In this document: piece by piece, positions 1 through 57,650 of the stretch | Position numbering within the stretch: position 1 is the stretch's first letter | Layout: every line of letters begins with the position of its first letter | Source: Spirochaetota bacterium | GTDB lineage: Bacteria > Spirochaetota > Spirochaetia > SPDA01 > B32-G16 | Length of the DNA: 57,650 nt | Assembly (NCBI GenBank): GCA_003645645.1 | Contig: QNBH01000002.1 | Span: 1-57,650, forward strand | Direction of reading: 5' to 3' | Program-made: the position numbers and the translations under genes | Notes under the pieces: model-generated | What the model was told of the DNA's origin: nothing | Database searches by the model: none | The model's input: the letters and a program-made list of their open reading frames with translations, nothing else

Positions 1-97
1 GGAGTTTATAGGAGAGAACCTTTATGTTCTCTCTAACATACTTACAGGCTCACATGAAGTACTCATCAAGCAGGTAAGACCTTTTGAAGAGAAGGTA

Positions 98-1028
98 TTG
101 TTCTCGGGAAGGATAAATATACCCGAGGAGGAATCGGTACAGGTAACTTTTTCCATTCCGCCGTTTACGGAGCTGGAGAAGAGCGGATTTGGTATCATAG
201 AGAAAGAAATAAAGACGGGTCTGGAAGAGGAAAATCCAGAAACAGAGAAGCAGTTTAAGCTGGCCTTCACACTTCTTGAGAAGGCGGATGCGAGTGCAAC
301 CCTTTCAGAGTTGAAGGAGAGGTTTGATGAACTTTACTCTGAGTATATTGCGGTTGGATCGAGGACAGAAGAACCACCGCCTCCTGCAGGTGGTATCAAG
401 GTTACGGTAAAAACAGCGGGAACCCTCTATATAGATGATCAGGAGTACGACCGGCTCGACACAGAAGAACCGCTCGAGATTACCGATCTATCTCCGGGAG
501 AGCATAAGCTCGAGATGAGATACGATGGGGGGGGAAAGCGAAAGCATAACCGCGGAGGTTGAAGGCAACTCGGTAGTTGGAGTCGATTTTAAGAACATTC
601 CCCGCGAACCGATGAGATATGAGAAGGCAACTTTATTTAAGCCGGCAAGGGTCTATTCTGGAGGAAGAGAGTATAAGATAAATACTATAAGAAACAGGAG
701 AGCATTTTTTATCGATTTAAGCAGGGAGCGAGACCTTCCGGAAGAGATATATCTTATTGTTGAGGGATCGAAGAGATTATTAGAAAAAGAAGAGTCTCTG
801 GAAACGGTAAGTTCGATTGGTGGAGGAACTATTCTATTGGGTCTTACTTTATTTTATATCGGTGTTATTGTAGATAGTCCTGGTGTTTCGCTTGCTGGTG
901 TAATAGGCGGGTTAATTGGGGCCATAATTGGATTGATAGGAGAGATTCCTGCCAGTGAAATCTCCAACCGGCTTGAAAGAAATATAGAGAGAATAGTAGA
1001 TTTATGGAGCAGTGAATATGGTTATTAA
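98..1028 (+). pseudogene. PEGA-domain protein, 5'-truncated or start unclear, split into two frames at a G8 tract (527-534)
   Basis: ORFs 98..562 and 525..1028 are consecutive pieces of one protein: '...LSPGEHKLEMRYDGG' continues as 'ESESITAEVEGNSVVGVDFKNIP' if one G is removed. PEGA-like 'GTLYIDDQEYDRLDTEEPLEITDLSPGEHKLEMRY'. Confidence 0.65.
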
Positions 1029-1153
1029 ACGGAAGCCAACCTGCCGGCTACGGGGTTCCTTATTAAAGACCGCACGGTCTGTTCTGGTTGTGTTATTTGG
1101 AATTTGGGCGAACATACCGATATTGTAAACTATACCTTAAGGAGAAAAAGTAG

Positions 1154-1786
1154 ATGGAACTTAAGAATTACGACGGAAAACCGACCAATTTGCTTCGCAG
1201 AGAGGTTATAGAGAAGCTTAAAGCACACTTTGCCAAGGATAATATCGATGTGGATGAGTACGAACACAGGCTCATGGTGGCTACAAATACGGAAAGCACT
1301 CTGGAACTCACCTCTCTGCTTTCCGACCTCCCCGGGATAGAAGATGAACCGGACAAAGAGACAGAGGTCGGTGAATGGGATTATGAGATAAATACCGGGA
1401 TGGTGCGAAAAAGCCAGGCTATGGTCAACATTTTCTCCGGAACCACCCGAAAGGGGGTGTGGAATCCTCCCAGGTATCTCGATCTTATAAACATTTTCGG
1501 AGGCTCCGATATTGACTTCCGAAATGCCCGGATACCGCCCTCCGGAGTTACTGTAACCGTGGTTGCAGTATTCGGAGGAGTCGATATCATCGTACCTCCG
1601 GGTATCAATGTGGAGGTAAACGGGATAGGTATTTTCGGCGGATTTGACGATAAAAGCACCGGTGAGGTTTACGAAGGCGCCCCCACCATAAAAGTGGACG
1701 GCATCGCCCTTTTTGGAGGTGCGAGCGTTAAGGTTAAGCCCTCTGACATGAAGGGCAGAAACAGGCGCTTCTTCCGGAGAAGGTGA
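1154..1786 (+). CDS. DUF1707 plus LiaF-like (cell-wall-active antibiotic response) C-terminal domain protein
   Basis: N-term 'RREVIEKLKAHFAKDNIDVDEYEHRLMVATNTESTLELTSLLSDLP' is DUF1707/SHOCT-like; C-term repeated 'IFGG' beta-helix pattern. Confidence 0.7.
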   Translation: MELKNYDGKPTNLLRREVIEKLKAHFAKDNIDVDEYEHRLMVATNTESTLELTSLLSDLPGIEDEPDKETEVGEWDYEINTGMVRKSQAMVNIFSGTTRKGVWNPPRYLDLINIFGGSDIDFRNARIPPSGVTVTVVAVFGGVDIIVPPGINVEVNGIGIFGGFDDKSTGEVYEGAPTIKVDGIALFGGASVKVKPSDMKGRNRRFFRRR

Positions 1787-1865
1787 TCTTCTGTATTTCT
1801 CCTGAACAGCGGGGGCAGGAGGCTTCTGCTTCCCTCCTAAGCGATATCATGACAAAACAACGAGA

Positions 1866-1977
1866 CCTGAGGGCATAATAACATTGGTTTCGGCTGTGCT
1901 GCTTACTTGGCTCCAGACGGTTGTTCCATGTCAATGATCTCCTGAGGGCATAATAACATTGGTTTTGGCTGTGCTGC
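1866..1977. repeat. Two 37-bp direct repeats (1866-1902, 1941-1977), 75-bp period
   Basis: CCTGAGGGCATAATAACATTGGTTT(C/T)GGCTGTGCTGC present twice. Confidence 0.9.
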
Positions 1978-2015
1978 GGTAGGTTTCCACGTCCGGCAGG
2001 TTAAGCATCTCTCTA

Positions 2016-4112
<2,097 letters not shown>

Positions 4113-4122
4113 CTACTTGGCT

Positions 4123-4272
4123 GGAGATCAAGAGTCAAGTTGGGAAGGGAACATCACAGGATGGGGAATCCCCGTGGGGACGCGGGGCAGGTAAACGGTA
4201 TTGGGTGCTCTTGCGGGGGCACAGAGCCGGTCCGGGGAGATCAAGAGTCAAGTTGGGAAGAAAATATCACAG
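4123..4272. repeat. Direct repeat pair GGAGATCAAGAGTCAAGTTGGGAAG...ATCACAGG
   Basis: Copies at ~4123-4160 and ~4236-4272 in the ligA/GntR intergenic region. Confidence 0.85.
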
Positions 4273-4338
4273 GCGTGCGTCAAAGTCGACTTTGACGTAC
4301 GCCCCGGGTAACAGCCTTAATTTATTTTTAGCGGGTAT

Positions 4339-5307
4339 TTAATAAGATGCCTTTTTCAATTCGAGTACTGCCACTTTAAGGTTTCTTATGGATGTTCGAT
4401 CCGGGGTAAACACAAACTCGATCACCTTCGTACCCTCATTTACATACCGCTCGACGATTTTCTTCTGACGAGGAGAGACGAGAACGGCATCACACTCCCT
4501 TACAAGATTTCTTACAGACTCCTCATTTCCCGAGTTTGTCTCCAATACTCTTAAAAATTGAAGGTTCAGACTTTTAAGTATTTCCCGCACTATTATTCTA
4601 AACTGTTCGCTGGTAGTAACAAGACCGATTGTGCTCTCGGGAGGGATTTTGGCCACTTCTATAAGGGTAGGTATCTCCGGTTCCAGATTAATACCTATGA
4701 TTTGTTTTCCCAGATGCTCCAGTTGCTCGTATACTTCGTCAAGATGATGAAAACTTGTAACAATGATGTCGCTCTCTATTATTTTTTGTATGACATCTTT
4801 GTTTTTATTTGAAAGATCTTCGAGGAGAATGGGAATTTTCTGAATATAGGATGCAAGCTCTAGGTGATTGGTAAAGTAGTTGGCCTGTTCTATATTGCAC
4901 TCAATAAAGCAGAGTTTAACCCTCTGCATCATCTCCACTTTTTCTTCGATATATTTGTGCACGGCGTCTTCGAAATCTTTAATGGAAAACTCGAGCGACA
5001 GTGCCTCCTCTATCGCATGTTCAATGATTTTCATAAGAAGGGTCTCCCTGTTTTGCCGTTTGAGGTCCTGGGGGGTAGTGGTGATGAAGGTGCCCCTTCC
5101 CACGGCTCCTATTACAACACCTTCTTTCTCCAGTTCGGCGTAGGCCCGTAAAACCGTATTTATGCTTACTCCGAAGTCTTCGGCGACCTTTCTTACCGTG
5201 GGAAGTCTCTTTGATTTGATTGCACCCGACTGAATTCGATTTTTTAAAATCTCTTTAAGTTGAAGATAGTAAGGACGGTTGGATTCTCTCTTAAGCTTTT
5301 CATTCAT
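4339..5307 (-). CDS. GntR-family transcriptional regulator with a C-terminal ligand-binding-like domain
   Basis: N-term winged HTH 'YYLQLKEILKNRIQSGAIKSKRLPTVRKVAEDFGVSINTVLRAYAELEKEGVV'. Confidence 0.85.
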   Translation of the reverse strand: MNEKLKRESNRPYYLQLKEILKNRIQSGAIKSKRLPTVRKVAEDFGVSINTVLRAYAELEKEGVVIGAVGRGTFITTTPQDLKRQNRETLLMKIIEHAIEEALSLEFSIKDFEDAVHKYIEEKVEMMQRVKLCFIECNIEQANYFTNHLELASYIQKIPILLEDLSNKNKDVIQKIIESDIIVTSFHHLDEVYEQLEHLGKQIIGINLEPEIPTLIEVAKIPPESTIGLVTTSEQFRIIVREILKSLNLQFLRVLETNSGNEESVRNLVRECDAVLVSPRQKKIVERYVNEGTKVIEFVFTPDRTSIRNLKVAVLELKKASY

Positions 5308-5556
5308 GGATAACAGTGAAATTATAAAGCAATAGAAGGAGAAAGAAAAGAGCAGGGGGGTCAGGTCTTGAATTTTGACATTTTCGGTTTATGCAGTAAA
5401 GATTGTGTTTCTGATTAAGATGGTGGCACGCCGGGAAGAATTGCCCGCTTAAGCAGGTTGGGCTCTTCTATCAATAGGTATGTCTAAATTCAAGGCATTT
5501 CCCCCCCCATCCCCCTTCTTGACTAACATAAAAACAGTTGGTTAACTTGGGGGTCA

Positions 5557-7500
5557 ATGGGCAGAAGTATCGTAGAAAAAATTCTCCATTCTCATTTGAT
5601 AGCAGGTGAGGCAATAGCGGGTAAACCGGTTACCGTAAAGATAGATCAAACACTAACTCAGGACGCCACCGGAACGATGGCCTCGCTCCAACTCGAAGTT
5701 TTAAATCCAAAAAAGCTGAAAACAGAGCTATCCGTTGGCTATGTGGATCACAATACGGTGCAGATCGGTTTTGAAAACTTCGACGATCATGCCTATCTTC
5801 GGGGAATTGCTGCAAAATATGGTATCTACTACTCAAAAGCGGGAAACGGGATATGCCATCAGGTTCACCTTGAGCGATTCGGTGTTCCGGGAAAGACCCT
5901 TCTTGGTTCGGATTCACACACACCAACCGCCGGGGGTATAGGTATGTTTGCAGTCGGTGCAGGTGGGCTCGATGTGGCCATAGCCATGGCAGGGGGTACT
6001 TTTACCTTTACCTATCCCAGGGTTACAGGGGTTATGCTTAAGGGCAGACTTTCTCCCTGGGTTGCAGCCAAGGATGTAATTTTAAAAGTATTGAGCGTGC
6101 TCGGTACAAGGGGAAATGTAGGAACAGTTCTCGAATATACCGGGGAAGGAGTTAAAACTCTTTCTGTACCCGAGAGGGCGACCATAGCCAATATGGGGGC
6201 AGAAACTGGGGTTACCACGAGCGTGTTCCCAAGTGATGAAGAGACACGGGCTTTTTTAATTGCGCAGGGTAGAGGAGATTCATGGGTAGAGCTAAAGCCA
6301 GATGAGGATGCAGTTTACAGTAAGACTATTGAACTTAACCTTTCAGGGATAGAGCCGATGGCAGCCCTGCCTCACAGTCCCGGCAACGTGGTACCTGTAC
6401 GGGATACTGGGGGGATAAAGGTAGATCAGGTAGCTATAGGCTCGTGCACAAACTCAAGTTATAAAGATCTCATGACAGCGGCAAAAATGCTTGAAGGTAA
6501 AACGGTGCACCCCGATGTTTCCTTTGTGATTGCACCCGGTTCCAAACAGGTTTTACGTATGATTGCCGATAACGGCGCTCTTTCAAACCTTATTGCTGCA
6601 GGGGCAAGGATTGCTGAAGCTGCATGCGGCTTCTGTATCGGAAACTCCCATGCCCCCGGTACCGATTCTGTGAGCGTGCGCACTTCTAACAGGAACTTCC
6701 GCGGACGTTCCGGCACAGAATCCGCCAGAGTTTACCTTACAAGCGTCGAAACAGCCGTGGCATCGGCCATAAATGGCGTTCTGACCGATCCCCGGGAATC
6801 AGGGATGCAGTATCCGAGAGTCGAATTACCTGAACATTTTACAGTTGATGATTCCATGATCGTTAAGCCGAAAGAAGGCAAGAGGGATATTGCAGTTTTC
6901 AGAGGGCCAAACATAGGCGAGCCTCCGGTAAACACCCCCCTCCCCCCCCACATTGAAGGGTTAATAACCATAAAGGTGGGCGATAAAATTACCACAGACC
7001 ACATTATGCCGGCCGGAGATAAGCTTAAATACAGGTCTAACATCCCCAGGTATGCGGAGTTCGTTTTTGCCCCTGTAGATGAAGAGTTCAGCAGACGGGC
7101 TCTTAAAAATAAACAAAGGGGAGTTGCAAACATCATCGTTGGAGGTGATTCTTACGGCCAGGGTTCGAGCAGGGAACATGCAGCTCTCTGTCCCATGTAT
7201 CTTGGTGTAAAAGCAGTAATTGTTAAATCTTTCGAACGGATTCACATTGCAAACCTCATAAATGCCGGAATTCTCCCCTTGACTTTCAAAAATGAAAACG
7301 ATTATGAGAATCTGGCAGAGGGAGATGAGATATCAATTCCCAGAGTACGAGATCTTATCCAGAAGGCCGAAAGCATAAAACTCTTTAACAAATCCCAAAA
7401 TAAAGAGATAGAACTTGGATTTAACTTAAGTAATGAAGAGAGAGAAGTTATCCTTGCAGGTGGGAGACTTAACTGGATTCGCAATCAAGAGGCGGAGTGA
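5557..7500 (+). CDS. acn: Aconitate hydratase
   Basis: 647 aa; 'LLGSDSHTPTAGGIGMFAVGAGGLDVA', 'IGSCTNSSYKDL', 'GGDSYGQGSSREHAALCPMYLGVKAV'. Confidence 0.93.
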   Translation: MGRSIVEKILHSHLIAGEAIAGKPVTVKIDQTLTQDATGTMASLQLEVLNPKKLKTELSVGYVDHNTVQIGFENFDDHAYLRGIAAKYGIYYSKAGNGICHQVHLERFGVPGKTLLGSDSHTPTAGGIGMFAVGAGGLDVAIAMAGGTFTFTYPRVTGVMLKGRLSPWVAAKDVILKVLSVLGTRGNVGTVLEYTGEGVKTLSVPERATIANMGAETGVTTSVFPSDEETRAFLIAQGRGDSWVELKPDEDAVYSKTIELNLSGIEPMAALPHSPGNVVPVRDTGGIKVDQVAIGSCTNSSYKDLMTAAKMLEGKTVHPDVSFVIAPGSKQVLRMIADNGALSNLIAAGARIAEAACGFCIGNSHAPGTDSVSVRTSNRNFRGRSGTESARVYLTSVETAVASAINGVLTDPRESGMQYPRVELPEHFTVDDSMIVKPKEGKRDIAVFRGPNIGEPPVNTPLPPHIEGLITIKVGDKITTDHIMPAGDKLKYRSNIPRYAEFVFAPVDEEFSRRALKNKQRGVANIIVGGDSYGQGSSREHAALCPMYLGVKAVIVKSFERIHIANLINAGILPLTFKNENDYENLAEGDEISIPRVRDLIQKAESIKLFNKSQNKEIELGFNLSNEEREVILAGGRLNWIRNQEAE

Positions 7501-7582
7501 TTAATTTTCCTGTGGAGGTGGACATCTCCTGTTCGGGCTCCCACAAATAAAGAAAATAGAGTTTCTGTAGGAGACATCAATA

Positions 7583-8797
7583 ATGAACGATAGCCGTAAA
7601 ATAACCATGGAAGGGGGTATTCTTAAAGTACCCCTTCGCCCCGTTATACCCTTTATAGAAGGCGATGGGACGGGACCGGATATATGGGCAGCGTCGGTCA
7701 GGGTGTTTAATAAGGCGGTGGAGAGAAGTTACGGGGGGGAGAGAGAAATACTATGGAAAGAGGTATATGCCGGGGAGAAGGCTAAGCGAATAACAGGAGA
7801 GTGGTTGCCTGCAGAAACTGTAGAGACATTCAAAGATTATACAGTGGGGATTAAGGGTCCTTTGACTACTCCGGTCGGAGGAGGGTTTAGGAGCCTGAAT
7901 GTAACCTTGAGGCAGGTTCTCAATTTGTACGTGTGTTTAAGACCGGTGAGATGGTTTAAGGGTATCCCCAGTCCCGTTCTCCGTCCGGATAAGGTGGACA
8001 TGGTAATTTTCAGGGAAAATACCGAGGACGTATACGCAGGGCTGGAACATCCGGAAGGCAGCACGGAAGCCGCAAAGCTTATAGAGTTCTGTAAGAGGGA
8101 GTTCGGCTGGAGTATTCGTTCCGATTCAGGTATAGGGATAAAACCCATAAGCATAACAGGATCAAAACGGCTGGTAAGGGCGGCCATCAAGTACGCAATA
8201 GAAAACGAAAGAAAGAGTGTTACTCTGGTACATAAGGGTAATATACAGAAATATACCGAAGGGGCTTTCCGAAAATGGGGTTACGAGGTGGCCAGGGAGG
8301 AGTTTCCCGATAGGTGCATAACCTGGGAAGAATGCGGAGGCGTTGTACCCAATGGAAAAATTCTCATAAAGGATGTTATTGCAGATATCTTCCTCCAGCA
8401 GGTGCTTACAAGGGCCGATGAGTTTGATGTTATAGCAACCACAAACCTGAACGGAGATTATATCTCCGATGCCCTGGCCGCTCAGGTGGGGGGGATAGGT
8501 ATTGCTCCGGGCGGAAATATCAATTATGAGACAGGAATTGCCGTTTTTGAAGCAACACACGGAACCGCCCCAAAGTACGCTAACCGTGATATGGTAAATC
8601 CCGCATCTTTGATACTATCCGGTGCAATGATGTTTAACTACATGGGATGGAAAGAGGCTTCCGAGCTCATCATTAAGGGACTTGAGAAGACTATAGCTAA
8701 CAGAATCGTTACCTACGATTTTGCACGCCTTATGGATGGTGCAAAAGAGGTTAAATGTTCAGAGTTTGGCTTAGAGATCGTAAAAAATATGGACTAA
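7583..8797 (+). CDS. icd: NADP-type isocitrate dehydrogenase
   Basis: 404 aa; '[14 protein letters not shown]', '[19 protein letters not shown]', '[13 protein letters not shown]', '[12 protein letters not shown]'. Confidence 0.95.
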
Positions 8798-8808
8798 CCT
8801 CTTTTCAC

Positions 8809-9039
8809 CTAAACTGCAACCACTCTTTTAAGTTCGGGGATCGACTTCTTAAGGTGTCGTTCTATGCCCTGACTTAGAGTCATCTGAGACATAGGGCACC
8901 CACCACATGCACCTGTAAGCCGTACTTTGACTATTCCGTCTTCTGTAACATCTACAAGTTGAACATCACCTCCATCTGCCTGAAGGGATGGTCTAACCTC
9001 ATTTAAATATCTTTCGACCTTTTCTCTCATTTTTTTCAC
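8809..9039 (-). CDS. NifU-like C-terminal (Fe-S scaffold) domain protein
   Basis: 76 aa; '[16 protein letters not shown]...[15 protein letters not shown]' CxxC motif. Confidence 0.92.
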
Positions 9040-9070
9040 CTTTCCTGATAAATTTTCTACTCTTTATAAG

Positions 9071-9799
9071 TTACTTTAAATAACAGTTTTTGGCCAACCT
9101 TTTTCCAGCTTCCGTGAGAAATATGCCTTCTATAATTTTTTCTCGCTGGTCGTTGGGTTTCCCTTTCATCTGCTCCTCTATATTAGCCAGAGAATCCGCA
9201 TCGTACAATACCCTGAAATTACGGGTATCCACCTTTCCTGGAGAATGATGGTAACGAATAATCAGGCAGATCTGTTCTATATCTTCCATGTTTAGACCGA
9301 GCTTCATAAGCATTTCTCTTGCAACAGCAGGGCCTTCTTTCTCCTGGTATTTACCTTCGGCACTGCCGTATTTCTGTTCCGCAACCTTTATCCCCACGTC
9401 GTGGAGAATACTTGCAGGAATTATGATATGCCAGTCTGCATCTTCCTGCTTAAGAAGTTGTTCTGCATACTCGAGTACTTTACGGGCATGGTTTATTCTC
9501 CTCGTATCTCCATCGAAGTACTCTTCCAAATTTTGCAGTAATTTCTCCTTCAACGTGACTGCCTTGTTTTCCATATACTGGTTTACAAGATCCTCTCCCA
9601 GACAGTCCTTGGCATACTTGCACCACTCAACACAGCTTATATTCATCCCATCTCTGGTAACCGTTGTGTTACAGTTAGGGCAGTTTCCCTTTATTTCATC
9701 CGACCAGATCTCCATCTCTTCCCCGCAGTTGGGGCATTCGAATATCTCGGGTTTGGGTTGTCTGAGTTGTTTTGCTCCAGGACAGACAGTATGATCCAT
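9071..9799 (-). CDS. Zinc-ribbon plus HD-domain phosphohydrolase
   Basis: 'CPNCGEEMEIW...CPNCNTTV' and HD motifs 'HARKVLEYA', 'ILHDVGI', 'RYHHSPG'. Confidence 0.8.
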   Translation of the reverse strand: MDHTVCPGAKQLRQPKPEIFECPNCGEEMEIWSDEIKGNCPNCNTTVTRDGMNISCVEWCKYAKDCLGEDLVNQYMENKAVTLKEKLLQNLEEYFDGDTRRINHARKVLEYAEQLLKQEDADWHIIIPASILHDVGIKVAEQKYGSAEGKYQEKEGPAVAREMLMKLGLNMEDIEQICLIIRYHHSPGKVDTRNFRVLYDADSLANIEEQMKGKPNDQREKIIEGIFLTEAGKRLAKNCYLK

Positions 9800-10030
9800 T
9801 TTATCCCCCTCTGGTCCTTAAAAAAAATACCATTAGCCGCCCTTACGGTAAACCCGTAATATATACTATGGCTGATAATACTAATTAAAATATATGATCA
9901 TTTTTATAATGTAACATTGATCTGCATCAAGTTTCAAGGGGAAACTCCATAACGGATATACTTTTCGATAAAACTGTCAAAGATTGACACAAGCTCAACA
10001 ATAAAATAACCTGTAAGTTGAAATATCTAT

Positions 10031-10096
10031 CACGAAAATAGACCGCAATGACCGAATGGCTATTTTCATAGTATCGTTTGCCGCGCAACGGCATGA
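10031..10096. repeat. ~65-bp intergenic repeat, copy 1 (inverted relative to copy at 20480)
   Basis: CACGAAAATAGACCGCAATGACCGAATGGCTATTTTCATAGTATCGTTTGCCGCGCAACGGCATGAA; its reverse complement matches 20480-20544 with about a dozen differences. Confidence 0.85.
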
Positions 10097-10111
10097 ACAA
10101 CTATTAAAAAT

Positions 10112-11512
10112 ATGAATAGTCAGGTAAACAACAGCCTGGTATACATGGAGGGTATAAAAGTCCAGTTTGGCAACGTAGTCGCCTTAAACGGAGTTAATTT
10201 CCGTGTGGGGGCAGGTGAGGTTGTGGGACTACTCGGGGATAACGGTGCCGGGAAATCTACCCTCATAAAAGCTCTTATCGGACTTTACCGGATAAACGGC
10301 GGCAGCATATATTTTGATGGTCAAAAGGTCAACTTCTCTTCCCCCCGGGAGGCAAGAGTTGCCGGAATCGAAACAGCCTACCAGGATCTTGCCCTTATCG
10401 ACAGGTTAAGCATATCAAGGAATTTTTTTCTCGGAAGGGAGCTGGTAAAAAAAGCGGGTCCCTTCCGTCTTTTAGATAAAAAGAGGATGGATCAAATCAC
10501 CGCGGAATCTCTTAAAAGGATGGGGTTTGAAACCTTCAGAAGAATCGGAGATACTGTGAGTTTTCTCTCCGGAGGAGAGCGGCAGGCTCTGGCAATCGGA
10601 AGGGCTAATCACTTCTGTGCAAAACTTCTCATTCTCGATGAGCCGACGGCGGCACTCTCTGAGAACGATACCGACAGGCTTCTGCGCCTTGTTAGAGATA
10701 TAAAAAAGAAGGGAATCTCTGTAATCTTTATTACCCATAAGGCGCATGAGGTTTTCGAGGTAGCAGACAGATTCGTTATCTTAAGCCATGGCGAGAACTT
10801 TACCGAGCTCCTCAGGGATGATGTGGATCTAAAAGAGCTGGGAAAACTTCTAATATCATCCAGGGTAAAAGCTGTCAGGGAGATGGCATCCGCAGTAGCC
10901 CATCAAATAAGAAATCCCCTCGGTATACTTAAAGTATCGGCCCAGATGTTAAGGGACGATTTTCAGGTAAGGGTGAATGAGGATAATTACAAACGAATAC
11001 TTAATACAATGATCAACAAAATAGATACCCTCAATTTAATAGTTTATAACTTCCTGGAGTTCGGCCATCCGCGCCCGGCTAAGAGAAAGAATTGCTCTGT
11101 TCAAAGAATGATAGAATCGGCACTGGCAGCCCTTCCCTTAAGCAAATACCCGGAGGTAGAGGTAGAACTGGTAATCGATGAAAACATGGATGAGTATCCC
11201 ATGGATGAAAATCTTATGGAGCAGGTTATCTCCAATATCTTGATGAACGCATTACAGGCTTCCTCCGGAGGAGGTAAGGTAGAACTCAGATCAAAAATGG
11301 AGGATGGCAGGCTCAATATTGAGATAAGAGATAATGGTTGTGGTATTGACACAGATACAAAGAAGTTGATTTTCAACCCCTTCTTTACAACCCGTACTTC
11401 GGGAACCGGTCTTGGTCTTTCCATTGTTCACCGGATTATAGAGCAGCATAATGGCTCCATAGAGGTTGATTCCCTACCGGGGAAAGGGACTACATTTAAA
11501 ATAAAAATATGA
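10112..11512 (+). CDS. ABC sugar-transporter-type ATPase fused to histidine kinase (HisKA/HATPase_c)
   Basis: Walker A 'GLLGDNGAGKSTLIK', signature 'LSGGERQ', Walker B 'LLILDEPTAALS', H-switch 'FITHK', then H-box 'EMASAVAHQIRNPLGILK', N-box 'ISNILMNALQASS', G1 'DNGCGID', G2 'GTGLGLSIVHRIIEQHNG'. Continuous ORF. Confidence 0.95.
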   Translation: MNSQVNNSLVYMEGIKVQFGNVVALNGVNFRVGAGEVVGLLGDNGAGKSTLIKALIGLYRINGGSIYFDGQKVNFSSPREARVAGIETAYQDLALIDRLSISRNFFLGRELVKKAGPFRLLDKKRMDQITAESLKRMGFETFRRIGDTVSFLSGGERQALAIGRANHFCAKLLILDEPTAALSENDTDRLLRLVRDIKKKGISVIFITHKAHEVFEVADRFVILSHGENFTELLRDDVDLKELGKLLISSRVKAVREMASAVAHQIRNPLGILKVSAQMLRDDFQVRVNEDNYKRILNTMINKIDTLNLIVYNFLEFGHPRPAKRKNCSVQRMIESALAALPLSKYPEVEVELVIDENMDEYPMDENLMEQVISNILMNALQASSGGGKVELRSKMEDGRLNIEIRDNGCGIDTDTKKLIFNPFFTTRTSGTGLGLSIVHRIIEQHNGSIEVDSLPGKGTTFKIKI

Positions 11513-12873
11513 GGAACCGGAAAATGAAAAGAATATTGGTTGCAGATGATGAAGAAGACATGTGTATGATTCTGAAGATGCTTCTGGAAAACGACGGTTA
11601 TGAAGTGATCACTGCAACTACAGGTAAAGATGTACTGCAATACATCACCGACGGAGGTAAACCAGATCTCATAATAACGGATTTAAAGATGCCCGATATA
11701 CAGGGGACGGAAATACTTAACTTTCTTAACGAAACAGGAAGAGATATTCCCTTGGTTCTCATAACGGCTTACGGAACTATTGAAGTTGCGGTGGAGGCCA
11801 TGAAGAACGGGGCTGTAGATTTTATTACCAAACCCTTTAACAAGGATGTTATAAGGCACATAATACGCAGGATATTCCGTATCGATTCCATGGAAAGGGA
11901 GAACGAGTTCTCCAAGGAGGCCATTCAGGAACGCGAAATAGTCTACATAAGCCCTGCCATGCATGAATTGATGGATACCGTGAAAAAGGTAGCCTGTGTG
12001 AAGACTCCCGTGTTGATTGCAGGCGAGAGCGGTTCCGGCAAAGAGCTAGTGGCAAGAGCTCTCCATTACTACGGGGGCACTACTGGAAGTGATGGGGTTG
12101 ATAGGCCGCTGGTAAGCATAAATTGCCCTACTGTTCCGGAATCCCTGTTTGAAAGTGAGTTGTTTGGTTATCAAAGAGGCGCTTTTACGGGGGCATTGCG
12201 AGATTATCAGGGCAAAATCAGAATGGCCGAAGGCGGCACACTTTTTCTTGATGAAATAGGAGACTTACCCCTTTCCATACAACCAAAGCTGTTGCGTTTC
12301 CTGGAAGAAAAAACCTTCGAACCCTTGGGAAGTAACGTGGAAATAAGAGTGAATACCAGGGTAGTGTGTTCTACAAACAGGGATTTAAGGGCGATGGTCA
12401 AGGAGGGGAAGTTCAGGGAGGATCTCTACTACCGTATAAATGCAATTACCCTTGAGGTTCCACCCCTGAGGGAGAGAAGAGAGGATATTTTGCCCCTTGC
12501 AGAATATTTTATAGAAAAGAATGCTCAGGAAACAGGAAAAGGGAGAAAAACCCTCTCCCATCCGGTTGAAAAACTGTTTAAAAGATACAACTGGCCGGGT
12601 AATGTACGAGAATTGAAAAATGTAATCGAACGCGCCGTGGTCCTCTCCACCGATAAGGAGATAAAGCTTACCCATATACCCTCAGAATTACGCTCCAATT
12701 TCAGTCTCGATAAAGAGGAGTTCTCCTGCAATCGGTTTGACAGCATCGAGAGGCAGCTTCTTCTTGAATCTCTTGAGAAGAACAACTGGAACATCACTGC
12801 CGTTGCGAGAGAGCTCGGAACGACAAGAAGCACAATTCGTTACAGGATAAAAAAATTCGGTATAAAAAAATAG
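11509..12873 (+). CDS. NtrC-family sigma-54-dependent response regulator
   Basis: Receiver 'RILVADDEEDM...DLIITDLKMPDIQGTEIL', AAA+ 'GESGSGKELVARALHY', 'GAFTGA', Fis-type HTH at C-term; ATGA overlap with the kinase gene. Confidence 0.96.
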   Translation: MRNRKMKRILVADDEEDMCMILKMLLENDGYEVITATTGKDVLQYITDGGKPDLIITDLKMPDIQGTEILNFLNETGRDIPLVLITAYGTIEVAVEAMKNGAVDFITKPFNKDVIRHIIRRIFRIDSMERENEFSKEAIQEREIVYISPAMHELMDTVKKVACVKTPVLIAGESGSGKELVARALHYYGGTTGSDGVDRPLVSINCPTVPESLFESELFGYQRGAFTGALRDYQGKIRMAEGGTLFLDEIGDLPLSIQPKLLRFLEEKTFEPLGSNVEIRVNTRVVCSTNRDLRAMVKEGKFREDLYYRINAITLEVPPLRERREDILPLAEYFIEKNAQETGKGRKTLSHPVEKLFKRYNWPGNVRELKNVIERAVVLSTDKEIKLTHIPSELRSNFSLDKEEFSCNRFDSIERQLLLESLEKNNWNITAVARELGTTRSTIRYRIKKFGIKK

Positions 12874-12904
12874 TTCAAAGGCAATAATCGGAGTGGCTGT
12901 TTTT

Positions 12905-12940
12905 GTCCGGTAATCGGCTTATATCGTCCGGTTTTATCGA
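12905..12940. promoter_or_regulatory. Putative upstream activating sites for the NtrC-type regulator
   Basis: GTCCGGTAATCGG and GTCCGGTTTTATCG, starts 21 bp apart, ~150-185 bp upstream of the -24 element. Confidence 0.35.
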
Positions 12941-13089
12941 GATTAGAGAAAAATTGTTAGATAAAGTAGAGAGACGGGCAAATCCGAAAAATCAGCGGGA
13001 ACTGAACAAAATAATTAATTTGTATGTCAAGAATTATAAATCATCGTATTCATTCGGTTCCGTAGCCGTAAGACATGAAAGAGATGAGT

Positions 13090-13105
13090 TGGCATAAAAA
13101 TTGCT
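13090..13105 (+). promoter_or_regulatory. Sigma-54 (-24/-12) promoter
   Basis: TGGCAT-AAAAA-TTGCT; GG-N10-GC spacing is exact; ~45 bp upstream of the SBP start and downstream of an NtrC-type regulator gene. Confidence 0.8.
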
Positions 13106-13150
13106 TACTGCTAATTAAAACAACTACTTCAAGATTTAAGGAGGAAATCG

Positions 13151-14146
13151 ATGAAAAAGGGTTTAAAGGTTGTTATTTCGTTTTTTCTCATGCTTTTCAT
13201 TGCGGTGTCAGTATTTTCTGCAGGAAAGCAGGAGGCTGTCAAGCCAACAGGAGAGAGGTATAAGTTTTTTGTGGTCTCGCACGGAGGTCCTGCAGATCCA
13301 TTCTGGGGTGTAGTGATGAAGGGGGCGAAGGAGGCTGGAGAGATGTTCAATTGCGATGTTCAGTATCTGGGGCCGGAAAAATTTTCGATCCAGAAACTGG
13401 TGGACATGGTTGAAACAGCAGTTGCAAGCGATCCCGATGGGCTGGTGGTAACTATAACCGATGCGAAGGCGCTGGATCAGCCGCTGAAAGATGCTATCAA
13501 CAAGAAAGGGATTCCGGTTGTAGCCATCAATGTTCCCGATTATCGCCCCTTTGAGGAGCGTATTCCCTATCTTGCTTATGTTGGAGCGGACGACTACAAA
13601 GTAGGTATCGAAGGAGCACGAAGAATGCTTAAGGCCTTTGCCCCCGGTAAACCTGAAAGAGGGGTGGTTTCAATTCATGAGGTAGGTCATGCGGGGCTTG
13701 AGGCTCGTGCCAGAGGCATAACAGAAGTTTTTACAGAAAAGGGGATACCCGTGGAAAAACTTGCCACCTCTCCAAATGCCTCGGAGACCTATCAGGCTGT
13801 GGATGCATATCTCACAAAAAATCCGGATACGGATGCTATTTTCACACTGGGGCCGCTGGACACACATCCTGTATTGAGACTGCGTGAGGAGAAAGGGTTA
13901 CTGGATAAAACCAAACAGGGCGCAGTCGATCTTTCTCCAACAATCATCAAAGCCATAAGAGAGGAGAAACTCCTTTTCACGGTGGAGCAGCAGCAGTATT
14001 TGCAGGGCTATCTTCCTATCGGCTTGCTTGTACTCTATAATAAGTTCGGGCTCATTCCCCATGATGATATCTTAACAGGTCCTGCCATTGTGGATAAAGA
14101 CAATGTGGAAATAGTTGCAGAGATGGTTGAGAAAAATTATAGATAA
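13151..14146 (+). CDS. Sugar ABC transporter substrate-binding protein (periplasmic-binding type 1)
   Basis: Signal peptide 'MKKGLKVVISFFLMLFIAVSVFSAGKQEA'; 'SHGGPADPFWGVVMKGAKEAGEMFN'. Confidence 0.92.
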   Translation: MKKGLKVVISFFLMLFIAVSVFSAGKQEAVKPTGERYKFFVVSHGGPADPFWGVVMKGAKEAGEMFNCDVQYLGPEKFSIQKLVDMVETAVASDPDGLVVTITDAKALDQPLKDAINKKGIPVVAINVPDYRPFEERIPYLAYVGADDYKVGIEGARRMLKAFAPGKPERGVVSIHEVGHAGLEARARGITEVFTEKGIPVEKLATSPNASETYQAVDAYLTKNPDTDAIFTLGPLDTHPVLRLREEKGLLDKTKQGAVDLSPTIIKAIREEKLLFTVEQQQYLQGYLPIGLLVLYNKFGLIPHDDILTGPAIVDKDNVEIVAEMVEKNYR

Positions 14147-14164
14147 AGGCACAATAAAAAACCC

Positions 14165-14328
14165 CGGCAGTGCCAGGAAGATTGTGCTTCTTTAAGATAA
14201 GGGCTCTTTGGGGAGCTTCGCTTACTTCATGCTTCGGGGTTCACAAGACTGCCATACAGCATGAGGTGCAGGGAGCTCCCCGAGTAAAATTCTTCTATAT
14301 AGGAAGCACAAAATCCGTGGCACTACCG
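14165..14328. repeat. ~164-bp inverted-repeat/hairpin element between SBP and permease genes
   Basis: Ends CGGCAGTGCCAGGAAGATTGTGCTTC and (reverse complement) CGGTAGTGCCACGGATTTTGTGCTTCC; an inner inverted repeat GGGGAGCT/AGCTCCCC. Confidence 0.75.
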
Positions 14329-14361
14329 ATAAAATAAATATCACACAGGGTTAAAGGGAAA

Positions 14362-15333
14362 ATGAAAGGCGGAATACGGCTTTTTTATAGCAGACTTTTA
14401 AGGGTTAAAGAGATAGGGTCACTTTCGGGTCTGCTGATAATAATAATTATTTTTTCTCTTCTTTCCGGAAAATTCCTCACAAGAGAGAACTTTATAGGAA
14501 TTTTCACCATCACCTCTGAGCTCGGGATAATAGCCATAGGGGTGTGCTTCCTCATGATTGCAGGAGAGTTTGACCTCTCGGTAGGTTCTGTGTTTGCTGT
14601 CGCTCCAATGATCGGTGCCCTGCTTGGAAAAATCGGTGTACCGATGGTGGGAGCATTTTTCGTCAGTCTTTTTGCCTCTGCTGTAATCGGTTATTTTAAC
14701 GGACTCATTGTAATAAAAACAGGGATTCCCTCCTTTATAGTGACCCTTGGAGCGATGATGTTTTACCGGGGCGTCTTGCTTGCTGTATCCGGGGGGTTCA
14801 CTATTACTTTTATGGGCGAAGATACCGCCTTTCTCGATGCCCTTGGAGGAAAGATCTTTATGGGCATGAGGGCATCGGGAATATGGTTTATAGCTGCAAC
14901 CATTATTTTTTCCATAGTCCTGAATAACACCAAATACGGTAATCACGTTTTTGCAGTGGGAGGTAATCCGGGGACGGCAAAAGCTCTTGGCATCAATGTG
15001 AACAGGGTAAAGTTAATCAACTTTGTGCTCTGTTCGGTTATGGCCGGACTGGCAGGTTTTACAATGTTTGGTCGTTTTCACAGCATCGATCCTACTGCAG
15101 GCAGTCTCCATGAGCTCGAAGCAATCGCCTCGGCGGTAATCGGCGGGGCTCTGCTTACAGGAGGTTACGGCAGCATAGTGGGCGCTTTTATTGGGGCGTT
15201 TCTAATAGGTGTTATGAGAAGCGGATTGATCCTTGCCGGTGCGCCATCCTACTGGTACCAGGGATTTATCGGGGTGGTTCTGGTTATCTCTGTTATAATC
15301 AATACAAAAATAAGAAAGGCGGTGGCAGGATGA
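14362..15333 (+). CDS. Sugar ABC transporter permease (RbsC-like)
   Basis: Hydrophobic; 'GEFDLSVGSVFAVAPMIGALL', 'GGNPGTAKALGINVNRVKLINFVLCSVMAGLAG', 'AIASAVIGGALLTGGYGSI'. Confidence 0.93.
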   Translation: MKGGIRLFYSRLLRVKEIGSLSGLLIIIIIFSLLSGKFLTRENFIGIFTITSELGIIAIGVCFLMIAGEFDLSVGSVFAVAPMIGALLGKIGVPMVGAFFVSLFASAVIGYFNGLIVIKTGIPSFIVTLGAMMFYRGVLLAVSGGFTITFMGEDTAFLDALGGKIFMGMRASGIWFIAATIIFSIVLNNTKYGNHVFAVGGNPGTAKALGINVNRVKLINFVLCSVMAGLAGFTMFGRFHSIDPTAGSLHELEAIASAVIGGALLTGGYGSIVGAFIGAFLIGVMRSGLILAGAPSYWYQGFIGVVLVISVIINTKIRKAVAG

Positions 15334-16118
15334 CGGGTGCAGCGAGTATTACTCAGGAAGAAAGAGATAAAAAAATAAGGGAATACCTGGTATATATGGA
15401 AAACGTAACCGTCCGTTTCGGTAAGGTGGTTGCTCTCAGGGATGTCAACTTTTCCGTTAAAAAGAACGAAGTGGTGGGTCTTCTTGGGGATAATGGTGCT
15501 GGTAAATCCACTCTTATCAAGGCGTTGAATGGATATCACCAGGTCGATGGGGGGGAGATTTACTTTAACGGAGAGAGAACAAATTTCCAATCCCCAAGGG
15601 ATGCCAGGGATGTTGGGATAGAGACCGCATACCAGGATCTGGCTCTGGTTAATCTCATGAGCATATCCAGAAACTTTTTTCTGGGAAGGGAGCTTGTGAT
15701 GGGGAACCGATTCTTTAAGTTTCTGGATAAACGGAAGATGGATGAAGTGGCGGCACACTCCCTGGCAGAGGTTGGTTTGCGAAATATCCGGGAAATGCAT
15801 GAAACTGTCAACTTCCTCTCCGGCGGAGAACGGCAGGCTATAGCGATCGGGAGGGCCAGCTACTTTGGCGCTAAACTCCTTATTCTGGATGAGCCCACCG
15901 CCGCGCTGTCCGTAGCAGAAACGGAATGGGTCTTGCGGCTGGTTAGCGAAGCAAAAGAGAAGGGTCTTTCGGTAATTATTATAACTCACAACGCCTATGA
16001 AGCCTATGAAGTATCCGACCGTTTTGTGGTTCTTCAGCACGGAAAGAACTATGCGGATTTAAAACGGGAGGAGACAAACGCCAAAGAACTTATCGAAGTG
16101 ATCGCCGGCAGAAAATAG
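15330..16118 (+). CDS. Sugar ABC transporter ATP-binding protein (single ABC domain)
   Basis: 'GLLGDNGAGKSTLIKALNG', 'LSGGERQAIAIGRA', 'LLILDEPTAALS'; close paralogue of the N-terminal half of 10112..11512. Confidence 0.95.
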   Translation: MTGAASITQEERDKKIREYLVYMENVTVRFGKVVALRDVNFSVKKNEVVGLLGDNGAGKSTLIKALNGYHQVDGGEIYFNGERTNFQSPRDARDVGIETAYQDLALVNLMSISRNFFLGRELVMGNRFFKFLDKRKMDEVAAHSLAEVGLRNIREMHETVNFLSGGERQAIAIGRASYFGAKLLILDEPTAALSVAETEWVLRLVSEAKEKGLSVIIITHNAYEAYEVSDRFVVLQHGKNYADLKREETNAKELIEVIAGRK

Positions 16119-16256
16119 AATAACACAAAAGATAATCCTTCACATTTTTAATAATCATCCTCAGATTAAGTAATTCGGTTTTTATAAAAGAGCGAACTAC
16201 ACAGTGATAAGTTATAAGAAATTTAAAAAAAATCTCGAAAAGTTGTAGTTTTATGC

Positions 16257-16311
16257 TTGACAAATCAAAAAATATTGTATAATAAAAATAAATTTTATAT
16301 TATAAAACTTT
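16257..16311 (+). promoter_or_regulatory. Sigma-70-like promoter with overlapping/adjacent dyad
   Basis: TTGACA (16257) - 15 bp - TATAAT (16278), followed by near-palindrome AAATTTTATATTATAAAACTTT (16290-16311). Confidence 0.5.
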
Positions 16312-16373
16312 AATAACTTAAACAAAATTTGGGAGATTCAATATTGCTTTCTCCCGAAAAAGGAGGATTGATT

Positions 16374-16667
16374 ATGAAAAAACTGATTTTTTTGTTGGCT
16401 CTGGTGTCTCTCCTTTCTTCTTATATTATTGCAGAGGGGCAATCGGAGGGAGTTTCGGAAGAGGGTAAGGTTTATATTTTTAAGTATGCCAATGCCCAGT
16501 CTCCAAACCATCCGCGCAGCAAGTCGATGGTACTGTTTAAAGAACAGTTGGAGAAAGCCAGCAATGGCCGCATCAAGGTAGAGCTTTTTTTCTCCGGTGT
16601 GCTGGGGAAAGAGGCGGAAGTTCTTTATAGAATATTTTGCTTATCAGCCTGTTCGTTTTTCTTTTGA
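16374..16667 (+). pseudogene. TRAP transporter solute-binding subunit DctP, N-terminal fragment only
   Basis: Signal peptide plus 'YIFKYANAQSPNHPRSKSMVLFKEQLEKASNGRIKVELFFSGVLGKEAEV', then abruptly frame-shifted into DctM-encoding DNA. Confidence 0.8.
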
Positions 16668-17905
16668 TGGGTATACCCATAGCTTATTCTCTGGGGTTAT
16701 CCGCATTTTGTTACTTTTCCATTATTCATCCCGAACTATTACCCGTTTTACCTCAACGTCTTTTTGCAGGGATGAACTCATATGCAATGATAGCCCTTCC
16801 TCTCTTTATTACCATGGGTTTGTTAATGAACAAAGGGGGAATTACATCGCGGCTGATAGACTTCAGTATGCTCTTTGTTAGAAGATTTCGCGGAGGTCTG
16901 GGCGCGGTTAATGTTCTTGCCTCTATGATCTTCGGGGGGATTTCTGGCTCATCGGTTTCCGATACTGCCTCAATAGGCGCTGTACTTATTCCCGAGATGA
17001 AAGATCGCGGCTATACAGCGGAGTTTGCAAGCGGGATTACCGTAGCTTCCTCTACCATGGGGATGATTCTCCCTCCCAGTGTTCCCATGGTGATCTATGC
17101 ACTTGTAGCCGAAGAATCTGTGGGCAAGCTCTTTCTCGGTAGTGCTATTCCTGGCATCATGATCGGTTTAATCATGCTTGAGATCATAATGGCAATATCT
17201 TACTGGCAAAACTATCCCAGGGAAGAGGTGAGTCTCAGTACAAAAGAGCAATTCGTACGGGTTCGAAAATCTATTCTTGCTATAATTATGCCCGTATTTG
17301 TCGTAGGTTCTGTGGTATTCGGCATAGCAACGGCCACTGAATCGGCCGGTGTTGGGATACTTTATGCGCTCATTATAGGGCTTTTTGTAACTCGCGGCCT
17401 GAAGCTACAAAATATACCGCCAGTTCTTAAATCGGCGATTATCACAAGTGCAACTGTGATGATAATCATTGCTCTATCACAAATGTACGTCCGGATACTG
17501 GCAATTGAGCGGATTCCTGAAGCAGTCGCATTGTTTGTTACATCGCTAAACTTACCCGGTGTTTTAATTTTTCTCTGTATTGATATTATTATATTGCTTA
17601 CAGGAACCTTTGTAGATGTAAGCCCAGCAATACTTCTGCTCACTCCTGTGTTTTTATCTGCGGCTCAAGCCCTTGGTATATCATCCGTACAGTTTGGTGC
17701 AATTCTAATTACAGGGCTTGCAATCGGCCTGGTAACACCTTCGGTAGGGATGTGTCTCAATGCAGGCTCGGCGATTTCGAGATTAAGTATCGGCAGGATA
17801 TTCAAGGCCTCAATACCCTTTTTACTTGCCAATATAATTACCCTTGTTTTAATAACACTTCTGCCCCCGCTGAGCTTATGGTTACCCGGATTGTTGATGA
17901 AATAA
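16637..17905 (+). CDS. dctM: TRAP transporter large permease DctM
   Basis: 'PLFITMGLLMNKGGI', 'FGGISGSSVSDTASIGAVLIPEM', 'LPPSVPMVIYALVAEESVGKLFLG'; extreme N-term probably clipped. Confidence 0.9.
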   Translation: MLISLFVFLLMGIPIAYSLGLSAFCYFSIIHPELLPVLPQRLFAGMNSYAMIALPLFITMGLLMNKGGITSRLIDFSMLFVRRFRGGLGAVNVLASMIFGGISGSSVSDTASIGAVLIPEMKDRGYTAEFASGITVASSTMGMILPPSVPMVIYALVAEESVGKLFLGSAIPGIMIGLIMLEIIMAISYWQNYPREEVSLSTKEQFVRVRKSILAIIMPVFVVGSVVFGIATATESAGVGILYALIIGLFVTRGLKLQNIPPVLKSAIITSATVMIIIALSQMYVRILAIERIPEAVALFVTSLNLPGVLIFLCIDIIILLTGTFVDVSPAILLLTPVFLSAAQALGISSVQFGAILITGLAIGLVTPSVGMCLNAGSAISRLSIGRIFKASIPFLLANIITLVLITLLPPLSLWLPGLLMK

Positions 17906-17929
17906 ACTTAATTAAAAGAGGGATATATT

Positions 17930-18760
17930 ATGGAAATCATACATGCAGTGCATCCAGAGCAGATGAAGAGCTTTGACACAAAACAACTCAGGAAGAACTT
18001 TCTCGTTCGGGAGCTGTTTGTACCTGATAAAGTACGAATGGTTTATAGTTATTACGACCGCCTGATCGTGGGTGGGGTTCAGCCTGCTTCAACCCTTAAG
18101 CTGAAAGTTGATGAGCGGATTATAGGTTCAAAATATCTTCTTAACCGTCGTGAGATGGGTATTATCAATATAGGTGCCGAAGGGTCTGTAACAGTAGATG
18201 ATAATGAATACAAACTTGGTAATAAAGATGGGTTATATATAGGTATGGGCGCCAGAGAGGTAGACTTTAGCACTGCTAAACTGGAAAACCCTGCAAAGTT
18301 TTATTTTCTTTGCACACCAGCTCACAAAAGTTATCCTACTACCAGTATATCGATTAAAGAGACGACACCGTTAAATCTTGGATCTTATGAACAGAGTAAC
18401 AGGAGAACTATTTATAAATATATTCACCCGGAGGGTATTCGCAGTTGCCAGTTGGTAATGGGTTTGACGGTTCTGGAACCCAATAATGTCTGGAATACAA
18501 TGCCCACTCATACTCACGCAAGGCGCATAGAAGTGTATTTTTATTTTGATTTCCCCAATGAAGATTTAGTTATGCATTTTATGGGCACCCCCAAGGAGAC
18601 CAGACATCTTATTATGCGAAGCGAAGAGGCAGTACTATCCCCTAGCTGGTCCATCCATTCAGGTGTAGGAACGAGAAACTATTCATTTATCTGGGGCATG
18701 GCAGGCGAGAATCAAATTTTCTCAGACATGGACGATGTACCCATGAGCTCTCTCTTATAG
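17930..18760 (+). CDS. kduI: 5-dehydro-4-deoxy-D-glucuronate isomerase
   Basis: 276 aa; 'LRKNFLVRELFVPDKVRMVYSYYDRLIVGGVQP', 'MPTHTHARRIEVYFYFD', 'MRSEEAVLSPSWSIHSGVGTRNYSFIWGMAGEN'. Confidence 0.95.
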   Translation: MEIIHAVHPEQMKSFDTKQLRKNFLVRELFVPDKVRMVYSYYDRLIVGGVQPASTLKLKVDERIIGSKYLLNRREMGIINIGAEGSVTVDDNEYKLGNKDGLYIGMGAREVDFSTAKLENPAKFYFLCTPAHKSYPTTSISIKETTPLNLGSYEQSNRRTIYKYIHPEGIRSCQLVMGLTVLEPNNVWNTMPTHTHARRIEVYFYFDFPNEDLVMHFMGTPKETRHLIMRSEEAVLSPSWSIHSGVGTRNYSFIWGMAGENQIFSDMDDVPMSSLL

Positions 18761-18848
18761 GTGGACTCCTCATGACCCTACGGGACAACTAAAACAATGA
18801 AAATAGGCCCTTACAGGGCGGATTAAATTTTCCGAGGAGGAAAATGCG

Positions 18849-19613
18849 ATGGTGGTAGAAAAATTCAAACTCGATGGCAAGGTTGCCATAGTTACAGGTT
18901 CTGGTACCGGCCTGGGAGAGGCAATGGCGGTCGGACTCGCCGAAGCAGGTGCTGATATTGTCGGAGTATATAGGTCTCATTTTCCGGATAAGGCAAAATC
19001 AGAAATCGAAACGCTGAGGCGTAATTTTTTACCTGTAAAGGCGGATTTGCTTACCATCGAGCCTGTCAAAAGGATTATAGAGAGTGCTATATCACGGTTT
19101 GGGAAGCTTGACATTCTTGTAAATAATGCAGGTATCATCCGTCGCTCACCCTCTTTAGAGTACAGTGAAAAGGACTGGGATGATGTTATGAGTATAAACT
19201 TAAAATCTCTTTTTTTCCTATGCCAGGCTGCTGCAAAACAGTTTTTAAAACAGGGTACTGGGGGTAAAATCGTCAACATAGCCTCACTGCTCTCTTTCCA
19301 GGGGGGTATTCTAATACCTCCCTATACAGCCAGCAAAAGCGGTGTGCGGGGATTAACTCAATTGCTGGCAAACGAGTGGGCACGGCACAACATCAATGTG
19401 AACGCCATCGCACCGGGATATATGGCTACAAGCAATACCGAGCCTTTACGCAAAGATCCAAAGCGAAGTCAGTCTATACTGGAAAGAATACCGGCAGGAC
19501 GCTGGGGTATACCGGAGGATCTGAAGGGAGTGGTTGTCTTTCTATCTTCGGAAGCATCGGACTATATAAATGGTTTTACCATAGCCATTGACGGCGGATG
19601 GCTGGGCCGTTAA
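18849..19613 (+). CDS. kduD: SDR oxidoreductase, KduD-like (2-dehydro-3-deoxy-D-gluconate 5-dehydrogenase)
   Basis: 'LDGKVAIVTGSGTGLGEAMAVGLAEAGADIVGVYR', 'NNAGIIRRSP', 'YTASKSGVRGLTQLLANEWARHNINVNAIAPGYMAT'. Confidence 0.88.
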   Translation: MVVEKFKLDGKVAIVTGSGTGLGEAMAVGLAEAGADIVGVYRSHFPDKAKSEIETLRRNFLPVKADLLTIEPVKRIIESAISRFGKLDILVNNAGIIRRSPSLEYSEKDWDDVMSINLKSLFFLCQAAAKQFLKQGTGGKIVNIASLLSFQGGILIPPYTASKSGVRGLTQLLANEWARHNINVNAIAPGYMATSNTEPLRKDPKRSQSILERIPAGRWGIPEDLKGVVVFLSSEASDYINGFTIAIDGGWLGR

Positions 19614-19661
19614 GTTTTTTTATCTCTTGATTTTTCGGAATTAAAAAGATAATTTTACTTT

Positions 19662-20417
19662 ATGAAAGTTCAATCTCTCGATCGTGCCTTCGATATCCTC
19701 GAGCTTTTATCCCGGGAACAACACGGACTTAAACTTACCGAGATAGGAAAGCGTCTCGAGCTTCATAAAAGCACGGTACACCGTCTGTTAAATGCATTAA
19801 AGCAGAGGGGATATATAGAGAAAACGTCCAGGGGGAGTTACCGGCTGGGGATGGAGTTTATCGAATTAACCAGTCTTTATCTTAACAATTTGGAGCTTAA
19901 AACCGAAGCTCAGCCCATAATGCGGGAACTATCAGCTGCAACCGGTAATACTTCCTTTCTGGCTATTCTTCAGGAAAATGAAGTAGTGTATATCGATAAA
20001 ATGGAGACTCATAACAGCCTTAGAAAGTATTCTATTATTGGCAAACGCGCGCCCCTGCACTGTACAGCTCTGGGGAAATCGCTTCTAACAGGAATGACGG
20101 AAGAACAGATAAGGAAAATGTACAAAAGTGGGGGAATTAAGGCTTTTACAGATAAAACAATTGTGTCATTGGATACCTTACTTAAAGAAATCGAAAGGAC
20201 CCGGCAAAGAGGTTGGAGTCTGGATGATGAAGAATATGAACAGGGTATTCGCTGCATAGGTGCACCCATTCGCGATTATAGAGGTGAGGTTATCGCTGCG
20301 GTGAGCACTTCAGGATATGTATCGGTAATCACTTACGATCGAATCGAAGAGATTGCTGGTCATGTAACCAGGGCTTCTAAAGATATTTCTTTGCGTATGG
20401 GGTACAAAATAGATTAA
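19662..20417 (+). CDS. IclR-family transcriptional regulator (KdgR-like)
   Basis: N-term HTH 'VQSLDRAFDILELLSREQHGLKLTEIGKRLELHKSTVHRLLNAL'; C-term IclR effector domain. Confidence 0.92.
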   Translation: MKVQSLDRAFDILELLSREQHGLKLTEIGKRLELHKSTVHRLLNALKQRGYIEKTSRGSYRLGMEFIELTSLYLNNLELKTEAQPIMRELSAATGNTSFLAILQENEVVYIDKMETHNSLRKYSIIGKRAPLHCTALGKSLLTGMTEEQIRKMYKSGGIKAFTDKTIVSLDTLLKEIERTRQRGWSLDDEEYEQGIRCIGAPIRDYRGEVIAAVSTSGYVSVITYDRIEEIAGHVTRASKDISLRMGYKID

Positions 20418-20479
20418 ATAATTCTTTGATAGTTCCGGAATACAATGCTTAAGCACTTTTTAATTTTTATTTAGTCGCC

Positions 20480-20544
20480 CATGCCGCTGCGCGGCAACCG
20501 AAACGATGAAAATGGCTAATCGGTCATTGTGGTATATTTTCGTA
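20480..20544. repeat. ~65-bp intergenic repeat, copy 2
   Basis: CATGCCGCTGCGCGGCAACCGAAACGATGAAAATGGCTAATCGGTCATTGTGGTATATTTTCGTA, inverted relative to 10031-10096. Confidence 0.85.
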
Positions 20545-20573
20545 ATAAAAATAATAAAAAACACTTGAAAAGA

Positions 20574-20588
20574 TTGCAAACGTTTGCT
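20574..20588. promoter_or_regulatory. LacI-family operator upstream of lacI-type gene
   Basis: TTGCAAACGTTTGCT (palindromic core GCAAACGTTTGC). Confidence 0.75.
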
Positions 20589-20602
20589 ATTATTACTACA
20601 AT

Positions 20603-21613
20603 ATGAACCCTACCATAAAAGATGTTGCAAGGCTTGCAAATGTATCCTACTCCACCGTATCACGTGCACTGGCAAACAGGCCCGGTGTGAATGAGGCTAC
20701 CCGCTGTAAGATCATCCGTGCGGCTGAAGAGCTAAATTACAGGCCAAACGCTATTGCCCGGGGTCTTGTGAGGGGGCAGACTCTTTCCATGGGGCTAATT
20801 ATTCCCGACATTACAAACCCCTTTTTCCCGGAAGTCCACCGTGGCATAGAAGATGGAGCGAGAGAGAGTGGATACAGTGTGTTTCTCTGCAATACCAACT
20901 GGGAGAGGGAGAGAGAAACCCACTACATCAACCTTCTTATAGAAAAAAGGGTCGACGGAATAATAATTGCCCCCATCTCGGATACTGTTGATAAGATAGA
21001 GGAGGAGTTAAAGAGTAACATTCCCGTAGTTTATGTGAGTAATTTACCCCCCAAAACAGATAGAAGTTGTGTGGCAATAGACAATATAAGAGGAGGTTTC
21101 CTGGCAACAAAGCACCTTATAGAGTCCGGTTACAGAGAAATCGGGTTTATCGGAGCACCGGAAGGCTCCTTTTCCATTGACCAGAGGCTGGAGGGCTACA
21201 AGCTTGCCTTCCGAAAATACGGGATGAAACTGGATCAAAGATTTATCTGTTTCGGTGATTTTAAAAGAGAAACGGGTTATAGAATAATCAAAAGAATGAT
21301 AGAGGAGGGTATCTATCCCAGGGCTATCTTTGCAGAGAATGACCTCATGGCCCTGGGAGTTCTCCAGGGGGTAAAGGAGTCGGGGTTATCTGTTCCTGGT
21401 GATATTGCCGTGGTTGGATTCGATGACATTCCCTTTGCCTCGTTCCCCGAAGTTCAGCTTACCACTATCAGGCAACCGAAGTACGAAATGGGTAAAATGG
21501 CCGTCCAACTGCTTTTAAACGATATAAGGGCTTCGAATAACGGCTTGAGGAAAGAGCTAAGCTGCCGCAAAATTATTCTGGAGCCGGAATTGATTGTGAG
21601 AAAGACAGGATAG
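20603..21613 (+). CDS. LacI-family transcriptional regulator (putative inositol regulator)
   Basis: 'TIKDVARLANVSYSTVSRALANRPGVNEATRCKIIRAAEELNYRPNAIARGLV'; adjacent to iol-like genes. Confidence 0.95.
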   Translation: MNPTIKDVARLANVSYSTVSRALANRPGVNEATRCKIIRAAEELNYRPNAIARGLVRGQTLSMGLIIPDITNPFFPEVHRGIEDGARESGYSVFLCNTNWERERETHYINLLIEKRVDGIIIAPISDTVDKIEEELKSNIPVVYVSNLPPKTDRSCVAIDNIRGGFLATKHLIESGYREIGFIGAPEGSFSIDQRLEGYKLAFRKYGMKLDQRFICFGDFKRETGYRIIKRMIEEGIYPRAIFAENDLMALGVLQGVKESGLSVPGDIAVVGFDDIPFASFPEVQLTTIRQPKYEMGKMAVQLLLNDIRASNNGLRKELSCRKIILEPELIVRKTG

Positions 21614-21665
21614 GGGAATGGAGTTGGGTAATACACCGCCCAACAGTTCGGGCGGCCATGCATCA

Positions 21666-21703
21666 CTAAAATATTTTTGCAAACGTTTGCAAAAATATTT
21701 TAG
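21666..21703. promoter_or_regulatory. 38-bp perfect palindrome containing LacI-type operator
   Basis: CTAAAATATTTTTGCAAAC/GTTTGCAAAAATATTTTAG; same GCAAACGTTTGC core as 20576-20587. Confidence 0.9.
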
Positions 21704-21834
21704 ATTTATAAGAAACAGAAGGTTTCCCCATGATGCAGAACATGACAAGGGGAGCCTTAACTGAGGGCCGTCCCTTTAAGAATCGAAGGCTTTGAGGGAT
21801 AGGCCAATAAATTGCCAGAAGGAGGATAAACGAT

Positions 21835-23031
21835 ATGGCAGAAAAGATGAAAGCGGTAAGGCTTTACGCCGATTGGGATCCGAAGCCTGATTTTAAACTG
21901 GGTCCCAAAGACATTGACGGCAGGCAAACCTACCTTGGAAGCAAGGTCTGGAGAAATCCAAAGATAAAAATAGAAGAGGTGGATGTTCCCAGACCCGGAG
22001 TCGGGCAGGTACTCCTTGAGGTAAAAAGATGTGGAATCTGCGGAAGTGATGTGCACATGGCACAGCCCGATGAGCAGGGTTACATCTGGTACCCCGGACT
22101 TACCGGTTTCCCCTGTACACTTGGGCACGAGCTATCCGGTATTGTAAGAGAGGCAGGAGCGGATGCATATGATAAGCAGACAAATAAACCCTTCAAGGGA
22201 GGAGAATGGGTCTGCACCGAAGAGATGCTGTGGTGTGGTACATGCCAGCCCTGTGCCGATGGATGGCCCAATCACTGCGAGAGGCTCGATGAGATTGGCT
22301 TTAATGTGGACGGCGGATTCGCCAAATATATCGTACTTCCCGCCAAGACCCTTTGGAGTCTCGATTCTCTGAAAGAGAAATACAGCGAGGAGGATGTGTT
22401 TAAACTCGGGAGCCTTGTGGAACCTACAAGTGTGGCCTACAATGCAATGATAGAGAGAGGAGGAGGTATTCGGCCGGGAGACAATGTGGTTATTTGCGGC
22501 GGAGGCCCGATCGGACTCGCTGCATGTGCTATAATGAAACGACAGGGTGCTGCAAGGGTTATACTTTCCGAACCCGAGAAGGCCCGGGCCGAAGTCGGTA
22601 TAAAGCTGGGAGCAGATTATATTGTCGATCCCGTTAAAACAAGCCTATCCGAGGAAGTGCTAAAAATTACCAAAGGCATGGGAGCTGCGATTTATCTGGA
22701 AGCCTCGGGCTTACCAATAAAGGTTTATCCGGAGATCGAGAAGTGTATCTGGGAAGGAAGAACACTTAACAGCACAATAGTGGTTGTAGCCAGAGCTGAG
22801 GCAAAAATGCCTGTAACAGGGGAAGTTCTTCAAGTACGCAGGGCAAGGATGGTAGGAGCACAGGGACATTCCGGTCATGGCACATTTCCCAGGGTAATCG
22901 AATCGATGGCAACCGGAATGAATATGCTGCCTATGATCACAAAAGAGATAACCCTTGAGGAGGTGCCTGAGAATATTGTAATGCTCAGAACCGACCGCAA
23001 GGAATGTAAAATAAGTTGCAGAATGGATTAA
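21835..23031 (+). CDS. iolM: Zn-dependent dehydrogenase, scyllo-inosose 3-dehydrogenase (IolM)-like
   Basis: 'RCGICGSDVHMAQPDEQGYIWYPGLTGFPCTLGHELSG' MDR fold; clustered with IolN/IolO/IolG-like genes as in the Thermotoga inositol pathway. Confidence 0.75.
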   Translation: MAEKMKAVRLYADWDPKPDFKLGPKDIDGRQTYLGSKVWRNPKIKIEEVDVPRPGVGQVLLEVKRCGICGSDVHMAQPDEQGYIWYPGLTGFPCTLGHELSGIVREAGADAYDKQTNKPFKGGEWVCTEEMLWCGTCQPCADGWPNHCERLDEIGFNVDGGFAKYIVLPAKTLWSLDSLKEKYSEEDVFKLGSLVEPTSVAYNAMIERGGGIRPGDNVVICGGGPIGLAACAIMKRQGAARVILSEPEKARAEVGIKLGADYIVDPVKTSLSEEVLKITKGMGAAIYLEASGLPIKVYPEIEKCIWEGRTLNSTIVVVARAEAKMPVTGEVLQVRRARMVGAQGHSGHGTFPRVIESMATGMNMLPMITKEITLEEVPENIVMLRTDRKECKISCRMD

Positions 23032-23058
23032 TTAATTTACACTACAAGGAGCTGAATA

Positions 23059-24177
23059 ATGGCTAAGGAAAAAATGAAGTTTCTAACGACCGATCATCCC
23101 CTCATTATATTCGAGGACAACGAGGTGGGAAGGCTTAAAAAGGAAATCTTCGATGCATCGGAAGATAAGATCGATAAAATCCTCAAAGACTACGAGGTTC
23201 CCTCGGACTCGGAGCTGGGTAAAGCAGGTTGTTACATTCAAACAACGCCGAGAGCCAGGTGTATCGAGAAGAGAAAGAAGAATGACATTGTGCTGGTTCC
23301 AGTGGGCACGACCGAAAACCATGGAATGCATGCAAACTCCGGACTCGACACCTTTATGGCAACCCAGATCTGCGAGGCGGTCAGAAGATACACTGAAAAG
23401 AAAGGTTACGAAGTCAATCTGGCATCTCCACCTCTTAACTACGGAGGTCATCCATACCATCACCTAGGAATGCCCGGAACAATTATGCTTCCACAGGAAG
23501 TGGTGGTGGAAACACTTATATACACGATGCTTGGGCTCTGGAACGACGGTTACAGAAAAATTATAATAGTAAACAATCATGGTCAGCTCTGGATGCTTGA
23601 GACGGCACTACATGAGTTCTGTAAGAGGTTTCAACTTCCCGGAATATACCGGGTGATGGACTGGCACAGGTGTGTGCGAGAGTTCTTCATCCCCATAGAC
23701 CGTGAAGACAGCCTGGAGACTACATTCGTTCATGCAGACGAGAGCGAGACTTCCGTGGGATTACTCCTTTTCCCGGAGATGATCGATATGGACGAGGCCG
23801 TGGATGCCTCCGGAGAAGGTTTCCTTCCGGATGGGCACTTCGACACATCCGTTGACCCATGGAGAAGACCCCACAAATGGTCCGAAGGAGAAGGCCATAC
23901 TGCGATTGAGAGAAAGGCAACACCGGAGGGTGTGGTTGGCAAACCTACCCTATCCTCTGCAAGAAAGGCTAAAAGACCTATAGCAGCAATCCTTTGTTAT
24001 ATCACCCTGGTAATTGAGCAGATACTGGATAAATATCCTCCCGGAAAGCTTCCTCCGGTAGAGAAAACCACTCTCCGTGATCCCGATTCACTTAAGCCTT
24101 TCCTCAAAGAACCGCTATCACCAGGCTGGAAATCGGTATTTGAGTTACCATTGATAGGCCCCTTTACCAAGGGATAA
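23059..24177 (+). CDS. iolN: Creatininase-family hydrolase, IolN-like (3-dehydro-scyllo-inosose hydrolase)
   Basis: 'IVLVPVGTTENHGMHANSGLDTFMATQICEAV', 'IIVNNHGQ', 'FVHADESETSVGLLLFPEM'. Confidence 0.75.
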   Translation: MAKEKMKFLTTDHPLIIFEDNEVGRLKKEIFDASEDKIDKILKDYEVPSDSELGKAGCYIQTTPRARCIEKRKKNDIVLVPVGTTENHGMHANSGLDTFMATQICEAVRRYTEKKGYEVNLASPPLNYGGHPYHHLGMPGTIMLPQEVVVETLIYTMLGLWNDGYRKIIIVNNHGQLWMLETALHEFCKRFQLPGIYRVMDWHRCVREFFIPIDREDSLETTFVHADESETSVGLLLFPEMIDMDEAVDASGEGFLPDGHFDTSVDPWRRPHKWSEGEGHTAIERKATPEGVVGKPTLSSARKAKRPIAAILCYITLVIEQILDKYPPGKLPPVEKTTLRDPDSLKPFLKEPLSPGWKSVFELPLIGPFTKG

Positions 24178-24189
24178 TTTTAAGGGGAG

Positions 24190-25011
24190 TTGTTGAATAT
24201 GGAAAAAGAGAGTTATCGGTTTCCCCTTTCGGTACAACTCGTTCTCCCGGATGATTACCGGGAGAACGATGTATTTAAAAGACAGTTGGAAATCTTAAAG
24301 AGTTTGGGATTCAGCGGTGTAGAGTTAAACATTGAAAATCCAGGGAATGTGGTTCTTGCGGATATAATCCGGTTTCTTAAAAGTTACAATCTACGTTTCT
24401 CCATGTTTGCATCGGGGCTTACGGCGAAAACCTTAAATCTTTCACTTTCTGCCGCGGATGAGGGAGAACGAAGGAGGGCGGTTGAGGAATGCAGGGCCGT
24501 AGTGGATTTTCTTGCAAACACTAAAATACCTGTTATTATGGGTTATATAAAGGGTCCCGGAGTACCATACAGAGACCGGGCGGTGGAGCAGTTTAAAAAA
24601 TCCCTCAAAGAGCTCGCTCCCTATGCAAAGATGAAGGAGGTAACCCTCATCGTAGAGGCAACTAACAGGTATGAAACCCCTGTGGCAAACTCTCTTAAAG
24701 AGGCGGTTGAGATTGTCCGTGAAGCAGGAAACCGTTTTACCAGAGTATTACCGGATACCTTCCACATGAACATAGAAGAGGCGGATATGTTTTCTGCTTT
24801 AAAGGAATGCAGGGATTACTACAACCACCTGCATCTCTCCGATAACAACAGGTTTTTTCCGGGGTTGGGGGCTATAGATTTTAGAAGGATAGTTGATTTT
24901 ATCAAGGAGATGGATTACAGAGGCTCTCTGGCCATAGAGGGAAACATAAAAAACTCCTTTGAAGAAGATATAAAGGAAAGCATGGAGTATCTTGCACCCC
25001 TACTAAAATAG
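24190..25011 (+). CDS. iolO: Sugar phosphate isomerase/epimerase (AP-endonuclease-2-like TIM barrel), IolO-like
   Basis: 'LGFSGVELNIENPGNV', 'VILPDTFHMNIEEADM'-type motif 'RVLPDTFHMNIEEADMFSAL', 'LHLSDNNRFFPGLGAIDF', 'LAIEGNI'. Confidence 0.7.
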   Translation: MLNMEKESYRFPLSVQLVLPDDYRENDVFKRQLEILKSLGFSGVELNIENPGNVVLADIIRFLKSYNLRFSMFASGLTAKTLNLSLSAADEGERRRAVEECRAVVDFLANTKIPVIMGYIKGPGVPYRDRAVEQFKKSLKELAPYAKMKEVTLIVEATNRYETPVANSLKEAVEIVREAGNRFTRVLPDTFHMNIEEADMFSALKECRDYYNHLHLSDNNRFFPGLGAIDFRRIVDFIKEMDYRGSLAIEGNIKNSFEEDIKESMEYLAPLLK

Positions 25012-25168
25012 TTTAACATAACCCGGGGAGTAACATCGAAGAGAAAAGACGCCACATCTGTAGGGGCAAAAAAGCTTCTGAAAGGTCTCCGCGATTCTTT
25101 CTGAGAACCAGAACGGTAAAAATTCTCCCCTCACCGGGGATGAATTAAATTTCAGGAGGAGGAATACA

Positions 25169-26188
25169 ATGAAGTCAAAAATAAATGTAGGAATAATTGG
25201 GGCCGGCCGTATTGGTCAGCTCCATGCAGAGAATCTTACAAACCGGATAAGGGGGGTAAGAGTTGCTGCAATTACAGATATAAACATAGAAGCTGCCCGA
25301 AAATGCGCTTCTCGACTCGAAATTCCTCAAGCAGACAGTGATTACAGACGAGTCATGGATAACCCCGATGTGGATGCCGTTATTATATGTTCCAGTACAG
25401 ACACTCATGCCGGGTTTATCGAAGAAGCCGCAGAAACCGGTAAACATATTTTCTGCGAAAAGCCCATAGCGCTCGACCTCCCGGAAATAGACAGAGCTCT
25501 CACGGCAGTGAAGAAAGCCGGAGTGAAGCTCCAGGTAGGTTTTAACCGCCGTTTCGATCCAAATTTTAGCAGAATTCGAGAACTTATTGCAGAGGGCAGG
25601 ATAGGAGAACCTCACATACTGCGGATTACAAGCAGAGATCCGGCTCCTCCACCCATTGAATATGTAAAAGTCTCAGGAGGGCTCTTCCTCGATATGACCA
25701 TACACGATTTCGATATGGCTCGTTTCTTAATAGGTAGTGAAGTGGATGAGGTTTCCGCAATCGGAGGGGTGATGATAGATCAGGAGATAGGAAAGGCGGG
25801 AGATATAGATACCGCCATAACAAATCTCATGTTTGAAAACGGAGTTATGGGTACCATTGACAACAGCAGGAAAGCGGTTTACGGTTATGACCAGAGAGTG
25901 GAGGTCTTCGGTTCTGCAGGTATGCTCACTGCAGAAAATGAAACTCCCAACAGGGTGGCACTGAGTACCGGAGAGGCGGTAATCCAGGATCTACCCCTAT
26001 ATTTCTTTCTGGAAAGGTACCAGGAATCCTACATAAGGGAGATGCAGGAGTTTATTAACTGTATCGTCGACGATAGAGATCCGCCCGTAAGCGGGGAAGA
26101 TGGGAGGATGCCTGTTGTGATTGGAAAGGCAGCCATGCTATCTTTCAAGGAGAGGCGTCCTGTTAAACTCGCAGAGATAAGCGGTTAG
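25169..26188 (+). CDS. iolG: Gfo/Idh/MocA oxidoreductase, inositol 2-dehydrogenase-like
   Basis: 'NVGIIGAGRIGQLHAENL', 'GKHIFCEKPIALDLPEID', 'LQVGFNRRFDPNFSRIRELI', 'GGLFLDMTIHDFDMARFL'. Confidence 0.88.
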   Translation: MKSKINVGIIGAGRIGQLHAENLTNRIRGVRVAAITDINIEAARKCASRLEIPQADSDYRRVMDNPDVDAVIICSSTDTHAGFIEEAAETGKHIFCEKPIALDLPEIDRALTAVKKAGVKLQVGFNRRFDPNFSRIRELIAEGRIGEPHILRITSRDPAPPPIEYVKVSGGLFLDMTIHDFDMARFLIGSEVDEVSAIGGVMIDQEIGKAGDIDTAITNLMFENGVMGTIDNSRKAVYGYDQRVEVFGSAGMLTAENETPNRVALSTGEAVIQDLPLYFFLERYQESYIREMQEFINCIVDDRDPPVSGEDGRMPVVIGKAAMLSFKERRPVKLAEISG

Positions 26189-26322
26189 CTCTACCAAAGG
26201 GGCTCAGCCTCCCCGGCAGAGCCGGCAAGAAGCAGCATAATTACTCGATACTGTTCCCATGTGCCGGCCGATCCCAAGGTTATATTTGGGTTGTGTCGTA
26301 AAATCTAACAGAGTACAGAACC

Positions 26323-27489
26323 ATGGATAACAAAGTATTTGCCATACGGTGCAGCAATTACGAAGAAGCCGAGGAGAGGTTAAGCCTGTTGATAGAAAGG
26401 ATGGGCGGAATGGGAAGCTTTGTATCCGCAGGGGAAAGAATAATACTTAAAGTTAACCTGCTTCGTCCCGCTAGACCGGAAGAGGCGGTTACCCCCCATC
26501 CCGAGGTTGTAAAAGGTGTAGGAAAACTTGTAAAAGATAGCGGGGCTCTTCCTGCCATTGCAGACAGCCCAGGTTCCGGCTATCCCTATACAGTGAACAT
26601 CTTAAGAAGAGCCTATCGGAAGAGCGGCATGAATGCAGTATCGAGCGAAATAGGGTGTGTGCTAAACCTTGATACGGATTGGGAGGTTGTCTCCTTTCCG
26701 GAGGGAGAACTAATAAAAAGGTTTGAAATAATAAAGCCCGTCTTACAGGCAGATGGGCTTATAAACATCTGTAAGCTTAAAACCCATGAGTTTATGGGCT
26801 TAACCGGTGCGGTTAAAAACCTCTTCGGAGTGGTTCCCGGACTGGCAAAACCGGGCTATCATGCAAAACTGCACGACCCCGATCTTTTTGCCGGAATGCT
26901 TCTGGATCTGGCGGAGTTTATCTTGCCTGCTCTTTCCGTAATGGATACTGTAGTGGCCATGGAAGGCCACGGTCCGGGTTCGGGCGATCCAAGGCATGTG
27001 GGATTTCTCCTTGCTTCGACAAATCCATTGGCGTTGGATGTTGTTGCCGGAGAGATAATCGGCCTTCCCTACGAAAACAACCCCCTTCTCAAAGAGGCGG
27101 AGAAGAGGGGGCTTTCCCCTACGAGACTTAAAGATGTAGATCTTGTGGGAGCAAACCCTTCCGAGCTTAAAGTACCCAATTTTAAACTTCCATCCTCATT
27201 TGCCCCGGGTTCGGGGCTCGGACAATCCCCCTGGCTGCGCAGATTGCTTGAGAATCTGTTAAAGAACAGCATGTCGGTTAAGCCTGAAATACAGAAAGAA
27301 ACCTGTACCGCCTGTGGCATCTGTGCAACGGCCTGTCCCATGGAAGCCATAACCATGGAGAACAGAAGTTATGCCCGTATTGACCACGGCGAGTGCATAC
27401 GCTGTTACTGCTGTCATGAGATGTGCCCCGAGAAGGCAATCGAGCTTAAACACGGTTTCCTCTATCGGAAAATAATAGGAGATAAATAG
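26323..27489 (+). CDS. DUF362 protein with C-terminal 2x[4Fe-4S] ferredoxin domain
   Basis: 'KVNLLRPARPEEAVTPHPEVV', 'KLKTHEFMGLTGAVKNLFGVVPG', then 'CTACGICATACPMEAIT...CIRCYCCHEMCPEKAIEL'. Confidence 0.88.
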   Translation: MDNKVFAIRCSNYEEAEERLSLLIERMGGMGSFVSAGERIILKVNLLRPARPEEAVTPHPEVVKGVGKLVKDSGALPAIADSPGSGYPYTVNILRRAYRKSGMNAVSSEIGCVLNLDTDWEVVSFPEGELIKRFEIIKPVLQADGLINICKLKTHEFMGLTGAVKNLFGVVPGLAKPGYHAKLHDPDLFAGMLLDLAEFILPALSVMDTVVAMEGHGPGSGDPRHVGFLLASTNPLALDVVAGEIIGLPYENNPLLKEAEKRGLSPTRLKDVDLVGANPSELKVPNFKLPSSFAPGSGLGQSPWLRRLLENLLKNSMSVKPEIQKETCTACGICATACPMEAITMENRSYARIDHGECIRCYCCHEMCPEKAIELKHGFLYRKIIGDK

Positions 27490-27497
27490 CAAGGTAC

Positions 27498-27690
27498 CCG
27501 AAACCCTTAAAGAACTCTCCCGAAACCCTTAAGTTTGCCGCGTGTGGAAGGCCTTTCTTTAAGCTGATAATAAGCCACCCCTCAACTACCTCTTTTAGAT
27601 TTTTCCTGCACTCTTCAAGGGTCTTTCCGGTAGCATAAATCCCTTGTAAAAGCTTTATTTCACCGTAATAAGGTTCATCTTACACCTCCC
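27498..27690 (-). pseudogene. HicB-like antitoxin remnant
   Basis: Minus-strand frame after an in-frame stop: 'DEPYYGEIKLLQGIYATGKTLEECRKNLKEVVEGWLIISLKKGLP'. Confidence 0.6.
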
Positions 27691-27705
27691 TTTCGGCCGA
27701 AGAGG

Positions 27706-28128
27706 TGACGTTGCAGTACAAGCAGTTGTGGATGGTGGAGCAGGCCTTTCGAACAGTAAAGAGTGTGCTTGAGACAAGGCCTATTTATGATAGATAAATG
27801 TGATGAGAACATCCGCGGCCATGTTTTCTGCGGTTTTTTGGCCTTGGTGCTGATGAAAGAGTTGTATGCACGTCTGGAAGAGAAAGGCAGCCTCTGTGAA
27901 GGGGATGAGCTACACAGGGACTTTAAGTTTCTAGGCCGGACTTTTTATGCCCGAGTACTACACCTCTGTAAGTGGGATGATGTACGAAGGGACTTGCAGG
28001 CATTACGTGAAGGTAAGCTTCAGATGAACGGGCAGGAGTATTATATGCGCACTGAGCTTCGGGGAACCTGTGCAGAGGTGTTTCGGATTTCCGGAGCAGC
28101 AATACCGCCACGGGTACGACAACAATAG
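27706..28128 (+). pseudogene. Transposase C-terminal remnant (IS1634/IS4-like), frameshifted
   Basis: 'LQYKQLWMVEQAFRTVKSVLETRPIYDR*' then in another frame 'KCDENIRGHVFCGFLALVLMKELYARLEEKG'. Confidence 0.7.
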
Positions 28129-28280
28129 GTATTTTTGAGTAACAAACCTGCCTTTCCAAACAGGCACAACCAACGAAAGTCGGTGAACATATTTCGACAA
28201 ACTGGAAAAAAACCTTTTACCGACCAAATAACCCTTGACAACTCAGGAAGACGGGGATATAATTTTAGTACTTTGTCATT

Positions 28281-28300
28281 ATGATATACCAATATATCAT
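28281..28300. promoter_or_regulatory. Candidate GntR-type operator
   Basis: Perfect inverted repeat ATGATATA-CCAA-TATATCAT just upstream of the SBP gene. Confidence 0.5.
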
Positions 28301-28325
28301 ATTAAATCATTTTTAAGGAGGAATT

Positions 28326-29648
28326 ATGAAGAAGGTAGTGCACTTTATGGTGGTGCTTCTTGCCGGATTGCTATTTACTGCTGGGCTTTTTGCAGCAGGC
28401 GAGAAGGAAGCAAAGGTTGCAGAGGGGGTTACAATCAAGGTTATCAATCAGGAGAGGTGGGCTCCCTATGTGGAGAAGGCAGTGGAGAAATGGAATGCAG
28501 CCAACCCCGACAAAAAAGTGGTTCTGGATCAACTGGTTTTGGGCTATCCCCAACTGCGCCAGAAAATTGCAACCGCTGCTGCGGGAGGAATGGCACCAGA
28601 CTTTTCTCTGATCGATTCGGTATGGGTTGCCGAGTTTGCCAATGCCGGTTTTCTCATGCCCCTCGATGAGATCGATCCCACATGGGTGGAAAATGACTAC
28701 AACAAGGATTTCTATCCGGTCTTTGTAGAGGGTGATTCTTTCGATGGGCAGCCGTATGGAATTCACAGTCAGACAGATATGGCCTTGATCTGGTACAGGA
28801 AGGACTGGTTTAGCTCGGAGGGGATAAAGGCACCCGAAACATGGGAAGAACTTGTAAGGGCGGTACAGCACTTTCAGCAACCACAGGTAAGACGGAAATA
28901 CGGAATGGGCGAATATGCCTTTGCCTTCCCTGCAGGGCTTAAGGCTGCGGAAACTGTAACCTACCAGCTTACCCCCTTTATCTGGTCTAATGGTGGGGAT
29001 GTGTTTCGTAACAACACGGTTGTGCTTAACAGCTCAACTACCGTTGCCGCTATTAAGCTGCTTTCCGATTTTGTGAACATGTATAAAGCGGTATCTCCTG
29101 AATGTATCGCCTATGAATGGAACACCGCCCTCAAGCTTATGGGTACCGGACAGGTTGCCCTCTCTGTAGGCGGAAGTTACGAAGGTTCCATGATAAAAGA
29201 GGCTGCCGGCTGGGATGATGCAACATTCAGGGAGAAGGTAGGTTTTGTGCCGATTCCTGCCGGTCCAAACGGTGAACAGGCAACAACTGCGGGAGGCATG
29301 GCCTATGCAATTTACCGTCAATCGAAGAATCCGGAGCTTGCGCTGGAAATACTTAAACTTACCACAGGGCCGGAGCTCATGTATGAGTTCTGTGCTTCTA
29401 CAGGACAGAATCCGCCCCGCATCTCTGTAGTTAATAAGCTCGATCAACAGAAAGACTGGCTTCTGGTAGAGACATCGGATATGCTTTACAATGCTCGTGT
29501 AAGGCCTATAATCCCGGAGTATGCCAAAGTATCGGAGCAATTACAGAGGATGGTAGAAAATGCCGTATCCGGAAAGGCAACTCCTGAAGAGGCAGTAGCG
29601 GAAGCTGCAAAAAATATCTCCGTTATTACGGGGTTACCTCTTAAGTAA
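28326..29648 (+). CDS. ABC sugar transporter extracellular solute-binding protein (family 1, MalE-like)
   Basis: Signal peptide with '...FAAGEKEAK'; family-1 SBP pattern 'PYGIHSQTDMALIWYRKDWFSSEGIKAPETWEEL'. Confidence 0.93.
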   Translation: MKKVVHFMVVLLAGLLFTAGLFAAGEKEAKVAEGVTIKVINQERWAPYVEKAVEKWNAANPDKKVVLDQLVLGYPQLRQKIATAAAGGMAPDFSLIDSVWVAEFANAGFLMPLDEIDPTWVENDYNKDFYPVFVEGDSFDGQPYGIHSQTDMALIWYRKDWFSSEGIKAPETWEELVRAVQHFQQPQVRRKYGMGEYAFAFPAGLKAAETVTYQLTPFIWSNGGDVFRNNTVVLNSSTTVAAIKLLSDFVNMYKAVSPECIAYEWNTALKLMGTGQVALSVGGSYEGSMIKEAAGWDDATFREKVGFVPIPAGPNGEQATTAGGMAYAIYRQSKNPELALEILKLTTGPELMYEFCASTGQNPPRISVVNKLDQQKDWLLVETSDMLYNARVRPIIPEYAKVSEQLQRMVENAVSGKATPEEAVAEAAKNISVITGLPLK

Positions 29649-29743
29649 ACCAGGCATTCACCTGCAGAGCCGTTTGCTTGAATCCCCCTTTGCCCGGTTA
29701 ACGGCGAAGGGGGTTGGCTTCTTTTGTGCATGCGGAGAAAGCG

Positions 29744-30613
29744 ATGAAAAAAACACCAATTCTTCTGATGCTTCTTGCACTCTTAATACTGGCAGCGTTT
29801 TCCATCTATCCGGTTTTTAACGCTTTCCGCTTGAGTCTTTTCGACATGGGACTTCTCCAGAGAGAAGTTACATTCGTGGGATTAAAAAATTATTCGGTTC
29901 TGTTAAGCGATCCACTTTTTTACAACTCCCTTAAGGCGACTCTTTTATTTGCAGGAGGTAGTGTGGCTATTCAGTACTTCCTGGGGCTGTTTCTGGCCAC
30001 TCTTTTAAGCACCCAGGATCTCAAGGGGATTCGCTTTTTCCGTTCATCCTTTATACTTCCCTATACGCTTTCCGAGCTTGTGGTTGCACTGGTATGGCTT
30101 CATATTTATGACAGCAATTTCGGAGTCTTGAACGGCTTTGTCAACGCCCTTGGGGTTCCCGTTCAAAGATGGCTCTTCGACTGGGCTATGCCTGCAGTAA
30201 TCGTGGCCAACTGCTGGTGGGGGAGTACCTTTTCCATGCTTCTGCTGGAATCCGCCATGAAGGGGATTCCAGCTGAGCTCTACGAGGCTGCAAAGGTGGA
30301 TGGAGCAAGTGGATTACAACAGTTTTTTAAAATTACCCTTCCCAGCCTCCATTATGTATCGATGCTTAATCTTATAATGATAACTCTTCTTACGATCAAT
30401 GCCTTCGGCATTGTATTTGTTCTTACTTTCGGAGGTCCTCAAAATGCAACGGATGTTATCGGCATGTACATGTGGCGCAATGCCTTTCGATTTATGGATC
30501 TGGGTTACGGGGCGACCCTGGCCGTGGTGATTTTTATCTTTAACATTATTATTACCCTGCTCTATATACGGGTTTTCGGAAAGGAGACCCTTAAAGGGAG
30601 TGTTTCGAAATGA
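29744..30613 (+). CDS. ABC sugar transporter permease (MalF-like)
   Basis: EAA loop 'LYEAAKVDGASGLQQFFKITLPSL'; start reassigned to ATG 29744 preceded by GGAG. Confidence 0.92.
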   Translation: MKKTPILLMLLALLILAAFSIYPVFNAFRLSLFDMGLLQREVTFVGLKNYSVLLSDPLFYNSLKATLLFAGGSVAIQYFLGLFLATLLSTQDLKGIRFFRSSFILPYTLSELVVALVWLHIYDSNFGVLNGFVNALGVPVQRWLFDWAMPAVIVANCWWGSTFSMLLLESAMKGIPAELYEAAKVDGASGLQQFFKITLPSLHYVSMLNLIMITLLTINAFGIVFVLTFGGPQNATDVIGMYMWRNAFRFMDLGYGATLAVVIFIFNIIITLLYIRVFGKETLKGSVSK

Positions 30614-31455
30614 TCTTCTATTCCGCAGAAAGATTTTACAGAAAAATAGTTTATCTTCTACTCTTCTTTTTTACAATCTTTTTTTTGTTTCCCATCCTGT
30701 GGATGTTTATAATTTCCCTCAAACCGGTATCCCAACTGTACAGGTTTCCCCCTCACATAATACCAAGGCCGCCGGTTTTAAAAAATTATGTTTACTCATT
30801 CATCAACATCGGTATCGGGCGAAACCTCTTTAACAGTCTGATTCTCACCCTTGGAACTCTTGCCGTAAGCATTCCTGTAAGCATACCTGCCGCTTACGCA
30901 CTGTCCAAGTTCAGGTTCAGATTTCAATCGGTTTTACTCCTGGGTATCCTGGGCACGCAGATGATTCCGGGTATGGCTTCGCTTGTTCCGCTTTTCGATA
31001 TTCTTAAGAGCTTCAAGCTTCTCGATAGCTTTATCGGGCTGATTTTTATCTATACTGCCAGAACTCTTCCCCTCAATATCTGGATATTCAAAGGGTTTTT
31101 CGACACCATACCCAACGATCTCTTCGAAGCCGCTCTGGTTGACGGATGTACCCAGTTTCAATCAATGCGGTACATCATGGTTCCCCTTGTTCTTCCGGGT
31201 ATGGCGGCGGCTTCCATGTTTACGATAATGCAAAGCTGGATTGAGTTTATCGTTCCGCTTACCATGCTCTTCAGTGAGGAGAAGCTTCCCTTTCCGGTTG
31301 CCGTGTACAAGTTTATGGGAAGCCCAATTATGGGGACCAACTATGGGGCAATATTCGCATCGGCAGCAGTGGGTTCTTTACCAATACTGATGTTGTTTAT
31401 CATATTTCAACGCTACTTTATAAAGGGCTTAACAGCCGGTGCTGTAAAAGAGTAG
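30610..31455 (+). CDS. ABC sugar transporter permease (MalG-like)
   Basis: EAA loop 'LFEAALVDGCTQFQSMRYIMVPLVLPG'; C-term 'RYFIKGLTAGAVKE'. Confidence 0.93.
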   Translation: MIFYSAERFYRKIVYLLLFFFTIFFLFPILWMFIISLKPVSQLYRFPPHIIPRPPVLKNYVYSFINIGIGRNLFNSLILTLGTLAVSIPVSIPAAYALSKFRFRFQSVLLLGILGTQMIPGMASLVPLFDILKSFKLLDSFIGLIFIYTARTLPLNIWIFKGFFDTIPNDLFEAALVDGCTQFQSMRYIMVPLVLPGMAAASMFTIMQSWIEFIVPLTMLFSEEKLPFPVAVYKFMGSPIMGTNYGAIFASAAVGSLPILMLFIIFQRYFIKGLTAGAVKE

Positions 31456-31593
31456 GGTTTGCGTTGCTTTATCGAGAGTCTGAAAGCAGGAGCGGTGAAG
31501 GAGCAGGACGTGCATTTTCGTTACTTTATCAAAAGCCTGAAAGCAGGAGCGGTAAAGGAATCACAGAGGTTATACGGACAAGGGGAGGCATAA
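31453..31593 (+). repeat. In-frame continuation after TAG: two degenerate tandem copies of permease C-terminal tail
   Basis: Frame reads '*GLRCFIESLKAGAVKEQDVHFRYFIKSLKAGAVKESQRLYGQGEA*'. Confidence 0.85.
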
Positions 31594-31620
31594 GAATAAC
31601 CATAGAAATGGAGGAAATAG

Positions 31621-32457
31621 GTGAAACAACCTGGTGAGAGAGAAAAAATTAAAGTGGCTCTTATTCAGATGGACAGCAAGCCCAAAGAAAAGGAGCATAA
31701 TATCTCCCACGCAAAGGAACTTATAAGGAATAACGCAGTTGATGCAGAGTTTGTCTGTCTTCCCGAGCTATTTTCCACAGGTTATAACTTAAACCTGATG
31801 GGGGATTCCTTCTATGAGCTTGCAGAGACCATACCCGGCCCTACTACAGAAGAGTTTGGGAGGCTTGCAAGAGAGCGGAGCCTGGCCATACTCGGCACAA
31901 TAGTAGAAGCCGATTCCATCAGAAAAGGAGTTCTCTACGATACCACTTTCCTCATCGATTCCTCGGGAAATCTGGCAGGTAAATACAGAAAAACGCATCT
32001 CTACCCTGCAGAACACAGCTATTTCCGTCCGGGGAGCAAACTCCCGGTTTTTGAGCTGGAGGGTATAAAAACCGGGGTGGCTATTTGTTTTGAACATGCC
32101 TTTCCACAGATCTTTACCATCCTCGCGCTTAAAGGGGCTCTGATGATTTTCATACCCTCAGCAGTTCCGACCGGTTACGAATATCTGCTTAACTTACGAT
32201 CGAGGGCAAGAGCACAGGACAATCAGCTTTTTATAGCCGCGGTTAACCGGGTTGGGAAAGAGGGAGAGATTTCTTTCTGCGGACTCAGTAAGATCATCAA
32301 TCCCAGAGGGGAGGTGATAGCAGAAGGAGACGGCAGTAGAGAGCAGGTGGTGGTAGGAGAGATTGATCTAAACCTCATCCTTAAAGAACGAAAACAGGAA
32401 CCTTTCTTCAGGGCGATGCGGCCGGAGCTTTACCGCCCTCTGGTTAAGCCTCTGTAG
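31621..32457 (+). CDS. Carbon-nitrogen hydrolase (nitrilase superfamily)
   Basis: E-K-C triad contexts 'CLPELFSTGY', 'YRKTHLYPAEHSYF', 'GVAICFEHAFPQIF'; GTG start. Confidence 0.9.
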   Translation: MKQPGEREKIKVALIQMDSKPKEKEHNISHAKELIRNNAVDAEFVCLPELFSTGYNLNLMGDSFYELAETIPGPTTEEFGRLARERSLAILGTIVEADSIRKGVLYDTTFLIDSSGNLAGKYRKTHLYPAEHSYFRPGSKLPVFELEGIKTGVAICFEHAFPQIFTILALKGALMIFIPSAVPTGYEYLLNLRSRARAQDNQLFIAAVNRVGKEGEISFCGLSKIINPRGEVIAEGDGSREQVVVGEIDLNLILKERKQEPFFRAMRPELYRPLVKPL

Positions 32458-32537
32458 CCTTTAAGGTATCATACTGAATTGACAATCATCGCTGTGTAAA
32501 GTTATATTTTATTGAGTCGATAACCACAGGAGCCAGA

Positions 32538-34037
32538 GTGTTCGAAATAGATAAAAGTGTACCCATTCCCCTATATTATCAGTTAAAACAAATTATAATG
32601 AAAAAAATAGAAACCGGGGAGTACAAACCCAACGACAGGCTGCCCACCGAGCACGAGCTTTGCAGCATGCTCGGAATGAGCCGCACACCGGTACGCCAGG
32701 CTCTTACAGAACTGACCCACGAGGGTATACTTTACCGCAGACCGGGTCAGGGTACTTTTGTAAGCGATTTCTCCCTCTCACCATCAAGGGATATTATGCG
32801 AATAAGGGTGCTTGTCCCGGAAGATAAATGGGCTACGCCTCTGGAAAAAGCAGTAAGCCAGTGGAATGAAGCCCATTCGGAGAGGCAGGTAAAACTCAAC
32901 TTACTGCTTGTAGGCTATCCGGAACTGCATTTCAAGATAAAAAGCGCCCTAACCAGCGGATCGCCTCCCGATTTCTTTCTTCTGGACTCTGTTTCCGTGC
33001 CCAACCTTGCAAAGGAAGGTTTCTTAAAACCTCTCGATGAGATCGACCCCCTGTGGATTGAAAATGATTACAGGAGGGATTTTTTCCCCGTGTTCGTGGA
33101 GGAGAGCACTTACCAGGGGCACATCTACGCCATCCCCGCCCAGACTGATATGGCTCTCATCTGGTACAGAAGGGATTGGTTTAAAATGGAGGGTATGGAG
33201 CCGCCCGGTACATGGGAAGAACTGGTTAAGACTGCAGAACATTTCAAGAAGCCTTCTGTAAGAAAGAAGTACGGGCTTAAAGAGTATCCCCTTGGTTTTC
33301 CTGGAGGCCTTAAGGCCGGTGAGACCATAACCTATTTCTTTTTACCCTTTCTATGGTCTACCGGCGGGGATGTTCTCTCAAACGGAAGAGTGGTTTTTGA
33401 CAGCGAGGCTTCAAGGCGCGCCTTAAGCTTCCTGAGGGATCTTGTATGGAAACACAGGGTTGAGTCGCCGGAAGTTGTAAGCTACGAGTGGGATAAAACT
33501 CCCAAGCTTTTTGCCAAGGGAGAGTTCGCACTTGCCATCGGAGGGAGCTACGAGAGCAGTATCATCCGGGAGGTGAGCGGTTTCGGTGATGAGGAGTTTA
33601 GAAAAAGAGTCGGGTTTGTTCCCATTCCCGCTAGCCCGGGAGGAAGGTGCACCACGACAGCCGGCGGAATGGCCTATGCCGTATCGGCGAATGCCCACGA
33701 TCCCGAGCTTGTGCTTAATATCCTCAAGATTACAACCGGGGAGAGATTTATGCGCGCTTTCTGCCTTTCCACCGGACAAAACCCTCCCCGCATTTCGGTA
33801 CAAAGATCCCTGGATCCCGAAAAAAATTGGTTTTTATTTAAGACTTCCGCCATGATTTACAACGCCAGGGTGCGTCCCCTTACCCCCGAGTACAGAAGGA
33901 TTTCGGAACAGCTTCAAGTCCTGCTGGAAAATACAATATCCGGTAAAATGGATGTGGATGAGGCTGTAAGAAGAACGGCCTGCAATCTTGAGAAGATTAT
34001 AGGAGGCGATAGCCCGATCTCAGATAACGCCACTTAG
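32538..34037 (+). CDS. GntR-type HTH fused to ABC solute-binding-protein domain (cytoplasmic one-component regulator)
   Basis: N-term 'PLYYQLKQIIMKKIETGEYKPNDRLPTEHELCSMLGMSRTPVRQALTELTHEGILYRRPGQGTFV'; C-term ~420 aa closely resembles SBP 28326..29648; no signal peptide. Confidence 0.95.
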   Translation: MFEIDKSVPIPLYYQLKQIIMKKIETGEYKPNDRLPTEHELCSMLGMSRTPVRQALTELTHEGILYRRPGQGTFVSDFSLSPSRDIMRIRVLVPEDKWATPLEKAVSQWNEAHSERQVKLNLLLVGYPELHFKIKSALTSGSPPDFFLLDSVSVPNLAKEGFLKPLDEIDPLWIENDYRRDFFPVFVEESTYQGHIYAIPAQTDMALIWYRRDWFKMEGMEPPGTWEELVKTAEHFKKPSVRKKYGLKEYPLGFPGGLKAGETITYFFLPFLWSTGGDVLSNGRVVFDSEASRRALSFLRDLVWKHRVESPEVVSYEWDKTPKLFAKGEFALAIGGSYESSIIREVSGFGDEEFRKRVGFVPIPASPGGRCTTTAGGMAYAVSANAHDPELVLNILKITTGERFMRAFCLSTGQNPPRISVQRSLDPEKNWFLFKTSAMIYNARVRPLTPEYRRISEQLQVLLENTISGKMDVDEAVRRTACNLEKIIGGDSPISDNAT

Positions 34038-34062
34038 GTTGCTTTTTTGGCTGGCAGGAGGG

Positions 34063-37000
34063 TTATTCTTTAAAAAAAGCAAGCAGGTAGTCATCCGTTC
34101 GCTTGCGTATACGGGCAAGGTTAAGCTTAAAACCGGTTTCCCTTAAAACCCTGTCCAACTCTTTTTGCCGGCTTTTAGAGGCTCTTTCCCTATCCAGATG
34201 GTGAAGCTTTCTCTCAAGGTAGAGAACGGATAGTTTTGTCTCGAGCAATTCCCGCTTCAAAGTGGATAATCGGCTCCTCTTCTCCCATAGGCGAAGCTCT
34301 TTGGTATGGGTATCTTTTGTTTTAGCTTCTGTCTCTTCCAGTTTTTTAAGCTCTGCCGCAAGTTTCTCTGCTCTTTTTCTTTCTATAATAAGGTCTTCTT
34401 CTGTTACTGCGGGTTGGGAGACGTATCGTGAGAAGAGATTTCTTGCGGCATTCAAAGCCGCAGGAGATACATACTCCAGTAACCTGAAACCACACCCCTC
34501 CAGTGTTTTTGCTGACGCTCCTGCTTTACCATATTTTGTACGAGCGTTATCCGTCCCGAATGTATCTCCCCTTTCAATATCGAGCAGGACTGTAGCAATC
34601 TTTTTAGCACCCAGGGAAACTGTTAATGTATTTCCATCAACGGGATACACCCTGTATTCTTTACCTTCATTTAAATTGGCCATCCATGCCCTCTTTATTC
34701 TTAAAGCAGAATGCAGGGTAGCAGGAATAGAACAAGGTGAAGGATTGAAAAGGCGGATAAGAACTGCTTCCCCATCCTCTGTAATTTTAACTGCAGATTC
34801 CCTTATGACATTGCCGGGGGAAAGAACCCTTAAAAAGCCCTCGGGAGACGCAAAACCGTGAGGATAATCTTCTTCTTCGGCTCTTTTGCTTCTGGAACGA
34901 ATACCGGCAAGATAACCCCCGGCGGGTTCTATTACCAGGAGAGGTGTGTTAAACTCTTCAGCCAGCCTGCCCACCTCTCCCCCTTCCCAGTTTCCTGTGT
35001 GCGGGTACAGGGCGAAGCGGAATACCATATCTCTCAAGCACTGTGCACCTGGTGTGTAGATTGCGGGCCCTGCATCTCCTACACGCCCCTTGAGGTCTCC
35101 TCTTGCAAGCCAGCCAACCGATCTGAACAGAGTAAGTGCAATCGTGCTTCTTTCGGGAAGTATCTCGTATTCGGGAAGCCCCCTGTTTATAACTGCAAGA
35201 CCGCGTCTTCCGTCGGAGAGATCAACGAAACGGGTCTGAGGGAAGGTAGTTACCGGCTCAGGCTCACGTGCACCCAGGAGAATTTTCTTTAATTCGGGGG
35301 GGATTTCATCGTCTTTATACGGTTCGGGTATGATGGGATGGGAGACCACGTCAAACTGAGTCTCAGCAATGGAGATTTCGGTTCTAATATCTGTAGGGAA
35401 GATAACCCTGAGTCTGTGATCTTTTACGGTATTACGGAGGATGACGGTGAACCTGATAAGGGGTGAGTCGGCGGATACTGTTATAAAAGTAATTACCGGA
35501 AGGATGGTGGTTTGAGGGCTTCTTCTTTCTCGATCCGGGCTTAAAGCCTCAGGTAAGACCAGTTCGGTTGTAATTTTTACAGTGGCAAGGAGAGGCCCTT
35601 CCGACAGAAGCTCAAACCCAGCCTTACCCCCTGCACTTGAGTAAAGGATATCCGAAAGGGGAGGAGAGTAGTTGTATGTATCCCCCGCATCACCGGAATC
35701 CTCGAACATAAAAAGGCCGGTATAGGTGAAGCCCCTCTCTTTATCGACTAAGTCGATCGTACCATCATCTTTAATAAAGAGTGTATGCCAGGGCGAGTCT
35801 ATACGTCTCTCTTTTTTTGAGACACTGATTTTCTCAGGCAGAGTTCCCCCGGCTGACACGGAAGTTGATGGCTCAACAAATCTTACAGATCTAAATCCTA
35901 AAGGCGGTGTCTCAGGAATAAAAACATGGAGAGCGCCGGTTTTATCTTTTGAGAACGGTAAAATCTCTCCTCTTTCATCGACCGGCACCAAACTTTCACC
36001 GGCGGAATCGGCCGAACTCCCCTTTTCAGAGAGATCAAAGATTACAATTCCCGTTCTCGGGTGAAGCGATGGGTTAAAAACCAGAAACTCTTTATCGACT
36101 TCCCTTCTCCCGGCAGTGAGAAGCTTGAGGGCATTTCCTATAATCTGACTACACTCCCCTTTTACCTCGGAGAAGCGTCTCTCCATATCTTCATGCACTT
36201 CGTCTACACTGACTCCGCATATATTGTCATGGGGATGATTTTTAAGCAGGTTCCTCCATAAAAGGGTAAGTTCTTCCGATGGATAGTCTGCTCCCTTAAG
36301 CCAGGCCAGTGTACAGAGGGGTTCCGTGTAACGTTCGAGTAAGTTCTGGCAGAGATGGTTTTGCAGTTTTAGATACATTCGGGAAGAGAGAACTCCGGGA
36401 AAAACAGAGATGTATCTTCCACTGTAAAGGGTCCCGGCCAGTGTCTGGAGGCTTGGCTTATCTGCCAGCACGATACGGAGATAGTCTTCCGGCAGTATCT
36501 GCTTTGCCTGGAATCCGTTTTTTCTAAGCTCTTTAAGGACGGGCAGAATATTTTCCGGTTCTGTCTCCTGATCGTACCCGTTCATAAGGAGAAGATTCGG
36601 AGTTTCGGAGAAAGGGGTAAGCCTGTTGGCGATTTTTTCGACCCTCTTTGAGAGTATTTCTCTCTCTGAGAGAAGACGCATTCCGTTTCGGTAGCTGTCG
36701 AGAAGATAGATGCATGGAAGTACGGTTCCGTCGGGGGAGCTCCAGAGAAACTCTGTGCGTACCTTCTGCGGTTCCATCTCCACCCCCCGCCAGAGGAACA
36801 AACCCTTTATACCGAAACCGGCATGTATCTGGGGCGCCTGACTGATCTGACCGAAGTTATCCAGAAGCCATCCCGCTCTCATTGGTGAGCCTAAATCTCC
36901 TGCATCCTTAAAGCCGATGAGAAGGTTCCTGATGAGGGCTTCTCCGCCTGCAAGCTGCCAGTCCGGCTGGAGGTAGTAGGGGCCACCCGTAATTCTCCCC

Positions 37001-37332
37001 TCCCTGCAGTAGCGGGCAAGCCTTTCCTTTGCCTTCCCGGGGTTTTCTCCCAGTCGCTTAAGCTCTTCCAGATAGTCTTCTATCATGATCGTCTGGCCGT
37101 CCAGCACAAACCGGTACTCCGGTTCTTTGTCCAGCAGATCCAGAAGAGAATCGAAAAAAGAGATAAGCCACTCACAGGTATACCTGGCAGGGAGAAACCA
37201 TTCTCTATCCCAATGTGTATGAGAGATGAAAAAAAGCTTGTGGTTAATAGGGTCAGGTCTTGAAATTTGACTATTTTGCTTCATATTGATAAGGGCAGCT
37301 CCCTGGCGAAGGTTTATCTTAATTGCAAGCAC
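34063..37332 (-). CDS. Glycoside hydrolase family 38 alpha-mannosidase
   Basis: 'FFISHTHWDREWFLPARYT', 'FVLDGQTIMIEDYLE', 'RAGWLLDNFGQISQAPQI', 'LKNHPHDNICGVSVDEVHEDM'. Exact start uncertain (N-term overlaps a repeat). Confidence 0.92.
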   Translation of the reverse strand: MLAIKINLRQGAALINMKQNSQISRPDPINHKLFFISHTHWDREWFLPARYTCEWLISFFDSLLDLLDKEPEYRFVLDGQTIMIEDYLEELKRLGENPGKAKERLARYCREGRITGGPYYLQPDWQLAGGEALIRNLLIGFKDAGDLGSPMRAGWLLDNFGQISQAPQIHAGFGIKGLFLWRGVEMEPQKVRTEFLWSSPDGTVLPCIYLLDSYRNGMRLLSEREILSKRVEKIANRLTPFSETPNLLLMNGYDQETEPENILPVLKELRKNGFQAKQILPEDYLRIVLADKPSLQTLAGTLYSGRYISVFPGVLSSRMYLKLQNHLCQNLLERYTEPLCTLAWLKGADYPSEELTLLWRNLLKNHPHDNICGVSVDEVHEDMERRFSEVKGECSQIIGNALKLLTAGRREVDKEFLVFNPSLHPRTGIVIFDLSEKGSSADSAGESLVPVDERGEILPFSKDKTGALHVFIPETPPLGFRSVRFVEPSTSVSAGGTLPEKISVSKKERRIDSPWHTLFIKDDGTIDLVDKERGFTYTGLFMFEDSGDAGDTYNYSPPLSDILYSSAGGKAGFELLSEGPLLATVKITTELVLPEALSPDRERRSPQTTILPVITFITVSADSPLIRFTVILRNTVKDHRLRVIFPTDIRTEISIAETQFDVVSHPIIPEPYKDDEIPPELKKILLGAREPEPVTTFPQTRFVDLSDGRRGLAVINRGLPEYEILPERSTIALTLFRSVGWLARGDLKGRVGDAGPAIYTPGAQCLRDMVFRFALYPHTGNWEGGEVGRLAEEFNTPLLVIEPAGGYLAGIRSRSKRAEEEDYPHGFASPEGFLRVLSPGNVIRESAVKITEDGEAVLIRLFNPSPCSIPATLHSALRIKRAWMANLNEGKEYRVYPVDGNTLTVSLGAKKIATVLLDIERGDTFGTDNARTKYGKAGASAKTLEGCGFRLLEYVSPAALNAARNLFSRYVSQPAVTEEDLIIERKRAEKLAAELKKLEETEAKTKDTHTKELRLWEKRSRLSTLKRELLETKLSVLYLERKLHHLDRERASKSRQKELDRVLRETGFKLNLARIRKRTDDYLLAFFKE

Positions 37333-37389
37333 AATTTTCGATACACTTATAGATTATTTAAATATTCTGCAAAATTTCAAGACCTGGCA
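37251..37389. repeat. Inverted-repeat element with CAGGTCTTGAAATTT ends (RAYT/REP-like)
   Basis: GGGTCAGGTCTTGAAATTTGAC at ~37250-37271 and AAAATTTCAAGACCTGGCA at ~37372-37390; related sequence GGGGTCAGGTCTTGAATTTTGACATTTT at ~5357-5384. Confidence 0.7.
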
Positions 37390-37479
37390 AAAATTTTTTC
37401 TGAAAATTTCATTTTAAAAAGAATATTTCAGAAAGAGTATTGACAATCCGGTAAAGGTAGTTTATTCTGGTTAGTAACG

Positions 37480-38472
37480 GTGGATGATAAAGTTACTATC
37501 GAAAAAATAGCCCGGTATGCGGGTGTAAGTCCCAGTACGGTGAGCAGGGCGTTGAATCAGCCTGAGCTTGTAAAGGCAAGGACGAGAGAGAACGTCTACG
37601 AGGCGGTAGAGGAGCTTAAATACGTTCCCCCTGCTGTTAAACACGAAGGCACTGCAAAAACCGCCGTTATCGGTCTTGCTGTGCCCGATATAAAGCTCTC
37701 TTTTGTGGGTGAGCTTATAAGGGATATTCAACTGGAGCTTTCCTCAACTTCCTGCGATCTTCTCTTAATCGATATGAAAGGAGAGAGGCGGGTATCCCTC
37801 TTCTTTACCAGGAACTCCTTTTACAGAAAAAAGATCGACGCGGTTATCATCTTCTCTGCCATCCTGGATGAAGGAGGGGTAAACTTTTTTAATTCTGTAA
37901 ATATCCCCGTTGTATTGATGCAGTCCCGCTCCGGTGCTGCAAAATCTATCAGTACAAATAACTTTTTAGGGGGACATGATGCAACAGAGTATCTTCTAAG
38001 CAGAGGGTACAGAAAGATCGGCTTCGTGGGATGGAACTACCAGGATGACAGGCTGATGGGTAGATTCAACGGTTATAGAAGTGCCCTGGAGAAGGCAGGC
38101 ATTGAGTTTCAAGAAAGCATGGCCTGCTACGATACAATTGATGTAGAGGGAGGTTATAAAGCAACGGAGAGATTGCTGGAAGGGTTTAAACCGGATGCGG
38201 TTTTTTATTCTTGCGATGCCATGGCTGCAGGAGGGCTTAAGTTTTTTCGCACCCATAATTTCAAAGTGCCCGATGAAGTAGGGGTGATGGGTTTCGACAA
38301 TATTGAGCTGGCCTCTGCATTGGGTCTTACAACCATGAAACAGTTTATACGGGAAAAGGCTCGTATGGCCATATCCTATCTTATGGACAGGTTATCGGGC
38401 AATTCCAGAAAGCTCTTAAATGAGGAGATTTGCATAACTCCCCGGGTTGTAATCCGGGAGACTACAAGGTAA
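37480..38472 (+). CDS. LacI-family transcriptional regulator
   Basis: GTG start; 'VTIEKIARYAGVSPSTVSRALNQPELVKARTRENVYEAVEELKYVP'. Confidence 0.95.
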   Translation: MDDKVTIEKIARYAGVSPSTVSRALNQPELVKARTRENVYEAVEELKYVPPAVKHEGTAKTAVIGLAVPDIKLSFVGELIRDIQLELSSTSCDLLLIDMKGERRVSLFFTRNSFYRKKIDAVIIFSAILDEGGVNFFNSVNIPVVLMQSRSGAAKSISTNNFLGGHDATEYLLSRGYRKIGFVGWNYQDDRLMGRFNGYRSALEKAGIEFQESMACYDTIDVEGGYKATERLLEGFKPDAVFYSCDAMAAGGLKFFRTHNFKVPDEVGVMGFDNIELASALGLTTMKQFIREKARMAISYLMDRLSGNSRKLLNEEICITPRVVIRETTR

Positions 38473-38549
38473 ATATTTCCCCATTGAACGGCCTTCAATA
38501 GGCCGATCAACGGTGTACGCATGGTTACACAGAGGCGCGTTATAAGAAA

Positions 38550-38573
38550 TTTTTCCCTGTACAGGGAGAAAAA
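38550..38573. promoter_or_regulatory. Palindrome TTTTTCCCTGTACAGGGAGAAAAA upstream of SBP gene (operator or hairpin)
   Basis: CCCTGTACAGGG core palindrome within 45 bp of the SBP ATG. Confidence 0.5.
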
Positions 38574-38592
38574 TAAAAATAGGAGGTTTAAT

Positions 38593-39978
38593 ATGAAAAG
38601 GTTAGGTGTAATTGTTCTTAGCTGTTTTATCTTCTTTGTTGCCAGCACTATGGTTTTCGCCGGCGGACAGAAGGAGGAGAAGGCAGAATCTGTAAAAGAG
38701 GTAACTATTACCCTATGGACCACGGAAGAACAGCCTGAAAGAATGGAAATACAGCGGGACATTGCAGTCAGGTTCAAAGAAAAGACCGGTATCAGCGTGG
38801 ATGTTGTTCCGGTTAGTGAGAATGTGATGGGAGAGAGGGTTACCGCAGCTTTCTCTGCAGGAGAGCTTCCTGATGTGATCTATCATCCGCTTAACTTTAC
38901 CCTGAGTTGGGCAGAAGCCGGAATACTGGATAGTGCAACAGCTACGGATGTGGTAGAGGGGCTGGGAGAAGGGACATTCGGTGCCGGTGCATTGGACCTT
39001 GTCAAGGTAGGAAATGAGTACGCTGCAGTACCGGTGGATGGCTGGACCCAGCTTCTGGTATACAGGGCAGATCTGTTCAAAGAAAAGGGGTTGCAACCTC
39101 CCACCACTTATTCGGCTATTAGCAAGGCTATCGATACACTGCATAACCCCCCCGGTCTCTACGGCTTTGTAGCTGCCACGGATCCCAGTCAGGTATACTT
39201 TATGCAAGTCTTCGAGCATGTTGCTCTTGCAAATGGAGTAGATATTGTAGATGATAATGGTAATGTTACTGTAAACACTCCTCAGATGATAGAAACACTC
39301 AAGTTTTACAAAAAGCTCGCCCAGGCAAGTCCTCCCGGAAATCTCTACTGGCAGCAATCCAGAGAGCTTTACTTTGCAGGAAAAACTGCCATGATAATCT
39401 GGTCACCTTTTATAATGGATGAGCTCGCCGGCCTACGGGACAGTGTTCCGGTTACAGCATACGATGATCCAACAACACGCGAACTAGCAAAGCGTACAGG
39501 ATTTATCACGAACCTGGCTGGACCGGGCAATCCCAAGGGATCGGGTTGGACTGATGTACGGTACTTTGGTATCACGGTGGACGCTAACGTCGATGCCTCC
39601 AGGAAGTTTGTGGAGTTTTCCATGAATGAAGGATATTTGGATACACTGGCAATAGCTCCGGAAGGTAAATTCCCGGTACGTAAAGGTACAACTGATAATC
39701 CGGTTAAGTTCATAGAAGGTTGGAAAAAACTTCCCGTTGGGGTGGATCGTAAGGCTCCTTCAGGCGAGATATACTCCGACGCAGTTATTGAGGAGCTTCT
39801 CAAGGGGCTTGAAACCGGAAGTAGATGGGGATTCAAGAAAGGGTACGGTTCGCTAACTTCAAAACTCTATGATACCAGGATTTTTGCAGAACTCGTTCGT
39901 CAGTATATTGACGGCGAGAGAAGCGTTGAGGAGACAGCCAGGATAATGCAACGGGAAGCAGAGGCACTCATGAAGTAG
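38593..39978 (+). CDS. ABC sugar transporter extracellular solute-binding protein (family 1)
   Basis: ATG 38593 preceded by AGGAGG; signal peptide 'MKRLGVIVLSCFIFFVASTMVFAGGQKEE'. Confidence 0.93.
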   Translation: MKRLGVIVLSCFIFFVASTMVFAGGQKEEKAESVKEVTITLWTTEEQPERMEIQRDIAVRFKEKTGISVDVVPVSENVMGERVTAAFSAGELPDVIYHPLNFTLSWAEAGILDSATATDVVEGLGEGTFGAGALDLVKVGNEYAAVPVDGWTQLLVYRADLFKEKGLQPPTTYSAISKAIDTLHNPPGLYGFVAATDPSQVYFMQVFEHVALANGVDIVDDNGNVTVNTPQMIETLKFYKKLAQASPPGNLYWQQSRELYFAGKTAMIIWSPFIMDELAGLRDSVPVTAYDDPTTRELAKRTGFITNLAGPGNPKGSGWTDVRYFGITVDANVDASRKFVEFSMNEGYLDTLAIAPEGKFPVRKGTTDNPVKFIEGWKKLPVGVDRKAPSGEIYSDAVIEELLKGLETGSRWGFKKGYGSLTSKLYDTRIFAELVRQYIDGERSVEETARIMQREAEALMK

Positions 39979-39989
39979 CAGTGATTTTT

Positions 39990-40034
39990 TAAGGAGAGGT
40001 GCGGGTGTTACGAGGCTTGCACTTCTCCTTTTTT
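39990..40034 (+). terminator. Hairpin plus T-tract between SBP and permease genes
   Basis: AAGGAGAGGTGC...GCACTTCTCCTTTTTTT. Confidence 0.75.
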
Positions 40035-40055
40035 TCGTTTATAGAAGGAGAAAGT

Positions 40056-41318
40056 ATGAGAAGATATTCCGGAATGGCAGCGCGGGAAGCAAGGCTGGCT
40101 CTATGGATGTTAATACCTGCATTTTTAATAGTCTTTGCTATTATCCTCTTTCCCGTATTTACCAATTTCTGGATAAGCTTCAAATCTGTAAAGCTCGGCG
40201 AATTACGTCCTCCGTCCCCCGTTGTTCGTGAGCAGGTGGTAAAACAGCCTGAGCAGCCCGGGGACGAACTTATTATCCGCTACCGGGCGAGAAACACCAG
40301 TCAGAATGTTGCCCTGGAAAATGTAGTTATGACCATCATCGTTCCGGAAGGGCTTAAGCCTGTGGATGTGGGTTATGACTGCAGTTTCCGGGGTTCCCGC
40401 CTGGTTTGCAATTTTGGCAGATGGAAGGGTGGGTTCAATAAAACCCTGGAGATGAGATTTGAGGCTGAGCAGTCCTACTTTTCAGAAAATAGTGGAAAAG
40501 GAAAGGTCCTTGGTTTCACCATAGATGCCAGTGCTCCCAATGTGCTGACCAATTTAAAGTTTACTTTGAAAAATTATGGTTTTGTGCTTAGTGGTCGTGA
40601 GTTCTGGCCTACCCTGGGAGCAACTGTTGTGTATACCTTTGGTGGTACCATCGGTTCTATCATTCTGGGACTTTTTGCAGCCCAATTACTTAATGCAAAG
40701 TTCCTGGGAAAGGGAATATTACGAGGTTTGTTTCTGTTCCCGTATGTAGCTCCGGTTATTGCGGTCGCCTTTACCTGGTCATTTTTTCTGGACCCGTTTA
40801 GCGGAACCGTTAATGCTCTTCTGAAACAGTTTGGACTGATGGAAAGGTCCATCTCTTTTTTAAGCGAACGGTCATTCAATATTGATTTGTTTGGATTGGA
40901 GATAAACTTACCGCTCGCTCTGTCAACGGTCATTGCCTTTGAATCGTGGCGCTATTTCCCCTTTGCATTTCTCTTTATCCTGGCCAGGTTGCAGGCAATT
41001 CCCTCACAGTTATACGAATCAGCAGAAGTTGACGGAGCCGGAGCCTTCAGAAAGTTCTGGAATATTACCATTCCACAACTCATGACTGTTCTAACTACGC
41101 TCTTTCTACTCAGGTTTATGTGGACCTTCAACAAGTTTGACGATGTGTTTCTGCTGACAGGGGGAGCTGCAGGTACAAAAACTTTACCAATTTCGGTTTA
41201 CGATAACGCCTTTGGCAGGGCAGATATCGGAGCAGGTGCAGCAACTGCAGTGCTCCTTTTTCTGTTTCTGGCAGTTTTTCTTATCCTTTATTTTCACTAC
41301 TCACCGGAGGAACAATAA
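40056..41318 (+). CDS. ABC sugar transporter permease (MalF-like) with periplasmic DUF11-like insert
   Basis: EAA 'LYESAEVDGAGAFRKFWNITIPQL'; ~110-aa insert between TM1 and TM2 'RARNTSQNVALENVVMTIIVPEGLKPVDVGYDCSFRGSRLVCNFGRWKGGFNKTLEMRF'. Start reassigned to ATG 40056. Confidence 0.9.
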   Translation: MRRYSGMAAREARLALWMLIPAFLIVFAIILFPVFTNFWISFKSVKLGELRPPSPVVREQVVKQPEQPGDELIIRYRARNTSQNVALENVVMTIIVPEGLKPVDVGYDCSFRGSRLVCNFGRWKGGFNKTLEMRFEAEQSYFSENSGKGKVLGFTIDASAPNVLTNLKFTLKNYGFVLSGREFWPTLGATVVYTFGGTIGSIILGLFAAQLLNAKFLGKGILRGLFLFPYVAPVIAVAFTWSFFLDPFSGTVNALLKQFGLMERSISFLSERSFNIDLFGLEINLPLALSTVIAFESWRYFPFAFLFILARLQAIPSQLYESAEVDGAGAFRKFWNITIPQLMTVLTTLFLLRFMWTFNKFDDVFLLTGGAAGTKTLPISVYDNAFGRADIGAGAATAVLLFLFLAVFLILYFHYSPEEQ

Positions 41319-42583
41319 TGGCAAACTCTGTCTCTAAAGCCCTTATCAGGAGAAGATTTCCCTCTTTTTTCGGTATCATGGTTATGTGTATTGTTGGCTT
41401 ATTTTCCACCATTGTTGTTATTTATATATTGGCCTTCCTCATCTCGATATTAAGCCCTACAGAAGCAAGAGTTTCGATAGGGGCGGTTTTTCTTGCAGGA
41501 GTTTTTATCGGTTTTTCAGTGGGATTTTTAAAAATCTACTCGCATAACTCTCTGTTGATCGGAATTGTAACGGGGTTTTCAGTAGGTCTGATCTGGCTCG
41601 TTGTGTATAATTTTAGACCCTTTGGTTTCCCAGAACCAGAGTCAAGAAACATAATAGCGGGTATTATAACCTTTCCACTTTCCTGCCTGGTTACCTGGAA
41701 AGCACTTAAGGATATAAACATTCTCAGGCCCGAGAGAGGCCATGGGGAGCTTCTTTTCATTCGTATATTACGAGGATTCGGGATGGTGTTTTTTGTCCTG
41801 ATCGTACTATTCCCCTTTTATTTCATGCTCTCTTCCAGCCTTAAATCAAGGGCGGAATATCTGCAGGATCCAACCAACTTAAGCATTTCTATCGCCAGGG
41901 GGTTGAATCAGCTTTTTGTGGGGTATACAGAAGTATTAAACCGCTTTCACTTTGCCAGGTATATTTTCAACTCCACCTTTGTAGCGATTGCCACGGTTGT
42001 CCTTACCCTGATTCCTGCCATCCTGGGTGCTTATGCAGTTACCAGGCTCTATTTTCCGGGGAGGAAGCTTCTCTCCAGTTCTATACTTCTTATATACATG
42101 TTCCCTACCATCGTACTGGTAATTCCACTTTACAGCGTGTTCTCCCAGCTCGGCTTAAGGGACACACTTCCGGGGCTTCTCATAGTGTATGCTGCCATGA
42201 CCATTCCGGTTGCCCTTTATATGCTTCGAAGCTACTTTCAGACCCTGCCCAGAGATATTGAGGAGCAGGGGCTTATAGATGGATGCAACCGGGGGGAGGT
42301 TATATGGAGGATTACTCTCCCTCTGAGCGGTCCTGCCCTGGCTACTGTTGCTCTGTATGTATTCATGATTGCCTGGAACGAGTTTCTCTTTGCTTTCATG
42401 TTTCTGGACACACCTGAGATTTTCACCCTTTCCAGGGGGATGGTTACCTTAAACTCTCAGGAAGTACCCAGGCAATACCTGATGGCAGGAGCAGTAATTA
42501 TTACCGTACCTATAATGGTGCTTTTCTTCTGGTTCGAGAAGTATCTGGTGAGCGGTCTCACATCGGGCGGAGTAAAGGGGTAG
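41318..42583 (+). CDS. ABC sugar transporter permease (MalG-like) with extra N-terminal TM segments
   Basis: EAA 'IEEQGLIDGCNRGEVIWRITLPLSGPAL'; C-term 'KYLVSGLTSGGVKG'; ~150-aa N-terminal membrane extension. Confidence 0.92.
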   Translation: MANSVSKALIRRRFPSFFGIMVMCIVGLFSTIVVIYILAFLISILSPTEARVSIGAVFLAGVFIGFSVGFLKIYSHNSLLIGIVTGFSVGLIWLVVYNFRPFGFPEPESRNIIAGIITFPLSCLVTWKALKDINILRPERGHGELLFIRILRGFGMVFFVLIVLFPFYFMLSSSLKSRAEYLQDPTNLSISIARGLNQLFVGYTEVLNRFHFARYIFNSTFVAIATVVLTLIPAILGAYAVTRLYFPGRKLLSSSILLIYMFPTIVLVIPLYSVFSQLGLRDTLPGLLIVYAAMTIPVALYMLRSYFQTLPRDIEEQGLIDGCNRGEVIWRITLPLSGPALATVALYVFMIAWNEFLFAFMFLDTPEIFTLSRGMVTLNSQEVPRQYLMAGAVIITVPIMVLFFWFEKYLVSGLTSGGVKG

Positions 42584-42752
42584 AAGCTTAAAGCAGTTAG
42601 AAATCGCTAAAAAGATGTTTTAGAAGGGTTTGGATATGAGTCTTATAATTTAGTTTACCGGCTTGCCTGAGGAGAAGCTGCTCAGGCTCAAGGATTCTCT
42701 GGAGGAGCCACACACCCCTAACAGGGAAAGAGTAGCAGCCCGGCTAACCTGG

Positions 42753-44318
42753 TCAAGGAAATCCCTCCACCGAACCGTCAAACCCGAACCGCTCTTTAAG
42801 GGCTTTTCGAAAAGCCGGGGGGTTTATTTTTAAAAGCCTGGCAGCCTGCTCCCTGTTTCCTCCCGATATCTTAAGAGCTTTCTCGTAATAATCCCTCTCT
42901 ATCTGGTATAGTAAAGCCTTAAGATCGACTCCACTTTGTGGAAGCTTGATCTCGATACCGGGAAGGGGCGGCTCCTTGTTAAAATATGACAGGATGGCAG
43001 GGGGAAGTATTTCCGGTCCGATAAGATCGGATTGACTAACGGCACAGACGGAGATAACGGTATTTTCAAGTTGTCTCACATTCCCCGGCCACGGATAGGA
43101 TAGGATATAATGCATTGCCTCTTCGGAGAACCTCTTGTTCTCTCCGTGTTTCTCGTTCCACTCTTTTAAAAATGTTGCCGACAGAAGAGGTATATCTTCT
43201 TGACGTTCCCTGAGCGGGGGAACTTCCAGGGTAACCTGGTTAAGTCTCTCGTATAAGTCTCTTCTGAACGTACCCTCATCGATCATCTGTTCAAGGTTTT
43301 TATTTGTTGCAGCTATGACCCGTATATCAACAGTTAGACCTGTATCTGCCCCCAGGGGAAGAAGGGTTTTCTCTTCAAGCACTCTAAGGAGTTTTGGCTG
43401 GACCTCCGGAGGCAAATCACCGACCTCATCGAGAAATACTATTCCCCGATCGGCTGCACGGAACTGACCCAACCTGCTCCTGCTTGCACCGGTAAAGGCT
43501 CCCTTTTCATGACCGAAGAGCTCGCTTTCTGCAAGCGTCGATGTTATGGAAGCGCAATTAACGGGAAGAAACGGTTTTTCCGCTCTATCACTGTGTTGAT
43601 GGATGAATTTTGCAACTAACTCTTTACCGGTTCCGGTCTCCCCCCTAATTAGTACAGTAATATCATAGGAGGCTATGCGTAAGGCTCTTTGAAGAGTTTC
43701 TCTGATGGGATCGGACTCTCCAATGATTTCTGCTCTTGTTGTGGTAGTAATCCATCGATCCCCGGAACTTTTATTACCCTGAACGCGGATATCATCTCTT
43801 CTTAATTTAATTTCCGGGAAAATCCCCTTATCAAGGTTAACCTCTCTTACCTTGTATGCTCCGCCTGTAAAGCGGGGTGGAATCCCCTGGAGTAATCTGG
43901 CGGGGATGTATCCGGACCTGGCCAGGAGAAACCACACCGTTTGCATCTGAGGAGTTCCCGAATCAAGAAGAATAGACAATTCCACTTTAAGATGTCTGAG
44001 CTGTCCGAGAATCTTATCGACAGCATCCTTTATTTTTGTATAAACTTCCTCGTAATCCACCGGAGAGAAAATATCCAAGTTTATAAAAGCGAATTTTGTT
44101 TTATTGGATTCTGTACCCTTATCCGTTCGTTCGCCCAGTACCTCCTCAACCATACGTGCCCGTTCAAAATACTCATAGCCTGAGCAGAAAAGATAGACCC
44201 TGTGGAAATACCTTTCATTTAAAAGGCAGAGAAGCGGCCCCCATTCCTCGCTCTCTTCGGGATAGGGGTCGCGGTTGCCTACAAAACTAAAGAGAACATC
44301 TATCTTATTAACCGCCAT
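42753..44318 (-). CDS. RtcR-like CARF domain :: sigma-54 AAA+ activator :: Fis-type HTH
   Basis: N-term 'VLFSFVGNRDPY...ILLDSGTPQMQTVWFLLARSGYIPARLLQGIPPRF' resembles the RtcR N-terminal CARF-type domain; 'GETGTGKELVAKFIHQHS', 'GHEKGAFTGASRSRLGQFRAADRG', C-term 'ALKISGGNREQAARLLKINPPAFRKALKERFG'. Confidence 0.93.
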   Translation of the reverse strand: MAVNKIDVLFSFVGNRDPYPEESEEWGPLLCLLNERYFHRVYLFCSGYEYFERARMVEEVLGERTDKGTESNKTKFAFINLDIFSPVDYEEVYTKIKDAVDKILGQLRHLKVELSILLDSGTPQMQTVWFLLARSGYIPARLLQGIPPRFTGGAYKVREVNLDKGIFPEIKLRRDDIRVQGNKSSGDRWITTTTRAEIIGESDPIRETLQRALRIASYDITVLIRGETGTGKELVAKFIHQHSDRAEKPFLPVNCASITSTLAESELFGHEKGAFTGASRSRLGQFRAADRGIVFLDEVGDLPPEVQPKLLRVLEEKTLLPLGADTGLTVDIRVIAATNKNLEQMIDEGTFRRDLYERLNQVTLEVPPLRERQEDIPLLSATFLKEWNEKHGENKRFSEEAMHYILSYPWPGNVRQLENTVISVCAVSQSDLIGPEILPPAILSYFNKEPPLPGIEIKLPQSGVDLKALLYQIERDYYEKALKISGGNREQAARLLKINPPAFRKALKERFGFDGSVEGFP

Positions 44319-44322
44319 TTGC

Positions 44323-44425
44323 CTGCTCCCATATTTTAACCTTTATTGCACAAAGAAGGCTTGCCGCAAATGACGGCATGCCTCTTCAAAGTTAACTGCT
44401 CCCCTATTATAACCTTTATTGCACG
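44323..44425. repeat. 29-30-bp direct repeat in the promoter/5' region of the CARF-sigma54 regulator
   Basis: CTGCTCCCATATTTTAACCTTTATTGCACA (44323-44352) and CTGCTCCCCTATTATAACCTTTATTGCACG (44397-44426); the minus strand of copy 2 reads TTATAAT plus GGGGAGCAG. Confidence 0.85.
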
Positions 44426-44524
44426 CTAGCAAGTATAATTGTTGTTTTTAAAAAATTGTAGATTCAAGATTACAAAAGTTAGCCTTCGGTAACTCTGGTT
44501 TCACATAAAGGCTAAGAAAGGCAG

Positions 44525-44565
44525 AAATTATGCTCAAATTTCTCCAAATTATGCAAATTTTCTCC
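44525..44565. promoter_or_regulatory. Tandem direct repeats, candidate activator binding sites for cas operon
   Basis: AAATTATGCTCAAATTTCTCC (44525-44545) and AAATTATGCAAATTTTCTCC (44546-44565), 11 bp upstream of the -24 element. Confidence 0.6.
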
Positions 44566-44576
44566 CGAAATTGAGA

Positions 44577-44592
44577 TGGCACAAAAATTGCT
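44577..44592 (+). promoter_or_regulatory. Sigma-54 (-24/-12) promoter upstream of cas6
   Basis: TGGCAC-AAAAA-TTGCT; exact GG-N10-GC spacing; oriented toward the cas operon. Confidence 0.82.
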
Positions 44593-44784
44593 ATACAATT
44601 AAAAGAGGAGTTGGGGTGATGTATTCACTTCCTACTGAGGGTTTAATTAATTCCTTGGAAAAGATCGTTTACATAAATGCAGAGAGTTAAGATAACCAAA
44701 AGGTTCGTAAGACCTTTAAGGCGTTACACCCCGATTAGCTCTGTCAGGATTCTGTGGAATTTTTATATTTTTTGGAATATTTAG

Positions 44785-44813
44785 TTGCATTATCCGGAAT
44801 GGTGATTTATAAT
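44785..44813 (+). promoter_or_regulatory. Sigma-70-like promoter upstream of cas6
   Basis: TTGCAT-17 bp-TATAAT; flanked by inverted repeat TTATCCGGAA (44790-44799) / TTCCGGATAA (44837-44846). Confidence 0.55.
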
Positions 44814-44871
44814 AAAAAAGAGTCTTCATTGCGCAGTTCCGGATAAAATAACTACGGATAAGGATGCTGCT

Positions 44872-45786
44872 TTGAAACTTAACCATCAAACATTCGAGTG
44901 CATTTTAAAAAGTGAGCGCTCTATTTATTTCGACACCTTTCCCACCTTTATCTTCAGAAGCGTTATAGGAAAGGAATTGAGAAAAATAAGTTGCCTTTTT
45001 AAGAACAGGAATTGCAGTGAATGTTCTTTAAAAAACACCTGTGCATACTCTTTCATTTTCGAGACGCCGGTGGATAAGGAGAACAGGCTTCTCCATGGCA
45101 GAAACAGGGCTCCCCATCCCTTTACTCTCTACTCGCCTGTAAGTGCGAATGAAACGACAGACACCATAGCCCTGAATATCACGATGTTTGGTAAAAGTAT
45201 CGAGTACTTTCCCTATCTCTATTTCTCGTTAAAGCAGGCGGGAGAGAAGGGGATTTTCAGAGACAGAGTGCGGTTATCGGTGGATTCACTCTTATGTGGA
45301 GATAGCTCGATTCTCTTAGAAGAAGAGAAAATCGATACTTCTGTTCCTCCCCGGGTTTGGCGTATTGAAGGCAGTGAAGATAGGCAGGTAAAAAAGATCA
45401 ATATAAAGTTACTTTCTCCTCTGAGGCTTAAATACAGCGGGAAATATGGCACGGATTTTACCTGTTTCGATTTTCTAAATGCAGTAGAGCGAAGGGCAAG
45501 ACTCTTATGCGGGTTTTTCGGAGAAGACCAGCAGGATAGAAATAAGCCTGTTTTTTCAACCGGCAACAAGCAAATTACGGAGCGAGACCTTATATGGCAC
45601 GACTACAGATACTACTCTTCCCGCCAGAAATCGAGACTTAAAATGGGAGGTACAGTGGGTTCCTTTTCTCTGGAAGGAGAGTTTTCATCCGGGGAGCTTT
45701 CCCTGTTGAAAGGTGCGGAGCTTTTTCAGGTGGGAAAAAACTCTGTTTTCGGCTTCGGAAAGATATCGATTTACGAAGAGGATTAA
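44872..45786 (+). CDS. cas6: CRISPR-associated endoribonuclease Cas6
   Basis: C-terminal Cas6 signature 'GGTVGSFSLEGEFSSGELSLLKGAELFQVGKNSVFGFGKISIYEE'; first gene of the cas operon; TTG start. Confidence 0.88.
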   Translation: MKLNHQTFECILKSERSIYFDTFPTFIFRSVIGKELRKISCLFKNRNCSECSLKNTCAYSFIFETPVDKENRLLHGRNRAPHPFTLYSPVSANETTDTIALNITMFGKSIEYFPYLYFSLKQAGEKGIFRDRVRLSVDSLLCGDSSILLEEEKIDTSVPPRVWRIEGSEDRQVKKINIKLLSPLRLKYSGKYGTDFTCFDFLNAVERRARLLCGFFGEDQQDRNKPVFSTGNKQITERDLIWHDYRYYSSRQKSRLKMGGTVGSFSLEGEFSSGELSLLKGAELFQVGKNSVFGFGKISIYEED

Positions 45787-45789
45787 GCT

Positions 45790-47994
45790 GTGCGGATTGC
45801 CTTAACTTCCCTTGGTCAATCATGGGCTATTATTCCGGAATTGACAGGTTTTTTATATCCTCGTGGGTACGACTTCTTCAAGAATCATCCCGATGCCGGC
45901 AAAATCAACTCATCTCGTGAGTTTCTGGGGGCAGGCAAGCTGGATGAGCTCTGGGTATTGGCAACAGAAGAGAGAAACTCTTTAAAAGCAGTGGATAAAA
46001 TACGGATGTGGAGCGAGCTTGTTTATCTCGATATTCCCATAAGGGTATGGATAACTTCAGGATTGTCGGATCTTTTCTCTCCGGAGGATTGTGCGCATAT
46101 GCGCGATGCCGTGTTGAGGTTGTGTATGCTGTGCAGAAAACTGGTGGGTAGAAATACGGAGATAATTTTCTCCCTGGCCGGTGGGAGAAAAACAATGAGT
46201 GCAGATATTCAATATTCAGCCTCTTTTTTCGGCCCCGGAGTATTGATCCATGTTGCAGACAGAAATATTCCGCCTTATTTCAAAGACCCCGACCCTTCTT
46301 TGCTTTTAATTCCACCGGGTCGAGAACTTGCCTCCTCCTTCATGCCGCTTATTATAGGTAAATATCCCGAGAACAGTCTCTCCGCACAGATCGATAGCAA
46401 GGATTTCACACTTCCCGAGTACACTCCACACAAAAGGCAGTACCGAATCCCCCTTGATAAGAATCTGGCTCAAAAGGTGGATGGGATACTCAATTCGGCA
46501 TCAAACTTCCTGTTCTACCAGATTTTTGATAAGACCTATGCGCAGAAGGAAAGTTCAAACTATTCCAGGTTGTTCGTTCTCCCGCCTGCGAGGATAAAAG
46601 ATTTAAGAAATATCCGGCTGGGAATTGAGCCGGAAAGAACAAAGGAGGAGTTGGTTCTGGTTAAGAAGCTTCCCAAAGCCGATCTTCATTGCCATCTCGG
46701 AGGAGTACTCACGGTAGAGGAGATTGTAGAGATAGCCCGAATACATGAAAATGAAGTTGGATGCTGGGAGAGAAAACACGAAGGCTTTCACAGGAAGAGA
46801 GAGGAGTGGATGCAGATTGCTTCGAAGGGAGATCCCACTGCCGTTTCGGAAAAAATAGGAGGGGAGAGGATAAGAGAATTGAGGGTTATGTTTAAAGAGA
46901 TCCCCCAGCCTTTTACCGTATGCGGGTTTCTCCTTTGCTTTATAGAGAATCCCCATCTCCTTGAGCAGGCCTTGTATGGGCGATGGATGAACGAGTCCGA
47001 TTTTACCGGTATTGGGATGAATGAGTACGAACGTTTGGGCGACCTGCAGGGGTCTGCATTGCTTCAGACAGAACCTGTTATCAGGGCGGTGGTGAGAAAA
47101 ACCGTAGAAAAGTGCATAGAGGATAATGTTACATACCTGGAATTACGCTGTTCACCTCAGAATTATACAAGGGGCGGACTTAAAATAGAGAAGGTTTTCG
47201 GAATAATAGATGATGAGCTTAAGAAAGCTTCCCACCGGATAGAGAACGGTATAATCCTAATAACAAGCAGGCACAGAAAAATGGACGAAATCTTCTCTAC
47301 TATAGAGTTAATAGATCATCTAGTTGAAGAAAACAGGGCGGGAAGGATCCTTGGGGTGGATCTGGCGGGAGATGAAACCTCATTGGCGCCTGCAAACCTT
47401 AGAGAGCACTTTCTTAGATTTATGGACAGGTGTATGCATATAACAATTCACGCCGGAGAGAACCAGGTTGCCGGGAATATCTGGGAGGCGGTGTATCACC
47501 TGAGTGCGGAGAGAATCGGGCACGGTCTTACCCTTTCGTATAAACCCGAACTAATGAAAAAGTTTCTCGACAGAGGCATCGGTATCGAGATGTGTCCGTC
47601 GAGCAACAGACAGATTGTGGGGTATACAGACTTCTGCCAGGAAAAAGTCGATAAAGCTATTTCTTCCGGCATAAAAGCAGAAGCACAATCCTCATCAATT
47701 TCGGAGAAGAGGATTCCCCATACCTACCCCTTAAAGGAGTTTCTCGATTATGGATTGAAGGTTTCGGTTAACACAGACAACATGGGTATCTCCCGTACAA
47801 GCCTTTCGAAAGAGCTGCTTCAGGCAGCCCGATTAACTCCCAGGGGATTGTCCGTAATGGAGATACTCCAGCTTATTAAGAACGCCTATTCTTCTGCATT
47901 TACAGATCACGATACGAGGAAAAAGCTAATTCTCGATTCCGAGAGGAGAATAATCGAGCTATTTCAGAGTGAGGAGGTTTTACCAGGTGGATGA
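45790..47994 (+). CDS. cad1: CARF-adenosine deaminase fusion (Cad1/CAAD-type type III effector)
   Basis: CARF motif 'IIFSLAGGRKTMSADIQYSASFFG'; ADA motifs 'KADLHCHLGGVLTVEEIV', 'ITIHAGENQ', 'ERIGHGLTL', 'VSVNTDNMGIS'. 734 aa. Confidence 0.92.
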   Translation: MRIALTSLGQSWAIIPELTGFLYPRGYDFFKNHPDAGKINSSREFLGAGKLDELWVLATEERNSLKAVDKIRMWSELVYLDIPIRVWITSGLSDLFSPEDCAHMRDAVLRLCMLCRKLVGRNTEIIFSLAGGRKTMSADIQYSASFFGPGVLIHVADRNIPPYFKDPDPSLLLIPPGRELASSFMPLIIGKYPENSLSAQIDSKDFTLPEYTPHKRQYRIPLDKNLAQKVDGILNSASNFLFYQIFDKTYAQKESSNYSRLFVLPPARIKDLRNIRLGIEPERTKEELVLVKKLPKADLHCHLGGVLTVEEIVEIARIHENEVGCWERKHEGFHRKREEWMQIASKGDPTAVSEKIGGERIRELRVMFKEIPQPFTVCGFLLCFIENPHLLEQALYGRWMNESDFTGIGMNEYERLGDLQGSALLQTEPVIRAVVRKTVEKCIEDNVTYLELRCSPQNYTRGGLKIEKVFGIIDDELKKASHRIENGIILITSRHRKMDEIFSTIELIDHLVEENRAGRILGVDLAGDETSLAPANLREHFLRFMDRCMHITIHAGENQVAGNIWEAVYHLSAERIGHGLTLSYKPELMKKFLDRGIGIEMCPSSNRQIVGYTDFCQEKVDKAISSGIKAEAQSSSISEKRIPHTYPLKEFLDYGLKVSVNTDNMGISRTSLSKELLQAARLTPRGLSVMEILQLIKNAYSSAFTDHDTRKKLILDSERRIIELFQSEEVLPGG

Positions 47995-48628
47995 AATGAT
48001 CCTTTGTGTACCACGAAAAATTATTCCGAAAGAGTTGAGGAATGATAGAGTCTCAAGCCCCTTGCAGTGGGAGGTGCTTGCCACTGCACTTACATCATCT
48101 TCCCTGATGTTTCTTCCAAGAAGAGAAGTAGAGGGGAACCCTTCTTTAAAGCAGATTATACCTTACGTGCTTATTAGAAACTCTGTCGGATCCCTGCTTT
48201 GTTATGAGCGGGCAGGTTCAGAGGAGAGGCTTCACGGCCAGTTGTCGCTGGGTATCGGGGGGCATGTAAGCATGGAAGATATAGAGGGCCGGCCCAATAC
48301 GAAAGGGGAATTAAACTTGCTTACAGCAGGAGAGAGCTTCCTTGAGCAGGTAGTGTGTAAGGCAATCGAACGGGAACTGGAGGAGGAAGCGGGATTAGAT
48401 GACGGAGCCAGGGCTCGATTCATGGGTGTTATAAACGAGGAGTTGACCCCTGTCGGTAGAGTGCATTTCGGACTTGTTTTTGAGTACCTGCTTAATCGGG
48501 GTGATAGTGCGGTTACCGGAGAAGAGCTTGCCCACTCATCCTGGATGGATATGGAGGAGATTTATGCACGCAGGGATGAGTTTGAATTGTGGTCACAACT
48601 CGCCCTTGAACTGGTAGAAAGAGATTAG
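47987..48628 (+). CDS. Nudix hydrolase-like protein
   Basis: 'LSLGIGGHVSMED' and Nudix box 'GESFLEQVVCKAIERELEEEAGL' (REUxEExGU conserved; first E of the GX5E box is Q). Overlaps cad1 end; ORF track starts at 47969. Confidence 0.82.
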   Translation: MDEMILCVPRKIIPKELRNDRVSSPLQWEVLATALTSSSLMFLPRREVEGNPSLKQIIPYVLIRNSVGSLLCYERAGSEERLHGQLSLGIGGHVSMEDIEGRPNTKGELNLLTAGESFLEQVVCKAIERELEEEAGLDDGARARFMGVINEELTPVGRVHFGLVFEYLLNRGDSAVTGEELAHSSWMDMEEIYARRDEFELWSQLALELVERD

Positions 48629-48646
48629 GAAAGGAGGAGGAAGTAG

Positions 48647-51022
48647 ATGGATAGAGGTTTAGACTCAGAGTTTTATGAAGTTGTTTTGGCAGGATTATTA
48701 CACGATATAGGTAAGTTTGCTCAGAGGACAGGTCTTGATAAATATAAAAAGACAGAAATGGAAGGCCAGCTATGCAAGAAAGCAGAAAAAGGAGATTATT
48801 ATACACACCAACATGTACTTTACACATTGGGAGTATTGGAATCATTTAAAGGGATATTTCCCGATGGTATAGATATAATTAATGTAATAAATCTTGCCTC
48901 AAGCCATCACAATCCCTCAAAGCATCTCGATAAAATTATTTCCCATGCAGACATAATTTCTTCCGGACATGACAGAAGATCTGAAAAGGAGCTTGAAAAT
49001 GAAAAAAACCAGAAATATTACGAAAAACCTCTAATAAGTGTTTTATGGAGCGTCAGTTTGCCCGGGAAAGTAAACGGCAATGAGGAAAATTGTAAATTAC
49101 CTTTAAAAAAATTATCCCCGGAGACGATCTTTCCACGAAGCGATATTTCTATTTCAAAAAAAGATTACCTTGAATTATGGGAAGATTTTGAAAACGATTT
49201 ATATGAGTTGAGAAATCTGGATATACACCACTTTCTTAGTGCATTAAATACGATACTTGAACAATACACATTGTGCATACCTTCAACCACAGTGGATGAT
49301 CCGGATATTAGTTTATACGATCATCTTATTACAACTGCTGCCTTCTCTGCGGTACTATACAAATATCATAAACAAACGGAATCTCTTGACTCTGATAAGT
49401 CCATTTCAGATACCACCAAAGAGAAATTTCTCTTTGTTATAGGTGATGTCAGCGGCATACAAAGATACATATTTAATCTAAAAACTACAAAACATAACGC
49501 AAAAATGCTTAGGGCCAAATCTTTTGAGATTCAATATATTGCCCAATCGGTTGCAAATACACTTCTCGAAGAATGCGGATTACCTATCTTTTGTGCTTTG
49601 ATGAATGCTGGTGGCAGATTTTTGCTTGTTCTTCCGAATACAGAAAAAACGGCCAAAATACTTAAAGATTTTCGCAGAGCCTGTGAATCATTTTTCCTGG
49701 AAAGGTATTTCGGAGAACTTTCTTTAAATATTTCAAAGGGTGTTTCTGTTGCGGAAAAAGATTTAATTGGTGAAAAAGCTAAAGAATTATTTAGGAAATT
49801 ATCTTTTGATTCTGCTGAGGCAAAGCAGAAAAAACTACAGACTGCTCTTTCATCGGTTGAAAATCATATCATAGGTAAAGAATACAAGAAAATACAGGAG
49901 TATAATTTGGTTTGTAAAAATTGTGATTGCAGAGCTGTAGTTTATGATAATGAGGAAAAGTTATGTCCGCCATGCAAGGTTCTTGTAACTATAGGTACAA
50001 AGCTTCCAAAAGTGAGTTATATAGGTTTCAAACCTCTGGCCTGGAAGAGGGGTAAATTAGATTTTAGCTTAAAAGATGTTCTGCTCAGAGAGGAAGAATC
50101 AGATTTTCCCCCAGGCATAATAATCAATACTGTAAATAGTTATACCCCTGGAAAACCTCTATATAGTATACCCTATCATATTCCGGTTAACAGTGAGTCC
50201 GGAGATCCGTTAACATTCGAAAAATTAGCTGAAAAGAATGAAGGTGCAAAAAAAATTGCAATGTTTAAGGCCGACCTGGATAATCTTGGTGCAATTTTTT
50301 CTTTTGGATTGAAAAAAAGACTTTCTATTTCACGTTATGTTTCTTTAAGCAGGAGCATCAATTATTTTTTCTCTACATGGTTAAACCACGAAATAAAAAA
50401 TTACAAAAAAAATAATAATCCGTCCTTCTCAGATATATACACCGTATTTTCCGGAGGTGACGATCTATGTGTGATAGGTCCATGGGAAAGAGTTATCGAT
50501 TTTGCTTTGCATGTGAGGAAGAAATTTGCAGAGTTCACAGCAGGTAATACTTCACTGACTATTTCAGGCGGTATAGTTTTAGCGGGAAGTAGCTTACCTG
50601 TAAGCTCTATCGCCCATAGTGCAGAAGAAGCACTCGATGCTTCCAAGGAATTGGACGGTAAGAATGCACTTACTATTTTTAATACGACTATGAAATGGGA
50701 TGAGGCTGAAGAGATGGTTAAAGCAGGAGAGAAAATAACTCGACTGTTGAAAGAAAACGGAAAAAAAGAAGAGAAGATCGGACACGGAATTGTTTACAGA
50801 TTGATAGAATACAGTGATCGGGCTTTAAAAGTTAAGAACGGTAATATAAAAAGCAAGAATGTGCTATGGCGAAGTCATTTTTTCTATGATGTTGCTCGCA
50901 ATTTAAAAAACTTGGAAAAGGACGATATGGAGTGGTTTATCAGCCTTGCAGATGAACATTCCATAAAATATTTAAGGGTACCGGCGAGTTATGCACTCTA
51001 CCGGTTAAGAAAAAAAACTTAA
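48647..51022 (+). CDS. csm1: Type III-A Cas10/Csm1
   Basis: HD 'LLHDIGKFAQRTG', 'FVIGDVSGIQRYIFNLKTTKHNAKMLRAKSFEIQ', zinc ribbon CxxC, palm 'FSGGDDLCVIGPW'. 791 aa. Confidence 0.97.
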   Translation: MDRGLDSEFYEVVLAGLLHDIGKFAQRTGLDKYKKTEMEGQLCKKAEKGDYYTHQHVLYTLGVLESFKGIFPDGIDIINVINLASSHHNPSKHLDKIISHADIISSGHDRRSEKELENEKNQKYYEKPLISVLWSVSLPGKVNGNEENCKLPLKKLSPETIFPRSDISISKKDYLELWEDFENDLYELRNLDIHHFLSALNTILEQYTLCIPSTTVDDPDISLYDHLITTAAFSAVLYKYHKQTESLDSDKSISDTTKEKFLFVIGDVSGIQRYIFNLKTTKHNAKMLRAKSFEIQYIAQSVANTLLEECGLPIFCALMNAGGRFLLVLPNTEKTAKILKDFRRACESFFLERYFGELSLNISKGVSVAEKDLIGEKAKELFRKLSFDSAEAKQKKLQTALSSVENHIIGKEYKKIQEYNLVCKNCDCRAVVYDNEEKLCPPCKVLVTIGTKLPKVSYIGFKPLAWKRGKLDFSLKDVLLREEESDFPPGIIINTVNSYTPGKPLYSIPYHIPVNSESGDPLTFEKLAEKNEGAKKIAMFKADLDNLGAIFSFGLKKRLSISRYVSLSRSINYFFSTWLNHEIKNYKKNNNPSFSDIYTVFSGGDDLCVIGPWERVIDFALHVRKKFAEFTAGNTSLTISGGIVLAGSSLPVSSIAHSAEEALDASKELDGKNALTIFNTTMKWDEAEEMVKAGEKITRLLKENGKKEEKIGHGIVYRLIEYSDRALKVKNGNIKSKNVLWRSHFFYDVARNLKNLEKDDMEWFISLADEHSIKYLRVPASYALYRLRKKT

Positions 51023-51033
51023 GGAGGAATGAT

Positions 51034-51462
51034 ATGAGCATTGTTTTTTACGAACAAGGATCGGACTTGGTTAGATCGGAGTTATTCGATAAGGATGCAA
51101 AGCAATGGGCCGAGAGGTTGGTTAAACCAATAGGAGAGAGAAAAGTAAAGGGAGTAAGCAGGCATCAATTCAGAAGACTATTCGAAGAGGTAAAACGGTT
51201 ACAGAAGATGCTTATCAATGAAAAAAGAAAGTGGGCTTATGTTAAGCCCTTTGTGAAAATGCTTAAGCCCAAAACAGCATACACGGTTGCCCGGGCAAAA
51301 GATAAAGAAAAAAATGCCGGTGTGTATTACGATGCATTAAAAGACCTTTTTAATGAAGGTATAGATGGAGTAAATACAGAGCGAGACTTTAGAGCTTTCT
51401 GTGATTTCCTCGAAGCAGTTTACGGATACTACTACGAATTAGGCGGTGTAAATACAAAATAA
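51034..51462 (+). CDS. csm2: Csm2
   Basis: 142 aa small helical protein between csm1 and csm3; 'HQFRRLFEEVKRLQ...VKPFVKMLKPKTAYTVAR...FCDFLEAVYGYYYELG'. Confidence 0.92.
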   Translation: MSIVFYEQGSDLVRSELFDKDAKQWAERLVKPIGERKVKGVSRHQFRRLFEEVKRLQKMLINEKRKWAYVKPFVKMLKPKTAYTVARAKDKEKNAGVYYDALKDLFNEGIDGVNTERDFRAFCDFLEAVYGYYYELGGVNTK

Positions 51463-51491
51463 TGATAATCAATTATTAAGGAGGATTAAAA

Positions 51492-52184
51492 ATGGCTTAC
51501 AACAAACACTACATTAAAAGTATAACCGGAAAAATTAAAGTATTAACAGGACTGCACATTGGTGCAGGCAGTGATGTTATCGAAATAGGCGGAATGGACA
51601 ATCCCATAATCAAGAATCCCATAACAGGTGAGCCCTATATTCCAGGTTCATCTTTAAAGGGAAAGATGAGAAGCCTTATGGAATGGTACTTCAACAAAGT
51701 AAAAGTTAACGGCGGAGAACCGTGTAAATGCGGAGAACCTGATTGTGAAATCTGCAGGGTTTTCGGTTGTGCCATACAAAATACAGAGAAGTCAGTTGAA
51801 AAATCAAAAAAGCGAGGTCCTACAAGACTTATAGTGAGGGATGCATTTCTCACTGAGGAAACTAAAGAGAAATTTGCCGGTAAGAATCTTGTTGAAGATA
51901 AAAGTGAAAACTCAATAAACAGACTCACTGCTGCTGCCACCCCTCGCCATCTGGAAAGGGTAGTACCTGGAACTGAATTCGACTTTTCATTATCCTACAG
52001 GTTTTTTGACATGGAAGATGGTTTTGAGATAGATGAGAGATATTTCAGGGATGTAGTTCTAAAAGCATTGGCCATTCTGGAACATGATTTTTTAGGAGGA
52101 GGAGGAAGCAGGGGCAGTGGTAAAATTATGTTTGTAGACTTAAGAGATGAAAAGGAGAAGGAAGTAATATTGCCGGAGGTGTAA
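51492..52184 (+). CDS. csm3: Csm3 (Cas7 family)
   Basis: 'KIKVLTGLHIGAGSDVIEIGGMDNPIIKNPITGEPYIPGSSLKGKMRSLME', 'GGGGSRGSGKIMF'. Confidence 0.97.
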   Translation: MAYNKHYIKSITGKIKVLTGLHIGAGSDVIEIGGMDNPIIKNPITGEPYIPGSSLKGKMRSLMEWYFNKVKVNGGEPCKCGEPDCEICRVFGCAIQNTEKSVEKSKKRGPTRLIVRDAFLTEETKEKFAGKNLVEDKSENSINRLTAAATPRHLERVVPGTEFDFSLSYRFFDMEDGFEIDERYFRDVVLKALAILEHDFLGGGGSRGSGKIMFVDLRDEKEKEVILPEV

Positions 52185-52189
52185 GATTT

Positions 52190-53134
52190 ATGAAAACCTT
52201 TAAAATACAGGTTGAGGTTAAATCGCCATTACTTACTCCTCTCCATGGCGATACTCTTTTCGGCCATTTGTGCTGGGGAATAGTCAGGCATGAGGGTGAA
52301 GATGCTCTACAGGAGTTTTTCTTAAAGTACAAAGATGTTAATACCATACCTATTATCTTATCCAATGCTTTCCCGGAAGATACTATTCCATACCCACAGT
52401 TAAGTCCTTCGATGTTAAAAGAGACTGACAATATAGAGGAATATAAATTAAGAAAAAAAGAAAAAAAATATTCCTGCATTCCTGCAGAGTTGATTCTTAA
52501 TAACAATCAAAAAATATCAAGAGAGACGATTCACAATTCGGTCAGAGAAAAAACGATCGAGTCATATAGGGCATGCTCCAGATTACGAAATAAAATAAAT
52601 AGGTTAAGCAATACCACATTTGAAGACTCTGTATATCCGGTTGAGGAAATCTGGTATTTCGAACGATATAAAAACGGCAAGTCCTTACCAGCTCTTTTAG
52701 ACATATATGCACTATCCAATGAGAATGAAAATCGAATCGAAGAATTACTAGAGTGGGCAATAGAGACAGGTTATGGAGCAGACAAGTCTCTGGGGTATGG
52801 AATACTTAATATAAAAGGAATCGAAGAAGTTTTCTTTCCCGAGACTGGTAACAGATGTATGGCTTTAGGTCATTTTGTACCAGAGAAAAACGAGAATCTT
52901 AAAAACTTAAAAGCAGATGTATTTACAAAATACGGTAAGTTGAGTGGGGATAAATTATTATCGTCGAATCCATTTAAAAAACCTATTGTCATGTACCGTG
53001 AAGGAGCAACGTTTGATTTTTCTGGTCAACAATTTGTAGGAACCCTTTTGAAAGATGTACATGCAGACAATAGAATCAGACATCATGCTTTTGCTCCTTT
53101 AATACGATTCACAGAGGAGGAGAAGACTTCATGA
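52190..53134 (+). CDS. csm4: Csm4 (Cas5 family)
   Basis: 'VEVKSPLLTPLHGDTLFGHLCWGIV', 'TGYGADKSLGYGILNIKG'. Confidence 0.94.
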   Translation: MKTFKIQVEVKSPLLTPLHGDTLFGHLCWGIVRHEGEDALQEFFLKYKDVNTIPIILSNAFPEDTIPYPQLSPSMLKETDNIEEYKLRKKEKKYSCIPAELILNNNQKISRETIHNSVREKTIESYRACSRLRNKINRLSNTTFEDSVYPVEEIWYFERYKNGKSLPALLDIYALSNENENRIEELLEWAIETGYGADKSLGYGILNIKGIEEVFFPETGNRCMALGHFVPEKNENLKNLKADVFTKYGKLSGDKLLSSNPFKKPIVMYREGATFDFSGQQFVGTLLKDVHADNRIRHHAFAPLIRFTEEEKTS

Positions 53135-54285
53135 ACAGCATAAAACATAGATACATATTAAAAATTACACCTTTGACTGCAGTACATATAGGAACTGGAT
53201 TGGAACTAACTCCTTTTAACTATGTCATTAAGTTAAATAAAAATAGGACTCCGACTTTATATAGATTTATTCCGGGACAGGTAATTTCATTTTTAAGTTC
53301 TGAACAAAAAAAAGAACTTGAGAAATTATCAGAAAGCGGAAATATTCTTCCTCTAAGAAAGTTTCTTTATAATAACTTCAAAGCTGGTATGGAAATATAT
53401 TCATTACCTGTTTCAAAAGATATAGCAAAATCTTACGTTAATAATCTTCAATCAGAGAGAAATCAATTAATTATTAACGAAATGTACCGTAAAGGGGATA
53501 TTTACTCTCCTGTAATTCCCGGTAGTTCGCTGAAGGGAGCCATCAGAACGGCGGTATTGAATAAAAAAGTACGAGAAAAAACAAGCAGGGGATATGCTGT
53601 GCCTAAAATAAATAAAGAAATTCAAAAGCAGGCTTTGAATTATAAAGATGCAAAAGACGATCCTTTCAGAGCTGTCAGCATCTCGGATTGTGTTATTAAG
53701 AAAAGAAGTAAGAATCAAATTGTATCCAATCTTTTTATATATAAGAATACCAGGGGAGAAAACTCGAGAATAGAGATGCAGATGACCTATGAGCTTATAA
53801 GGGGGAAATTGTTTAACGGCAGTGCAATTGGGGGAGTTGAATTACTCATTGATAATCCTTTAATTGAGTTTCCACCTGTTGGAAATTGGGAAGGTATAAA
53901 AGTTAAACTCAATATTAAAGAGATTGCCGATTCCTGCAACAAGTTTTATAAGGATGCATTTAAAGAAGAGTTTAACAAACACTACGGTTCTTGTAACGAG
54001 TTTCTGCTAAAGAATAATCTCGAAATGCTTGAAAGGGAAATAGATGACATAGGTTCTGATTCTAATAAAATTTCATTTTTACTTAGAGTTGGAAGATTCA
54101 GTCAGGTGGAATGTGTAACCCTGGAAGAGCCATACAGATCACCATTCAACAAAAAAGGATATGGTAAAACAAGAACGCTTGCAAGGTACAATGATCTGGA
54201 GATGCCCTTAGGATGGGTTAGGGTAGATGTAGAGAAAGCATACATAAATGGAAAGCCAACTGAAAGGGCGGTATATCATAACTAG
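53131..54285 (+). CDS. csm5: Csm5 (Cas7 family)
   Basis: 'LKITPLTAVHIGTGLELTPFNYVI', 'YSPVIPGSSLKGAIRTAVLNKKV', 'RVGRFSQVECVTLE'. Confidence 0.95.
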   Translation: MNSIKHRYILKITPLTAVHIGTGLELTPFNYVIKLNKNRTPTLYRFIPGQVISFLSSEQKKELEKLSESGNILPLRKFLYNNFKAGMEIYSLPVSKDIAKSYVNNLQSERNQLIINEMYRKGDIYSPVIPGSSLKGAIRTAVLNKKVREKTSRGYAVPKINKEIQKQALNYKDAKDDPFRAVSISDCVIKKRSKNQIVSNLFIYKNTRGENSRIEMQMTYELIRGKLFNGSAIGGVELLIDNPLIEFPPVGNWEGIKVKLNIKEIADSCNKFYKDAFKEEFNKHYGSCNEFLLKNNLEMLEREIDDIGSDSNKISFLLRVGRFSQVECVTLEEPYRSPFNKKGYGKTRTLARYNDLEMPLGWVRVDVEKAYINGKPTERAVYHN

Positions 54286-54296
54286 GTAAAACTGAA

Positions 54297-54701
54297 ATGA
54301 AACCTTCATTTTTCATATTGATGAATCACGAACTAACGCCTCACCAGGAAAAGGAAGTAAAGGAAGTGATGAAATGCAGGTGTATCATCACTCCGCCAAA
54401 AAAGATAAAAGATATCTGGATAAAAATAACTCCTTACGGAATGATCGACACAGAAGCATTAGAGGAGATTACGGATTATCTATCAATAAAAGCCAGGGAA
54501 GGAGATTACGTTCTAGTCCAGGGAGAGTTCGGAGCCACCTTCTATATCGTAGATTACTGTTTCTGGAATGGGTTGGTTCCTGTTTATGCAACTTCCGAGA
54601 GGCGGTACAACGAAAGACATACAGAAGAGGGAAGCATAGAAAGACATCATATATTCAGCCATGTGCAGTTCAGAAAATATGTTAGATGGAGGAATCCATG
54701 A
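54297..54701 (+). CDS. csx20: Csx20-like protein (putative CARF-fold ring nuclease)
   Basis: 134 aa; 'LMNHELTPHQEKEVKEVM', 'GDYVLVQGEFGATFYIVDYCFWNGLVPVYATSERRYNERHTEEGSIERHHIFSHVQFRKYVRW' matches my recollection of Csx20. Confidence 0.75.
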   Translation: MKPSFFILMNHELTPHQEKEVKEVMKCRCIITPPKKIKDIWIKITPYGMIDTEALEEITDYLSIKAREGDYVLVQGEFGATFYIVDYCFWNGLVPVYATSERRYNERHTEEGSIERHHIFSHVQFRKYVRWRNP

Positions 54702-55990
54702 GTAACGTATTTTTATCCTTTCTGGGAACAAGCGATTATAAAACGTGTAATTACCATTACGGAAACAAGATAAGAAAAACTGTAGTATTCGCCCAGGAAG
54801 CTATTCTTAATTTTTTTTGCATGCACTTTAAAGAAAATGACAAGATACTAATTTTCCTTACAGAAAAAGCAAAGGAGAAAAATTGGGAGAAAAACAGTAA
54901 AGGTATTGGACTTAAAGAAACCATTGAAAACTTAGAACTTCCTGCACAATTGATACCGGTATCAATTCCAGAAGGCAACTCGGAAGAAGAAATATGGAAA
55001 ATTTTCGAAATTGTTTATGAGCACCTTGAACCGGAGGATGAGGTGATCCTCGATATAACCCACTCATTCAGATCGATCCCCATGTTAACAATGGTTCTTC
55101 TCAACTACACGCGATTCCTTAAAGATATAAAAATAAAAGGTATCTATTACGGAGCCTACGAAGCACGTATTGGTGAAGATGCGCCTGTTTTCGACCTTAC
55201 GAGTTTCGAACGGTTGCAACGTTGGAGTATTGCAGCAGAAAACTTTGTAAATCATGGGATAACGGATGCCATTGCAAATCTTGTTTATCCTCAGGTGAAT
55301 CCATTGTTAAAAGAAAGCATGGGCTCGAATGAAAGTGCGAAGGCGGAAAGTTATTTTGCTAAACTTTTAAACAGAGTCGGAAGTTATTTCAGTACGGTGA
55401 GGGGGAAAAGAATCTACATGGGTAGAGAAATAAATCGCCTTAAGCAGAATCTCAATCAAGTAAAAGAGGGCGAACTGATAATCAAACCCTTAAGACCATT
55501 GTTGGATAAAGTCCGTCAAAAGATAGAAGCTTTCAAGCCTGAGTCCATAGACAATATGATAGAAGCAGTAAAATGGTGTATAAATCATGATCTTATTCAG
55601 CAGGGGATAACAATGCTGCAGGAGACAATTATCTCTTATATCCTCGAAGAGAACGGGCTTGAGTGGTATGCGAAGGATAGAGCAACATCTGAGAAGAAAA
55701 AGAAAGTTAAGAGGTTAAGAGAAGATTTATCCCAGGCGATCCATCTATATGGCAAAAACGGCGATAGAAACGATTGGGATTATGAGTTTAAAATTCACAG
55801 CAAAATAATCAAGAAGGTAATAGAAAGTGAATCTTTTCAACGACTGTTTAAAACCAATGAAAAATTAAGGGATCTGCGTAACGATATAAATCACGCCGGT
55901 TTGATAGATGATTTTGAGCCGGGCAATTTTAAAGATAAACTTAAAAGCTCATTTGAAGAGATAAAGAAAATTATATTGTATGGAGGATAA
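54698..55990 (+). CDS. csx1: Csx1/TM1812-family CARF-HEPN ribonuclease
   Basis: CARF 'DEVILDITHSFRSIPMLTMVLLNY'; HEPN RX4H 'LRDLRNDINHAG'. ORF track start 54686; ATG 54698 preceded by GGAGG. Confidence 0.9.
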   Translation: MSNVFLSFLGTSDYKTCNYHYGNKIRKTVVFAQEAILNFFCMHFKENDKILIFLTEKAKEKNWEKNSKGIGLKETIENLELPAQLIPVSIPEGNSEEEIWKIFEIVYEHLEPEDEVILDITHSFRSIPMLTMVLLNYTRFLKDIKIKGIYYGAYEARIGEDAPVFDLTSFERLQRWSIAAENFVNHGITDAIANLVYPQVNPLLKESMGSNESAKAESYFAKLLNRVGSYFSTVRGKRIYMGREINRLKQNLNQVKEGELIIKPLRPLLDKVRQKIEAFKPESIDNMIEAVKWCINHDLIQQGITMLQETIISYILEENGLEWYAKDRATSEKKKKVKRLREDLSQAIHLYGKNGDRNDWDYEFKIHSKIIKKVIESESFQRLFKTNEKLRDLRNDINHAGLIDDFEPGNFKDKLKSSFEEIKKIILYGG

Positions 55991-55992
55991 AT

Positions 55993-57078
55993 GTGTCCAC
56001 CATATATATTGTTTCCGATTACGGAAAACTTATTAAGAAAAATAAAACACTTCAACTTACAAGCAACGATGGAACCACTACAATCATTTTCCCATATAAA
56101 ACCGATCAACTGGTTGTGATGGGAAGTATCGAGATAACAGGGCCTGCACTCAAACTTCTTATGAGATACAACATCGATACCGTTTTCCTTGGAAAAAACG
56201 GAAAATACAACGGTAAAATAGCTTTCCAGGAGAGCAAGAACGTATTCTTAAGACAGAAACAGTTTAAGATGCTTGAGGATAGGGATTTTGTACTCGATTT
56301 CTCAAAATCGGTTGTCAGGGCAAAGCTTAAAAATCAGCTTACCTTCATGCAGAGAATCCACCGCAGAAGGGAAAATGCAAAGCAGTTGCATAAAACGATA
56401 TTAAACATGAAGCTTAATCTCGAAAGGGTTGAGGAAGCCGGAAGTGCGGAACAGTTGAGAGGGATTGAGGGGCTCGGAGCGAGATACTTCTTCTCTCTTT
56501 TTCGGGAAAATATAATACAGGACTGGGCTGTTTTCAAGGGAAGGAGTATGCATCCTCCCGAAGATAACGTTAATGCGGTGTTGAGTTTTCTCTACACCCT
56601 CCTGTTTTTTCGTGTGGATGGAGCCATCGAATCTGAAGGGCTGGATAGTTTTGTAGGATATTTTCATTCCCTGGATTACGGGAAAAGAACCCTGTCCTTT
56701 GATTTAATGGAGGAGTTTCGCACTCCCCTTGCCGATACGCTTTGTTGTTCTCTTTTCAATCTGGCAATTCTGGAAGAAAATGACTTTGAAGAGGTCGTTT
56801 TTTCTGTCGATGACATCGATTACCCTCTTGAGGATGATGGTGAGGAGGAGAAAGGAGAAGGCTCTGTACTATATCAAGAGAAAAAAGGGGTGTTGCTTAC
56901 AAAGAAGGGGTTGAGAAAAGCACTTAAACAATTCGAGAAAAAACTGGAGGATCAATATTATTATCAACCTTTAAAGAGACAGATAAGTTATAAGAAACTT
57001 ATAAGAGAACAGGTAAAACATTTTAAGAGGGTATTAAACGGAGAAGAGAAAATGTACAAGCCAATGGTAATAAAATAA
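55993..57078 (+). CDS. cas1: Cas1 integrase
   Basis: 'LMRYNIDTVFLGKNGKYNGKIAFQESKNVFLRQKQF', 'LRGIEGLGARYFFSLF', 'VGYFHSLDYGKRTLSFDLMEEFRTPLAD'. GTG start. Confidence 0.96.
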   Translation: MSTIYIVSDYGKLIKKNKTLQLTSNDGTTTIIFPYKTDQLVVMGSIEITGPALKLLMRYNIDTVFLGKNGKYNGKIAFQESKNVFLRQKQFKMLEDRDFVLDFSKSVVRAKLKNQLTFMQRIHRRRENAKQLHKTILNMKLNLERVEEAGSAEQLRGIEGLGARYFFSLFRENIIQDWAVFKGRSMHPPEDNVNAVLSFLYTLLFFRVDGAIESEGLDSFVGYFHSLDYGKRTLSFDLMEEFRTPLADTLCCSLFNLAILEENDFEEVVFSVDDIDYPLEDDGEEEKGEGSVLYQEKKGVLLTKKGLRKALKQFEKKLEDQYYYQPLKRQISYKKLIREQVKHFKRVLNGEEKMYKPMVIK

Positions 57079-57091
57079 TAGAAAGACATAT

Positions 57092-57367
57092 ATGATTTAT
57101 ATGTTCTGTTATGATATATCTGATGATAAAAGACTTCGCAGAACGGCTAAGGTTCTGGAGCAGTTTGGGATCAGGGTTCAGAAATCATTTTTCCAGTGTG
57201 AGATGGAAAAGCAGAGGATGCAGGAGCTAAAAGATAAAATAAGGAAAGTAATTAACGAAAGAAAAGATTATTTCTTTATTTATCCGTTATGTGAAGATTG
57301 CAGCAGAAAGGCTCTGACCGATGGCACGGGAGAACTTATCAGGTTGGAGGCTTTTGAGATCTTATGA
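57092..57367 (+). CDS. cas2: Cas2 (first copy)
   Basis: 'MFCYDISDDKRLRRTAKVLEQFGIRVQKSFFQCEM'. Confidence 0.94.
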   Translation: MIYMFCYDISDDKRLRRTAKVLEQFGIRVQKSFFQCEMEKQRMQELKDKIRKVINERKDYFFIYPLCEDCSRKALTDGTGELIRLEAFEIL

Positions 57368-57648
57368 AGCACTGGCTTGTTATCTATGATATCAGGAATG
57401 AGAAACGATTACACCGTGTGGCAAAAACAATGGAACGGTATGGGACAAGAGTACAGAAATCAGTATTTGAGATAGAAGCCGGAAATAAAACCATTAAAAG
57501 ACTCAGAAATCAAGTTAATGATATAATAGAAAGTGAAGATTTTGTAGTATATTTCGACATTTGCGAGAGGGACTGGCAGAAAAGAATGAAGTACGGTCCG
57601 AAAAAGTTTAAGGGGAAACCCTGTGATAAAGAATATCTTATAATTTAA
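57364..57648 (+). CDS. cas2: Cas2 (second copy)
   Basis: 'LVIYDIRNEKRLHRVAKTMERYGTRVQKSVFEIEA'; ATGA overlap with first cas2. Confidence 0.92.
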   Translation: MKHWLVIYDIRNEKRLHRVAKTMERYGTRVQKSVFEIEAGNKTIKRLRNQVNDIIESEDFVVYFDICERDWQKRMKYGPKKFKGKPCDKEYLII

Positions 57649-57650
57649 GA

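Follow-up and report, generated by a model that had tools for sequence, protein, structure and literature searches.

Regulators of the RtcR type combine a CARF domain with a sigma-54-dependent output. RtcR, the regulator of rtcBA in E. coli and Salmonella, is a CARF-AAA+-HTH sigma-54 activator encoded divergently from its target, which functions in RNA repair, and responds to RNA ends together with RtcA/RtcB, not to cyclic oligoadenylates (cOA). The E. coli protein is not activated by oligoadenylates or cOA (PMC9650030). The same architecture defines the RtcR_PspF2 CARF_AAA_HTH family (PADLOC model PDLC01995), and RtcR-like regulators are known from defence neighbourhoods: a link to restriction-modification (R-M) systems was noted by Makarova in 2014 (PMC4012209), and a further association exists with CoCoNuTs, for which cyclic-phosphate RNA made by HEPN was proposed as feedback to RtcR-like CARFs (PMC11090510). 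In the literature surveyed, control of type III transcription by the system's own signalling is described only for Csa3 and for CalpL-CalpT-CalpS, both of them triggered by cA4 (PMC9704534, PMC11229360). Csa3 (CARF-wHTH) binds DNA directly and has no AAA+ domain, while in the Calp system a sigma factor is released by proteolysis.

The locus described here differs from both in that the predicted regulator is an enhancer-binding protein acting on sigma-54, and from the RtcR_PspF2 family described so far in its putative target, a type III-A operon; the surveyed literature contains no such pairing. Protein family and operon type are each known; the pairing is new. The main new result is that the cas promoter bears the predicted binding site of the regulator's own family. 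Control of the cas operon by the regulator through sigma-54 is considered highly probable. The preferred reading of the whole locus, held at a probability of roughly 0.55, is a general infection-responsive sigma-54 defence switch paired with a III-A operon, the ligand of which would be a general product of infection or RNA damage. If true, a complete III-A operon preceded by a sigma-54 promoter and an activator site would represent a third route by which type III transcription is controlled by its own signalling.

The regulator and the divergent type III-A operon

The window, i.e. the whole stretch of spirochaete DNA analysed (57,650 nucleotides), carries on the minus strand a gene (42753 to 44318) encoding a protein of 521 amino acids, which was assigned by ORF and profile searches to the CARF-AAA+-HTH sigma-54 enhancer-binding proteins (bEBPs). 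The CARF domain covers residues 1 to 170 (43809 to 44318; AlphaFold2, Foldseek and profile match) and is matched by the RtcR CARF profile PF06956 at 4.4e-10. It is followed by an AAA+ sigma-54 interaction domain with lid (about residues 198 to 436; 43011 to 43727), in which GAFTGA is present and which is matched by PF00158 (Sigma54_activat, 2.8e-67) and PF25601 (1.3e-22), and by a Fis-type helix-turn-helix (residues 472 to 509; 42792 to 42905; PF02954, 3.7e-7). The top PADLOC model is RtcR_PspF2--CARF_AAA_HTH (PDLC01995; 3.2e-135, residues 8 to 508), so that the protein belongs to a family already catalogued as a defence model. The domain order proposed in an earlier, sequence-only reading of this DNA agrees with the Pfam and PADLOC matches. 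The protein shares 32% identity with RtcR and is not RtcR proper, scoring 333.7 bits with the NCBIfam RtcR equivalog, below the cut-off of 650. Neither rtcA nor rtcB is encoded in the window, as had been observed before; a single RtcB is encoded on another contig of the genome, and no bEBP was found next to it. A genome-wide search identified rpoN.

The operon divergent from the regulator (44872 to 57648, plus strand) comprises cas6 (44872 to 45786; Pfam 4.2e-11, PADLOC 2.3e-72), a gene for a Cad1-type CARF-adenosine deaminase (CARF5-ADA, 45790 to 47994; PADLOC CARF5--CARF_ADA, 1.2e-179), a gene for a Nudix-family protein (47969 to 48628; Pfam NUDIX, 5.4e-5), cas10/csm1 (48647 to 51022; TIGR02578, 5.6e-188), csm2, csm3, csm4 and csm5 (51034 to 54285; profile searches, csm3 via tblastn to other III-A operons), csx20 (54297 to 54701; NF040559, 2.9e-41), the CARF-HEPN gene csx1 (54686 to 55990; PADLOC 5e-117) and cas1, cas2 and cas2 (55993 to 57648; Pfam). 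The translation of csm1 contains HD (HDIGKF) and GGDD motifs, and the protein is a predicted cOA synthase. With Csm1 carrying the cyclase motif, Csm2 to Csm5 and Cas6, the operon is an intact type III-A operon, and the gene list given earlier was reproduced with Pfam, PADLOC and NCBIfam-type profiles plus tblastn. The contig ends 2 bases past the last cas2. The Nudix gene, located between the CARF-deaminase gene and csm1, overlaps the former by 26 bp, and its product may process deaminated nucleotides. The two adjoining cas2 genes (57092 to 57648) are diverged from each other; the same arrangement is found in the spirochaete III-A loci L113, L114 and L122.

The sigma-54 promoter and a predicted activator-binding site

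Sigma-54 promoters are silent without an activator, and the system could therefore stay off until infection. A consensus scan located the -24/-12 element TGGCACAAAAATTGCT at 44577 to 44592 (plus strand), facing the cas operon, with 0 mismatches to TGGCACRNNNNTTGCW. When one mismatch to this consensus was permitted, two matches were obtained in the window compared to 0.65 expected, and in the whole 4-Mb genome the perfect pattern TGGCAYRNNNNTTGCW occurs 18 times, compared to 2 for the reversed control pattern. Near-perfect -24/-12 elements are concentrated within 450 bp upstream of the regulator genes of the family (31 in 16.4 kb versus 26 in the remaining 373 kb of the same loci, an enrichment of about 27-fold). 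The perfect element and this enrichment sustain the -24/-12 promoter that the sequence-only reading had placed before the cas operon. Of the family elements, 21 are directed away from the regulator; several others lie 39 to 53 bp before its start, which suggests autoregulation.

A count of spaced 4-mers (dyads) in the regulator upstream regions, made without a motif given in advance, ranked the -24/-12 element first and a GTAACTnnGGTT palindrome second. The matrix refined from the latter reads CGTAACTnCGGTTnCG, an imperfect palindrome, and exceeds 13 bits in 26 of the 36 loci. In the window, dyad count and matrix define a predicted upstream activating site (UAS), CTTCGGTAACTCTGGTTTCACATA, at 44484 to 44507 (plus strand; 16-nt core at 44488 to 44503), which had been overlooked before. 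With a model rebuilt without the window's own copy, GGTAACTCTGGTTTCA at 44488 to 44503 ranked first in the entire 57.6 kb, and its score was reached by none of 300 shuffled intergenic sequences. The centre of the UAS is separated from the -24 by 82 bp. A palindrome at 30 to 260 bp from a divergent -24/-12 is found in 20 of the 36 loci, and the window shares this architecture with the other spirochaete members. Among the 18 perfect -24/-12 sites of the genome, only the one before cas6 is closely preceded by a strong palindrome; weaker palindromes near two others (13.4 and 12.8) are located downstream of those promoters. The predicted binding site is thus newly defined, and since site and promoter are located to the base, the circuit is directly testable.

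Two further features of the intergenic region were considered as activator sites. A 29-bp direct repeat (44323 to 44351 and 44396 to 44424, 93% identical) with a spacing of 73 bp, about seven helical turns, is placed between the regulator start and the predicted UAS, and a terminator-like stem is found at 44362 to 44378. Both were set aside as activator sites because the family-wide motif lies elsewhere.

Protein architecture, predicted binding site, promoter element and rpoN are all present in the sequence, and from these we infer how regulator, site and promoter might work together. By analogy with RtcR, the CARF domain would keep the AAA+ ring inactive as long as no signal is present. Occupation of the CARF pocket by an infection-linked nucleotide would then allow the regulator to assemble at the GTAACTnnGGTT site (44484 to 44507), and the GAFTGA contact would open the sigma-54 polymerase waiting at 44577 to 44592, turning on cas6 through cas2.

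Distribution of the regulator family and of the pairing

A CARF domain search of public genomes yielded 38 regulator loci, nearly all from Spirochaetota, which overlap and extend a set first found by whole-genome searches; 36 loci entered the motif analysis and 39 genomes with the regulator the Cas10 count given below. Type III genes were found near none of about 40 relatives of the regulator (38 loci examined). Of the 395 genomes searched in the class, 16 encode a Csm1 of the window's type. At the 11 other spirochaete III-A loci examined, neither a relative of the regulator nor a good -24/-12 upstream of cas6 was found (in L118, where cas6 was not found, the region before csm1 was scanned instead); binding site and promoter therefore belong to the regulator and not to III-A operons. 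Two genomes, G029 and G087, encode both regulator and III-A operon at separate places, and no -24/-12 was found upstream of cas6 in either (in G029 the visible stretch is about 500 bp).

Conservation of the gene pair, which had been set beforehand as a test, failed from both sides, i.e. at the 38 regulator loci and the 11 III-A loci, and a conserved bEBP-type III pairing was rejected. On the genomes searched, the pairing is a single known event. The earlier proposal that the regulator switches on its own operon is consequently retained with regard to sigma-54 control, on the grounds of the promoter and the family binding site, and abandoned with regard to conservation of the pairing.

Several relatives adjoin other defence genes. 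BREX genes (brxA-brxB-brxC) are found beside the regulator in L016, L036 and L045, and brxA alone in L056, where the contig ends. Other neighbours are PDC-M27 in L015, an Hma helicase with a methylase in L058 (L059 has a similar first gene), DruE3 and DpdE-like proteins (Druantia-like) in L055, and UvrD/GajB-like helicases, while a distant relative, encoded by a plasmid of Pseudomonas, adjoins a type I R-M operon. The spirochaete family of ligand-gated sigma-54 activators might accordingly be seen as a transferable switch that turns on phage-defence operons. Against a defence switch stands the observation that in many relatives the genes at the divergent promoter are not recognisable as defence (outer-membrane barrel, P13-like, PEGA lipoprotein, WYL-transglutaminase).

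Within the window's own clade, the product of the divergent gene is usually a WYL-transglutaminase protein, and in L016 BREX comes next. The fusion of WYL to a transglutaminase-like domain beside the CARF activator was detected in L016 (1 to 3637), L027, L028 and L032, and WYL alone in L038. The divergent gene in L058 (9023 to 9592) encodes a membrane protein similar to Borrelia P13 (4.9e-21), and control by the family may extend to envelope proteins.

The CARF pocket and its possible ligand

The AlphaFold2 model of the CARF domain (pLDDT 91.4) gave as best Foldseek matches EiCsm6 bound to a cA6 mimic and cA6-bound StCsm6', and in a profile search of the PDB, Csm6 CARFs were the only significant relatives (6tug, 2.9e-6). 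The N-terminal domain, for which structure prediction and profile search had been suggested as a check, is thus a predicted CARF fold with Csm6 as its nearest relative in structure and sequence; both have GNxDP and SGTPQM motifs. The two proteins differ in output, an HEPN RNase in Csm6 and transcription in the regulator. In the profile alignment, N15, T122 and Q124 of the regulator correspond to Asn10, Thr114 and Gln116 of EiCsm6, which belong to a residue subset whose mutation lowers cA6-dependent activity or almost eliminates it (PMC7101355). T122 is invariant in the regulator family and Q124 is conserved in >90% of its members, whereas E. coli RtcR keeps only the threonine and has lost the equivalents of N15 and Q124. 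The ring-nuclease residue Thr11 of Csm6 is replaced by Arg16, compatible with a sensor that spares its ligand. Since the cA6 residues are conserved and the cOA-unresponsive RtcR is without two of them, the modelled Csm6-like pocket, unlike that of RtcR, favours an oligoadenylate-type ligand or cOA.

A clear Cas10 palm (E below 1e-30) was detected in only 3 of the 39 regulator genomes, with a possible contig-edge fragment in a fourth; the window's own genome has a cOA synthase, but the family as a whole does not occur together with one. Weak Cas10-palm matches (E above 1e-7, mostly at positions 57 to 132) were read as GGDEF proteins, as Cas10-free E. coli likewise yields such matches. CBASS SMODS cyclases were not evident in the regulator genomes, only weak matches being obtained, and CBASS was rejected as a ligand source. 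Incompleteness of the metagenome-assembled genomes (MAGs) is unable to explain the absence of Cas10 from about nine of ten genomes. Judged from this distribution, Cas10-made cOA cannot be the general signal of the family; in the window's genome it could act as such, provided that the ligand belongs to this chemical class.

Genomes without Cas10 contain the same regulator, pocket and binding site, which makes a general product of infection or RNA damage, e.g. 2',3'-cyclic phosphate ends of RNA or oligoadenylates, a more likely ligand than Cas10-made cOA alone. A signal of this kind, formed without Cas10, would explain the distribution better than Cas10-made cOA. Cleavage by Csx1 or ring-opened cOA could supply cyclic-phosphate ends and thereby an indirect feedback. 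What fits less directly is an RNA end in a Csm6-like cA6 pocket, and the family sharpens the question of what such a pocket senses where neither Cas10 nor an evident CBASS is present.

The sequence-only reading had proposed a direct feedback, in which target recognition leads Cas10 to produce cA4 or cA6, which binds the CARF domain and raises sigma-54 transcription of the same operon. This is regarded as possible, though with the odds clearly against it. A GGDD-bearing Cas10 is encoded in the same operon, and the similarity to cA6-bound Csm6, the three retained cA6 residues, two of which are missing from cOA-unresponsive RtcR, and the Arg16 of a non-destroying sensor are all in agreement with it. 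It is opposed by the conservation of the pocket in genomes without Cas10 or evident CBASS, by the absence of the type III pairing from all relatives and by G029 and G087, in which regulator and III-A operon are kept apart. Moreover, Csx1 and Csx20 suggest a cA4 system, yet the pocket is cA6-like. This is at odds with a survey in which cA6-activated Csm6 was never found alongside a cA4-activated effector (PMC11229360).

A variant, which we consider doubtful and slightly less likely still, describes a sigma-54 alarm family sensing an oligoadenylate-type messenger through the Csm6-like pocket. The messenger would be made by Cas10 in this genome, giving true positive feedback, and would come from another source in the Cas10-free genomes with BREX, Hma or Druantia-like genes.

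Sigma-70-like elements and the cas6 leader

Overlapping the -24/-12 element, a scan detected a sigma-70-like promoter, TTGAGA-17-TACAAT (44571 to 44599, plus strand; 10/12 matches), which the sequence-only reading had missed and given which the cas operon may also be constitutive. A possible basal sigma-70 promoter, TTGCAT-17-TATAAT (44785 to 44813, plus strand), was read from the sequence upstream of cas6; its -10 is perfect (TATAAT, 44808 to 44813, 59 bp before cas6), its -35 is weak and it falls under the cut-off of the sigma-70 scan. With such elements near cas6, some sigma-70 transcription of the operon is possible; any feedback would need a basal supply of Cas10. The proposed circuit is weakened by the overlapping sigma-70-like promoter and by the single palindrome of the window, compared to two copies about 22 bp apart in several relatives.

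These elements would also suit an incidental pairing: regulator and -24/-12 promoter would be a relic or control a leader RNA, with sigma-70 driving transcription of the cas operon from 44571 to 44599 or from the TATAAT at 44808. The length of the 5' leader (about 270 nt) and the fact that the combination of regulator and III-A operon was seen only once point in the same direction. On the other hand, the -24/-12 and cas6 have no further gene between them, and regulator ORF, predicted binding site and promoter are all intact. A known structured RNA in the leader was dropped as a candidate, as no Rfam family was matched and folding was no better than that of shuffled sequences (z-score -0.5). 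An incidental pairing is therefore judged improbable. An assembly artefact, in which a fragment with regulator and promoter was wrongly fused to an unrelated cas operon, is very improbable: the junction is known from a single MAG contig (57.65 kb), with no independent copy among three genomes of the order, and the regulator's relatives never adjoin cas genes, but GC content drops and recovers smoothly across the intergenic region, no long repeat marks a junction, and the genome is about 97% complete with 4% contamination.

An 18-nt inverted repeat (83%) at 44782 to 44854 flanks the TATAAT upstream of cas6 and is possibly an operator or a Cas6-binding hairpin.

Elsewhere in the window, the region from 10112 to 13105 is predicted to form a second sigma-54 circuit. 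Its first gene (10112 to 11512) encodes an unusual fusion of an ABC-transporter ATPase-like domain to a histidine-kinase domain and is followed by a gene for an NtrC-type regulator and by a perfect -24/-12 at 13090, located before a gene encoding a periplasmic sugar-binding protein.
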